Below the pieces are notes generated by a model that worked only from the letters and a program-made list of their open reading frames with translations, did no database searches and was not told the origin of the DNA. Shown here in pieces: positions 1 through 45,603 of a stretch of DNA of 45,603 nt. The stretch spans positions 1-45,603 of the forward strand of contig JAPPFC010000007.1 of assembly GCA_028824015.1 (NCBI GenBank), written 5' to 3'. This stretch comes from a bacterium. GTDB lineage: Bacteria > Actinomycetota > Acidimicrobiia > Spongiisociales > ZC4RG35. Numbering within the stretch: position 1 is the first letter of the stretch; each line of letters starts with the position of its first letter. Made by a program: the position numbers and the translations under genes.

Positions 1-259
1 TATGCAAACCGGTGGAACACTACGAAACCCCCACAATGTGCCCTCCCCCGCCACCGCCTTTCCGTAGTTTGTCGCGAAATTCCGCGCCCGGATCAGGGCT
101 GGATCTTCGGTGTTTTGTGTTGCGGTTGCGGGTTGAGCTCTGGAGTCCGCACCGATGTGCTTGGTAGCTAATGATCAGTATGGGAAGGTCGGCGACCGGA
201 AGTCAAGTCACAGGAAGGGTTTTCTCTGGTCTGGTCAATGTGTCCGGAGTAGACGGCTG

Positions 260-1492
260 TCAAGGATCTCCGAGTAGGACTCCTGTCTTCGGTTTGCGGC
301 GTCGGTGTCGGCGCCGGCGGTGGTGGGTCTTGAATGAGCTGGACCGGCGGGTGTCTGAAGGGGGTGGTCGCAGCACGAACTCCCCCTTGGCGTTGCGGTG
401 AACTTCCCAGTCGCGGTCGTGGACATTGTGGTGGCATCGGGAACAGAGCAAGCACATGTTGTCGAGGTTGGTGGGACCTTCGTCCTGCCAGTGGATTATG
501 TGATGCGCCTGGCACCAGGCAGCTTTTGCCCCGCACCCTATGCATGCCCGGTCGCGGGCGATGAGAGCGGCGCGTTGGGTGGGGCTGGCCTTCCGTCTTG
601 CTGTTCCGAAATCCAATGGCTGGGAACGCCCCTTGAAGATGGCCGGCAGGATCTGGGCGTCACAGGCCAGCTTCCGCAATGTTCGACCAGGGATGGGGGT
701 TCCGTTGCTCAACCGAGCCTTGACCAGTTGTTGACTGACCGCGTCGTAGTCTGCGATCACCAACAATCGCACATCCTGGGCTCCACCGTCTTCTCCTCCC
801 GGGCGGGTCAGAAGAATCTCCAGGGCGTCGGCCATCCGCTGTCCGGCGGTGGCTCGTTCCCGGGGGTCTTCCTCCTGCCAGAGTTCGTTCATCTTCTTGG
901 ACAAGGCCGTCTCGATCCGAGCGCCGGTGACAGGGTCGAATCTCCCGTAGAGAACCGTCATCCCATCGTCGACATCCGTTTTGAAATTGGCGAACCGCCG
1001 CGACCTTTGATGTTCCAGCCTGGAGACACCGTCGTCTTGGGACCGTTGCTGTTCGTGTTTGCGGACCCTGGCGGCAAACCTGTCAGGTGATTGGGTGCGG
1101 GCGTCGTCCAGCAGTTCCTCTTCGACTATGTCTCCCCGCTTCTTGGCTCCGGCCAGGATCCGGGCATTGGCGTAAGGGATGTCCCCCTTTTGCAGACCCT
1201 CCAGGGTTTTCGGCAGCCCTTCCAGTTCTCGGGCGGTGTCAACCTCCGAACGGGCTTGGCGGCCGGACCGCTGTCCGCCCTCCCGCAGGTCGTTCTCGGT
1301 GAGTTCGGTTCCTCTCCTCCGCTGCAGTTCGGCCAGTGCCTCGGCGCGGATGCCGGCAAGTTGGTTCTCACCCCGGATCGTGGACCGCACCCGGGCCTGA
1401 AGCTGCTCCACGGTTGATTCCCGCACTGAGGCCGTCGGCGCCAACACCACTGCCTCATGGGCTCCCCGACCGTTCGCTGCTGCTGTGTTCAT
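260..1492 (-). CDS. HNH endonuclease, DUF222/13E12 repeat family
   Basis: About 410 residues. The N-terminal two thirds are charged and helical, with the DUF222-like stretch ending in a region that reads VLYGRFDPVTGARIETAL, typical of the 13E12 family. The C-terminal part carries a complete HNH nuclease core: CIGCG, then QAHHIIHW, then TNLDNMCLLCSRCHHNVHD, so the paired cysteines and the His-Asn-His metal/catalytic residues are present. The protein ends in an Arg/His-rich tail. The frame stays open to 1597, but I place the start at the ATG at 1492 (MNTAAANGRG), because the extra upstream residues do not look like the family. These proteins occur in many copies in actinobacterial genomes and their role is unsettled (mobile-element nuclease or DNA processing). 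It stands alone, with no recognised partner. Confidence 0.85.
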   Translation of the reverse strand: MNTAAANGRGAHEAVVLAPTASVRESTVEQLQARVRSTIRGENQLAGIRAEALAELQRRRGTELTENDLREGGQRSGRQARSEVDTARELEGLPKTLEGLQKGDIPYANARILAGAKKRGDIVEEELLDDARTQSPDRFAARVRKHEQQRSQDDGVSRLEHQRSRRFANFKTDVDDGMTVLYGRFDPVTGARIETALSKKMNELWQEEDPRERATAGQRMADALEILLTRPGGEDGGAQDVRLLVIADYDAVSQQLVKARLSNGTPIPGRTLRKLACDAQILPAIFKGRSQPLDFGTARRKASPTQRAALIARDRACIGCGAKAAWCQAHHIIHWQDEGPTNLDNMCLLCSRCHHNVHDRDWEVHRNAKGEFVLRPPPSDTRRSSSFKTHHRRRRHRRRKPKTGVLLGDP

Positions 1493-1972
1493 GGTTACCC
1501 AGTATGGCAAGGGGGTGTGACAGTCCAACGCTAAATCATGCGAACCTGTGAAAAAAGCCACTAACGGCGATCCCTCTGGAACCTCCATAGCCTTCATGGA
1601 GCGTGACCCCGCTGCAGAGAACCGGCGGGGGAAGGGCGGTCACCTAAAGGCGACGGCCCAACCCCGCCTGGGTAGTCTGTGAGAAGTGCTTGAAGGCCCA
1701 GAAGAGGTCGAGGAGGCAGCCGATCTCGTCTCCGTCCGGGACCGAACGGGCTCGTTGCTGGTGGTTGCCTACCAGGGAAGCCTCTCACCGCACATCCGCA
1801 CCGCCGCTCGGATGATCCGCCCGGAACCATTGGAGCCGCTTTCTTAGGGGAAGGGAGCAGCTTCCGACAACCGGTTGTTCTATACGAAGACGGAAGCGTC
1901 GGTTGCTCAGCTCTTAAGGGTTCGTGAGGGACAGCAGGCGCTCCGAACCTGCGGTTGCAGCGTCGTTACGGT
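1493..1972. other. Gene-poor interval with one possible gene remnant
   Basis: About 480 bases between the HNH gene start and the end of the lipoprotein gene. No intact gene of recognisable family was found. The only coding-like trace is the short plus-strand fragment at 1686-1847, listed separately. Confidence 0.5.
1686..1847 (+). pseudogene. Possible remnant of a Gfo/Idh/MocA-type oxidoreductase
   Basis: A 53-codon open frame from a GTG, with an in-frame TGA two codons upstream, reads [17 protein letters not shown], then [19 protein letters not shown] and [13 protein letters not shown]. This resembles the segment of Gfo/Idh/MocA dehydrogenases after the Rossmann fold: a helix with Glu/Ala, a hydrophobic strand LLVVAYQ, and an R-x-A-x-x-M/L-I helix. 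Only this fragment is present, with no nucleotide-binding GxGxxG part before it and a premature stop after it. I infer a decayed gene piece. Chance similarity is possible. Confidence 0.3.
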
Positions 1973-2521
1973 CTACTGGGGCTTGGCAAAGGTGAGGAGC
2001 CAGGTGCCGTCGAATTCTTCGTAGATGAACACCATGTTCACCAGCCCTCCCGGGAAGCGGGCGGTGTGCCTGGTCTCCCACTTGCCGGGGGCTATCTCGG
2101 TGGGCGGAGACGTCTCCTCCGCGGTAAAGGCCAGGTTCTGGTTTATGAAGGGCTGCATGTTTGCCCGGATGCTGTCCTTTTCCTCTTCCCAGTAGCTGTC
2201 CGAGTAGAAGATCTCGAGTGCGTCCGGGTCGTGGGTGTTGTAAACGTCCCACAGGTAGAAGGTCTTCTCACGGAGGTGTTCCACCATGTCCAACGATTCG
2301 TCGGCGGTGGAGGCGGCTTCCTCGGCGGGCGCGGGCTCCTCTTGGGGCGCCTCGGTGGTCGTGGTCGTCGGCGCCTCAGTGGTCGTGGTCGCCTCGGTGG
2401 TCGTAGGCGCGGTTGTTTCAGAGACCTCGCCGCTGGTCGGTTCGTCGGCAGACCCGCCGCACGCAGCCGTGAGGAAGGACAGCGCCAGGATGGCGGCCAG
2501 CGCTATGGCATTACGCAGCAT
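1973..2521 (-). CDS. Small lipoprotein with NTF2-like domain
   Basis: From the ATG at 2521 the protein has 182 residues: MLRNAIALAAILALSFLTAAC is a lipoprotein signal peptide with lipobox TAAC. It is followed by a low-complexity Thr/Glu/Ala/Pro linker (TTTEATTTTEAPTTTTT), common in Acidimicrobiia exported proteins. The C-terminal half (DMVEHLREKTFYLWDVYNTHD onward, with repeated aromatic residues and a final TWLLTFAKPQ strand) looks like an NTF2/SnoaL-like cone fold. The frame is open to 2578, but the upstream residues would spoil the signal peptide. It is probably a membrane-anchored, outward-facing binding protein. Ligand and function are unknown. It lies just downstream of glpK on the same strand, with about 130 bases between them. 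Confidence 0.75.
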   Translation of the reverse strand: MLRNAIALAAILALSFLTAACGGSADEPTSGEVSETTAPTTTEATTTTEAPTTTTTEAPQEEPAPAEEAASTADESLDMVEHLREKTFYLWDVYNTHDPDALEIFYSDSYWEEEKDSIRANMQPFINQNLAFTAEETSPPTEIAPGKWETRHTARFPGGLVNMVFIYEEFDGTWLLTFAKPQ

Positions 2522-2654
2522 GCGGCGCGACGGACTCCGGTTCTCCTCCGGGTGGCACATATCGACCGAAGAGTACACAAGGTCGTATTGGACGACGGTA
2601 TTTCAGCTACAACCCGGCCGCCTGCGAGGGGCGGGGGTCGCGGAAACCGAGAAC

Positions 2655-4172
2655 TCAGCCCGGCGAGATTTCGCCCAACCAGCCAAGAGACCGGGTCACT
2701 GCCCTCTGCCAGCGGGCGTACCGGGCCTCCCGGGTCTCATCCGAGGACTCAGAAGTCCAGCGCCGGTCTTCCTGCCAGTTCCGGCGCAGATCGCCGAGGC
2801 TGCCCCAGAACCCCTCTGCAAGTCCAGCGCCGTAGGCGGCGCCCAGTGCGGTGGTCTCGCTCACCCGCGGGCAAACCACATCGACGTCGAGGATGTCCGA
2901 CTGGAACTGCATCAGCAGGTTGTTGGCCACCATGCCCCCGTCCACTCGCAACTCGGTCAGCGCCACGCCGGAGTCGGCCCGCATGGCTTCGAGCACCTCC
3001 CGGGTCTGGTAGGCAGTGGCCTCCAATGCGGCTCTGGCGATGTGGGCCCTATTGGCGAATCGGGTCAGGCCGACGATGACCCCCCGGGCGTCCGGCCTCC
3101 AGTGGGGAGCGAAGAGTCCCGAGAAAGCCGGCACGAAGTAGACATCCCCGTTGTCCGGCACCGAGGCCGCCAGTTCCTCCACCTCGTGCGCCGAAGAGAT
3201 CATCCCCAGGTTGTCACGGAGCCATTGAACCAGGGATCCGGTGACCGCCACCGACCCCTCGAGGGCATAGATCGGATCGGATCCGGAGACCTGGTATCCC
3301 ACCGTGGTGAGCAGGCCGTGGGTGGAGGGCACTTTCCGGGCGCCCGTGTTCATGAGCAGGAAGCATCCCGTCCCGTAGGTGTTCTTGGCCTCTCCCGGTC
3401 GGAAACATGTCTGGCCGAACAAGGCTGCCTGCTGGTCTCCCAGGATGGCCGAGATGGGAACTCCATCGAGAACGCCGCTTCCCCTCCCGACGCGGCCGAT
3501 GGATGGCAGGACCTCGGCCATCATCGAGCGGGGGACTCCCATTGCCCCGAGCAACTCGTCACTCCAGTCGAGAGTGTCGAGATCCATCAGCAGGGTCCGC
3601 GAGGCATTGGTGACGTCGGTCACATGCCTCCCTCCGTCGACTCCACCGGTTAGGTTCCAAACCAGCCACGAGTCGACCGTGCCCATGACAGCCCGGCCAG
3701 AGGCCGCCTTCTCCGCTGCGCCATCGACGTTCTCCAGCAGCCAGGTCGCTTTCGGTCCGCTGAAATAGGTGGCCAGGGGAAGGCCGGTCCGGTCCCGGAA
3801 CCGGTCGACACCGCCCTCCCGGGCCAGTCTCTCACAAATCCGGTCGGTCCTGGTGTCCTGCCACACGATGGCATTGGCCAACGGTCTGCCGGTAGACCGG
3901 TCCCACACCACGGTGGTCTCCCGCTGGTTGGCGATCCCGACGGCCGCAAGATCCCCGCCCGTCATGCCCACCGAGCGGAGCGCTTCTCCGATCACCGCTT
4001 CTGTGGCCTGGAGAATCTCCATGGGATCGTGCTCTACCCACCCCGGTTGGGGGAGGATTTGGCGTAACTCCCGCTGTGCGGAGGCGATCGCGGCTCCCGA
4101 GTGATCGAAGATCATGAACCTGGTGCTGGTGGTTCCCTGGTCGATGGCCCCGACCGCTCGTCCCTTGCTCAT
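2655..4172 (-). CDS. glpK: Glycerol kinase
   Basis: 505 residues, the usual length of GlpK. It phosphorylates glycerol to sn-glycerol 3-phosphate with ATP in the cytoplasm. The N-terminus [16 protein letters not shown] is the phosphate-binding signature of FGGY kinases. The active-site region around [10 protein letters not shown], the segment [14 protein letters not shown], and the second signature region ([20 protein letters not shown] and [20 protein letters not shown]) follow the GlpK pattern in order. No glycerol facilitator or glycerol-3-phosphate dehydrogenase lies next to it, so it seems to act as an isolated gene. It is divergent from the sterol-reductase-like gene at 4379, with about 200 bases of shared upstream sequence. 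Confidence 0.95.
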
Positions 4173-4378
4173 CCCGCCAAGACACTAGCTTCATCCTGGG
4201 TCCGGAGCGCCGGCGAAGTGGAGTCAATTCCTTGGTGAGACAATGGGCTGGCGGTATGGTCATAGCCAAGGGTATTGGTGACCGCCATCGTCGATTCTGC
4301 GTGCACCACCCTCCGCCGGTAAGCCGACGGATGCGATCATCGGGGAGATCGCTCCACCCCAGGAAGGAGTAACCGGTC

Positions 4379-5518
4379 ATGATTGAATGGCTCGGCATCG
4401 ACCACCTCTTCGAACTCTCCGGCTCAGAAGTGATCGCGGGGTTCCTGACTCCGGTGGTGGTCTTCGCGGTGTTCTTCCTGTTGCAGTTGATACTGCCGGC
4501 CCGGAGGGTGCCCGGCTACGTCACCGATCCGGCGACCGGTGAGCCGCGCCGCTACCGGCTGAACGGTCTTTTGGTCTTTGTGGTCGTTCTGATCGTGTGG
4601 GCCTTCGAGCTAACCGGGATGGAGCGCGATTGGTTCTACCGGTCCTCGGTCTACGCAATAGCCGGCGGGACCGTCCTGGCCGTGATCTTTACCCTGGTGG
4701 CGGTGTTCAGCCAGCCGAAGGGCGAGAATGAGAACACATGGTTGGCGGTGTGGGAAGGCCGGGCCCTGGAATTGTCGTTCCTGGGGGAGCGTTTCGACGT
4801 CAAGATGTACCTGTACGTGGTCGGCGGGACGATGTTCGCCCTCAACGCACTGTCGGGCGCCGCTTACCACTACGAGCTATTCGGTGATGACTCCAATCCG
4901 GGCGTCTTCCTGTATGCGGCGTTCTTCACCTTCTACATCCTGGACTATTCGATCTTCGAGCGAGTCCAGCTCTACACCTACGACCTCATCCACGAGAGGC
5001 TCGGCTTCAAGTTGATTTGGGGTGGTCTCATCGTTTACGGGTGGCTGTACATCCTTCCGCTATGGGGCATGGCCGTCCACCCGGACCCCGGGTTCTCGGG
5101 GCCGTTGAGGTATGTCTGGCTGATCGGAACGCCGGTGCTGTTCCTGGGGGGATGGGCCATCGGTCGGGGCGCCAACCTGCAGAAGTACACGTTCAAACGC
5201 TGGCCCGACCGCAAATTCCTCGGGCTCATCGACCCGGTGTACATCGAGGCGGGCGACCGCAAGATCCTGTGCAGCGGCTTCTGGGGAGTCGCCCGGCATT
5301 TCAATTACCTGGGCGAGGGGTTCCTGGCCCTCTCGATCTCCCTGGTGTTCGGTTACGTAGGCAATCTCTGGGCCTGGACGTACTTCATCTTCATCGTCTC
5401 TTTCTTCACTGTGCGTCAGCTCTACGATGACCGGTTCTGCGCCGAGAAGTACGGCCCCGAGAAGTGGGCCGAGTACCAGGAGAGGGTCAAGTACCGGATC
5501 TTTCCCGGCATCTACTAG
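4379..5518 (+). CDS. ERG4/ERG24-family sterol reductase homologue (membrane)
   Basis: 379 residues with about eight to nine hydrophobic segments. The C-terminal third carries the family signatures: RKILCSGFWGVARHFNYLGE (compare SGWWGxxRHxNYxGD in delta-14 and C7 sterol reductases) and the terminal CAEKYGPEKWAEYQERV followed by KYRIFPGIY, which matches the KYGxxWxxYxxxVxYRxxPGIY ending of the family. Known members use NADPH to reduce sterol ring double bonds in membranes. Bacterial members are rare and their substrates are often unproven. The ATG has a strong ribosome site (AGGAAGGAG) upstream. No other sterol gene (cyclase, squalene epoxidase, CYP51) is recognised in the window, so the substrate could be another polycyclic isoprenoid. 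The family call is firm; the reaction is inferred. Confidence 0.85.
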   Translation: MIEWLGIDHLFELSGSEVIAGFLTPVVVFAVFFLLQLILPARRVPGYVTDPATGEPRRYRLNGLLVFVVVLIVWAFELTGMERDWFYRSSVYAIAGGTVLAVIFTLVAVFSQPKGENENTWLAVWEGRALELSFLGERFDVKMYLYVVGGTMFALNALSGAAYHYELFGDDSNPGVFLYAAFFTFYILDYSIFERVQLYTYDLIHERLGFKLIWGGLIVYGWLYILPLWGMAVHPDPGFSGPLRYVWLIGTPVLFLGGWAIGRGANLQKYTFKRWPDRKFLGLIDPVYIEAGDRKILCSGFWGVARHFNYLGEGFLALSISLVFGYVGNLWAWTYFIFIVSFFTVRQLYDDRFCAEKYGPEKWAEYQERVKYRIFPGIY

Positions 5519-5679
5519 CAGGACTCCCCGCGGGGTGGGGGAGGACGTCTCCTCCATGCAGGCGCGACCCCGACTTGGTACCCTCGAAAGAAAAGCCTGG
5601 TAGCAGAGTTGTTGCGGGCGTCCGGCCGAACTTGGAGGGTGGAAGGCGGCGGTGGTGATGGGAGAGAAAGGAGATCGAG

Positions 5680-6579
5680 GTGAGTGAGAAGCTTGGTTTT
5701 ATAGGTCTGGGGATCATGGGCGGAGGGATGGCGGCCAATCTGGCGAGGGCCGGCTTCGACGTGACGGTGTGGAACCGCACCGCTTCCAAGATGGCGCCGG
5801 TTATCGACCTGGGCGCCTCCGCGGCGGGGTCGCCCCGGGAAGTGGCGGAACAGTCCACGGTGGTGTTGATCTGCGTCGCCGACACTCCCGACGTGGTGGC
5901 GGTGACCGAGGGACCCGACGGGGTACTGGCCGGGCTGTCGCCGGGATCGGTGGTGGTGGACCACTCCACGATCAGTCCCTCGGAGACCCGGCGGCTGGCC
6001 GGTTTGGCCGCCGACGCGGGAGGCTCCTGGTTGGACGGTCCGGTGAGCGGGGGGAGTGAAGGCGCAGAGCTTGGCACTCTGTCGATCATGGTGGGCGGCG
6101 ACGCCTCGGATCTGGAGAGGGTGCGCCCCTATCTGGATGCGATGGGAAAGACCATCACCCATGTCGGTCCGGTGGGATCCGGGCAGATGGTGAAGCTGGT
6201 CAACCAGGTGCTGGTGGTGGTGAACATGCAGGCGGCCTGCGAGGCGCTGTTGCTTGCCGACGCGGGCGGGCTGGACCTGGAGACAGCCCTGTCGGCTCTG
6301 ACCGGCGGAGCGGCCAACTCGTGGATGCTGGCCAACCGGGGACCGCAGATGATCGTCCGGGACTGGCGCCCGGGATTCACCATCGATCTTCAGCAGAAGG
6401 ACATCCGTCTGGTGCTGGAGGCGGGGGACGAGTTGGGGGTTCCCCTGCCGACCACGGGCCTGGTGTTCCAGCTATACCGGTCGCTGCAGCACAGAGGCCT
6501 GGGATCGGAGGGCCAGCACGCCCTGGTCAAGGCCTTGGAGCACATGATGGGCGCCGAAGTGGGCAGGGCTCCCGAGTAG
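5680..6579 (+). CDS. 3-hydroxyisobutyrate dehydrogenase-like NAD(P)-dependent oxidoreductase
   Basis: 299 residues from a GTG preceded by AAAGGAG at good spacing. The N-terminal Rossmann motif is GFIGLGIMGGGMAANLARAG, followed by VWNRT, whose Arg favours NADP or a relaxed cofactor choice. The substrate signature DGPVSGG (near residue 117) and the helix VGSGQMVKLVNQVLVVVN, with the catalytic Lys in QMVKLVNQ, are both present. This is the beta-hydroxyacid dehydrogenase family: 3-hydroxyisobutyrate, tartronate semialdehyde and related substrates. A role with the methylmalonate-semialdehyde dehydrogenase at 32626 in valine-type catabolism is conceivable, but the genes are 26 kb apart. It lies about 160 bases after the sterol-reductase-like gene, with no clear coupling. 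Confidence 0.9.
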   Translation: MSEKLGFIGLGIMGGGMAANLARAGFDVTVWNRTASKMAPVIDLGASAAGSPREVAEQSTVVLICVADTPDVVAVTEGPDGVLAGLSPGSVVVDHSTISPSETRRLAGLAADAGGSWLDGPVSGGSEGAELGTLSIMVGGDASDLERVRPYLDAMGKTITHVGPVGSGQMVKLVNQVLVVVNMQAACEALLLADAGGLDLETALSALTGGAANSWMLANRGPQMIVRDWRPGFTIDLQQKDIRLVLEAGDELGVPLPTTGLVFQLYRSLQHRGLGSEGQHALVKALEHMMGAEVGRAPE

Positions 6580-6627
6580 GTTCCCGGTGTCGTCCCGGCC
6601 CGGCAGGCCGTCATCGTAGCCGACCGT

Positions 6628-7296
6628 CTAAGAAGCCACTTGTCCGTTCGTTGCCGGGTCGATCATGCCGAGGAGGTCTTGGAAGGTCACTTCAAGAGCC
6701 CTCCGGATCGTCTCGGCGGCCAGGTCGCCGTTGTGTTCCAGACAGGCGCCATAAAAGGCCTTTGCCACGGCTGTCGACCTGTTGTATCTGGAATCAACCA
6801 TCAGGGTCCGATGGGTGTAACGGCGGGAGCGATCGTAGAGGTCCGCCGCCTTCTGCACCAGGCCGGGACGATCGGCTGCTTCATAACATCCAACCCGCAT
6901 GTTCCAAGCAGTGTCCAGCAGGCATTCGCTGTCTCGTTCTTCGGCGGCCCTCTGGAAAACTTGGAGCCTCTCCTCCATCACAGCCAGGTCCTGGCTCGAC
7001 ATCCGGGGGGCGCCCAGCCGGGCCAGCCACGATTCGAAACCCATCCTGGTCAGGTACAACTGTTCGATCTCGTCGAGCGACAACGGGGATACATAGTTGG
7101 CCGAGTTGGGGCGGGCGTCGATCAACCCCTCGTGCGCCAGTTCCCTCAACGCGGCGCGCACCGGCGTGACGCTGACCCCGAACTGCTCGGCGAGGTCCCG
7201 GTAGCGGACCCGGATGCCCGGTTCGAGTTCTCCTGCGACTATCAGGTCCCGTAGTTCCTTGGTGATCCGTTGTTCAATCGTCCAGTTGTGCTGCAC
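6628..7296 (-). CDS. GntR-family transcriptional regulator, FadR/FCD subfamily
   Basis: 222 residues from a GTG start. The N-terminal winged helix-turn-helix reads IVAGELEPGIRVRYRDLAEQ, then FGVSVTPVRAALRELAHEGL, the standard GntR DNA-binding pattern. The C-terminal helical FCD domain begins near LSLDEIEQLYLTRMGFESWL and contains the R-x-x-x-E-like and His positions usual in metal/organic-acid binding FCD domains. It is the last gene of the minus-strand run binding protein-permease-ATPase-amidase-aminotransferase-regulator, only about 24 bases after the aminotransferase. It probably senses a substrate or intermediate of that pathway. The 10-bp-arm palindrome at 13412-13437, between the two divergent arms, is a good candidate operator. 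It is the only dedicated transcription factor recognised in the window. Confidence 0.92.
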   Translation of the reverse strand: MQHNWTIEQRITKELRDLIVAGELEPGIRVRYRDLAEQFGVSVTPVRAALRELAHEGLIDARPNSANYVSPLSLDEIEQLYLTRMGFESWLARLGAPRMSSQDLAVMEERLQVFQRAAEERDSECLLDTAWNMRVGCYEAADRPGLVQKAADLYDRSRRYTHRTLMVDSRYNRSTAVAKAFYGACLEHNGDLAAETIRRALEVTFQDLLGMIDPATNGQVAS

Positions 7297-7320
7297 CTCG
7301 TCGTACCCTTCGTAAGCTTC

Positions 7321-8688
7321 TTAGCCTTGAGAAAGGATATCGGACATTTCGTCCAGCACGGAAACCACTGATTCGGCGACGAATTCCAGGTCTGCCTCGG
7401 TGGACACGTAGGGCGGCGCCACGTGCAGGATGCCCTCCGACATGCGAGCCGCCGCGCAGCCGATCCGCAGCAGCCGCCTACTCAACTCCTTGGCCACCTG
7501 GTAGGTGCCCCGTATCCCGGTGGCGTATGACCTTCCGGTAGCCGGGTTGACCAGTTCTATCCCGATCCACAGGCCGAAGCGACGCATGTCTCCAACGATC
7601 GGAAACTCCCAGACTCCGCTCAGCATCTCGAGCAGGTCCGCTCCCAGGGACTCCGCCACGCGGTCCATGCGTTGCTCGGTGTAGATCTCCATGGCCTTGG
7701 CTGCCGCCGCGGCGGTGGCGCCATGGCCCCCGTAGCTCTGCACCGAGGGAGATCCGGCATCGCGGCCGAACACCGCGAAGACATGCTGGCGGACGATCAT
7801 GGCGGCGACGGGAGCGTACCCGCCGCTCAGGGCCTTGGCCACCACCATCACATCCGGTGTCACGTCCCAGTGCTCGATCCCCCACATCCGTCCGCTGCGA
7901 CAACAACCCACCAGGGTCTCGTCGATTATCAGCAAGACGCCGTACTCGTCACATATCTCTCTCACCCGAGGCCAGTAGGTCTCATCCGGGATCCGGAACT
8001 CGGTGATCGCCACCGGCTCACCGATCACCGCCGCCACCGTCTCCGGTCCTTCCAACTCGATCGTGTCTCGGATCTGCTCGGCGTACTGGAGGTCTGAGAC
8101 TCCCGTCGGGGGCATGACGTGAACTCCTCCCGGCATCAGGGGGTAGTACACCGAGTCCCGGTGACGGCGACCCGACATCGCCAGGCCTCCGAACCCGGCG
8201 CCGTGATACGACCCGTAGCGGGATATGAACTTGTACCTGTGGTGGTCCCCGCGCATGCGGTGATACTGGCGGGCCAGCTTGATGGCTGTCTCGGTGGCCT
8301 CTGAGCCGGAACTGGTGAGAAACGAGTGTTGGAGGTCGCCCGGCGCCGACGCGGCCAGCCGCTCGGCCAGTTCCACCGCTCCCCGGGTTGTGAAGAAGAT
8401 CGGCCCGGCGGTGGCGACGTTTCGGGCCTGTTCGGCCATGGCGGCGGGGATGTCTGCCCTACCGTGCCCGAGGGGGGTCTGCCACATCGACGAGCAGAGG
8501 TCGAAGTAGCGATCGCCCCGGGTGTCCCAGAGCCACGCACCCTCACCCCGGTCGAACACCCTGAGCATGTCGTGGTCCACCAGTTCCGAGCGCGGACTCT
8601 CGTGAATCCAAAGATATTCGAGGGCCCGCCTCTCCAAAGGATCCTGCGCTGCCACGTTCTCAGGCCGACCCGGGCTTCTGCCCGGCAA
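7321..8688 (-). CDS. Class III PLP-dependent aminotransferase
   Basis: 455 residues of the glutamate-1-semialdehyde/omega-aminotransferase fold. SSGSEATETAIKLARQYH binds the PLP phosphate. Asp256 in VLLIIDETLVG contacts the pyridine nitrogen, and Lys285 in VVAKALSGGYAPVAA is the expected Schiff-base lysine. It transfers an amino group from an amine or amino ketone to a keto acid, or isomerises as the semialdehyde mutases do; the substrate is not evident. The motif after the Asp is CCRSGRMWG instead of the usual GFGRTG, so the acceptor pocket is unusual. The start is a TTG at 8688 with GAGGGG just upstream, overlapping the amidase end by 29 bases. A GTG at 8655 is an alternative. It belongs to the operon regulated by the downstream GntR gene. 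Confidence 0.9.
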   Translation of the reverse strand: MPGRSPGRPENVAAQDPLERRALEYLWIHESPRSELVDHDMLRVFDRGEGAWLWDTRGDRYFDLCSSMWQTPLGHGRADIPAAMAEQARNVATAGPIFFTTRGAVELAERLAASAPGDLQHSFLTSSGSEATETAIKLARQYHRMRGDHHRYKFISRYGSYHGAGFGGLAMSGRRHRDSVYYPLMPGGVHVMPPTGVSDLQYAEQIRDTIELEGPETVAAVIGEPVAITEFRIPDETYWPRVREICDEYGVLLIIDETLVGCCRSGRMWGIEHWDVTPDVMVVAKALSGGYAPVAAMIVRQHVFAVFGRDAGSPSVQSYGGHGATAAAAAKAMEIYTEQRMDRVAESLGADLLEMLSGVWEFPIVGDMRRFGLWIGIELVNPATGRSYATGIRGTYQVAKELSRRLLRIGCAAARMSEGILHVAPPYVSTEADLEFVAESVVSVLDEMSDILSQG

Positions 8689-10219
8689 AGTACCCCTCGA
8701 GCACGAAGGCCGCCCGGAAGGCGGTGTATTCGTCGAAGTGAGCGGCGACGATCTGCACCGACGCGGGCAGGCCGTCGGCGTCGTGCAACCCGGGCACCGC
8801 CATGGCCGGATGGCCGGACATGTTCAGGGGCGAGGTGTTGAAGGCCACGCTGGCCTTTGAGTCTGCCAAGAGATCTGCGATAGGTGTTGGGGCCTCGGGC
8901 AACTTCGGGGCTGTGAAGGGTATGGTCGGCGTGATCAGCAGGTCCCATGTGCCGAGCATTTCGCTGATGCGTCGCCGTGACTCGAGCCGGGCGTTGTGCA
9001 GTTTGGCGAACGGGACGTTCATGTACCGCTCCATCAGATACCGGCTGGCGATGGTCCAGCACTTGACGTAAGGGTTGAGTTCGCGGGACTGCGCCCGCCG
9101 GTTGGCCCCGAAAGCATGCACCCGATCGGCGTCGATGTACCCCATGTGACCGTGGCTGCCGCCCTCGGTCCGCAGCATGTTGCCCACCAGGTGGGCCACG
9201 TAAGGGCCGAATATGCTGGAGGCTTCGCTCCACTCCGGAAAGGCGACCCTTTCAACCTGCGCGCCTGCTCGCTCCAGTGCTCCAACCGCGTCATTGATCG
9301 TCTCCACCACCACCGGTTCGCAGTCGACACCCGTGATGCTCTCGTCGATCACGGCGATCCGAAGGTCCGCCACGCCGTCTCCTGCGGCCCTCCGGTAGGC
9401 GGGGATCTCGATGGGAACGTGGACCCCTTGGGGATCGCGCCAGTCCTCGCCGGCGATCACCTCGAGCAGGATGGCGACTTCCCTCACCGACCGGGCTAGG
9501 GGTGTCACGTAGTCGATGCTGTGGTCTATCGGGGTCACCCCGAAGGTGGGGATGAGGCCGTGGGTGGCCTTGATGGTCGCCACCCCGCAGCACGCGGCGG
9601 GTATCCGTCCGCTTCCGCCCTGGTCCACTCCCAGGGCGCCGTCGACGGCTCCGGACGCCACCGCCGCTCCCGCGCCTCCCGACGAACCTCCGGCGGTCCG
9701 CGACGGGTCGAGTGGGTTGCGCGCCGGGCCGAAAGCGCTCATAACCCCGGTCGCTCCTCCGCCGTGGTCGTCCATGTTGAGGGTCCCGACGATCGAGCCC
9801 CCGGCTTCGAGCATTCTGTCGACGACCACCGAGTCCAACGTCGGAACGAAAGGAGGAAAAACGGATCCGTTGGTCATCGGCACGCCGGCCACCGCGATGT
9901 TGTCCTTCACCCCCAGGCGCCAACCCGAAAGGGGACCATGCTCGGCGCCCTTGACCTCGCACATTCGGATGAAGGCGTTCAGGGGGTCCTCGGTAGGGGA
10001 TGGTCGACGGCCCGAGTCCCGGGAAGTCTCGAAGGTGGGGATGGCGGGTGGGTCGAACCGGTCGGCGTCGCCGGCGGCCATCACCAGGGCGGTGATTATG
10101 CCGGCGAGTTCCTCGGCTTCCCCCCTGGCGAGTTCGATCCCGTCATAAGCCGCCGTCTCCTCTATGTCGGCGATCGAGGGAGGCCGGACGGTCCTGCGGT
10201 TGCGTTCCATTCGAGTCAT
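8660..10219 (-). CDS. Amidase signature (AS) family amidohydrolase
   Basis: 519 residues from the ATG at 10219 (MTRMERNRRTVR); the frame is open to 10279. It contains the Ser-cisSer-Lys triad: Lys in GVKDNIAVAGVPMTNGS, the glycine/serine loop GGSSGGAGAAVASGAVDGA, and DQGGSGRIPAACCGVATIKA. The DQGGS variant is typical of amidases that hydrolyse small or aliphatic/aromatic amides, rather than of GatA of the tRNA amidotransferase. No gatB or gatC is nearby. Its position directly after the ABC ATPase (ATPase stop at 10260) and before the aminotransferase suggests it releases ammonia or an amine from the imported compound. The SGR in place of the common SIR after DQGG is a small oddity next to the catalytic serine. 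Substrate unknown. Confidence 0.9.
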   Translation of the reverse strand: MTRMERNRRTVRPPSIADIEETAAYDGIELARGEAEELAGIITALVMAAGDADRFDPPAIPTFETSRDSGRRPSPTEDPLNAFIRMCEVKGAEHGPLSGWRLGVKDNIAVAGVPMTNGSVFPPFVPTLDSVVVDRMLEAGGSIVGTLNMDDHGGGATGVMSAFGPARNPLDPSRTAGGSSGGAGAAVASGAVDGALGVDQGGSGRIPAACCGVATIKATHGLIPTFGVTPIDHSIDYVTPLARSVREVAILLEVIAGEDWRDPQGVHVPIEIPAYRRAAGDGVADLRIAVIDESITGVDCEPVVVETINDAVGALERAGAQVERVAFPEWSEASSIFGPYVAHLVGNMLRTEGGSHGHMGYIDADRVHAFGANRRAQSRELNPYVKCWTIASRYLMERYMNVPFAKLHNARLESRRRISEMLGTWDLLITPTIPFTAPKLPEAPTPIADLLADSKASVAFNTSPLNMSGHPAMAVPGLHDADGLPASVQIVAAHFDEYTAFRAAFVLEGYFAGQKPGSA

Positions 10220-10259
10220 GTTCTCTGCCTGCCGTTCCTGACCACCGACCCAGAGCCCT

Positions 10260-11051
10260 TCAGTTGCGGGTTCCCACAATCAGATGGACGATGTCGTCGG
10301 TGGTCGTTTCTTCCTTTCGACGTGAGCCCACTATCCGGCCTCCCCTCATGACCACGATTCGATCAGCAACCCTGAACACGTGGTCGAGGTTGTGGCTGAC
10401 CACGATGATCGAGACTCTCTGTCCCTTCAGACCTTCGATGATGTCCAGGACCTTCTGGCCCTCCTGTACGCCCAGGGCCGCGGTGGGCTCGTCCAGGATC
10501 ATCAGCCTCCGGCCGGACCGGAAGGCGCGGGCGATGGCGACCGCCTGACGCTGCCCGCCCGACAACAACGCCGTCCGGGCTCTGACGTCGGGCACGTTGA
10601 TGGCCAGAGAGTCGAGGAGTTCCGCCGACTCCCGTTCCATCCGCCGGCGGTCCACCCGCAGCCATCGGGTGGGCACCCGGCCCAGGAACACGTTCTCGGC
10701 CACTGTCATGTTGTCGGCCAACGCCAGGTTCTGGTAGACCGCCGTCACCCCCAGCTGTAGGGAGTCCCGGGTTGTGCGGAACGCCACCTCTCTCCCGTCC
10801 AGAGCCAGGGAACCGGTATCCGGTATCACGGCCCCGGTCAGTATCTTGACCAGGGTCGACTTGCCGGCGCCGTTGTCACCGACTATCGCCACGGTCTCTC
10901 CCTCGTCGACCTGAAACGTGGCGTCGATCAGTGCGCGTACCTGGCCGAAGGACTTGTGGACGTTCCTGGCCATCATCACCGGACCGGTGCCCCGGTCGAG
11001 AACACCGTTGCCGTCTGGTCCGCTCATGCCCGGGGCAACGGACGCCGTCAT
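10260..11051 (-). CDS. ABC transporter ATP-binding protein, sugar (CUT2/FrcA) type
   Basis: 263 residues, a single ATPase domain. Walker A is GDNGAGKST, the signature is LLSGGQRQAVAIARAF, Walker B is RLMILDEPTAALG, and the switch His is in VVSHNLDHVF. The H-loop phrase SHNLDHVF and the following VMRGGRIVGSR are typical of ATPases that pair with RbsC-like permeases. RbsA has two fused ATPase domains, while this one has a single domain like FrcA, so it must act as a homodimer. The ATG overlaps the permease stop by four bases (ATGA), so translation is coupled. It energises import by the permease at 11048 and the binding protein at 12221. Confidence 0.93.
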   Translation of the reverse strand: MTASVAPGMSGPDGNGVLDRGTGPVMMARNVHKSFGQVRALIDATFQVDEGETVAIVGDNGAGKSTLVKILTGAVIPDTGSLALDGREVAFRTTRDSLQLGVTAVYQNLALADNMTVAENVFLGRVPTRWLRVDRRRMERESAELLDSLAINVPDVRARTALLSGGQRQAVAIARAFRSGRRLMILDEPTAALGVQEGQKVLDIIEGLKGQRVSIIVVSHNLDHVFRVADRIVVMRGGRIVGSRRKEETTTDDIVHLIVGTRN

Positions 11052-12073
11052 CGCCTCACCAACCTGGGCAGAAGATCTCCCGGGGCCAGTTCGCCCTTGA
11101 TTGTCTTGTCAACCAACACGGCTGCCAGGATCAGTGCGCCGACCGCCACCTGCTGCCAGAACGGATCCACTCCCAGGAGGATCAAACCGTTCTTGATGGT
11201 GCTTATCAGGATGATCCCCAGAAGGGTGCCGAACGTGTTGCCGGCGCCTCCATTGAGCGATGTGCCACCGATGATCACCGCCGCCACCGCATCGAGCAGC
11301 GACTCCGATCCGAAGGAGCCGTGGCCGGCGTTCAGCCGGGCGCTCAGCACCAGGCCCGCCAGCGTGCACAGCATCGAACTGGCGATGAAGGCCAGCATCA
11401 AGACCCTCCTGACGCTGATGCCCACCAGTTCGGCGGCCTCTCGATTGCCGCCGGTCGCGTACAGTTCCACGCCGTAGCGGGTCTGGCTCAGCACCAGTTG
11501 CACTACCACGGTCACAGCAAAGAAGATGATCACCGGCAACGGGATCACCCCCACCTTGCCGTGACCCAGGACTTTGAAGCCCTCCGGGAATCCACCTATG
11601 GTCTGTCCGCTGGTCATCACGAAGGCGAGGCCCTGCAGCACCCCCAGCATCGCCAGGGTCACGATGAACGACGGGACTTTCGTGAACAGGGAGAAGTACC
11701 CGTTGCCGTTCCCGACGATCAGGCCCATGCCCAGGACAATCAGCACCCCGGCCCAGATGGGCAACTCGCGTTGGATGATCAGAAGTGCGGCCATGGTCCC
11801 CGCCAAGGCCTGGGTGGAGCCGATCGCCAGGTCGATCTCCCCGCCGATCAGCAAGATGGTGAACCCGACCGCCATGATCCCCACCACCGAACTCTGCAGG
11901 GCGATGTTGGTCAGATTCTGCACCGTCATGAAATACGGGCTGGCAAAGCTCAGGTAGGTCCAAAGGAGCAGAACCGCAGCTAACAGCGCCAACAGTTGCC
12001 GGTATCTACTCAAGCCGCTTCGCACCCTCGGGGGCCCCTGATTCGCTTGCGTAGCCTGATCCGAGTCAACCAC
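11048..12073 (-). CDS. ABC transporter permease, RbsC/FrcC type
   Basis: 341 residues from a GTG, with about nine to ten hydrophobic helices. The stretch VGFTILLIGGEIDLAIGST and the conserved GGTSLNGGAGNTFGTLLG loop, followed by ISTIKNGLILLGVDPFWQQVA, are diagnostic of the branched-chain/ribose-type permease family (BPD_transp_2). It forms the membrane channel of an importer whose relatives carry sugars, autoinducer-2, purines or similar small polar molecules. The gap of about 150 bases upstream, between the binding-protein gene and this gene, holds a strong hairpin (12146-12187) that may lower expression of the permease relative to the binding protein. Confidence 0.93.
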   Translation of the reverse strand: MVDSDQATQANQGPPRVRSGLSRYRQLLALLAAVLLLWTYLSFASPYFMTVQNLTNIALQSSVVGIMAVGFTILLIGGEIDLAIGSTQALAGTMAALLIIQRELPIWAGVLIVLGMGLIVGNGNGYFSLFTKVPSFIVTLAMLGVLQGLAFVMTSGQTIGGFPEGFKVLGHGKVGVIPLPVIIFFAVTVVVQLVLSQTRYGVELYATGGNREAAELVGISVRRVLMLAFIASSMLCTLAGLVLSARLNAGHGSFGSESLLDAVAAVIIGGTSLNGGAGNTFGTLLGIILISTIKNGLILLGVDPFWQQVAVGALILAAVLVDKTIKGELAPGDLLPRLVRR

Positions 12074-12145
12074 GGAAACTCACACTTTCTTTCAAGCCGT
12101 TCTCTGTCCCTGTGCGGACTCTAACGAGCCCGAAATCAGGCCAAT

Positions 12146-12187
12146 GGCCCCCTCCCGCCGCATCTCTTGGATTGGCAGGAGGGAGCC
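12146..12187 (-). promoter_or_regulatory. Intercistronic hairpin between binding protein and permease genes
   Basis: Arms 12146-12159 and 12174-12187 are complementary over 14 bases with a 14-base loop. On the minus-strand transcript the two imperfect positions become G-U wobbles, while a plus-strand transcript would have C-A mismatches, so the structure fits the minus-strand mRNA. There is no clear U-run after it. It looks like an attenuator or 3' stabiliser giving more binding protein than permease, an arrangement known for binding-protein transporter operons. Confidence 0.6.
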
Positions 12188-12220
12188 ATCGTCACCTAAC
12201 GGGTTAGAAGTTGTCGGTGT

Positions 12221-13306
12221 TTAGCAACCAGCCGCTGCGGCGTCCAGTGCCGTCTTGAGATCGACACCGCTCTGCACGGGTTCTTCCGAACCGTCCAGCA
12301 CGCCTTCCGCGAACGCCTTGTCGACCACCACCATTCCGATCGGGATGAAGTCCTCTGTCATGGTTTCTCCCTGGGCGATCTTGACGGCTGCTTCAACGGC
12401 CAGGTACCCGGCCGGATAGAGCGGTTGGATCACCGTGAGCGCCTGACGGCCCTCGAGAATGTTCATGAGGCCTTCGCAGGTGCCGCCCAGACCGGTCAAT
12501 GTGGTCTCCTTGTAACCCAACTCTTCCATGGCGGTCAGCGTGGCTCCGGCCAGGAGGTCGTGCAAGCCGACGATGATGTCCACATCGGGATGGGCGGTCA
12601 GCAGTGACCTGGCTGAGTCGAGACCTGCCGCGCGGTCCCAGTTGGTGGGTGGGGTCTCAACCCTCTCGACATCGGCGAGTCCACCGGCCTCCAGGCCATC
12701 TTCGATTCCCGCGTATATGGCGGCGACCGACTCATCGGCCCGGTTGGAGTCGATGAAAGCGAGCTTGGCCGGTGCGGGGTCCTGGGCTGCCAGCCAGTCA
12801 CCGACCGGTCGGCCCATGTCAGCCCGATAGTCGTAACCTATCTCGATGGCGCTGACTCCCTCGGAGGCACAGGCAACCGTGCATACCACCGGGATGCCGG
12901 CGTCGTTGAGGGCCAGGATCGCAGGCGCCAGGGCCTGGGCGTCGATCGTGTCGTAGACGATCACGTCAACACCTGCCGCCGCATAGTTCTCGATCGCGGC
13001 CACCAGGTCCTGGGCGCTGCCGCTGCCGGTCACCAGCAGTTCGACGCCCAAGTCGGCGGCGGCGTCGTCCGCGCCGGTCTTCAGAGCAAGGATCAATTCA
13101 TTCTGGGTGAAGTCGGGAATGACCAACCCGATCCGAATCGGCTCTTCCTCGGGAGCGGCGGTGGTGGTGGGAGCGGCGGTCGTGGTGGGTGCCGCGGTGG
13201 TCGGCGCCGCGGTGGTCTCGGCGGGTTCGTCCTCACCGCAGGCTGCCGCCACCATGGCGAGAGCGATGATGACAGCTACCAAACTTCGTAAGTACTTCTT
13301 AGGCAT
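12221..13306 (-). CDS. ABC transporter substrate-binding lipoprotein, ribose-binding (Peripla_BP_4) type
   Basis: 361 residues. The signal peptide MPKKYLRSLVAVIIALAM ends in the lipobox VAAAC (Cys23), so the mature protein is lipid-anchored outside the membrane. A short TTAAPTTTAAP linker leads to the type I periplasmic binding fold, starting IRIGLVIPDFTQNELILALK. The pattern continues with AAIENYAAAGVDVIVYDTID, IPVVCTVACASEGV, the hinge phrase KLAFIDSNRADESVAAIYAG, and DIIVGLHDLLAGATLTAMEE. The family binds sugars, sugar-like polyols, AI-2 and some purines; with an amidase and deaminating enzymes beside it, an amino- or amide-bearing ligand is plausible. It heads the minus-strand operon. The ATG has AAAGGA nine bases upstream and an inverted repeat just before that. 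Confidence 0.93.
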   Translation of the reverse strand: MPKKYLRSLVAVIIALAMVAAACGEDEPAETTAAPTTAAPTTTAAPTTTAAPEEEPIRIGLVIPDFTQNELILALKTGADDAAADLGVELLVTGSGSAQDLVAAIENYAAAGVDVIVYDTIDAQALAPAILALNDAGIPVVCTVACASEGVSAIEIGYDYRADMGRPVGDWLAAQDPAPAKLAFIDSNRADESVAAIYAGIEDGLEAGGLADVERVETPPTNWDRAAGLDSARSLLTAHPDVDIIVGLHDLLAGATLTAMEELGYKETTLTGLGGTCEGLMNILEGRQALTVIQPLYPAGYLAVEAAVKIAQGETMTEDFIPIGMVVVDKAFAEGVLDGSEEPVQSGVDLKTALDAAAAGC

Positions 13307-13325
13307 CTATTCAATCCTTTCTTTA

Positions 13326-13357
13326 TGGAGTGACACTGCTCGACACATGTCACTCCA
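13326..13357 (-). promoter_or_regulatory. Inverted repeat in the leader of the binding-protein gene
   Basis: The perfect 10-base arms TGGAGTGACA (13326-13335) and TGTCACTCCA (13348-13357) are separated by 12 bases. The repeat ends about 20 bases before the ATG at 13306, directly upstream of the ribosome site. It could be a protein operator overlapping the transcription start, or an mRNA hairpin controlling translation. The sequence alone cannot separate these. Confidence 0.6.
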
Positions 13358-13411
13358 GGGTTGTTCCCGGAAAGCAGCAATGATGGCCCCACGGAGGCCG
13401 ACACTCCCGCC

Positions 13412-13437
13412 TGTTACACAACATGCATTGTGTAACA
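13412..13437. promoter_or_regulatory. Palindromic operator candidate for the divergent locus
   Basis: The arms TGTTACACAA (13412-13421) and TTGTGTAACA (13428-13437) are perfectly complementary, with a 6-base centre CATGCA. It lies between the divergent start codons at 13306 and 13604, where a single repressor could control both arms. Size and symmetry suit a dimeric GntR/FCD regulator such as the one at 6628-7296, but that link is inference. The surrounding bases are AT-richer than the coding DNA, as expected for a promoter. Confidence 0.65.
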
Positions 13438-13603
13438 TATATCAGCCATGCTAGCCACGCACCCCTGGCGCGGTCAGGGGGTGAAGCGATATTTTTTGCC
13501 CCCTCCCCGACGACGGATCTGTGCCTTCCGCCTCCATGCCAGGACCGCGGTTCGCTGCGAGCCAGGCCATCTGGAGGCTTGACGCGAAGGGATTCACGGG
13601 GAT

Positions 13604-15169
13604 ATGTTTGACTTCATCATTCGGGGCGGCACCGTGCTGGACGGAACCGGCGGTGATCCCCGGCAGGCCGATGTAGGCATCGTCGGCGAACGCATCGCCG
13701 CCATAGGGGACCTGGCTTCGGGCCAAGGCGAGGAACTGGACGCCACCGGGCTCTTCGTCGCCCCGGGTTTCATCGACATCCACAGCCACTCCGACTACAC
13801 CCTTCTGGCCGACCCACGGGCAGTCAGCGCCATCTACCAGGGAGTCACCACGGAGGTGGTTGGTAACTGCGGCCACGGATGCTTTCCCATCGGAGATCCG
13901 GAACTCGCCCTGAAGGCGATATACGGATACTCCGAGTCGGTCCCTCTCGATTGGGACTCCGCCTCGGGCTACTTCTCCCGGCTCGAACTGGCGGAGCCGG
14001 CCTTGAACGTCATGAGCATGGTCCCCCATGGTCAGCTGAGACTGGCCGTGGTGGGCCTGACCGACCGACCGTCGACGGAAGGGGAACTGGACCGGATGGC
14101 CCGACTTCTCGACACGGCGCTGGAAGAAGGCGCCTGGGGCCTCTCGACCGGCCTCGAATACGCAACCGAGGCGGGGGCCTCCGAGTCGGAAGTCACCAGG
14201 CTCTGCGCGCCGCTGGCCGACCGGGACGACCTGTACGTCTGCCATGCCCGCTACCGTGACGCCGGGGCGCCCGAAGGGGTGGCCGAGGCGATCAGGACCG
14301 CCAGGGCCGCGGGGGTGAGACTCCAGGTCTCCCACCTGGTTCCCCGAAGCGGCGATGCGGAGATGGAACAGTGCCTGGAACTGGTCGACGAAGCCCGCCG
14401 AAAGGACCTGGACGTGGCATTCGATGTCCACACCCGCCTGTTCGGGTTCACCTACCTCTATTCGGTGCTCCCGCCATGGGCGATGGCCGACGGCGTCGAC
14501 GGACTTGCCTCCGTCCTCAAGAGCGAGGAGGCGCGCCGGGAGATGAAGAACTTCCGGAGCATCCTCAGCGCAGGTGGCGACTGGGAGCGCATCGAATTGC
14601 TGGACCACGACACCTACCCCGACTACAGCCGCCGGTCGATCGGTTCGATCGCCGCCGAGCGGGGACAGGAGGGTCTGGACTGCATCTACGACCTGCTCTT
14701 GGGAGCGATCGAGACGATGGGGTCCCTGATGGTCCTGATCGATTGTCACAGCGCCGACCAACAGCGCGCCGCCTTCGCGCACCCGCTGTCGATGCCGGCT
14801 TCCGACGCCACCACCATGGCTCCCGACGGTCCCCTTGCGGGCAGTACGTTCCACGGCGCATACACCTGGGCCTCCTACTTCTACAACTTCTCTGCCGAAC
14901 CGGGAGGGTTCCTCTCGCCGAGCGAAGCGGTTCGCCGGTTGTCCGGCCTTCCGGCTGACCGCCTCGGCCTGTCAGACCGTGGAGTGTTGAGGCCGAGAGC
15001 CTTCGCGGACATCGCGGTGTTCGACCCGGCGGTGTTTCGCGAAAAGGCGACCAGGTACGAGCCGAATATCTTGGCGGAGGGAATGATGCATGTGCTGGTC
15101 AATGGGAAGCCCGTGATGCAGGCAGGTAGGCTCTCGGGAACCCGGCCCGGCCGGGTGCTGCGAAGATGA
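13604..15169 (+). CDS. N-acyl-D-amino-acid deacylase family amidohydrolase
   Basis: 521 residues. It starts DFIIRGGTVLDGTGGDPRQA and continues with the metal motif GFIDIHSHSDYTLLADPRA and QGVTTEVVGNCGHGCFPI. The HSHSD and the NCG cysteine are the binuclear zinc ligands of D-aminoacylases. Further ligands are likely in YVCHARYRD and LQVSHLVPRSGD, and the late catalytic Asp in ATTMAPDG. The family hydrolyses N-acyl-D-amino acids (or D-aspartate/glutamate derivatives) to free D-amino acid and acid; some members act on other N-acyl or cyclic amides. It opens the plus-strand arm that faces the sugar-type importer, and likely shares the operator region at 13326-13437. The HARYRD in place of the usual HMRDE suggests a divergent substrate. 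Confidence 0.88.
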   Translation: MFDFIIRGGTVLDGTGGDPRQADVGIVGERIAAIGDLASGQGEELDATGLFVAPGFIDIHSHSDYTLLADPRAVSAIYQGVTTEVVGNCGHGCFPIGDPELALKAIYGYSESVPLDWDSASGYFSRLELAEPALNVMSMVPHGQLRLAVVGLTDRPSTEGELDRMARLLDTALEEGAWGLSTGLEYATEAGASESEVTRLCAPLADRDDLYVCHARYRDAGAPEGVAEAIRTARAAGVRLQVSHLVPRSGDAEMEQCLELVDEARRKDLDVAFDVHTRLFGFTYLYSVLPPWAMADGVDGLASVLKSEEARREMKNFRSILSAGGDWERIELLDHDTYPDYSRRSIGSIAAERGQEGLDCIYDLLLGAIETMGSLMVLIDCHSADQQRAAFAHPLSMPASDATTMAPDGPLAGSTFHGAYTWASYFYNFSAEPGGFLSPSEAVRRLSGLPADRLGLSDRGVLRPRAFADIAVFDPAVFREKATRYEPNILAEGMMHVLVNGKPVMQAGRLSGTRPGRVLRR

Positions 15170-15254
15170 ACAGGCGCCGGATTGATCGGTCTGGATTCCC
15201 GGAGCACAAAAGTAACGGTGAGGAAAGGCCAGTTATTCGCAAGGTAGGTGTGAG

Positions 15255-16409
<1,155 letters not shown>

Positions 16410-16417
16410 GTGAAACG

Positions 16418-17530
16418 ATGAGCGAAACCGCAGGCCAGGCGCCACCCGGACGGGTCCAGACCGTACTGGGGGCGGTGGATCCCCACCTGCTGGGCCCGAC
16501 CATGATGCACGAACACATCCTGACCGACGTAACCGGCATCTTCCAAGCCCCCCGGACCGCCAGCGAGAGGGTCCGGGCGTATGAACCGATCCGTCTAGAC
16601 AACCTCGCCTGGATCCGGCGGAACTACTTCCGGCACTATGACAACCTCCTGCTGGGAGACATCCCGACAGCCATCGATGAGATGCGGCTTTACCGGGAGT
16701 GGGGAGGCGGCGCGGTCGTCGAGGTCACGCCTCCCGGTATCGGTCGGGATCCGGTCGGCCTGGCGCGGGTCTCTCGTGCAAGCGGCGTCCACATCATCAT
16801 GGCAACCGGGTTCTACGTCGCTCACACCCACCCTTCGTACATGCACAACATGGCCGAGGATCGGTTGGCGGACCTGATGAAGTCGGAGATCCTGGACGGC
16901 ATCCGGCTCACTACCGAGGGTCACGACGACTGGCAGGGTCACCAGGAGGAGACATCGGTCAAGGCGGGGGTCATCAAGGTCGCTTGTACCTGGCCGTTGC
17001 ATGAGCGAGAGAAACGTGTCCTGGCCGCCGCCGCCCAGGTACAGAGGGAGACCGGTGTGGCGATCACCACCCACACCGGCCGTGATCAGAGATCTCCGAT
17101 GGAGGTCGCCGAGTGCCTGATCGAAGCCGGCGCCGACATGAGCCGGGTGGTGTTGGGACACCTGGATCTCCGTGTCCAGGACATAGGCATCCTCTGGGAA
17201 CTGCTGGAGTTGGAGTCCTATCTCCAGTTCGACCTATTCGGTCACGAGTCCTCGTTCTACGGAGCGACGCCCTTCGACATGCCGAGCGACGGCCAGCGCC
17301 TCGACCGGATGGTCAAACTGCTGGAGGCCGACACCGCCTCCCGTCTCCTCATCTCACAGGACATCTGCACCAAGCACCGGTTGACCCGCTACGGCGGTCA
17401 CGGCTACTACTACATCCTCGAGAGCCTGGTTCCCTTCATGCGCAAGAAGGGGATGTCAAACGAAGTGATCAGACAGATCGTCGTAGAGAATCCCGCACAG
17501 CTACTCCCTCTACGCAAGCCCCCCAAGTAA
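16418..17530 (+). CDS. Phosphotriesterase-family metal hydrolase (probable lactonase or esterase)
   Basis: 370 residues from the ATG at 16418. A TTG at 16406, overlapping the previous stop as TTGA, is equally possible and adds four residues. The amidohydrolase-barrel ligands are in order: MMHEH (HxH), the carboxylated-lysine region AGVIKVACTW, VAITTHTGRD (His), VVLGHLDLR (His) and LISQDICTKHRLTRYGGHG (Asp). VVEVTPPGIGRDPVGLARVS is a hallmark of this family. Characterised relatives hydrolyse lactones, organophosphates or small esters. As the last gene of the plus-strand arm, it may open a lactone or ester formed from the imported substrate. Its end overlaps the convergent retropepsin-like gene by about 21 bases. 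Confidence 0.88.
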   Translation: MSETAGQAPPGRVQTVLGAVDPHLLGPTMMHEHILTDVTGIFQAPRTASERVRAYEPIRLDNLAWIRRNYFRHYDNLLLGDIPTAIDEMRLYREWGGGAVVEVTPPGIGRDPVGLARVSRASGVHIIMATGFYVAHTHPSYMHNMAEDRLADLMKSEILDGIRLTTEGHDDWQGHQEETSVKAGVIKVACTWPLHEREKRVLAAAAQVQRETGVAITTHTGRDQRSPMEVAECLIEAGADMSRVVLGHLDLRVQDIGILWELLELESYLQFDLFGHESSFYGATPFDMPSDGQRLDRMVKLLEADTASRLLISQDICTKHRLTRYGGHGYYYILESLVPFMRKKGMSNEVIRQIVVENPAQLLPLRKPPK

Positions 17531-17980
17531 CCACCTCTCGGGGAGGGGATCATTTGGAATTGTTGTCAAGTCCAGCACATGAAGGTCGCTCATCGGCGAC
17601 TTCTGACAGAAAGAAAACCAGTCCTCTTCCAAATGGAACGTACCTGTCCGCAGGACATCTCTCCCGAGCAGTGCGTCATATCGCCCGAAAGACCCGCCCT
17701 CGAAGACAAGCACGGGGATTGGCTGGCCGTCATTAGGTAGGTCCACTACCGCTGTGTAGCGGAGGGTGTTCTCCGTCGTCCCCAGTGCCGTCGTAATGGC
17801 GACTACAGATGTTTGGTACGGCGCCAGCATAGAAGTGACCCTCTGGGAGACTCCGGTGTTATTGGTGCCTGTATCAAAGAGCGCATTGACGGTGATTCGA
17901 CGTGTGAAGTCCTCACTGTGGATCACCACGCCTTTCACGATCGGCCCCACGAGACAGTCGTGGGGTTCTCTAATGAGCAA
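17510..17980 (-). CDS. Retropepsin-like aspartic protease
   Basis: About 156 residues. It carries the clan AA signature: ITVNALFDTGTNNTGVS with the catalytic DTG at residues 36-38, and later the hydrophobic-Gly motif DALLGRDVL (residues 102-110), as in bacterial single-domain retropepsins that act as homodimers. A central beta-rich stretch lies between them. The start is a TTG that overlaps the end of the small upstream gene by 11 bases, so the two are translationally coupled. The DNA is visibly less GC-rich than the flanking operons, and codon choice is looser, which suggests horizontal arrival. Substrate and role are unknown. The convergent end overlaps the phosphotriesterase gene. The family call rests on the DTG plus LLGRD pairing and spacing. 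Confidence 0.75.
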   Translation of the reverse strand: MLIREPHDCLVGPIVKGVVIHSEDFTRRITVNALFDTGTNNTGVSQRVTSMLAPYQTSVVAITTALGTTENTLRYTAVVDLPNDGQPIPVLVFEGGSFGRYDALLGRDVLRTGTFHLEEDWFSFCQKSPMSDLHVLDLTTIPNDPLPERWLLGGLA

Positions 17981-18233
17981 TCGTGTTATGACTCACAAAC
18001 AAAGGACGATCAGTGACCTCCTGTATCGAATACCGACGATCCGGGAACTGATCTCGGCCCGCTTGATTAGCAGCAAGGCCCGTTGGGTACATCCCGATGG
18101 GCCGCCTGCTACGGAGCAGGACCCACTCATTGGGGTGGGTCTCCAACAGATCAGGAAGCAACTCCTCCACGAAAACGGTGTAGTTGCCGAGAGTCTCCCG
18201 TCGTGCTTCCTCTCGAGAAATGGTGGTTGGCAT
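17970..18233 (-). CDS. Small partner protein of the retropepsin gene
   Basis: 87 residues, MPTTISREEARRETLGNYTV onward, with no membrane segment. The pattern VFVEELLPDLLETHPNEWVL, then LRSRRPIGMYPTGLAA, then a short helix and FPDRRYSIQEVTD resembles small uncharacterised bacterial proteins (helix, two beta strands with an IGxYxT-like turn, helix, final strand F-x-x-x-x-Y-x-I-Q-E-V). These are often encoded directly beside a retropepsin-like protease. It has a very good ribosome site, GGGAGGAG, six bases before the ATG. It overlaps the protease gene by 11 bases. It may be a substrate, inhibitor or adaptor of the protease; this is inference from the pairing only. Confidence 0.75.
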   Translation of the reverse strand: MPTTISREEARRETLGNYTVFVEELLPDLLETHPNEWVLLRSRRPIGMYPTGLAANQAGRDQFPDRRYSIQEVTDRPLFVSHNTIAH

Positions 18234-18353
18234 CGGTTCTCCTCCCTATTGGTGGTTTCCAGGAATATAACTGTTCCATGTGACGCTTCGCGGGTCTGCC
18301 TGAGGCGATGATTTCGCGAGTGGGCAAGTTCCCAGAGCTTCTCGCCGATAAGG

Positions 18354-20180
18354 CTAAAACTTCCCAGATTCCCTTAGCTTGTCACTGATGCGGTCCTCCA
18401 GGGGGGTCGGGGCCGATGAAGAGATCGGGGTGGTTGTGGCGCCTTCTTCGGAGGCGGCGCGGCGTGCCGACCGTTCCGTTTCGGTGGCTTCCTGGTCGAC
18501 CTCGTTCCCGTCCGCCTCGAAGATGACGCCGTACTCGCTAAATGCCCGCTCGGGTGACAGGATTCCGTTGCGAACATCGCGTGCCGCAAGCTCCGGGTCC
18601 CGGGCGAGAGGGTCTCCCCAGCCGCCGGCGCCTGCCGTCCGGTGAATCAGACGCATCCCTTCTGTAACCCGCTGGGAGAACTTCGACGGCATCAGCACCT
18701 CTTCGTTCTCCGGGCCGAGAAGGTTCAGCGAAGGGGTGCCGGGCCTTCCGGCGCCGATGCCGTAGGGATAGATGGTGGCCCGGTCGGAACGCACGCTCAG
18801 GTCGCATTCCTGTAGGAACGTGTACTCGCGCTGGAGCGAGAGACCGCCCCGGTGGAGACCCGCGCCTCCCGTGTCGGGAATGTAGCCGTAGTGATCGACC
18901 CGGACGGGAAGCGACGACTCGAGCATCTCCACCGGGATGTTGCTCACATTGGCGCCCACGTTCGGTACGCCGTCCTCCCCGTCCTGAAGGGCCTGGCCGC
19001 CCCACGCTCCGGAGATCAGTTCCACCACCGAGAACCGCTCGCCTCCCGGCCTCACCCCTCCCACCGTGACCAGCGACAGCCCGCCGTCGGATGCGCCCAT
19101 CACCCGGTCGGGGAGCGCGGGCGCCAGAGCGCCGAAAATGGCGTCCATCACCCTGAAACCGGTCAGTCCCCGGGTCCCGGTGGCGGCCGGGAGCACGCAG
19201 TTGAGGATGCATCCCCGCGGCGCCTTGACCGTTATCGGCCGGAAGAATCCGGCGTTGTTGGGAATGTCGGACCTCAGCAGGGCACGCATCGCCGCGTAGG
19301 TGTTGGAATGGGTGAACGACAGGGTGTTGTTCAGAGAGGAGCGGACCTGGGGCGAGCTTCCCGTGAAGTCGAGGGTGACTCCTCCATCGCGAATCTCGAT
19401 GGAGACCGCGATGGGCACCGGATCGTCGCGGATGCCGTCGTCATCCAGATAGTCGATGTACGAGTAGGTCCCCTCCGGGAACGTTCTGATCTCCTGTCTG
19501 GTGAGCATCTCCGTGTAGTCCAGGAGAGCCGCCACATGCGCTCGGAACTCCGCCAGTCCGTACCGGCGGATCATCCGATCGAAGGCCTTGACGCCGGTGG
19601 CGCAGGCAACCAACTGCGCGTCGAAGTCTCCCAGGACGATGTCCGGCACCCGGGTGTTGGCGCCCAGCAGGGCGAACACACCCTCCTCACGCCTGCCCCG
19701 CGAGTAAAGTTTCACCGGCGGGATGCGGAGGCCCTCCTGGAAGCACTCCTCCGCATAGGGCGACATGCTCCCGGCCACCATCCCGCCCAGGTCGGCATGA
19801 TGCGCCACGGTCGCCACCAGTCCCACGTACTCCGACTCGAAGAAGACCGGGCGGACCACGAAGATGTCGGGAAGGTGCATGCCGCCGTCGAAAGGATCGT
19901 TGACCATGGCCACATCGCCCGGGTGGAGATCCCCGCGGAAACGCCTCAGAATCGCCGCCACCGCTTCCGGAAGGGCGCCGAGTTGGTTGGGCAGGGTGAC
20001 CCCCTGGGCGATTATCTGCCCGGTCTCGTCACACAGGGCCGTGGAGAAGTCCATGGCGCTCTTCACCGTCTCCGAATGCGATGTCCGAAGAACGCTCACC
20101 GCCATCTCCTCGCAAATTGCCGCCAGACCCTCGCGGATCAGTTCCCGCTCGATGGCGGCTGCTCCCCCGGATGTGGTCAT
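18354..20180 (-). CDS. hyuB: Hydantoinase B / oxoprolinase subunit
   Basis: 608 residues. The N-terminus ELIREGLAAICEEMAVSVLR, then TSHSETVKSAMDFSTALCD, and the motif GDVAMVNDPFDGGMHLPDIF are classic HyuB. Further on, FTGSSPQVRSSLNNTLSFTH, GCILNCVLPAATGTRGLTG and HRTAGAGGWGDPLARDPE follow the family order to the end. HyuB works with HyuA to open five-membered cyclic imides, amides or lactams (hydantoins, 5-oxoproline, N-methylhydantoin), usually with ATP. The start overlaps hyuA by four bases (ATGA). The last 50 residues form a Ser/Thr/Ala-rich, charged tail beyond the usual end of the family. The exact substrate is not decidable. These genes also serve in acetone- and acetophenone-carboxylase-like complexes, but no gamma subunit is present. 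Confidence 0.92.
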   Translation of the reverse strand: MTTSGGAAAIERELIREGLAAICEEMAVSVLRTSHSETVKSAMDFSTALCDETGQIIAQGVTLPNQLGALPEAVAAILRRFRGDLHPGDVAMVNDPFDGGMHLPDIFVVRPVFFESEYVGLVATVAHHADLGGMVAGSMSPYAEECFQEGLRIPPVKLYSRGRREEGVFALLGANTRVPDIVLGDFDAQLVACATGVKAFDRMIRRYGLAEFRAHVAALLDYTEMLTRQEIRTFPEGTYSYIDYLDDDGIRDDPVPIAVSIEIRDGGVTLDFTGSSPQVRSSLNNTLSFTHSNTYAAMRALLRSDIPNNAGFFRPITVKAPRGCILNCVLPAATGTRGLTGFRVMDAIFGALAPALPDRVMGASDGGLSLVTVGGVRPGGERFSVVELISGAWGGQALQDGEDGVPNVGANVSNIPVEMLESSLPVRVDHYGYIPDTGGAGLHRGGLSLQREYTFLQECDLSVRSDRATIYPYGIGAGRPGTPSLNLLGPENEEVLMPSKFSQRVTEGMRLIHRTAGAGGWGDPLARDPELAARDVRNGILSPERAFSEYGVIFEADGNEVDQEATETERSARRAASEEGATTTPISSSAPTPLEDRISDKLRESGKF

Positions 20181-22288
20181 GACGAGTCCTCCTCGATGAT
20201 CACGCTCTGGGACCGGTCCCGGAACACCCGGTAGCCGGGCGGCACCACCGTGGTGGCGTCGTAGTCCTCGACGATCATGGGCGCCTGGCGAGGCGTAGCT
20301 GTGAGATCGCCGCGGCGGAGCACCGGCGTGGGCAACAGGCCGATCTCACCGCCGAAGAAGACTTCCCGCTGGTTCGACTCATCCGGTTGTGAATCGGGCC
20401 GGTTGCCGGCCGGTACGCCCGCCGGACTCTGTTCCCGTATCACCACCAACAGTTGCACGATCTCGGTTGCATTGTTTGTTACGTGTCCATAGGTGTTCAG
20501 GTGCTGCTCAGCGAAGGCCTTTTCCAGTTCCGCCGTCCACGACGACCAGTCGTCGGTGAACGCCGGCAGTCTCACGGGAAGTTCAAAGCCCTGACCCACG
20601 TATCGCATCTCCACCCAGGACTCGAACTCGAATGAGACGGTGTGAAGGCTCCCATGTCCCACTCCCTCCCTCGCCTGCGCCTCCAGTTCCCGGATCTCTG
20701 CTTGGAGTTCAGAGCGGGACAGGCCGGCGGTGCGCCGGAGGAAGGTCTTCTTGGCATGGAACTCCAGCCGGGCCTCCAGCAGGCCAACAGCCGAGAAGAC
20801 CCCGGGCTGGGGAGGCACGATCACCCGGCGGATCCCCAGTTCCCGGGCGATTCCCATCGCATGGACCGGACCGCTCCCCCCGAAGGCGATCAGGGTGAAG
20901 TCGCGCGGGTCCCGGCCCCGCTGGACCGAGACCGACTTGATCGCCCGGATCATGCTGGCGTTGGCGATCAGATGAGCGCCGTAGGCAGCGACCGGGATGT
21001 CGAGACCCAGGGGAGCGGCCACCTTCTCCTCGAAGGCGGCCCGGGCGCCGTCCACATCCAGCTTGACCGCTCCGTCCAGTAGCCCGCCGGGGTTGAGATA
21101 CCCCAGCAGCAGGTTGGCGTCGGTGACCGTGGGCTCTCGGCCGCCCTTGCCGTAACACACCGGACCGGGGTCGGCGCCGGCCGAGGAAGGACCCACCTTG
21201 GGAGCCCCGGCTGGATCGATCCACACGATGCTGCCTCCCCCGGCGCCGACCTCGGCGAGGTCGATGAAGGGCACGCTCAGCGCGTAGCCGCCTCCGCTCC
21301 TCAGGCGACTGCCGGCCGACATCGCCGACGCCACCTCGAACTCGGCGGTGAAGTGCGGTTCGCCACCCTCCACCAGGGCGGTCTTGGCGGTGGTGCCGCC
21401 CATGTCGAAGGTGATGGCGTTGTCCACTCCCAACGATCGAGCCAGCCCGCTCGAGGCGATCACCCCCGCCGCGGGCCCTGACTCTACGACGTATGCGGGT
21501 CGCTCGGCTGCCGCCTCACTGGTCATGACCCCTCCGTTGGACTGCATGATGAGCAATGGGGCTGTCACGTCCAACTCGTCGAGCTTTCCCCGGAGCGCCT
21601 CGAGGTAGGAGGCCACCACCGGCCTGACGTAGGCGTTGAGCACGGTGGTGCTGGTCCTCTCGTACTCGCGGATCACGGGCAGAACCCGGTGGGAGAGCGA
21701 GGTCCAAACATCGGGGTGCTCCCTGGCAAGCATCTCGCCGATGGCCGTCTCGTGGGAGGGATTGGCGTAGGAGTGGATGAGGCTCACCGCGATCGACTCC
21801 ACCCCCAGTTCGACCAGCGCCTCCACCTTCCGCCGGGCGTCGTCGATATCCAGGGCGGTGACGACCTTGCCGTCAACCCCCACTCGTTCGACGACCTCCA
21901 AACGACGGGAACGTTCCACCAGCGGCTCGGGCTTCTGCCAGGTCACGTCGTACAGCTTGGGGACCCGCAGTCTTCGCAGCTCGAGCACATCGGCGAACCC
22001 CGCCGTGGTCAGCAGACCGGTGAGAGCGCCCTTTCGTTCCAGGATGGCATTGGTCGCCACGGTGCTCCCATGCACCACATCTCGGGTGTCGGCCGGCTCG
22101 ACGTCGTGAGACTCGATGATCTCGCGGATCCCATCGACCACGCCTTCACTGAAGTCCCGGGGGGTCGACAGCAGTTTGTAGGTGTAGATGTCACCGCCCG
22201 CGCTGGTGACCACCACGTCGGTGAATGTCCCTCCCACGTCAACGCCGATTCGTGACTCCTCTGGCGGTCGGGGGCCGGAAGCGCTCAT
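20177..22288 (-). CDS. hyuA: Hydantoinase A / oxoprolinase ATPase subunit
   Basis: 703 residues. RIGVDVGGTFTDVVVTSAGG is the ASKHA ATP-binding phosphate-1 loop. GSTVATNAILERKGALTGLL, then SLIHSYANPSHETAIGEML, NAYVRPVVASYLEAL, FDMGGTTAKTALVEGG (phosphate-2) and GAGGGSIVWIDPAGAPKVGP are the HyuA landmarks in the expected order. The C-terminal part is the usual beta-rich domain. It activates the cyclic amide by phosphorylation for ring opening by HyuB. The weak ribosome site before the ATG suggests modest expression or a leaderless message. The upstream region contains an imperfect palindrome at 22405-22421. The pair lies head to tail behind the ImmA-like gene on the same strand, about 150 bases apart. 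Confidence 0.93.
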   Translation of the reverse strand: MSASGPRPPEESRIGVDVGGTFTDVVVTSAGGDIYTYKLLSTPRDFSEGVVDGIREIIESHDVEPADTRDVVHGSTVATNAILERKGALTGLLTTAGFADVLELRRLRVPKLYDVTWQKPEPLVERSRRLEVVERVGVDGKVVTALDIDDARRKVEALVELGVESIAVSLIHSYANPSHETAIGEMLAREHPDVWTSLSHRVLPVIREYERTSTTVLNAYVRPVVASYLEALRGKLDELDVTAPLLIMQSNGGVMTSEAAAERPAYVVESGPAAGVIASSGLARSLGVDNAITFDMGGTTAKTALVEGGEPHFTAEFEVASAMSAGSRLRSGGGYALSVPFIDLAEVGAGGGSIVWIDPAGAPKVGPSSAGADPGPVCYGKGGREPTVTDANLLLGYLNPGGLLDGAVKLDVDGARAAFEEKVAAPLGLDIPVAAYGAHLIANASMIRAIKSVSVQRGRDPRDFTLIAFGGSGPVHAMGIARELGIRRVIVPPQPGVFSAVGLLEARLEFHAKKTFLRRTAGLSRSELQAEIRELEAQAREGVGHGSLHTVSFEFESWVEMRYVGQGFELPVRLPAFTDDWSSWTAELEKAFAEQHLNTYGHVTNNATEIVQLLVVIREQSPAGVPAGNRPDSQPDESNQREVFFGGEIGLLPTPVLRRGDLTATPRQAPMIVEDYDATTVVPPGYRVFRDRSQSVIIEEDSS

Positions 22289-22404
22289 GTGAAGGTGTGC
22301 CCCGAATCCGTTTCCTGGCCGGTCGTCGTGACTCTGTGGGCGGCTACTTCGGCGTGCCTGTCAGAATCGGGGGATCGAAATGACATAGAGCCGTATCTTA
22401 GGAA

Positions 22405-22421
22405 TGTGACAAAATATCACA
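22405..22421. promoter_or_regulatory. Inverted repeat upstream of hyuA
   Basis: TGTGA and TCACA are separated by 7 AT-rich bases, about 120 bases before the hyuA start and 20 bases after the ImmA-like gene. It is followed by a direct repeat AGCGGTC-AGCGGTC. A regulator site for hyuAB is possible, but the repeat is short and could occur by chance. Confidence 0.3.
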
Positions 22422-22441
22422 ACAGCGGTCAGCGGTCAAAC

Positions 22442-23443
22442 TTACCAGCCGCCCAGCCGGTCCATTTCGTCCCAGATGGCCGACTCAGAATCCTCCACTG
22501 GAGGAAACTGGCTCAGTCCCGACATGGACTCAGGGGAGACTGCCAGGACCCGGGCAGCCTGGACTGGGGTCATCACCCCTTTGGTCAGGGCGGCACAGAC
22601 CAGTTGCAGCATGGGGCGGGGAGCGGCGGCCAGCGGGGGAGGGTTGGCGCCGCGGCCCCGGTCCACGGGATTGGGAGAGTATCCCAGCCCCGGCGCCATG
22701 CCGCTGGGGGAGGCCTTTCCCATCTCCCGGTAGCTCTTCTCGGAGATCAGACCGGATTGGCGCAGCCGGACCGCCACCAGCGCATAGCTCACCCCGAACA
22801 TGCGTTGGAGGTGAAGGGCGATCACCGGATGGGAGGGGTCCACGTCCTTTCCCAGGCTTCCCACCGCTTTGCGGAGGGCGGTGTCGGGAACCAGGAGTTG
22901 GGCTGCAAACCGGACGGCGAAGCGTTGATGGGGTCCGTCGGGCACCGAGAACCACACGTCTCGCAGGTGTGAGTGGCAGAAGGCCTGACCCAGTTGGGCG
23001 GCCAGGGCAAACAGATGACGACCGAGGTCCAGTTGGGAGTTCACCACCGCACAGAATCCGATGGACCGATGGTTGAAGAAGAACCCCGAGTGCCGCTCTC
23101 CCAGGGGGAGGCGAAACACCAGGGCGTGTTGAGCCGCCAGAGCCAGGAGGTGATCGGCGATCGGTCCCTCACCCCAGCCGAGCGCCGTACGGACTTCCTG
23201 CGCCAGACGGGGCGCCTCGGTCGGATCGGGGTGGGAGAGCAGAGCCGGAGGAGGCAGAGGGCTTTCCCCTCGTCCGGGTAGGTCGGCGCCCATGATGGCC
23301 AACAGTTCCTCATAGGACTGGGCCAGTTCGGCGAAGCGGGTCACGGAGGTCCGGAAGGCGTCGTCCGGCGCGAAATCGGCGGAACCGAGGATCCTGTCGA
23401 CCAGGCCGAGCACCGCCTCCCGGTCCGCCGGCCAACTGTTCAT
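22442..23443 (-). CDS. ImmA/IrrE-like protein lacking the HExxH motif
   Basis: 333 residues. The central part follows the ImmA/IrrE (M78-like) plan. There is a strand pair ALVFRLPLGERHSGFFFNH, a helix where the metalloprotease motif should be (LFALAAQLGQAFCHSH), then RFAVRFAAQLLVPDTALRKA. A C-terminal helical module VIALHLQRMFGVSYALVAVR, LRQSGLISEKSYREM closes it, as in the XRE-ImmA proteins of actinobacteria. The usual HExxH reads AAQLG here, so zinc binding and proteolysis are probably lost, although a His pair remains just after it (CHSH). The last 90 residues are Pro/Gly-rich and end in a second helical piece with VCAALTKGVMTPVQAARVLAVS. It may act as a sensor or scaffold. The N-terminus has no recognisable helix-turn-helix. 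Confidence 0.65.
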   Translation of the reverse strand: MNSWPADREAVLGLVDRILGSADFAPDDAFRTSVTRFAELAQSYEELLAIMGADLPGRGESPLPPPALLSHPDPTEAPRLAQEVRTALGWGEGPIADHLLALAAQHALVFRLPLGERHSGFFFNHRSIGFCAVVNSQLDLGRHLFALAAQLGQAFCHSHLRDVWFSVPDGPHQRFAVRFAAQLLVPDTALRKAVGSLGKDVDPSHPVIALHLQRMFGVSYALVAVRLRQSGLISEKSYREMGKASPSGMAPGLGYSPNPVDRGRGANPPPLAAAPRPMLQLVCAALTKGVMTPVQAARVLAVSPESMSGLSQFPPVEDSESAIWDEMDRLGGW

Positions 23444-23864
23444 GGGCCTTCCCCCGCTCTGGGAGTGGTTGGCAGTCGGCGCCGGGAGTCGGTAGGCATG
23501 AGGTCAAGCCTATTCGGTGTGATCTCCCCATCTCGGGGTGGGACCCCGCTTGGAAGGTGGAGAGTGGCAGGAACAGAACGCGAATACATTGGGGGCAGTG
23601 TCTGATCGCCAACGTATTCGGGATCCACAATTCTCCCAATGCGGCGCCGGTTCGATGCTCCGGGTGAAGGGAGGTCGGATACCTCGCCCCAGTCCGGGCG
23701 ACAACCATAGAAACACCTGATAGGACCAGCAAGAATTGTCCGTTTTCCAGGACGGGTGAGGGGGATTGCTGGTAGCGTGAAATGCGTATAGGGCGACATC
23801 CCGCCCGCCTGTCGCGGACTGTGTGAGTGCGCCTCAAAACAAGCGAGAAGAGGAGCAGACGAAT
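23444..23864. other. Divergent intergenic region with structured leader
   Basis: About 420 bases between the ImmA-like gene and the start of the P450/ABC array. No credible gene was seen. It holds the inverted repeat at 23581-23620 and several short GC-rich complementary segments nearer the binding-protein start, including GCGACA/TGTCGC around 23792-23814. Promoters for both directions must lie here, but no convincing -35/-10 pair could be chosen. Confidence 0.5.
23581..23641. promoter_or_regulatory. Inverted repeat with an alternative pairing partner
   Basis: Segment 23581-23592 (CGAATACATTGG) pairs with 23609-23620 (CCAACGTATTCG) over 12 bases with one imperfect position. Bases 23587-23593 (CATTGGG) can instead pair with 23635-23641 (CCCAATG). 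The two helices share bases and exclude one another. The imperfect pair is a G-U wobble only on the minus-strand transcript (toward the ImmA-like gene). It could be an operator or a leader switch. Confidence 0.4.
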
Positions 23865-24869
23865 ATGAAGAGTAAGAAGCATTTTGCGGCAAAGGCGATA
23901 GTCTTTCTTGTCGCCTTGTCGCTGGTAGCAGCGGCTTGCGGATCCGATGATCCGGAGTCCGATTCTCTCAAGATTGGTTTTTCCGGTCAACCCGACTTCA
24001 CCCAGATCATGAACTTCACATGGATCGACGCGCTGAATGACGAGCACGGCATCGCCGCCGAAGCCGTGATCTTCGAGGGGACCTCACCGCCGTTCCGGGC
24101 GCTGGTCTCCGGTGACGTGGACATGGTGGTGGGACAGGTGCCTCCGGGCATCAAGCTGCGCGCCGAGACGGGAGCTGATGTGGTGATGATCGCTGGCGAC
24201 GTCCGCCAGTCGGACTACATCCTGGTGTCGTCACCGGATGTGACCTCTCTTGAGGACCTGTACGGTCGCCAGATCGGCACCGCCGGTCCGGGCGCGGTGA
24301 GCACCTCGCTGTCGGTGGCCGCACTCTCCCGGGAGAACATCAACATCGATGACATCGAGTTCGTAGAGGTGGGAGGCACCTCCGCTCGGATGGCAGCGCT
24401 GGTGTCGGGCCAGACCGCGGCCGGCGCCGCGCACTTCGCCGAGGGCTTCAACGCGGTGGAGGAAGGACTCCATCCGCTGTATGTGATCGCCGATGCGGTG
24501 GGTCCCTATCTCTTCCACGGGGTGTGGGTCGACCGGGCCTGGCTGGAGGACAACCCCAACCTGGCGCAGTTGGCGATGGACGAGTTCATCGATTCGGTGC
24601 GCTGGGCAGCCAACAACAAGGCCGATTACATCGCGGAGGCGGCTTCCGTCACCGAGGGTCTGTCGGATGCGGCCAAGAGCCGGGCCTATGACGAGTTCAT
24701 TCGGATCGGACTGTTCGCGGTGAACGGCGGTCTCCAGCCCGAACTGCTGCAGGCCACCATCTCCATCGAGCAGGAAGTGGACAACCTTCCGGCCCAGGTT
24801 GAGGATCCCTCCAACTGGGTGGTCACCGACCTGGTGGACGATTACCTGGAGCGCAACGGCACCCAATAG
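23865..24869 (+). CDS. ABC transporter substrate-binding lipoprotein, NMT1/THI5-SsuA type
   Basis: 334 residues from the ATG at 23865, which has GAGGAG upstream; an upstream ATG at 23823 would spoil the signal peptide. The signal sequence ends in the lipobox VAAAC (Cys25). The type II binding fold starts SLKIGFSGQPDFTQIMNFTW and continues with FEGTSPPFRALVSGDVDMVV, a TSLEDLYGRQIGTAGPGAVS lobe-2 entry, and SRENINIDDIEFVEVGGTSA. This is the pattern of NitT/TauT importers of aromatic or small heterocyclic substrates (thiamin pyrimidines, sulfonates, nitrate). It heads the array with ferredoxin, P450, ATPase and two permeases. The ligand is unknown; the THI5-like fold and the oxidative genes downstream favour an aromatic or N-heterocyclic compound. 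Confidence 0.9.
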   Translation: MKSKKHFAAKAIVFLVALSLVAAACGSDDPESDSLKIGFSGQPDFTQIMNFTWIDALNDEHGIAAEAVIFEGTSPPFRALVSGDVDMVVGQVPPGIKLRAETGADVVMIAGDVRQSDYILVSSPDVTSLEDLYGRQIGTAGPGAVSTSLSVAALSRENINIDDIEFVEVGGTSARMAALVSGQTAAGAAHFAEGFNAVEEGLHPLYVIADAVGPYLFHGVWVDRAWLEDNPNLAQLAMDEFIDSVRWAANNKADYIAEAASVTEGLSDAAKSRAYDEFIRIGLFAVNGGLQPELLQATISIEQEVDNLPAQVEDPSNWVVTDLVDDYLERNGTQ

Positions 24870-24886
24870 AACCACCGCCGAGACTT

Positions 24887-24917
24887 CCCTCCCGGTAGGG
24901 GTGGCCCGCCGGGAGGG
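24887..24917 (+). promoter_or_regulatory. First intercistronic hairpin after the binding-protein gene
   Basis: The perfect 9-base arms CCCTCCCGG (24887-24895) and CCGGGAGGG (24909-24917) have a 13-base loop, 18 bases after the binding-protein stop. There is no U-run, so it is more likely an mRNA stabiliser or partial attenuator than a full intrinsic terminator. Confidence 0.6.
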
Positions 24918-24929
24918 GGTGCTTCGTGT

Positions 24930-24980
24930 GGGGAGGTGTCCCCGCCGTCTGTGGGCGGAGGCAGCGGAGGACACCTCCCC
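24930..24980 (+). promoter_or_regulatory. Second, nested intercistronic hairpin
   Basis: The perfect 12-base arms GGGGAGGTGTCC (24930-24941) and GGACACCTCCCC (24969-24980) enclose a 27-base loop that itself can form a CCGCC/GGCGG stem. It lies about 30 bases before the ferredoxin start. Together with the hairpin at 24887 it separates the binding-protein message from the P450 genes, and probably tunes the relative amounts of each. Confidence 0.65.
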
Positions 24981-25011
24981 GGGTGGGGCTAGAACCTAGA
25001 AAGGAGTCGCC

Positions 25012-25227
25012 ATGGCTGAAGGCGACCGCATCGAGATCGACTACGACTTCTGCTACCAGAGCGGCGAGTGCGTGCTGTTCGCTCCCGAGGTTTACCGGTT
25101 CGGTGACGACGGGTTCCCCGAAGTGGTGAACGGGGGAGTGGCGGAGACGCCCACGTCGGTGCTGGCCGGGACGGTGGAGAACTGCCCGTCGGGAGCGATC
25201 ACATTGATCCCGGGAGGTGGCGAGTGA
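25012..25227 (+). CDS. Single-cluster (3Fe-4S type) ferredoxin
   Basis: 71 residues, the size of the small ferredoxins that feed electrons to actinobacterial P450s. The cluster residues are Cys14 and Cys20 in DFCYQSGECVLFAPEVYRF and Cys58 in VENCPSGAI. The usual fourth position of a 4Fe-4S cluster (residue 17) is Ser, so a 3Fe-4S cluster is expected, as in P450 partner ferredoxins. The stop overlaps the P450 start codon as TGATG, a strong sign that the two proteins work as a pair. A textbook ribosome site AAAGGAG precedes the ATG. No ferredoxin reductase is encoded in the window, so one elsewhere in the genome must supply electrons. Confidence 0.93.
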   Translation: MAEGDRIEIDYDFCYQSGECVLFAPEVYRFGDDGFPEVVNGGVAETPTSVLAGTVENCPSGAITLIPGGGE

Positions 25228-26456
25228 TGGAAGGCCCGCCGGGCTTCGAGAGCATCACCCTCAGCGGCTACGCGGCGGTCCGTGGGGCGCTCACCAACAA
25301 CGACCTTTCCCGCAGCCTCGACTACGAGCGCTTCGAGAAGGGGAACCTGAAAGAGGACACCCTGTCGGTGCTGCACGGTGCGGAACACCGGGAGCGGCGG
25401 CGTATGGAGAACAGGCTCTTCCGCCGCGACATGTTCGAACTCTATGAGTACGAGTTGTTCCCCGACGTGGTGGAGCACACCCTGGAGGCGTTCGTCGACC
25501 CCGAAGAGTCGGACCTGATGGAGATCGGAGGTCTCTTCTCGGTGGTGCTGGCCTGCCGGATCGCCGGGGTCGATTTCGACCGGAACTCGATCGAGGATCG
25601 CCACCGGCTCCGTTACTTCCTGCACAACTTCGCCCTGGGCGGCGCCATCGACGCGGCCAAGGGCGATCCCGAGGAGATCAAGGCGCAGATGCGGACGGTG
25701 TTCGCCGAGTTCCGCGCAGAGTTCATGACCGAGTCGCGAAAGACCCGGGCCGCCACGGTGGAGCGGCGGGCGGCCGGCGAGGACGTGGATCTCCTCTATG
25801 ACATTCTCACCACCTTGCTGGTGAACCAGGCCGCCTCGGGGATGAGCACCGACCTGATCGAGCGGGAGTCCACCCTGTTCTTCTCGGCCGGTTCCCACAC
25901 CAGCACCCAGACGCTCACCAACACCGCCCACCACCTCTTCGAGTGGTGCCGGGAACATCCCGAGGACCGCCGGCGGGTGGTGGAGGACCCGGCCTTCGCC
26001 CAGCGAGCCGTCCATGAGGCGCTCCGGGTTCGTCCCACCAACCCAGGGATACTGCGCCGGGCGCTGGTCGACACCGAGGTGGCCGGCCGGCCGGTCCGCA
26101 AGGGAGTGGTATGCGTGCTCGACACGATCTCGGCCAACACCGATCCGTCCGTGTACGGGGAGGACGCCCACCTCTTCAATCCCACCCGTGAGGTCCCCGA
26201 CGGGGTCCCCCCCTACGGGATGAGCATGGGAGCGGGGATGCACTTCTGCATCGGCCGCACCCTGGCAGTGGGGTTGCCCCAGCGGCGGGGGGTGACGCCT
26301 CCCGCCAACCACCTGTACGGGATGGTTCCCATCGCCCTACGGGGGGTGTTCGATCGGGGCGTGGGTCCCCACCCGGAGAAACCGCCGCTGCCCGACACCA
26401 AGACCCGACGGTGGACCCGTTGGCTCAGCTACCCGGTGGTGTTCAACGGCGGCTAG
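25227..26456 (+). CDS. Cytochrome P450 with atypical I-helix and heme loop
   Basis: 409 residues, normal for a soluble bacterial P450. The C-helix region is HGAEHRERRRMENRLF. The I-helix is FFSAGSHTSTQTL, with Thr225. The ExxR motif is EALR (264-267), and the heme-thiolate loop is SMGAGMHFCIGR with Cys341. Two positions differ from the family norm. The acidic residue before the I-helix Thr is His224, and the Phe seven residues before the cysteine is Met334. Both positions affect oxygen activation and thiolate shielding, so the chemistry may be unusual. The segment after the heme loop is Pro-rich, without the common LARLE helix (TLAVGLPQRRGVTPPANHLY). It is coupled to the ferredoxin by a TGATG overlap. 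The substrate is presumably the compound imported by the same array. Confidence 0.92.
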   Translation: MEGPPGFESITLSGYAAVRGALTNNDLSRSLDYERFEKGNLKEDTLSVLHGAEHRERRRMENRLFRRDMFELYEYELFPDVVEHTLEAFVDPEESDLMEIGGLFSVVLACRIAGVDFDRNSIEDRHRLRYFLHNFALGGAIDAAKGDPEEIKAQMRTVFAEFRAEFMTESRKTRAATVERRAAGEDVDLLYDILTTLLVNQAASGMSTDLIERESTLFFSAGSHTSTQTLTNTAHHLFEWCREHPEDRRRVVEDPAFAQRAVHEALRVRPTNPGILRRALVDTEVAGRPVRKGVVCVLDTISANTDPSVYGEDAHLFNPTREVPDGVPPYGMSMGAGMHFCIGRTLAVGLPQRRGVTPPANHLYGMVPIALRGVFDRGVGPHPEKPPLPDTKTRRWTRWLSYPVVFNGG

Positions 26457-26505
26457 GCGCCAGCCGTAGCAGTAACGGGAAGTAGTGTTCGGATCGAGGT
26501 GCTAG

Positions 26506-27264
26506 ATGCTGTCTATACGGTCGGTTGACAAGCGATTCTCCCTGGACGGGCCGCTGGTGCTGGACAGGGTCAACATGGAGGTCCGCAATGGGGAATTCGT
26601 CTCCCTGCTCGGCCCGAGCGGGTGCGGCAAGACCACCTTGCTCAAGATCGTGGCGGGTCTCCTGCCGGCCACGGGGGGAGGGGTCTACCTTGAGGGGGAG
26701 GAGAGCACCGAGCCCTCCCGGGAGAAGGCGATGGTGTTCCAGCACTTCAACCTGCTTCCCTGGAGGACCGCCATCAACAACGTCGCCTACGGCCTGGAGG
26801 TGCAGGGAGTGGCCAAGGCCGAGCGGTTGGAGACCGCCGCCCGCTTCCTCAAGTTGCTGGACCTGGACGGCTATGAGGACCACTACCCGTCGCAGATCTC
26901 GGGCGGGATGAAACAGCGGGTGGGGCTGGCCCGGGCGCTGGCCACCGAGCCGCGATTGATGCTGATGGATGAGCCGTTCGGGGCGCTCGACGCCCTCACG
27001 CGGGAGTACCTGCAGGACGAGTTGGCCCGGATCGCCGCCTCCCAGGACCTGACCGTGCTGTTCGTCACCCACTCCATCGACGAGGCGATCTATCTCTCCG
27101 ACCGGATCGTGGTGATGGGGAACAACCCCGGCCGGATCCTGGTGGAGTATCCCGTGCCGTTCGAACGGCCCCGCGTCTCAACGGTGGTGCGGGCCGATCC
27201 GCGTTTCGCCGAACTGCGCAACCAGGTGTGGGTGCTGCTGGAGGAGGAAAAGAGCGGGCGATGA
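26506..27264 (+). CDS. ABC transporter ATP-binding protein, NitT/TauT (SsuB/TauB) type
   Basis: 252 residues. Walker A is GPSGCGKTT, the Q-loop is MVFQHFNLLPWRTAINNVAY, the signature is ISGGMKQRVGLARAL, Walker B is LMLMDEPFGALDALTREYLQ, and the switch His is in FVTHSIDEAIYLSDRI. The phrase LLPWRTAINNV and the ending VMGNNPGRILVEYPVPFERP are typical of TauB/SsuB/ThiZ-like ATPases. It drives the two permeases encoded next, as a heterodimeric channel. The stop overlaps the first permease start by four bases (ATGA). It sits 50 bases after the P450 gene. Confidence 0.95.
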   Translation: MLSIRSVDKRFSLDGPLVLDRVNMEVRNGEFVSLLGPSGCGKTTLLKIVAGLLPATGGGVYLEGEESTEPSREKAMVFQHFNLLPWRTAINNVAYGLEVQGVAKAERLETAARFLKLLDLDGYEDHYPSQISGGMKQRVGLARALATEPRLMLMDEPFGALDALTREYLQDELARIAASQDLTVLFVTHSIDEAIYLSDRIVVMGNNPGRILVEYPVPFERPRVSTVVRADPRFAELRNQVWVLLEEEKSGR

Positions 27265-28028
27265 CCACCCTGTCGCCCGAGAGCGGACTGCTGGCCCGGG
27301 TTCCGCCCCGGGTGGTGAGGATCGCCTCGGTGGTGGTGGTGGTCCTGTCCTGGGAGATCGCCGGCCGGGCGGCGCCGCGGTGGGCGTCCTATCCCACCGA
27401 GGTCTTCGCGGCGTTCCTGGACAACCTCGACCGGATCATCGAAGCCTTCGTCGAGACCTTCAAGGCGGTGGGAGTCGGCTACGCCATCTCGGTGGCCGGA
27501 GGGGTGCTGATCGGGTTCGGGATGGCCCGCATCCGGGTGGTGAAGGTGGCCCTGGACCCCTACGTGGCGGTCCTCTACTCCACGCCCCGGATCACCCTCA
27601 TCCCCCTGGCGATCCTGCTGATCGGGATCGGGTTCAACCTGCGGGTGCTGATGAGCGTCCTGGCTTCGATCTTTCCCATGATCATCAACACCTACGCAGC
27701 GGTGGACTCTGTGTCGGCGGAGTTGGAGGAGACCGCCCGTTCTTTCACCGCCAGCCGGTGGAGCATCACCCGGACAGTCCTGATCCCCGGGGCCATCCCC
27801 GGGATCTTCGTGGGGATGAGAGTGGGCATCATCCGGGCGCTGGTGGGGGTGATAGTGGCCGAGATGACCGCCGGCGCCGCCGGAGTGGGGGCGTTGCTGC
27901 TGGTGTTCGGCCGGTTCTTCCAGTCCGAGAAACTGTTCGGCCCGGTGTTGCTGCTGGGCCTGGTGAGCATCCTGATGACCCGGGGGCTTTCGTACCTGGA
28001 GAGGAAGTTGGCGCCATGGCAAGACTGA
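27261..28028 (+). CDS. ABC transporter permease 1, NitT/TauT type
   Basis: 255 residues with six or so membrane helices. The cytoplasmic EAA loop reads ELEETARSFTASRWSITRTV, then LIPGAIPGIFVGMRVGIIRALVG, the family pattern of BPD_transp_1 permeases of SsuC/TauC. The segment YSTPRITLIPLAILLIGIGF before it is also characteristic. The start ATG at 27261 is chosen because it overlaps the ATPase stop as ATGA. The stop lies inside the next permease gene (13-base overlap). It forms half of the membrane channel. Confidence 0.92.
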   Translation: MTTLSPESGLLARVPPRVVRIASVVVVVLSWEIAGRAAPRWASYPTEVFAAFLDNLDRIIEAFVETFKAVGVGYAISVAGGVLIGFGMARIRVVKVALDPYVAVLYSTPRITLIPLAILLIGIGFNLRVLMSVLASIFPMIINTYAAVDSVSAELEETARSFTASRWSITRTVLIPGAIPGIFVGMRVGIIRALVGVIVAEMTAGAAGVGALLLVFGRFFQSEKLFGPVLLLGLVSILMTRGLSYLERKLAPWQD

Positions 28029-28798
28029 AGCCCGAGCGCCGGCGGGCGATCTTCGACTGGGCGTTGCGGATCGGGTTCGCCATCGTGCTGCTGGCGGCCT
28101 GGGAACTCTCCACCCGGGCGCAGAGCCGCGCCCTGGCCGCCCCTCCCTCGGAGATTCTCATCGCCTTCTGGGAACTCACCTTCGTAGAGGGCGTGATCTT
28201 CTCCGAGACCCTGGTGACCGCCCGGGCCTTCTTCATGGGATACGGGGCGTCGATAGCCATCGGGCTGCTGGTGGGCATGCTGATGGGCCGCTCGCGGCTG
28301 GCCGAATACGTGCTGGAGCCCTACGTCACCCTGATGTACGCCCTCCCGTCGATCGCGTTGATCCCGGTGCTGGTGATCTGGTTCGGCATCAACGACCAGA
28401 TCAGGATAGTCCTGGTGATCCTGGCCTCGGTGTTCCCGATCATCTACAACACGGCCACCGGCGTGAAGAACGTCGACGAGGAGTTGGTCGAGGTCGGGAG
28501 GTCCTTCTGCGCCACCCGGCGCAAGATCGCCACCTCCATAGTGCTCCCCGCCGCCCTGCCGCTGATCTTCGCCGGACTTCGCATCGGGCTGTCGCATGCC
28601 CTGGTGGGAGTGATAGGCGCCGAGATCATCGTGGTGATCACCGGCCTGGGAGGACTGGTGATCAGGTACGCGGACAACTTCCAGATGGCCAACATGTTCG
28701 TACCCATCATCTTCATCGCCACCCTGGCGGTGCTGATCACCGCGGGAATGAACCGTTTCCAGACCGTCTTCCGCCGCTGGGAAGTGCAGGACGAGTGA
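28016..28798 (+). CDS. ABC transporter permease 2, NitT/TauT type
   Basis: 260 residues starting MARLKPERRRAIFDWALRIG; the frame is open far upstream but that part is only a shadow of the previous gene. The EAA loop is ELVEVGRSFCATRRKIATSIVL, and the preceding strand is YALPSIALIPVLVIWFGIND. It is a paralogue of permease 1 in organisation, so the transporter has a heterodimeric channel instead of the single permease of SsuABC. A 13-base overlap with permease 1 and a 4-base GTGA overlap with the flavin enzyme gene behind it show tight coupling. Confidence 0.92.
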   Translation: MARLKPERRRAIFDWALRIGFAIVLLAAWELSTRAQSRALAAPPSEILIAFWELTFVEGVIFSETLVTARAFFMGYGASIAIGLLVGMLMGRSRLAEYVLEPYVTLMYALPSIALIPVLVIWFGINDQIRIVLVILASVFPIIYNTATGVKNVDEELVEVGRSFCATRRKIATSIVLPAALPLIFAGLRIGLSHALVGVIGAEIIVVITGLGGLVIRYADNFQMANMFVPIIFIATLAVLITAGMNRFQTVFRRWEVQDE

Positions 28799-29808
28799 GG
28801 CGCAACGACGCGCTTTCCCGCACCGAGAGGGGGATGACGTTCGGGGTGATGCTTCCCCATTTCGGACGGGAGGCCTCCCGCGGCCTGCTGCTCGAAGGAG
28901 CGGCGCTGGCCGAGCGCCTCGGCTATGACGCACTGTGGGTGCGGGACCACCTGATCTGGACCCCCCATCGCCACGAGGGCGCCGACCTGACCTTCCTGGA
29001 CGCCACCCTGACCCTGGCGGCGGTGGCGGGGGTTACCGATCGGATCAAGCTGGGGACCGCGGTGCTGATCCCCATTCGCTGGCCGCTCAAGAGCGCCAAG
29101 GAGTTGATGTCGCTCGACTTCCTGGCGGGGGGCGGAAGGGTGGTGGCCGGGATCGGCGCCGGGCACTTCGGTGCGGAGATCCGGGCTGCGGGGCTCGACC
29201 CGGATCGGAAGATCGAGATCGTTGAGGAGACCATGCGCATCTGGCGCCGGGCCTTCACCGAGGAGCAGGTGGACTTCTCGGGCGAGATGTTCGAAGCGGA
29301 CGGGGCGGTGATGCATCCCCGCCCGCAAGGGGGCCTGCCCATCTGGTACGGGGGCACCACCCGGGCGGCGGTGCGCCGGGCGGCGCGGTGGTGCGACGGG
29401 TGGCTTCCGGGGGGAACGCCGTTCCCGACCTTCGACGACCGGCTGGCGTATCTGCGGGCCCTCGAGGCGGAATCGGGGAGGCCTCCCTGCGTGGTGGGGG
29501 TGATACCCCGGCTGCGGATAGCCCGGACCAGGGCAGAGGCGCGGGCCGGGCTGGACATCGAGGCGCTCACCACCTCGTCGGAGGGGAGCAGGCACTGGGT
29601 CCATCCGCCCGGCGGGTACCGTGACTTCGACGACCTGCGAGGGGCTTTGGTGGCCGGCGACATCCCCGAGATCGTGGATCGGGTGGGCGACTTCGACGAG
29701 CGGGGCGTGGATCACTTCCTGGTGGATCTGCGCTCGGACTTCCACCGCTTCGAGGAACTGCTGGAATTGTTCGCCTCCGAGGTGATTCCGCATTTCCGTC
29801 GCCGGTGA
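28795..29808 (+). CDS. LLM-class flavin-dependent oxidoreductase 1
   Basis: 337 residues from the GTG at 28795 (GTGA overlap with the permease), or 324 from the ATG at 28834, which aligns better with its paralogue. The luciferase-like barrel shows FGVMLPHFGREASRGLLLEG, YDALWVRDHLIWTPHRHEGA, LGTAVLIPIRWPLKSAKELM, GRVVAGIGAGHFGAEIRAAG and WYGGTTRAAVRRAARWCDGW. Members use FMNH2 or F420 to oxidise or reduce small organics; monooxygenases of this class cleave C-S or C-N bonds or open rings (for example RutA on uracil). It is co-encoded with the importer and P450, so it probably acts on the imported compound. A flavin reductase is not encoded nearby; F420 use is equally possible in actinobacteria. 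Confidence 0.9.
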   Translation: MRRNDALSRTERGMTFGVMLPHFGREASRGLLLEGAALAERLGYDALWVRDHLIWTPHRHEGADLTFLDATLTLAAVAGVTDRIKLGTAVLIPIRWPLKSAKELMSLDFLAGGGRVVAGIGAGHFGAEIRAAGLDPDRKIEIVEETMRIWRRAFTEEQVDFSGEMFEADGAVMHPRPQGGLPIWYGGTTRAAVRRAARWCDGWLPGGTPFPTFDDRLAYLRALEAESGRPPCVVGVIPRLRIARTRAEARAGLDIEALTTSSEGSRHWVHPPGGYRDFDDLRGALVAGDIPEIVDRVGDFDERGVDHFLVDLRSDFHRFEELLELFASEVIPHFRRR

Positions 29809-29945
29809 CCGGATGCCGCCCGACACCGCTCTTTCACCCGTCGGCAAGGCGCAGGCCGGTTAATCTTGAACGAGAAAGCTGGCCGTATCGAGCCTGAACG
29901 GGACGTTATAGGTCGGCGCCCAGATAGGAAAGGACACCAGGGTAG

Positions 29946-31382
29946 ATGAGCGACAAGACCACACGCATCACGGGCGGGACGATTCAGACGCCGTCCGGAG
30001 GCGCCGAGACCGACCTGTTGATCCGGGGGGAGAAGGTTGCGGCACTGCTGGATCCCTCCAGCCGGATCTCGGCCGACCGCGAGATAGACGCCGCGGGGAA
30101 GTGGGTTCTACCCGGGCTCATCGATCTCCATGCTCACACCCGATCACCCGGATACGAGCAGAAGGAGGACTTCCTCACCTCATCCCGGGCCGCGGCGGCG
30201 GGCGGGTACACGACCTATGTGGACATGCCCAACGTGGAGCCTCCCACCGTAACCGTGGAACAGTTCGAGGAGAAGCGGGCGGTGGCCGACCGGTTGTGCG
30301 TGGTCGACTGGGGTCACTTCGTGGGGCCCACCAGGCTGGAGGAGATTCCGAAGCTGGCCGCGGCGGGAGCCACCGGTTTCAAGTTCTTCCAGGTCACCGG
30401 GGGGTATCCCCATGATCCGAGGCTGGCCATCGCCGACCCCGCCCGCCTGCTGGAGACTTTCTCGGCCATCGCGGAGACGGGTCTTCTGTGCGTGGTGCAC
30501 CCCTTTGCCCAGACGCTCTTCGAGAGCCTCTATCACCAGGAGGTGGCGAAGGGAAGGCCCGGAGACATCCACACGTTCAGCGACGTCTACACCCGGGACA
30601 TCGTGTGGCGGCTGGCCGTCGGCATCCTGTTGGAGGTCCAGCGGGAGACCCGGATGCGGATGCAGGTGGTCCACACCCACGCTCCCGGGAGCTTCCGCCT
30701 CCTCGCCCAGGCCAAGGCGGACGGGGTGCCGGTGACCGTGGCGACCGACCCCAAATACTTCCACCTCACCGAAGAGGACATCGCAAGTCAGGGAGCCCGC
30801 GCCATACCGGGAGGAGCGGTCACCCGCGATCCGGACCGGATGGCCGCCATCTGGGAGGCCCTGGACACCGGCGTCATCGACATAATCGATTCCGACCACG
30901 CTCCCCACCTGCTGGAGGATCTGCCTCTGATGGAGGAGGATCCGCTGATCGGGCCGTTCGGTTCTCCCCACTACGAGGACCTGCTGTCGCTGATGCTCAC
31001 CGATGTCGCAGCGGGCAATCTCAGGTTGGGTCGGCTGGTACACGCCTTGACCGAGGCGCCCGCCCGGATTCTGGGTATCTACCCGAGGAAGGGAGCGCTG
31101 CTGCCCGGTTCCGACGCCGACCTGGTGCTCGTGGACCCCGACGCCGTCCACCGGCCGCAGGACGGGCAGATGGAGTGCAAGAGCAACTGGACGCCCTACC
31201 ACGGCCGGGACCTGGTGGGAAAGACCGTGTTGACCATGCTCCGGGGGACGGTGATCTTCGAGAACGGCCAGGTGACCGCCGAGCCGGGTTACGGCCGGTA
31301 CATCTCGGGGGTCCCACAGGAGCCCGACCCGAACCAGGCCGCCGGCATGCATCCGGGACTGTCCCTTCGGCCCCGGTCGTGA
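29946..31382 (+). CDS. Cyclic amidohydrolase (dihydropyrimidinase/allantoinase/dihydroorotase family)
   Basis: 478 residues. The binuclear metal site is complete: His62/His64 in GLIDLHAHTRSPG, the carboxylated Lys146 in GATGFKFFQVTG, His185 in LCVVHPF, His243/245 in VVHTHAPGSF and Asp317 in IDSDHAPH. The order and spacing match the dihydroorotase/allantoinase/hydantoinase group, which opens cyclic amides and ureides such as dihydropyrimidines, hydantoins and allantoin. The GxDADLVLVDPD region near the end is the usual C-terminal beta sandwich. It is flanked by two LLM flavin enzymes, so one of these may produce a cyclic amide that this enzyme then opens. The gap of about 137 bases upstream could hold its own promoter. 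Substrate not decidable. Confidence 0.9.
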   Translation: MSDKTTRITGGTIQTPSGGAETDLLIRGEKVAALLDPSSRISADREIDAAGKWVLPGLIDLHAHTRSPGYEQKEDFLTSSRAAAAGGYTTYVDMPNVEPPTVTVEQFEEKRAVADRLCVVDWGHFVGPTRLEEIPKLAAAGATGFKFFQVTGGYPHDPRLAIADPARLLETFSAIAETGLLCVVHPFAQTLFESLYHQEVAKGRPGDIHTFSDVYTRDIVWRLAVGILLEVQRETRMRMQVVHTHAPGSFRLLAQAKADGVPVTVATDPKYFHLTEEDIASQGARAIPGGAVTRDPDRMAAIWEALDTGVIDIIDSDHAPHLLEDLPLMEEDPLIGPFGSPHYEDLLSLMLTDVAAGNLRLGRLVHALTEAPARILGIYPRKGALLPGSDADLVLVDPDAVHRPQDGQMECKSNWTPYHGRDLVGKTVLTMLRGTVIFENGQVTAEPGYGRYISGVPQEPDPNQAAGMHPGLSLRPRS

Positions 31383-31431
31383 TCCGGCCGATGGATCGCG
31401 CCGAGCTGACGGAATCGGGGAGGAGGCTGCC

Positions 31432-32400
31432 GTGAAATTCGGCGTGCTCCTGCCGCATTTCGGGGAGTGGGCCTCGCGGGAGACCCTGATCGACAACGCC
31501 CCGGTGATCGAACAGATGGGGTTTGATTCACTGTGGGTGCGGGACCACCTGGTGTGGCAGCCCCACGAGATGGAGGGAGAGGACCGGACTTTCCTCGAGC
31601 CGCTGATGACCCTGGCGGCGCTGTCCTCGGTCACCACCCGGATGATGTTGGGGACCGCGGTGCTGATCCCCATCCGGTGGCCGCTCAAGCTGGCCCAGAA
31701 CCTGGCCACTCTCAGCTTTCTCTCGGGTGGGCGGGTGATGGCCGGGATGGGACTGGGCAGCAACGAAGCGGAATTCGCCGCCGCCGGCCTTGACCGGGGC
31801 CGCCGCATCCCGATCCTGGAGGAGACCCTGGAGATCTGCCGACGGGTGTGGGCGGAGGACCACGTGTCCTACCGGGGAGAGGTCTTCGAGTTCCGGGACT
31901 TCACCCTCAGGCCCAAACCGGCCGCGCCGATTCCGTTTCTCTACGGCGGCAGCACCCGGGCGGCGGTGCGGCGAGCGATGACCCTGACCGAGGGATGGAT
32001 ACCGGGCCGGATTCCCATCGACACCCTGCGGGACCGGCTCTCGTATCTTCACCGGTTGTCGGAGGAGCACAGCAAGAAGATCCTGCTGGGCACCATCCCC
32101 CTGGTCCTGGCCGACCCGGATCGGCGCCGGGCCCGCGAATCGATCGACGTGAAGGCCCTGGGGGTCAGTTCCGCCGGCGCCCGGCACTGGGTGACCCCCG
32201 CCTCGGGAGGGTTCAATACGGTGGACGACCTGGAGGGACTGCTGGTGGTCGGCGACCGATCCGATTGCCTGCGCTCCATGGAAGCCTTTGCCGACCTGGG
32301 CCTGGAACTGGTGATCCTCGATGTCCGCCTGGGTTTCGGTGAGTACATGCAGCAGTTGGAACGCCTGGCCGAATGGGTGCTGCCCGAGTTCGGGGACTGA
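31432..32400 (+). CDS. LLM-class flavin-dependent oxidoreductase 2
   Basis: 322 residues from a GTG. It is collinear with the flavin enzyme at 28795 over its whole length: KFGVLLPHFGEWASRETLID, DSLWVRDHLVWQPHEMEGED, LGTAVLIPIRWPLKLAQNLA, GRVMAGMGLGSNEAEFAAAG, YGGSTRAAVRRAM. The shared blocks around VRDHL, LGTAVLIPIRWPLK and STRAAVRRA show recent paralogy, yet the middle and end differ enough for a different substrate or a heteromeric pair. It follows the cyclic amidohydrolase by 49 bases and closes the array. Cofactor (FMN or F420) cannot be told from the sequence by eye. Confidence 0.9.
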   Translation: MKFGVLLPHFGEWASRETLIDNAPVIEQMGFDSLWVRDHLVWQPHEMEGEDRTFLEPLMTLAALSSVTTRMMLGTAVLIPIRWPLKLAQNLATLSFLSGGRVMAGMGLGSNEAEFAAAGLDRGRRIPILEETLEICRRVWAEDHVSYRGEVFEFRDFTLRPKPAAPIPFLYGGSTRAAVRRAMTLTEGWIPGRIPIDTLRDRLSYLHRLSEEHSKKILLGTIPLVLADPDRRRARESIDVKALGVSSAGARHWVTPASGGFNTVDDLEGLLVVGDRSDCLRSMEAFADLGLELVILDVRLGFGEYMQQLERLAEWVLPEFGD

Positions 32401-32411
32401 CCGCCGGGGCG

Positions 32412-32540
32412 CTAACCGCCTGTCGCACGGGTTGGCCGATCCGGCGTGGACCTGCAGGACTTTGACTGGATAGCCTGCCGGAAGCCGATGATCCCCGCCT
32501 CGCCGATGCCCTTCACACCCAGGTCGTTCTGGATATATAA
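32412..32540 (-). pseudogene. Probable remnant of a xanthine dehydrogenase-family molybdenum subunit
   Basis: The minus-strand frame ending at 32412 reads YIQNDLGVKGIGEAGIIGFR and then loses similarity before a stop. GVKGIGEAGIIG closely matches the G-x-KGxGEAGxxG segment near the C-terminus of the large molybdopterin subunit of xanthine/CO/aldehyde dehydrogenases, where GE is the active-site glutamate. Nothing else of that roughly 750-residue protein is present. I infer a gene tail left by deletion, in the 220-base gap before mmsA. The resemblance covers only about 20 residues. Confidence 0.4.
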
Positions 32541-32625
32541 TTCCAAGGCCGACGCCGTCTCGCGGTTATGCCCCGGTACAGGTTTGTAAGCGAGCGTCTG
32601 AGTTCTTGAACGGAGGAGAGCAGTG

Positions 32626-34119
32626 ATGAACACGATCACACATTGGATCGGGGGCGCTCCCTGGACGGGTGCCTCAGACAGGACAGGACCGGTCTACAAC
32701 CCGGCCACCGGACAGCAGACGGCTGCCGTGGCATTCGCCGACGAGGCGGCGATCGACGCCGCAGTGTCGACCGCCAAGGAGGCGTTCACCGAGTGGGGCC
32801 GAACTCCGATCACCAGGCGCCAGAACATCATGTTTGCGTTTCGAGAACTGATGGCATCCCGCCGGCTCGACATGGCAAGGCTGATCACTGCGGAACACGG
32901 AAAGACACTCGACGATGCCCTGGGCGAGGTGCAACGTGGCCTCGAAGTCGTGGAGTTCGCCTGCAATATCGCCCATCTCCTCAAAGGGGAATACTCCGAG
33001 CAGGTCTCTACCGGTGTCGACACATTCACCACGCGACAGCCTCTGGGCGTCGTGGCGGGCATAACGCCGTTCAACTTCCCGGCCATGGTACCCATGTGGA
33101 TGTATCCGATAGCCATCGCCTGTGGCAACACCTTCATCTTGAAGCCGTCCGAGAAAGACCCTTCGGCGTCGGTTCTGGCGGCGGAGTTGTTCGCCGAGGC
33201 CGGACTGCCGGACGGGGTGTTCAACGTGGTTCACGGCGACAAGGTGGCGGTGGATGCGCTCTTAACCCATCCTGATGTAGCCGCCGTCTCCTTCGTCGGG
33301 TCCACGCCGATCGCTCGCTACGTGTACGAGAAGGGGACCAAGCACGGCAAGCGGGTCCAGGCCCTGGGTGGGGCCAAGAACCACATGGTGGTCCTGCCCG
33401 ACGCCGACATGGACCTGGCCGCCGACTCGGCGGTGTCCGCCGGGTACGGATCCGCCGGGGAACGGTGCATGGCGATTTCGGTGGTCGTCACCGTGGGCGA
33501 TGCCGCCGACGCCCTGATTCCGAAGATAGAGGAGCGGATCGCCGACCTCAAGGTGGCGCCCGGGTTCGATGAGGGATCCGAGATGGGGCCCCTCATCACC
33601 AAGGAAGCCCAAGACCGTGTCGCCGGATATGTCGATGCCGGGGAGGAGGCAGGCGCCAGGCTGGTGGTCGACGGCCGGGACTTCAAGGTCGACGGCCACG
33701 AAGACGGCTTCTTCCTGGGACCCACCCTGTTCGACCAGGTGACCCCTGATATGTCGGTGTACACCGACGAGATCTTCGGGCCGGTCCTGTCGACCGTGCG
33801 GCTCGACTCCTACGGCGAGGCCATCCAGTTGATCAACGACAATCCGTTCGGGAACGGGACGGCCGTGTTCACCAGTGACGGCGGCGCTGCCCGCAAGTTC
33901 CAGAACGAGGTGCAGGTGGGCATGGTCGGCATCAACGTGCCGATCCCGGTCCCTCTGTCGTTCTACTCCTTCGGCGGCTGGAAGAACTCGATCTTCGGGA
34001 CCCATGCCATCTACGGGCCCGAGGGCGTGCACTTTTATACCAGGCAGAAGGTCATAACCAGCCGGTGGGCGGACCCGATGCACCGGGGAGTCGACCTCGG
34101 CTTCCCCAGGAGCGACTAG
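32626..34119 (+). CDS. mmsA: CoA-acylating methylmalonate-semialdehyde dehydrogenase
   Basis: 497 residues from the ATG at 32626; a GTG three bases earlier is in frame. GGAGGAG lies at good distance upstream. It belongs to the aldehyde dehydrogenase superfamily: VVAGITPFNFPAMVPMWMYP (typical of MmsA, with PMWM), LKPSEKDPSAS, FVGSTPIARYVYEKGTKHGK, LGGAKNHMVVLPDADMD and the catalytic Cys in GSAGERCMAISVVV. The KRVQALGGAKNHMVV phrase and the absence of the usual Glu before it separate MmsA from other members. It converts malonate or methylmalonate semialdehyde with CoA and NAD to acetyl- or propionyl-CoA, in valine, beta-alanine, uracil or inositol breakdown. That would suit a pathway ending in beta-alanine-like fragments from the neighbouring cyclic-amide genes. 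Confidence 0.95.
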   Translation: MNTITHWIGGAPWTGASDRTGPVYNPATGQQTAAVAFADEAAIDAAVSTAKEAFTEWGRTPITRRQNIMFAFRELMASRRLDMARLITAEHGKTLDDALGEVQRGLEVVEFACNIAHLLKGEYSEQVSTGVDTFTTRQPLGVVAGITPFNFPAMVPMWMYPIAIACGNTFILKPSEKDPSASVLAAELFAEAGLPDGVFNVVHGDKVAVDALLTHPDVAAVSFVGSTPIARYVYEKGTKHGKRVQALGGAKNHMVVLPDADMDLAADSAVSAGYGSAGERCMAISVVVTVGDAADALIPKIEERIADLKVAPGFDEGSEMGPLITKEAQDRVAGYVDAGEEAGARLVVDGRDFKVDGHEDGFFLGPTLFDQVTPDMSVYTDEIFGPVLSTVRLDSYGEAIQLINDNPFGNGTAVFTSDGGAARKFQNEVQVGMVGINVPIPVPLSFYSFGGWKNSIFGTHAIYGPEGVHFYTRQKVITSRWADPMHRGVDLGFPRSD

Positions 34120-34149
34120 GCGGGAGGCCGGCAACGGGTTGCGGGTGCT

Positions 34150-35451
34150 CTAGCGGGTAGCCCGGCGCCCGTCTTCAACCACGATTCGACCGCCGACGAT
34201 GACGTGCCTCACGCGGGTGATGTCGTCTCTGTCGACCACCACCATGTCGGCAACGCAGCCAGGCTCGATCAGTCCCTTCCGGGGAGCTAGCCCGGGGATG
34301 ATCCGCGCGGGAGAACTGGTGGCCAGCCTCACACCCTGGGGGAGGGAGATCACCCCACCTTCCACAGCCTTCTGGATGAACAACAGGATGGCGTCGTGAT
34401 AGCCACCCGAATAGTCAGTGGACAGCACGTCCACCAGCCCCTCCGAAAGAAGGGCGAAGGCGGTCTGCGGACTGGGCTCCAGTTGGGCTGCGCCGAAATG
34501 GTCGGCGGTGATCACCTCCACGTAACCCCCGTGATCCCTGACTACCCTCGCAATCCGGACCGCCTCCTGGGGTGTTGCGTGGTAGTTGCAGTGCAGTGCC
34601 ACCAACTTGTCGCCAATCTCCCGGGCGACCTCCCGGACCACATCATATGTGTCCGGTTCGGTGTGGCAAAGGGCGGGTATCCCCAACCTCGGCGCGTAGT
34701 CGATGGTCTCCAGTATCGCCTCCTTGGCCGCCGCCATCGGCTCGACACTGGTCTCTCTCACCAGAGTCTTCGCTTCGTCCAGCGTCATCGGTCCCAGTCC
34801 CGCCCTCTTGAGGATCAGAGCCATGGCGACGTCGTCTCCCGACAGGTAAGCGGCATCCAGAGCGAGTGCGTCGCTGACCGAGATCGGCCGCTCAAGCCTC
34901 AGATTCTTCTCGTACGTGGCGCCGGTCGTGGCCCAGGAGCCGACTTCTCCCATGGCCACCGCGCCCGATGACACAGCTTCGGCGGCGGTGAATCCGCGGT
35001 GGTACCGGGGGAGCCGGTTGCCTCCCATCTCCCCGGAGGCGACGTTCTTCGGCGTATGGAGGGTCGCCATCTTGACATTGACCGGATGGAGCTTGTTTGT
35101 GGCGTCGTTCTCGAACGGCAGGGCAAAGCCGTCCAGGCTGAGCACGGTGGTTGTCCCCTGTAGGAGGTGGGTGTCGAGGTTGGCGAGAATCCTCTCTATG
35201 GGAGCGCCCTCTCTCGGGAGCCCCGGACAGAGCGGTCCGAAGCTGACCACGTGGCTGTGGATGTTGATGAGCCCCGGGAGTATGAGACCGCCGCGGGCGT
35301 CGAGGACCCGATGGGAGTACACCCGGTAGGGGAGGTGCCGGATCCTGTGAAGTGCGGTGACCAGTCCGTCTTCGGTCGTGACGGAGGCGTCCTCCAGGTA
35401 CGTCCGCCCGTCACCGGTGACGACATGCCCGTTCACGACATCGAGCCGCAT
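34150..35451 (-). CDS. Amidohydrolase family protein
   Basis: 433 residues from the ATG at 35451 with GGGGGA upstream; the frame is open to 35490. GLILPGLINIHSHVVSFGPL gives the HxH metal pair, and LVALHCNYHATPQEAVRIAR and STDYSGGYHDAILLFIQKAV give later His and Asp ligands. The end RLATSSPARIIPGLAPRKGLIEPG, CVADMVVVDRD is the standard beta-sandwich ending of imidazolonepropionase/adenine-deaminase-like enzymes. It hydrolyses or deaminates a C-N bond of an unknown substrate. It is convergent with mmsA and divergent from the VOC gene at 35621, and stands as a single-gene unit. Confidence 0.88.
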   Translation of the reverse strand: MRLDVVNGHVVTGDGRTYLEDASVTTEDGLVTALHRIRHLPYRVYSHRVLDARGGLILPGLINIHSHVVSFGPLCPGLPREGAPIERILANLDTHLLQGTTTVLSLDGFALPFENDATNKLHPVNVKMATLHTPKNVASGEMGGNRLPRYHRGFTAAEAVSSGAVAMGEVGSWATTGATYEKNLRLERPISVSDALALDAAYLSGDDVAMALILKRAGLGPMTLDEAKTLVRETSVEPMAAAKEAILETIDYAPRLGIPALCHTEPDTYDVVREVAREIGDKLVALHCNYHATPQEAVRIARVVRDHGGYVEVITADHFGAAQLEPSPQTAFALLSEGLVDVLSTDYSGGYHDAILLFIQKAVEGGVISLPQGVRLATSSPARIIPGLAPRKGLIEPGCVADMVVVDRDDITRVRHVIVGGRIVVEDGRRATR

Positions 35452-35620
35452 TGCGTTCCCCCAGGTCGGCATGGATAAAACAGTGCCCATGAGGGACTCT
35501 AGCTTTTCGCCTGCTTACCAGTACCTCCAGTTGAGGGAGGAGTTACAGCCATTGTCTCCGCCACAACCCCAACACCTCGTTGTACAGTTCCGGACACATC
35601 GCTAACAAAGGCAGGCGTCG

Positions 35621-36151
35621 GTGAAGTCCGGAAGCGGATTCGGTGAGACAGTTGGCCGAGAGGTCCCCATCCTCGGCGGGAAGCCGGTGGGGCAGATCGG
35701 CATAGTCGTCAAGGACATCGATCGCGCCCTCGACATGTACGTGAAGATGTGGGGTCTCAAGGGCTGGCAGGGATTCGTCTACTCATCCGACAACGTCCGC
35801 TCCCTCAGCTACCTGGGGGAGCCGGCTGATTATGGAATGAAGGTCGCTTGGACCGGCGCCAATCCTCAGGTCGAGTTGGTCCAATCGCTGGCCGGTCCCA
35901 ACATCTACGAGGACTGGCTGGAGCGGCGGGGGGAGGGTCTCCACCACCTGGGGATCATGGTCGACTCGATCGAGAGCGAGGTTGAGGTGATGCAAGAGGC
36001 CGGTTACGAGATGCTGATGGCGGGCTTCGGCCACGGGTTGGACGGAGACGGCGGATTCGCCTATTTCGACACCGAACCGCAACTGGGCGTGATCATCGAA
36101 CTGATCGAGGCGCCGGCGCGGCGGCGACCTCCGGATTTCCTTCCTGGCTGA
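35621..36151 (+). CDS. VOC superfamily (glyoxalase/bleomycin-resistance fold) protein
   Basis: 176 residues from a GTG. GQIGIVVKDIDRALDMYVKM and GLHHLGIMVDSIESEVEVMQ are the two beta-alpha-beta units of the VOC fold, and AYFDTEPQLGVIIELIEAP supplies the last metal-binding Glu. The layout and length resemble methylmalonyl-CoA epimerase-like and dioxygenase-like members, so it may epimerise, isomerise or cleave a small substrate. It is divergent from the amidohydrolase. An epimerase role beside mmsA would be neat but is not shown by the sequence. Enzymatic function unknown. Confidence 0.82.
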   Translation: MKSGSGFGETVGREVPILGGKPVGQIGIVVKDIDRALDMYVKMWGLKGWQGFVYSSDNVRSLSYLGEPADYGMKVAWTGANPQVELVQSLAGPNIYEDWLERRGEGLHHLGIMVDSIESEVEVMQEAGYEMLMAGFGHGLDGDGGFAYFDTEPQLGVIIELIEAPARRRPPDFLPG

Positions 36152-36270
36152 GGAGGAGCGGCGTTCGATTGCTGGGCGCCTGCCGTAGCTGTGAAAACAG
36201 CTGGTGAGTCGGGAAATGAGGTTCTGAGTAGCCACAGATTAATAGTGGGTGTCTTCTAAAATTTGGTGGC

Positions 36271-36531
36271 ATGATCTACGCCGTCATTCTCGAGCATGAT
36301 CCACCCGTGCCTTTGGAGGACCTCGTTCGGGAACACTGGGTGGAGTACCGAATAGTTGCGTCCAATGTGGTTCTCGTCCAGGATGACGAAAAGACTCTGA
36401 ATGAGATCGCAAAGGCAGTTGGCATCGGAGCTGAGGTCGGCGATCCCGGCATGGTGGTTTCCTTGGGTGGGCTTTACAGCGGATATCACAACGTGGAGTT
36501 ATGGAATTGGCTGGAGAGGGCGATGCATTGA
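36271..36531 (+). CDS. Small protein of unknown function
   Basis: 86 residues, MIYAVILEHDPPVPLEDLVR, with alternating strands and helices (YAVILEHD, REHWVEYRIVASNVVLVQDD, ISIGAEV-like middle) and a C-terminal GGLYSGYHNVELWNWLERA. No family recognised with confidence; the mixed alpha/beta pattern resembles small ferredoxin-fold proteins. It is in lower-GC DNA than the catabolic genes. Its TGA stop overlaps the TTG start of the next gene, so the two are likely co-translated. Confidence 0.6.
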   Translation: MIYAVILEHDPPVPLEDLVREHWVEYRIVASNVVLVQDDEKTLNEIAKAVGIGAEVGDPGMVVSLGGLYSGYHNVELWNWLERAMH

Positions 36532-36758
36532 CTCAACAACCTCGGGGAGAGGCTCCTGCGTACGTACATGCTCCCCTGTCATCAATCGAGCAGAGACTGA
36601 GTCGGATCGACAGGCGCCTATCAGACCGGCTGGACAGAATCGAGGGCCGTTTGGGCAGTGTGGAGAAGTCTGTATGGAGACACACCGGAATCATTGCGGC
36701 TTTCGGGGTTTTGACGCCTGTGCTTGTCCTGTTCGTCAACTGGTTACTGACCAGATAA
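36528..36758 (+). CDS. Small coiled-coil protein with C-terminal membrane anchor
   Basis: 76 residues from the TTG at 36528, which overlaps the previous stop as TTGA and has GGAGAGGG seven bases upstream; an ATG at 36501 is a less likely start. Residues 17-45 form a heptad-like coiled coil (LSSIEQRLSRIDRRLSDRLD, RIEGRLGSVEKSV). The last 25 residues are one membrane segment (TGIIAAFGVLTPVLVLFVNW, then LLTR). The plan resembles XhlA-like or holin-associated phage proteins, and also many small membrane effectors. It forms a two-gene unit with the 86-residue protein. Function unknown. Confidence 0.65.
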   Translation: MTQQPRGEAPAYVHAPLSSIEQRLSRIDRRLSDRLDRIEGRLGSVEKSVWRHTGIIAAFGVLTPVLVLFVNWLLTR

Positions 36759-36930
36759 GTACCCTACGCACTCTCTGGCGGCAGCCGAATCCTCCGGCAG
36801 GTCAGGTGGGTGTGTTGACCGAGTGACGCGAGAAAGGTTCGGACCGACAGAACTCGTCCGCGATCCCATCGAAGCTGACGTCACCCGAAACAGCTCACCT
36901 GAAGTTCCCGAGTGTGGGGGAAGCTGCACG

Positions 36931-37404
36931 TCAGCGCCAGTGTCCGAGTTTCGCTTGGTATCTCGCAAAACTGGCCAACCGGTCCGCGGTTTCGTTGAGG
37001 AGATGACCGGTGTGGGCCTTCACCCGTTCCCATTTGATGTCCTTCCCAACTAGGAGCGCATCTATTTGTTCTATCAGGTCGTTGTTCTTGAGTGGGCGGT
37101 TCTTCGCTCTTCGTTTGCCTCCCTCTCGCCACCCGTTGAGCAAGTCAGTGAAGATGTTTATCACGAGATACTCCGCTTGGATCAGCAACGGCCTGTCGGG
37201 ATGTGCCTTCAGCAACATCAGCACAGCTGTCAATTCCATGCGGTTGTGATTCGTTTCTGGATGGTTTCCCCACCCCCAGGTCCCTTCGTTGGTGACCCAT
37301 GCCCAGCCGCCTGATGCTGGTCCTGGGTTGTCCGCTGACCCGTCCGTAGCTGCTATCAGTCTTGATACAGGACGACCAGACCTGTCATAGCAATCCGCCC
37401 GCAT
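36931..37404 (-). CDS. RNase HI-like protein with a substituted catalytic aspartate
   Basis: About 157 residues from the ATG at 37404, preceded at seven bases by TACACT, a -10-like box that would give a leaderless message. The RNase H fold is clear: ATDGSADNPGPASGGWAWV (first Asp), NRMELTAVLMLL (Glu), and KAHTGHLLNETADRLASFAR (His loop and final Asp). However, the third carboxylate, in TDSQYV of the family, reads QAEYLV here; the codon at 37174-37176 is GCG (Ala). A neighbouring Glu could compensate partly. Activity may be lost or changed. DNA around it is lower in GC than the operons. It is not coupled to neighbours. The start could also be the TTG at 37428. Confidence 0.8.
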   Translation of the reverse strand: MRADCYDRSGRPVSRLIAATDGSADNPGPASGGWAWVTNEGTWGWGNHPETNHNRMELTAVLMLLKAHPDRPLLIQAEYLVINIFTDLLNGWREGGKRRAKNRPLKNNDLIEQIDALLVGKDIKWERVKAHTGHLLNETADRLASFARYQAKLGHWR

Positions 37405-37488
37405 TGAACCGAGTGTAAAAGGCTCCAAGGAAGCCGGTGGAGAAGCCGCTCTCCTCTGATCCGTGGCGGAGTTACCATCGAGTCTCTT

Positions 37489-38868
37489 GTGGAGAAGAAG
37501 CAGGCAATCGAGGCAGGATTGGCGGCCCGGGCCGGTCTAAGGCTGGTTGGTTTCGGTGTGGCCGTGGCGGTTGCGGCGGCATGCGGGTCGGGGAGTCAAC
37601 CAACACCGGCTGTTACCTCGACCGAACCTACGACGGCGGCCACCACCTCAACTGCCGTGGGGGCCAGCAGTATCGAGGGAGTGTCCGGGGAGGCGCGTTC
37701 ACTCCTTGACAGTTGGCGGTCGGCGGTGTTGCACTCCGGCGGGGTGTGGCCGGGCTATGACCTTGCGGCCATCCCCACGGTGTTGGTCTCCCTCGACGTC
37801 GATGGAAGAGTTGTGACGGTGGTGGCTTTCAACCACCCGAATCCGGAAGCTTTGGGTAGTGAGATTCGCCATATTGATGTGGACGGCCACCAGGTGGCAG
37901 TCATCGGCCAGGTAGCCGATCCCGAGAGACTGGCGTCCATGGCGCCGTTCGACTTCTTCGCGGACGTCGGCGGCGCGGACACCTTCGTGCTGGTCGGTCA
38001 ACGTGGAGAACCCGGCAGGGAACCCGGCACTCCCGAGTTCATCGCAATGGTTGTCCACGAAGCTTTCCATCGGTACCAGTTCGACGAGTGGGTCCCGGAC
38101 ACCGTCTCCCAGGACGTGGCCGGGTACGACTTCTCGCCCGAGAACCTTGAACTGGTGCTGCTGGAGAACCGCATTCTGATTGCCGCCTACCAGGCAGACA
38201 GGCTTTCTGAGACCGAGCGCCTGGGTCGCCAGTTTGCTGCCGTGCGCGCCGCTCGGCATCAACGGGACCCCAGGATGGTCCTTGACGAGCAGCAGGAACG
38301 CATGGAAGGATCCGCTCGCTGGATCGAACACGGCATCGGTGATGCGATCGGCAACCTCTACACCTCGACCAACCACACCAGCGAGCTTGGCCTGCTCGAC
38401 CAGAACCTCGATGATCCCACCGCGGTCCTGGGCAGCGTCAAGTCGTTCTTCGGCTTCGGCCGTTTCTACAGCAGCGGGGCGACCCAACTGGCGCTACTCG
38501 ACCGTCTTGATGTGTCGGGCATCGACGTGGCCCAGCGACTCCGGAACGGGGACACGCCGGCACAACTCCTGGCACAGCGCGTGGAACCGCTGGAGGACGT
38601 CGAAGCCTTGGTGGTTGCGGCCCGCACAGAACATGACCCGGAAGGCCAGTTGGGTAGAGAGGCCGCAAACCTCGCCGAACTGGCTGCCGGCGAGGAGGCA
38701 CCGAGCTTCGGCGGAGGAGACGACGCCCCGGATACCTCCGCCGGAGGGTTCGAACTCACCGACGATCAGATAGCGTGTCTCCAGGACCACGGTCTGGATC
38801 TCAGTGGCGACGCCTTCACGATTCCCGAGGAAGTTGACCGTGCTTGTTTCGGTGAGACAGAGCCTTGA
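37489..38868 (+). CDS. Putative zinc metallopeptidase lipoprotein
   Basis: 459 residues from a GTG with no clear ribosome site. The signal peptide ends in the lipobox VAAAC (Cys32), followed by a Thr/Ala/Pro linker. The middle carries HEAFHRYQ (HExxH at 190-194), and about 80 residues later MEGSARWIEHGIG, whose Glu273 is a likely third zinc ligand, as in gluzincins. The C-terminal quarter is acidic with few motifs (FELTDDQIACLQDHGLDLSG) and may bind a partner. It is probably an outward-facing, membrane-anchored protease or a relative that binds without cutting. I do not recognise a named family. It stands alone between the RNase H-like gene (divergent) and the Dpp operon (convergent). Confidence 0.7.
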   Translation: MEKKQAIEAGLAARAGLRLVGFGVAVAVAAACGSGSQPTPAVTSTEPTTAATTSTAVGASSIEGVSGEARSLLDSWRSAVLHSGGVWPGYDLAAIPTVLVSLDVDGRVVTVVAFNHPNPEALGSEIRHIDVDGHQVAVIGQVADPERLASMAPFDFFADVGGADTFVLVGQRGEPGREPGTPEFIAMVVHEAFHRYQFDEWVPDTVSQDVAGYDFSPENLELVLLENRILIAAYQADRLSETERLGRQFAAVRAARHQRDPRMVLDEQQERMEGSARWIEHGIGDAIGNLYTSTNHTSELGLLDQNLDDPTAVLGSVKSFFGFGRFYSSGATQLALLDRLDVSGIDVAQRLRNGDTPAQLLAQRVEPLEDVEALVVAARTEHDPEGQLGREAANLAELAAGEEAPSFGGGDDAPDTSAGGFELTDDQIACLQDHGLDLSGDAFTIPEEVDRACFGETEP

Positions 38869-38929
38869 TCCGATCCGGTCGGTCCGTTATCCACGCGGCC
38901 CGTTGGGCACAGATCCCTGTCTAACCCCG

Positions 38930-39934
38930 TCAGCCGGGTGAGCGCAGGCCGGTCGATTCCACGAATTCGCCGTTTTCGATGATCGGGACGCCGTCGAGGG
39001 TGAGGTTGGCTTCCAGGAGGATGCCGTCCATGTGGCCTGTGGCGCTTGTGCCTCCGCCCAGTTGGGGTGCGGTGTTGGCGCCGAAGGCCACCACCACGCC
39101 TCCGTAGTAGCTCTCCCAGGCGGCGAGGTCGAACGACTCTAGGTCGGCTCTCGGGTCGAATCCGAAACCGAGATGGGCCACCACGTAGAGGTTGGGGTCG
39201 TCGAACTGGCGGATCCAGCGGTCGAAGGTCCGGGCCTCCTCGTGGTCGGTGTCGATGTGGACGATCCGTCCGGCTTCCACCTCGACTCGGATCGGCCTCT
39301 TGGTGGTGTAGCAGTACTGCGGGAAGAGGATCATCGGGCCGTTGAAGTAGACCACTCCTTCTACGGTCTCCACCTCCGGAGCGCAGTTGATCATGCACAC
39401 CCCGTAGCTGTCCCACTGTTGCGACTCCCACACATAGCCCCGCTGGGCATGCCACGGGCTGTCGCCCCGCCTGCCCCGCAGGTCGGTCCCCAGGGGACTG
39501 GTGATGTGGATCTCCTGGGTGTCGGCGGTCAACGCCTCGGAGACGTCGGCTCTCCACAGGATGTCGTCGGTGGGAGGCCGGTCGATGATGGAACGCTCCG
39601 GCACCAGGACCTGCAGAATCCTCGCGCCCGCTTGGATAATCGGGGGCAGTCCGGGTGCATACAGCCAGGTGTTGGAGGCCAGATCGAAGATGATGTCGGC
39701 CGATCTCATGGCGGTAAGCGCCACCTCGGGCGGATCGGTCTCTGGGAACCGGGCTGTGGCCCGGATCAGGGTGACGTCGGCGCCGGTGGCCAGGGCGGCC
39801 GCGTACCAGGCCTCGACCATCGCCGGATTCTTCTCCGAATCGGTGTAGACCACCACCCGTTCATCCGCGGTGACCTGGCAGCGCCGCACCGATTCCAAGG
39901 CTGCTTGGAACAACTCGGGAAATCCCACATCCAT
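38930..39934 (-). CDS. NicX/M29-like metal enzyme (dihydroxypyridine dioxygenase or aminopeptidase fold)
   Basis: 334 residues. The fold matches the M29 aminopeptidase/NicX group: an N-terminal Rossmann-like part (RVVVYTDSEKNPAMVEAWYA, LIRATARFPETDPPEVAL), GTDLRGRRGD in the middle, and the metal region YVVAHLGFGFDPRADLE with His254 and GTSATGHMDGILLEANLTLD with His301 and Asp303. NicX, the 2,5-dihydroxypyridine 5,6-dioxygenase, uses two histidines and one aspartate with the last two as HxD; that His-HxD arrangement is seen here, whereas M29 peptidases use more Glu/His ligands. A ring-cleaving oxygenase or a related hydrolase is therefore likely. It starts in a TAATG overlap with the preceding amidohydrolase. 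Confidence 0.72.
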   Translation of the reverse strand: MDVGFPELFQAALESVRRCQVTADERVVVYTDSEKNPAMVEAWYAAALATGADVTLIRATARFPETDPPEVALTAMRSADIIFDLASNTWLYAPGLPPIIQAGARILQVLVPERSIIDRPPTDDILWRADVSEALTADTQEIHITSPLGTDLRGRRGDSPWHAQRGYVWESQQWDSYGVCMINCAPEVETVEGVVYFNGPMILFPQYCYTTKRPIRVEVEAGRIVHIDTDHEEARTFDRWIRQFDDPNLYVVAHLGFGFDPRADLESFDLAAWESYYGGVVVAFGANTAPQLGGGTSATGHMDGILLEANLTLDGVPIIENGEFVESTGLRSPG

Positions 39935-41136
39935 TAGCTCACTTCCTCTCTTACCGAACCGTCGGAGACCAGTGTCTCTCCGTCGATCATCACGAACCGG
40001 ACCGACCGCAGCACATTCAGATCGTCCAACGGGTCGCCGTCCACCGCGATGATGTCGGCGGCCTTGCCCTCCTCCAGCACCCCGAAGTCGGGACGCGGCG
40101 AGATGACCAGGGCGGCGTCACGGGTGGCCGACTGGATGGCCCGGTAGTTGTCGATACCGAAGGTGGTGAAGATGATCATCTCGTCCACGATGTCGCCGAA
40201 CCCGTCGGTGCCGGCCGCGAAGTGGACCCCCGCCTCCAGGGCATGGCGGAAGGACTCGAGGTGAGGCTCGAGGATCGCCTCGGCGATCGGGATCCAGGTC
40301 TCGGGCATCCCGTACTCGATGCCGTGGTGGTAGATGCCCTGCATGGTGGAGAGGGTGGGCACCATCGCCACCCCGTTGTCGGCCATGTACTTGGCTTGAT
40401 CGGCGTTCAGGTAGATCCCGTGCTCGATGCAGTCCACCCCCGCCTCCAGGGCGTTGGAGATTCCGGGAACCCCGTCGGCATGGGCGGTGATGCGCCGGTC
40501 GGCCGAGTGCACCGCCTCCACGGCCGCGGCCATCTCCACCACCGACAACTCCGGCTGGGAGGGAAGCTCTCCCTCCCGGGTGATCCCCACCCCTCCCGAG
40601 GCGATGATCTTCACGAAGTCGGCCCCCGCCTTGAGCTGGGCCCGGGCGGCCTTGCGGGCCTCCCAGGGGCCGTCCACCTCCACTCCCGACATCGAACCGT
40701 GGCCGCCGGTCATCACCACCACCCGTCCGGCGCACACCATCTTCGGGCCCAGGAGGTAGCCCTCCCGGACGGCTCGGCGGATCATCAGATCGATGTGCCC
40801 CGGCGCTCCGGGGATCCGGGCGGTGGTCACGCCGATCCGCACCAGCCGGCGAGCGTGGTAGGTGCCCACCAGGGCAAACATCATGTCGGGCTCCACCACG
40901 CTCGGGTCGCCGATCGCGTAGCGATCGTGCCCCGAGAGGTGCTCGTGGCTCTCGATGAGCCCCGGCAGCAGCGTGGCCTCGCCGAGGTCGAGGACCTCGT
41001 CGTCGGGCTCCCGGATGTCATCGGCCCGCCCCACCGCCACTATCTTCGACGCCCTCACCCGGACTCCGCCATTGGCGATGGGCGGGCGGTCCCCGCCGGT
41101 CAGGACCTGTCTTGCTTGCAATATGGTGACGCTCAT
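39934..41136 (-). CDS. Amidohydrolase family protein (imidazolonepropionase/prolidase-like)
   Basis: 400 residues from the ATG at 41136, which overlaps the ATPase stop as ATGA; the open frame upstream is not coding. The metal ligands are in LLPGLIESHEHLSGHDRY (HxH), GADFVKIIASGGVG (carboxylated Lys), RITAHADGVPGISNALEAGV and DCIEHGIYLN (His residues) and HFAAGTDGFGDIV (Asp). This is the pattern of amidohydrolases such as Xaa-Arg/Pro dipeptidases and imidazolonepropionase-like enzymes that cut amide or cyclic C-N bonds. Downstream of a peptide-type importer, it probably hydrolyses the imported compound; a dipeptide or a small amide are both possible. Confidence 0.88.
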   Translation of the reverse strand: MSVTILQARQVLTGGDRPPIANGGVRVRASKIVAVGRADDIREPDDEVLDLGEATLLPGLIESHEHLSGHDRYAIGDPSVVEPDMMFALVGTYHARRLVRIGVTTARIPGAPGHIDLMIRRAVREGYLLGPKMVCAGRVVVMTGGHGSMSGVEVDGPWEARKAARAQLKAGADFVKIIASGGVGITREGELPSQPELSVVEMAAAVEAVHSADRRITAHADGVPGISNALEAGVDCIEHGIYLNADQAKYMADNGVAMVPTLSTMQGIYHHGIEYGMPETWIPIAEAILEPHLESFRHALEAGVHFAAGTDGFGDIVDEMIIFTTFGIDNYRAIQSATRDAALVISPRPDFGVLEEGKAADIIAVDGDPLDDLNVLRSVRFVMIDGETLVSDGSVREEVS

Positions 41137-42167
41137 CGGAGGTTCTCCTCTCCTCGGGTCAATGGGGTGTGGTGGGGGGCAGGCGGCGCCCAGGCGTAGT
41201 GGCAGGCGGCCTGATGCAACGAATCGCCCGGTCCCTCCTCGAGGGGAGGGCGGACCGTGGTGCAGTGGTCGGAGGCCACCGGGCAGCGGGGATGGAAGGG
41301 GCATCCTGACGGCAGGTCGAAGGGGCTGGGAGGGTCCCCCCCGATCGACCGGGCGTCGTCGCGGCTCTTTCTCTCCAGGCTGGGCGCGGCCGCCAGGAGC
41401 GCCTGGGTGTAGGGGTGGCGGGGGTCCTCGAAGAGTTCCTCGGTGCTAGCGATCTCCACTATCCGGCCCATGTACATCACCGCCACCCGGTCGCACAGGT
41501 ATCTGACCACGCTCAGGTCGTGGGCGATCAGGATCAGCGTCAGGCCGAGGCGCTCCCGAAGCGAGGCCAAGAGGTTCAGGACGGTCGCCTGGATGGAGAC
41601 ATCCAGTGCGGAGACCGGCTCGTCGGCGATCAGCACCTCGGGCTCCACCGCCAGGGCGCGGGCGATGTTCACCCGCTGTCGCTGGCCTCCCGAAAGCTGG
41701 CGGGGATAGACATTGGCGATGTCGGCGTCGAGGCCCACCAGCGCCAACAACTCCACCGCCCGGGAGGACACCCGGCCGGAAGCCACCACCTTGTGCACCC
41801 GGAGCACCTCCCGCAGGGCCTGGCCGATCGTCATCCGGGCGTTGAGCGACGAGTAGGGGTCCTGGAACACGATCTGTATCTTCTTGCGGTCCGAGAAAGA
41901 CCGTTTCTGCTCGAACTCCTTTCCCTCGTAGACGGTCTGTCCCGCCGTGGGCGGGTACAGGCCCACCAGGCACCGGGCCAGAGTGGACTTGCCGCACCCC
42001 GACTCGCCGACGATGCCCAGGCTCTCCCCCCGCCCCACCAGGAAACTGACGTCCTGGAGCGCCTGCAACTCCTCAGCAGGCCTCCGGAGGATCACGTCTC
42101 CCACCGAGCGTCGTGAAGAGAAGGCCTTGGAAAGGCCGCGCGCTTCGAGGATCGGCCCGCCGGTCAC
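41133..42167 (-). CDS. Peptide-type ABC transporter ATP-binding protein 2 (DppF/OppF-like)
   Basis: 344 residues from the GTG at 42167, chosen because it overlaps the upstream stop as GTGA; the frame is open further. Walker A is GESGCGKST, the signature is LSGGQRQRVNIARAL, and Walker B is VLIADEPVSALDVSIQATVL. The C-terminal CPFHPRCPVASDHC is the cysteine-rich Opp/Dpp extension, which in relatives binds an Fe-S cluster. It is one of two different ATPases of a Dpp/Opp-type importer. Confidence 0.93.
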   Translation of the reverse strand: MTGGPILEARGLSKAFSSRRSVGDVILRRPAEELQALQDVSFLVGRGESLGIVGESGCGKSTLARCLVGLYPPTAGQTVYEGKEFEQKRSFSDRKKIQIVFQDPYSSLNARMTIGQALREVLRVHKVVASGRVSSRAVELLALVGLDADIANVYPRQLSGGQRQRVNIARALAVEPEVLIADEPVSALDVSIQATVLNLLASLRERLGLTLILIAHDLSVVRYLCDRVAVMYMGRIVEIASTEELFEDPRHPYTQALLAAAPSLERKSRDDARSIGGDPPSPFDLPSGCPFHPRCPVASDHCTTVRPPLEEGPGDSLHQAACHYAWAPPAPHHTPLTRGEENLR

Positions 42168-43135
42168 GACGCTCCCGCCAGGGCATCGGAGCGGATGCAG
42201 GCCGTCGATTGATGGTGGTTGACGCTCCGCAGGGAGAACACCCCGTGGGAGCACTCATCCCGGGCGTAGGAGCAGCGCGGCACGAACGGACAGCCCTCGC
42301 CGGGATTGACCAGGTCGGGCGGCGATCCCGGTATGGCCACCAGCGGGGTCCGCCCGCGGCTCACGTCGGGCACCGCTCCCAGGAGCCCCAGGGTGTAGGG
42401 ATGGCGGGACTGGCCGAACACCGCCTCGATGGTCCCCGACTCCAGGAACTGCCCGGCGTACATCACCGACACTGTCCGGCAGGTCTGCGCCACCACCGCC
42501 AGGTCATGGGTGACGTACACGATCGCCACCCCGGTCTCCTCCGAGATCCGGCTGAACAGCTTGAGGATCTGGTCCTGCACGGTGACGTCCAGGGCGGTGG
42601 TGGGCTCGTCACAGAGGATGATCTTGGGTTCGGCGGACAGCGCGATGGCGATCAGCACCCGCTGGCTCAGCCCTCCCGAGAGCTCGTGCGGGTAGGAGTC
42701 GAAGCGGCGCGCCGGATCGGGGATCCCCACCTGGCGCATGAGTTCCAGGGCCCGGTCGCGGGCGGCCCTCCGTCCCAGACCCAGCCGGTGCCGGGGGGCC
42801 TCGGAGATCTGGCGACCCACCTTCACCACCGGATTGAGGGCGGTCATCGGCTCCTGGAACACGATGCTGACCCCCTCCACCGCCTTGGAGCGTCCCCCGG
42901 CCAGTGGGACGGGCCGACCGGAGACCGAGATGGCCCCGCCGGCGGTGGCGTTCCCGGGCAGGAGCCCCAGGATGGCGCGCAGCAGGGTGGTCTTACCGCT
43001 GCCCGACTCGCCCACGATGCCGTGGGTGTGCCCGGCTTCCACGTCGAAGGACACCCCCCGCACGGCCTGCACCACTCCCCGGGGTGAGGAGAGCCGCACC
43101 TGCAGGTCGCGGACCTGGAGAACCGGCGCGCTCAT
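42164..43135 (-). CDS. Peptide-type ABC transporter ATP-binding protein 1 (DppD/OppD-like)
   Basis: 323 residues from the ATG at 43135 (ATGA overlap with the permease); the longer open frame upstream is a shadow of the permease. Walker A is GESGSGKTT, the signature is LSGGLSQRVLIAIAL, Walker B is IILCDEPTTALDVTVQDQIL, and the Cys-rich end is CPFVPRCSYARDEC. It pairs with the ATPase encoded directly after it. The signature variant LSGGLSQR (normally LSGGMRQR) is a small oddity. It energises the permeases at 43132 and 43971. Confidence 0.93.
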   Translation of the reverse strand: MSAPVLQVRDLQVRLSSPRGVVQAVRGVSFDVEAGHTHGIVGESGSGKTTLLRAILGLLPGNATAGGAISVSGRPVPLAGGRSKAVEGVSIVFQEPMTALNPVVKVGRQISEAPRHRLGLGRRAARDRALELMRQVGIPDPARRFDSYPHELSGGLSQRVLIAIALSAEPKIILCDEPTTALDVTVQDQILKLFSRISEETGVAIVYVTHDLAVVAQTCRTVSVMYAGQFLESGTIEAVFGQSRHPYTLGLLGAVPDVSRGRTPLVAIPGSPPDLVNPGEGCPFVPRCSYARDECSHGVFSLRSVNHHQSTACIRSDALAGAS

Positions 43136-43974
43136 TCGGGGCGCAGCCTGTGGGTCAACCCGTCTCCGATCAGGGAGAAGGCCAATCCGACGATCACCAC
43201 CGCGATCCCGGGGATGGTCGACAACTGCCACTGGGTGGTGAGGTAGCTCTGTCCCGAGGCGATCATCGATCCCCAGTCGGGGGTGGGGGGAGGGACCCCC
43301 AGGCCCAGGTAGCTGAGGGTGACAACTCCCACGATGATCACCACGATGTCCGACATGGCGTAGGTGACCGGCTGGGTGATCACGTTGGGGAGGATGTGGC
43401 GCACGATGATGCGCAGATCCGAGTATCCGAGGGTCTTGGCCGCCATCACGTACTGCTGGCCCCGGGCAGACAGCACCTCCCCCCGGACGATCCGCGCATA
43501 GGAGACCCAGGCGACGACGGCCATGGCGATGAAGATCGATGGGATGCCGGGACCCAGCGAGAACACCAGGGCGATGATCAGCACGTAGTAGGGGAAGGCG
43601 AACAGCATGTCGGTGGCGGCCGAGACCGCCAGGTCGATCCGGCCGCCGTAGTAGCCGGCCACTGCTCCCAGCAGCGTCCCGGTCACGAACGGGGTGATCA
43701 CCGCCCCCACCCCGATCAGCAGGTCGAGTCGCGCCGCGTACAGGAGGCGGGTCCACACGTCCCGTCCCAGGTGATCGGTGCCCAGCAAGTGATCGGAGGA
43801 GAGCGGCGCCAGGATCGACTCCAGGTCGTGGGCGAGTGGATCGTAGGGGGTGATCCAGGGCGCCAGGATGGCGAGTACGACTATCACCCCCAGCAGTCCC
43901 GCGCCGATCACCAGCGAATAGGAACGGCGGCCCCGGGCCGCTTTCGGGGACGCGGAGCGCGAGACCGCGGTCAT
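43132..43974 (-). CDS. Peptide-type ABC transporter permease 2 (DppC/OppC-like)
   Basis: 280 residues from the ATG at 43974, which overlaps the first permease stop as ATGA. The N-terminal cytoplasmic part and first helix precede DPLAHDLESILAPLSSDHLL, then GTDHLGRDVWTRLLYAARLD, the hallmark of OppC/DppC. The EAA loop region is VLSARGQQYVMAAKTLGYSD, then LRIIVRHILPNVITQPV. About six helices. It is the second half of the channel. Confidence 0.93.
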   Translation of the reverse strand: MTAVSRSASPKAARGRRSYSLVIGAGLLGVIVVLAILAPWITPYDPLAHDLESILAPLSSDHLLGTDHLGRDVWTRLLYAARLDLLIGVGAVITPFVTGTLLGAVAGYYGGRIDLAVSAATDMLFAFPYYVLIIALVFSLGPGIPSIFIAMAVVAWVSYARIVRGEVLSARGQQYVMAAKTLGYSDLRIIVRHILPNVITQPVTYAMSDIVVIIVGVVTLSYLGLGVPPPTPDWGSMIASGQSYLTTQWQLSTIPGIAVVIVGLAFSLIGDGLTHRLRPE

Positions 43975-44909
43975 GACAACTGGACCCGGGGATCGAGCGA
44001 CGCCCGCACCACGTCGGCCAGGAGGTTCACCAGCACCACCAGCAGCCCGAATATCAACGCCATTCCCTGGACGACCGCGAAGTCGCGTTCCAGGACCGCG
44101 TCGATCATCAGGGCACCCAGGCCGGGAAGGGCGAACACCTTCTCCACGATCAGGGTGTTCCCCACCAGCCACCCCAGGTTGACACCCAGCACCGTCACGG
44201 TGGGAATCACCGCATTGCGGAGCCCATGGGCCCACAGCACCCGGACCCCGGCCAGGCCCTTCGCCCGGGCGGTTGCTATGTAGTCGGCCTCCATCACCTC
44301 GATCAGCGACGACCGGAGGCTCCGGATGGTGAAGGGAGCGATCCCGATCGCCACCGTCAGGCCGGGGAGGATCATGGCGATCAGGCGGTCGGGCCAGGTG
44401 GCGCCGTACCCGCCGACCGGGAGCCAGTCCACGTTGAGGGCCACGAAGGTGAGAAGGAGGATCCCCACCCAGAAGGCCGGCAGGCCGAGGCCCACCATCG
44501 GGATCACCCGCACCACATGGTCGGGCGTCCGCTCCTCCCGGAGGGCGGCCACCACCGCCAGCGGCAGGGAGATGATCATGGCGAAAAGCGCCGAGATCCC
44601 CAGCAGCAACAGGGTGGGCGTGAACCGGCCCGATACCAGTTCGGTGGTGGGGACGTTGTAGCTCATGGAGGTCCCCAGGTCGCCTTGGAAGAGGCCGCCC
44701 AGGAACGAGAGGAACTGCTCATGCAGGGGACGATCGAATCCCCACCGGAGATTGAACGCCTCGATCGCCTCGGCCGGCGCCCGGGGTCCCAGGAGCGTGC
44801 GCGCCGGGTCCCCGGGCACCAGGTGGATCATGAAGAAGACGATGATCGTCATCCCCAGGATCACCGGGATCATCCTGAGCAGGCGGCGGAGGAAGTACCT
44901 GAGGGCCAT
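43971..44909 (-). CDS. Peptide-type ABC transporter permease 1 (DppB/OppB-like)
   Basis: 312 residues. RYFLRRLLRMIPVILGMTII, then VFFMIHLVPGDPARTLLGPR is the DppB/OppB N-terminus, and the EAA region reads SLIEVMEADYIATARAKGLA, then GVRVLWAHGLRNAVIPTVTV. Six or so helices follow the family plan. It directly follows the binding-protein gene, which ends 30 bases upstream, and overlaps permease 2 by four bases. Confidence 0.93.
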   Translation of the reverse strand: MALRYFLRRLLRMIPVILGMTIIVFFMIHLVPGDPARTLLGPRAPAEAIEAFNLRWGFDRPLHEQFLSFLGGLFQGDLGTSMSYNVPTTELVSGRFTPTLLLLGISALFAMIISLPLAVVAALREERTPDHVVRVIPMVGLGLPAFWVGILLLTFVALNVDWLPVGGYGATWPDRLIAMILPGLTVAIGIAPFTIRSLRSSLIEVMEADYIATARAKGLAGVRVLWAHGLRNAVIPTVTVLGVNLGWLVGNTLIVEKVFALPGLGALMIDAVLERDFAVVQGMALIFGLLVVLVNLLADVVRASLDPRVQLS

Positions 44910-44938
44910 CTTCCGAGCCGCCTGCTACAGGACTGTCT

Positions 44939-45603
44939 TTACTCGTCCAACCAAACGTCTTCCAGGTGGCGCTTTCCGACCGGGTTGACCCACAGGCCCT
45001 TGACGCTGTCGCTCCAGGCGAACGGCGCGTCCAACACCACCAGGGGGATGAACGGCACCTCTTCGGCGTTGAGCGCCTGGATGTCGGCGTAGATCTGCGC
45101 TCGATCGGCGTCAGCGAACGTCGTCTGGCCGGCTCTCACCAACTCGATCATGTCCGGGTTGTTGTAACCGGTGCTGTAGGAGTCGCCTCCGCCCAGTTCC
45201 GGATCGAACATGAAGGAGATCTTCTGGTCCGGATCGGGAATGTCCATGGTCCAGCCGGTGAACGCTATCTCGTAGTCGAACACGAAGATGGTGGAGTAGA
45301 ACTGTCCCGGATCTATGGTCCGGATCGAGATGTCGATGCCGAGCGGCGCCAACTGGCCCTGGATGATCTCGACGATCGGCAGGTTCGGTGACTGGTCGCC
45401 CACCAGGTACTCGGCCGAGAAGCCGTCCGGCACGCTCGACTGGGCCAGTTCGGCCCGGGCCAGGTCCATGTTGGACTCCAGGCAGGGCGTGTCCGGATCG
45501 TGGAACGGCACCGCCGGGGAGATCACCGAGCAGGCCGGTCCGCCGTGGCCGAACAGGGCGGCGTTGGCTATGGCGTCCTGGTCGATGGCGTGGGCGATCG
45601 CCC
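44939..45603 (-). CDS. Peptide-type ABC transporter substrate-binding protein (partial)
   Basis: This is only the C-terminal part; the N-terminus lies beyond the right edge. The frame is open to the edge and starts AIAHAIDQDAIANAALFGHG, then GPACSVISPAVPFHDPD, the ADQALxRAIDRxAI region of SBP_bac_5 proteins. It continues with LVGDQSPNLPIVEIIQGQLA, PLGIDISIRTIDPGQF, the YEIAFTGWTMDIPDPDQKIS segment (compare fDlxxxgW), YNNPDMIELVRAGQTTF and the ending EVPFIPLVVLDAPFAWSDSV. Family members bind peptides, but also opines, nickel and small amides. It heads the minus-strand operon. The NicX-like enzyme at the end of the operon makes a non-peptide ligand worth considering. Confidence 0.9.
   Translation of the reverse strand, partial: AIAHAIDQDAIANAALFGHGGPACSVISPAVPFHDPDTPCLESNMDLARAELAQSSVPDGFSAEYLVGDQSPNLPIVEIIQGQLAPLGIDISIRTIDPGQFYSTIFVFDYEIAFTGWTMDIPDPDQKISFMFDPELGGGDSYSTGYNNPDMIELVRAGQTTFADADRAQIYADIQALNAEEVPFIPLVVLDAPFAWSDSVKGLWVNPVGKRHLEDVWLDE

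Follow-up and report, generated by a model that had tools for sequence, protein, structure and literature searches.

A ten-gene cluster from an uncultured actinobacterium, lying in an analysed window of 45,603 nucleotides, is built from known enzyme families around an unnamed core of transporter, oxidoreductase, and amidase that is also found in distant bacteria and archaea. Two modules are joined here: module A, comprising a binding protein, ferredoxin, cytochrome P450, ATPase, two permeases, and the luciferase-like (LLM) enzyme LLM1; and module B, comprising a cyclic amidohydrolase and LLM2. The tenth gene encodes a (methyl)malonate-semialdehyde dehydrogenase. The P450 part is a local accessory addition to the recurring core. 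Judging from sequence, we tentatively favor a catabolic role, in which a small N-heterocycle or cyclic amide would be imported and then undergo P450 hydroxylation, F420-linked oxidation, and ring opening by the amidohydrolase.

The original prediction covered the first nine genes. All are present on one strand, in the order and at the coordinates predicted, with matching families and motifs. Its statement that most of them overlap by 4–13 bases overreaches: overlaps occur at four of the eight junctions (4, 4, 13, and 4 bases), and the others are gaps of 142, 49, 137, and 49 bases. Searches in the cluster's own genome were made both by family and by region.

Transporter and P450 genes

Module A begins with an NMT1/THI5-type periplasmic binding lipoprotein (SBP; 23865–24869, forward strand like all ten genes; PF09084, 43.5 bits). 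The best folds for its AlphaFold model (pLDDT 88.8) are 3qsl, TauA, ThiY, and SsuA. Reading the substrate from this fold was attempted and abandoned: the best matches mix TauA, SsuA, ThiY, and Thi5 at 12–20% identity, and therefore no ligand is called. The intergenic region that separates this gene from the rest of the operon (24870–25011, forward strand) contains two strong hairpins (fold −86.6 kcal/mol, z −3.9), which possibly act as an attenuator or RNA stabilizer.

The remaining transport genes encode a NitT/TauT-type ABC ATPase (26506–27264; PF00005; best NCBIfam matches TauB/SaoA/NtrCD, below cut-offs), permease 1 (27261–28028; PF00528), and permease 2 (28016–28798, with its ATG start at 28016; PF00528). 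These belong to the same ATPase, permease, and binding-protein families as TauABC, SsuABC, and ThiXYZ (NitT/TauT, NMT1/THI5), but all components score below the equivalog cut-offs for taurine, sulfonate, and thiamin precursors (TauB, 244.7 of 357 bits; SsuA family, 47 of 163.5), and the fold does not resolve the ligand. Among transporter cut-offs, only that of the broad PF09084 family is passed.

Between the SBP and ATPase genes lie those for a P450-type single-cluster ferredoxin of 71 residues (25012–25227; PF06902/PF13459; Cys14, Cys20, and Cys58) and the P450 itself (25224–26456; PF00067, 67 bits). The latter carries the family's hallmarks: the I-helix AGxxT motif as AGSHT at 222, with His replacing the usual acid before Thr; ExxR as EALR at 265; and the heme Cys motif GAGMHFCIG at 336. 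No ferredoxin reductase is found among the cluster genes, a point against the favored route. A further 21 genomes of the class contain relatives of the P450, at 33–43% identity. A conserved partnership was sought and rejected: an NMT1 transporter plus amidohydrolase accompanies a P450 relative in none of the ten neighborhoods inspected. Within those ten, one relative (L093) lies near an aldehyde dehydrogenase gene and another (L092) adjoins a ferredoxin gene. The P450 is seen alongside module B in this genus only. The P450 and ferredoxin, originally assigned to a single pathway set with the other genes, fall outside the conserved set; in another genome of the genus (G002), the P450 module stands without the amidohydrolase and LLM2.

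LLM oxidoreductases and F420

The genome contains 29 LLM matches. LLM1 (28795–29808, with an alternative ATG start at 28834) and LLM2 (31432–32400) are 48% identical in alignment, and both pass the cut-off of 166.9 bits for the F420 subfamily TIGR03619 (170.6 and 178.2 bits, respectively). This match is their best, and the sole one above a cut-off. We infer that both enzymes use F420.

The original prediction had instead likened them to RutA. On that route, the LLMs would act as FMN monooxygenases, opening the ring oxygenolytically and leaving the product to the amidohydrolase. FMN monooxygenases are indeed members of the LLM superfamily, and NCBIfam FMN models match weakly. However, LLM1 reaches 32.1 bits against the RutA cut-off of 498.3 (TIGR03612), and RutA is outside the best 25 matches of LLM2, whose nearest solved relative is an F420 dehydrogenase. 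Moreover, no flavin reductase is found among the cluster genes, and most carriers encode F420 synthesis: cofE is present in the cluster's own genome and in 17 of the 19 carrier genomes tested, with no match in two. The RutA analogy is doubtful because the LLMs match the F420 subfamily and those 17 carriers hold the synthesis gene; the route as a whole appears improbable. Co-occurrence with cofE was set aside as strong proof: a figure of 7 of 148 in the phylum of the carrier G044 seemed striking, but the gene is found in 137 of 145 genomes of its class, so that co-occurrence there tells little.

The LLMs thus share a subfamily, above cut-off, with F420-dependent luciferase-like hydride transferases such as Fgd, fHMAD, and Adf (PMC8498797). 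Among the members characterized in the passages of that review consulted, none acts with a cyclic amidohydrolase, the gene partner of the LLMs described here, whose F420 cofactor is a prediction.

The amidohydrolase and a proposed route

The amidohydrolase (29946–31382; PF01979) has an L-hydantoinase-like fold. Its model (pLDDT 94.3) aligns with the L-hydantoinase of Arthrobacter aurescens (1gkr) with Z 50.3 and rmsd 1.9 over 445 residues, at 33% identity. A TIM barrel and the HxH, Lys, His, His, Asp metal ligands place it among the cyclic amidohydrolases (hydantoinase/allantoinase/dihydroorotase); these ligands (H62, H64, K146, H185, H243, and D317) are invariant across 23 homologues, and all of them, including the lysine, are shared with 1gkr. 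It differs from 1gkr in having Arg66 and Asn96, as in dihydroorotase, and from the family at large in forming its own clade (support 100/100) with LLM genes as genomic partners.

It stays below the cut-offs of the models for named enzymes. The enzyme scores 247.9 bits against 357.85 for allantoinase AllB (TIGR03178), 220 against 393.25 for dihydropyrimidinase/D-hydantoinase (TIGR02033), and 221 against 279.05 for dihydroorotase (TIGR00857), and it falls below the cut-off for hydantoin-5-propionate hydrolase. An allantoinase (L035) has Asn at the position of Arg66. The comparator for dihydroorotase PyrC was L105, a copy between pyrB-like and carA-like genes, because the C44 homologue in the cluster's own genome is not pyrC. 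Only the HxHxRxPG and MPN motifs are held in common with PyrC, whereas the cluster enzyme stands apart on a long branch in the tree and has a different gene context. The combination of an L-hydantoinase-like fold with the dihydroorotase Arg and Asn suggests that the substrate may be a carboxylated cyclic amide.

Together these assignments allow a route to be sketched. The NMT1-type ABC transporter would import a small N-heterocycle or cyclic amide, and the P450, with its own ferredoxin, would hydroxylate it, most likely at the carbon beside the ring nitrogen. One or both F420-dependent LLMs could then convert the hemiaminal or alcohol to a lactam or imide carbonyl by hydride transfer, a step resembling that of F420 glucose-6-phosphate dehydrogenase, which converts a hemiacetal to a lactone. 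The amidohydrolase would open the ring by hydrolysis; enzymes of the M20 or HyuAB type, acting in trans, might carry out further hydrolysis; and the semialdehyde dehydrogenase would yield acetyl- or propionyl-CoA. We infer the cofactor, reaction order, and substrate class in this scheme.

Similar logic is found in the Rut pathway (RutA) and in 4-hydroxypyridine degradation (kpi genes), in which oxidation is likewise followed by attack of an amidohydrolase-superfamily enzyme on the ring; KpiC is reported to be an oxygen-dependent ring-opening enzyme (PMC7356986). Both pathways, however, use FMN/FAD monooxygenases and lack this kind of P450-transporter set. As originally claimed, no named pathway with such a gene set was found, and the literature search found no report of F420 with a hydantoinase, or of F420 and P450 in sponge Acidimicrobiia.

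The CoA-acylating dehydrogenase (32623–34119; TIGR01722, 750 bits, cut-off 448.5) begins 222 bases beyond LLM2. A sigma-70-like promoter precedes it (32512–32541, forward strand; TTCACA-18-TATAAT, 11/12), and this site of its own counts against a single-pathway explanation. In support of the proposed route, a TIGR01722 dehydrogenase also lies near module B in L058, L067, and L078, and marginally in L076. Its presence downstream, here and in other phyla, together with the amidohydrolase family, would fit a variant of reductive pyrimidine breakdown, in which a dihydropyrimidinase analogue yields a beta-amino acid for a transaminase and then the semialdehyde dehydrogenase. This variant is very unlikely: the dihydropyrimidinase score is below cut-off; a family member has a dihydropyrimidinase-like gene beside an aminotransferase gene at a separate locus (L022); and that pathway has no use for a pair of LLMs or a P450.

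Distribution of the modules and neighboring genes

Module B is old and patchy in distribution. The amidohydrolase clade spans Actinomycetota, Chloroflexota, Myxococcota, Acidobacteriota, Bacillota, and Nitrososphaerota; no plasmid-borne relatives were found at 1e-60. A cultured carrier is Streptosporangium violaceochromogenes (L059). In 15 of 27 loci an LLM gene is the immediate same-strand neighbor of the amidohydrolase gene (these loci are not independent), and in 21 one lies within 7.5 kb. ABC-transporter genes, a cupin, or an M20 hydrolase are often nearby, in bacteria and archaea. Pairwise divergences of amidohydrolase and LLM correlate (Mantel r 0.73, permutation p 0.0002, n 13). In Nitrososphaerota the order is LLM-amidohydrolase, then SBP-permease-ATPase-permease. 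Because the transporter-LLM-amidohydrolase association recurs across phyla, the original proposal of import and ring opening is sound.

Within the genus, a second species (G004) has the complete order at 87–99% identity, and conservation therefore exceeds chance. The original prediction would have failed had no related genome shared the order; one species does share it, and in G002 the modules are apart. Modules A and B might then belong to different pathways: a P450/F420 enzyme with its transporter, and an amidohydrolase with LLM2, brought together by recent translocation in the ancestor of this genome (G000) and G004. In G002, module A stops at LLM1 and is followed by an SDR, a biotin carboxylase, and two hydroxyisobutyrate-dehydrogenase-like genes, and module B is found elsewhere, in a cluster that includes M20, further LLMs, and a different ABC transporter; module B is also widespread without P450. 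Against this, of the six genus genomes, three have both the P450 and the amidohydrolase clade and three have neither; a single 12-row clade (support 92/92) contains LLM1, LLM2, and amidohydrolase-adjacent LLMs of other phyla, which links the modules; and Chloroflexota have a related transporter directly upstream of the pair (SBP-ATPase-permease-permease-amidohydrolase-LLM). Separate pathways are a less probable account, although one to be taken seriously.

The value of this finding lies in the pairing of LLM and amidohydrolase across phyla. F420-producing bacteria contain dozens of LLM genes without known substrate, and an LLM clade that is linked, across phyla, to a single amidohydrolase and a single type of transporter provides a tractable set for substrate assignment and would extend known F420 roles to ring opening of nitrogenous organic matter. 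More speculatively, the pair may represent an undescribed, general F420-linked opening of carboxylated cyclic amides, spread horizontally (Actinomycetota, Chloroflexota, Myxococcota, Armatimonadota, Nitrososphaerota), whose core would pair an F420 hydride transferase with an amidohydrolase intermediate between hydantoinase and dihydroorotase, with the ring primed by P450 here and by molybdenum hydroxylases elsewhere. This generalization is possible but doubtful.

Reverse-strand genes are possible associates of the cluster: a HyuA-type ATP-dependent cyclic-amide hydrolase subunit (20177–22288; PF01968/PF05378; caprolactamase CapA 516 bits, below cut-off), divergent from the cluster and kept in G004; and a HyuB-type subunit (18354–20180; PF02538; CapB 278 bits, below cut-off). 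An M78/IrrE-domain protein (22442–23443, reverse strand; PF06114, 47 bits), conserved with the cluster in G004 (89%), is a possible regulator.

The cluster and its flanks

All nine genes of the cluster were found on the plus strand in the predicted order, with clear Pfam identities. Module A (23865-29808) encodes a binding protein, ferredoxin, P450, ATPase, two permeases, and a luciferase-like (LLM) oxidoreductase, LLM1; module B encodes a cyclic amidohydrolase (29946-31382) and LLM2 (31432-32400). The original prediction is thereby confirmed as an observation, and its interpretation as an import-and-ring-opening pathway is supported in part. Its statement that most genes overlap describes only half of the eight junctions: four overlap (by 4, 4, 13, and 4 bases), whereas four are gaps (142, 49, 137, and 49 bases). 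The 142-base gap 3' of the binding-protein gene (24870-25011) contains two strong hairpins by RNA folding (z -3.9); such hairpins are often found where the binding protein is produced in larger amounts than its transporter. The cluster is a variant put together from known families.

The window is part of contig C10 in a draft genome of 2.9 Mb, 95% complete. Next in the run is a CoA-acylating (methyl)malonate-semialdehyde dehydrogenase gene (32623-34119, plus strand; 750 bits versus a cut-off of 448.5), preceded by a promoter-like site of its own. A second amidohydrolase, unrelated to that of the cluster, follows on the minus strand (34150-35490); its C-terminal part weakly resembles PhnM. Divergent genes upstream encode an M78-domain protein and a HyuA/HyuB pair (18354-22288, minus strand), a candidate for another cyclic-amide hydrolase; its nearest curated model is caprolactamase, scoring below cut-offs. 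The P450 (25224-26456) carries the I-helix motif AGSHT, in which His225 replaces the acidic residue usual before Thr in most P450s. Elsewhere in the genome (G000:C1:50499-52058), a single open frame of 733 residues contains two NMT1 matches of equal score at a spacing of 963 bases, which suggests a duplicated binding-protein domain.

An amidohydrolase-LLM pair in several phyla

A homologue scan, with one genome per species, yielded 25 loci. In a tree built from 23 clade members with 11 comparators, the amidohydrolase clade has 100/100 support. It includes Actinomycetota, Chloroflexota, Myxococcota, Acidobacteriota, Bacillota, Nitrososphaerota, and a partial Armatimonadota member, yet is rare: under a strict threshold, it was found in one of the 396 genomes sampled from the phylum. 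Neighbours were called at 27 loci, leaving out a distant homologue, L049. An LLM gene is adjacent on the same strand at 15 of these and within 7.5 kb at 21; other neighbours include ABC ATPase (15), cupin (12), binding protein (7), and M20 (7). The naive chance of an LLM neighbour is about 2%, from 29 LLM genes in the window's genome; 15 adjacent loci by chance is very improbable, but the loci are not independent. Moreover, LLM and amidohydrolase divergence correlates (Mantel r 0.73), and both LLM1 and LLM2 fall inside a clade of amidohydrolase-adjacent LLMs from other phyla (92/92). The value lies in this cross-phylum pair, a more general feature than the cluster itself. A more distant amidohydrolase-LLM pair lies beside xanthine-dehydrogenase-like genes in the window's genome (L046, 9658-16242) and in its congener G002 (L053, 8044-14319).

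Cofactor and substrate

LLM1 and LLM2 are far from RutA, to which the LLMs had been likened. Both score above the cut-off for the F420 subfamily TIGR03619, and the solved structure closest to LLM2 is F420-dependent hydroxymycolic acid dehydrogenase. The F420-synthesis gene cofE is present in the window's genome and in 17 of 19 carrier genomes. Because the control for genome G044 found cofE in 137 of 145 genomes of its class, versus 7 of 148 of its phylum, this support consists of several carrier lineages all being F420 producers, not of association within one lineage. The genome also holds an unusual array of six tandem LLM-type genes on one strand (G000:C16:3520-8687; 5.2 kb).

The amidohydrolase structure model (pLDDT 94.3) is nearest to L-hydantoinase 1gkr, followed by allantoinase, dihydropyrimidinase, and dihydroorotase. 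Its metal ligands are invariant, as is Arg66 of the HxHxRxPG motif. Equivalents of Arg66 and Asn96 (MPN) occur in the L105 dihydroorotase, whose gene, with neighbours read by eye, lies between aspartate carbamoyltransferase-like and carA-like genes; in contrast, allantoinase L035 has Asn at the Arg66 site, and 1gkr lacks both residues. Dihydroorotase uses these residues to hold the carboxylate of its substrate; by analogy, the predicted substrate is a carboxylated cyclic amide.

One pathway or two

The best single account is that a compound would be imported, hydroxylated by the P450 beside a ring nitrogen, oxidized to a lactam or imide with F420, opened by hydrolysis, and, by way of the semialdehyde dehydrogenase, converted to acyl-CoA. 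The main rival holds that modules A and B serve separate pathways. Among six genomes of the genus, a small sample, three (G000, G002, G004) have both the P450 and the amidohydrolase clade, and the others (G003, G005, G006) have neither. In G004 (L054), the complete gene order is intact from HyuA up to where the dehydrogenase begins, with identities of 87-99%. G002 has the module A genes together (80-96% identity) without amidohydrolase or LLM2, followed by an SDR, biotin carboxylase, and two 3-hydroxyisobutyrate-dehydrogenase-like genes; on contig C58, its amidohydrolase-LLM2 pair is accompanied by an M20 hydrolase and lies opposite two more LLMs and an ABC transporter. At the other amidohydrolase loci, no P450 was seen with the window P450 as query.

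The window's genome has a C58-type cluster as well (L039, G000:C50:74102-79852), without LLM2: a second amidohydrolase (85% identical), an M20 hydrolase, two LLMs flanking an alpha/beta hydrolase, and an ABC transporter. Because the amidohydrolase tree pairs the window copy with G004 and the C50 copy with G002, the window copy looks like a duplicate that probably became linked to module A before the divergence of G000 and G004. As for the single route, further members of the dehydrogenase family are found close to LLM or amidohydrolase genes at three loci (L058, L067, L078) and marginally at L076, and molybdenum-hydroxylase-type genes, read by eye from the sequence, lie near related amidohydrolases.
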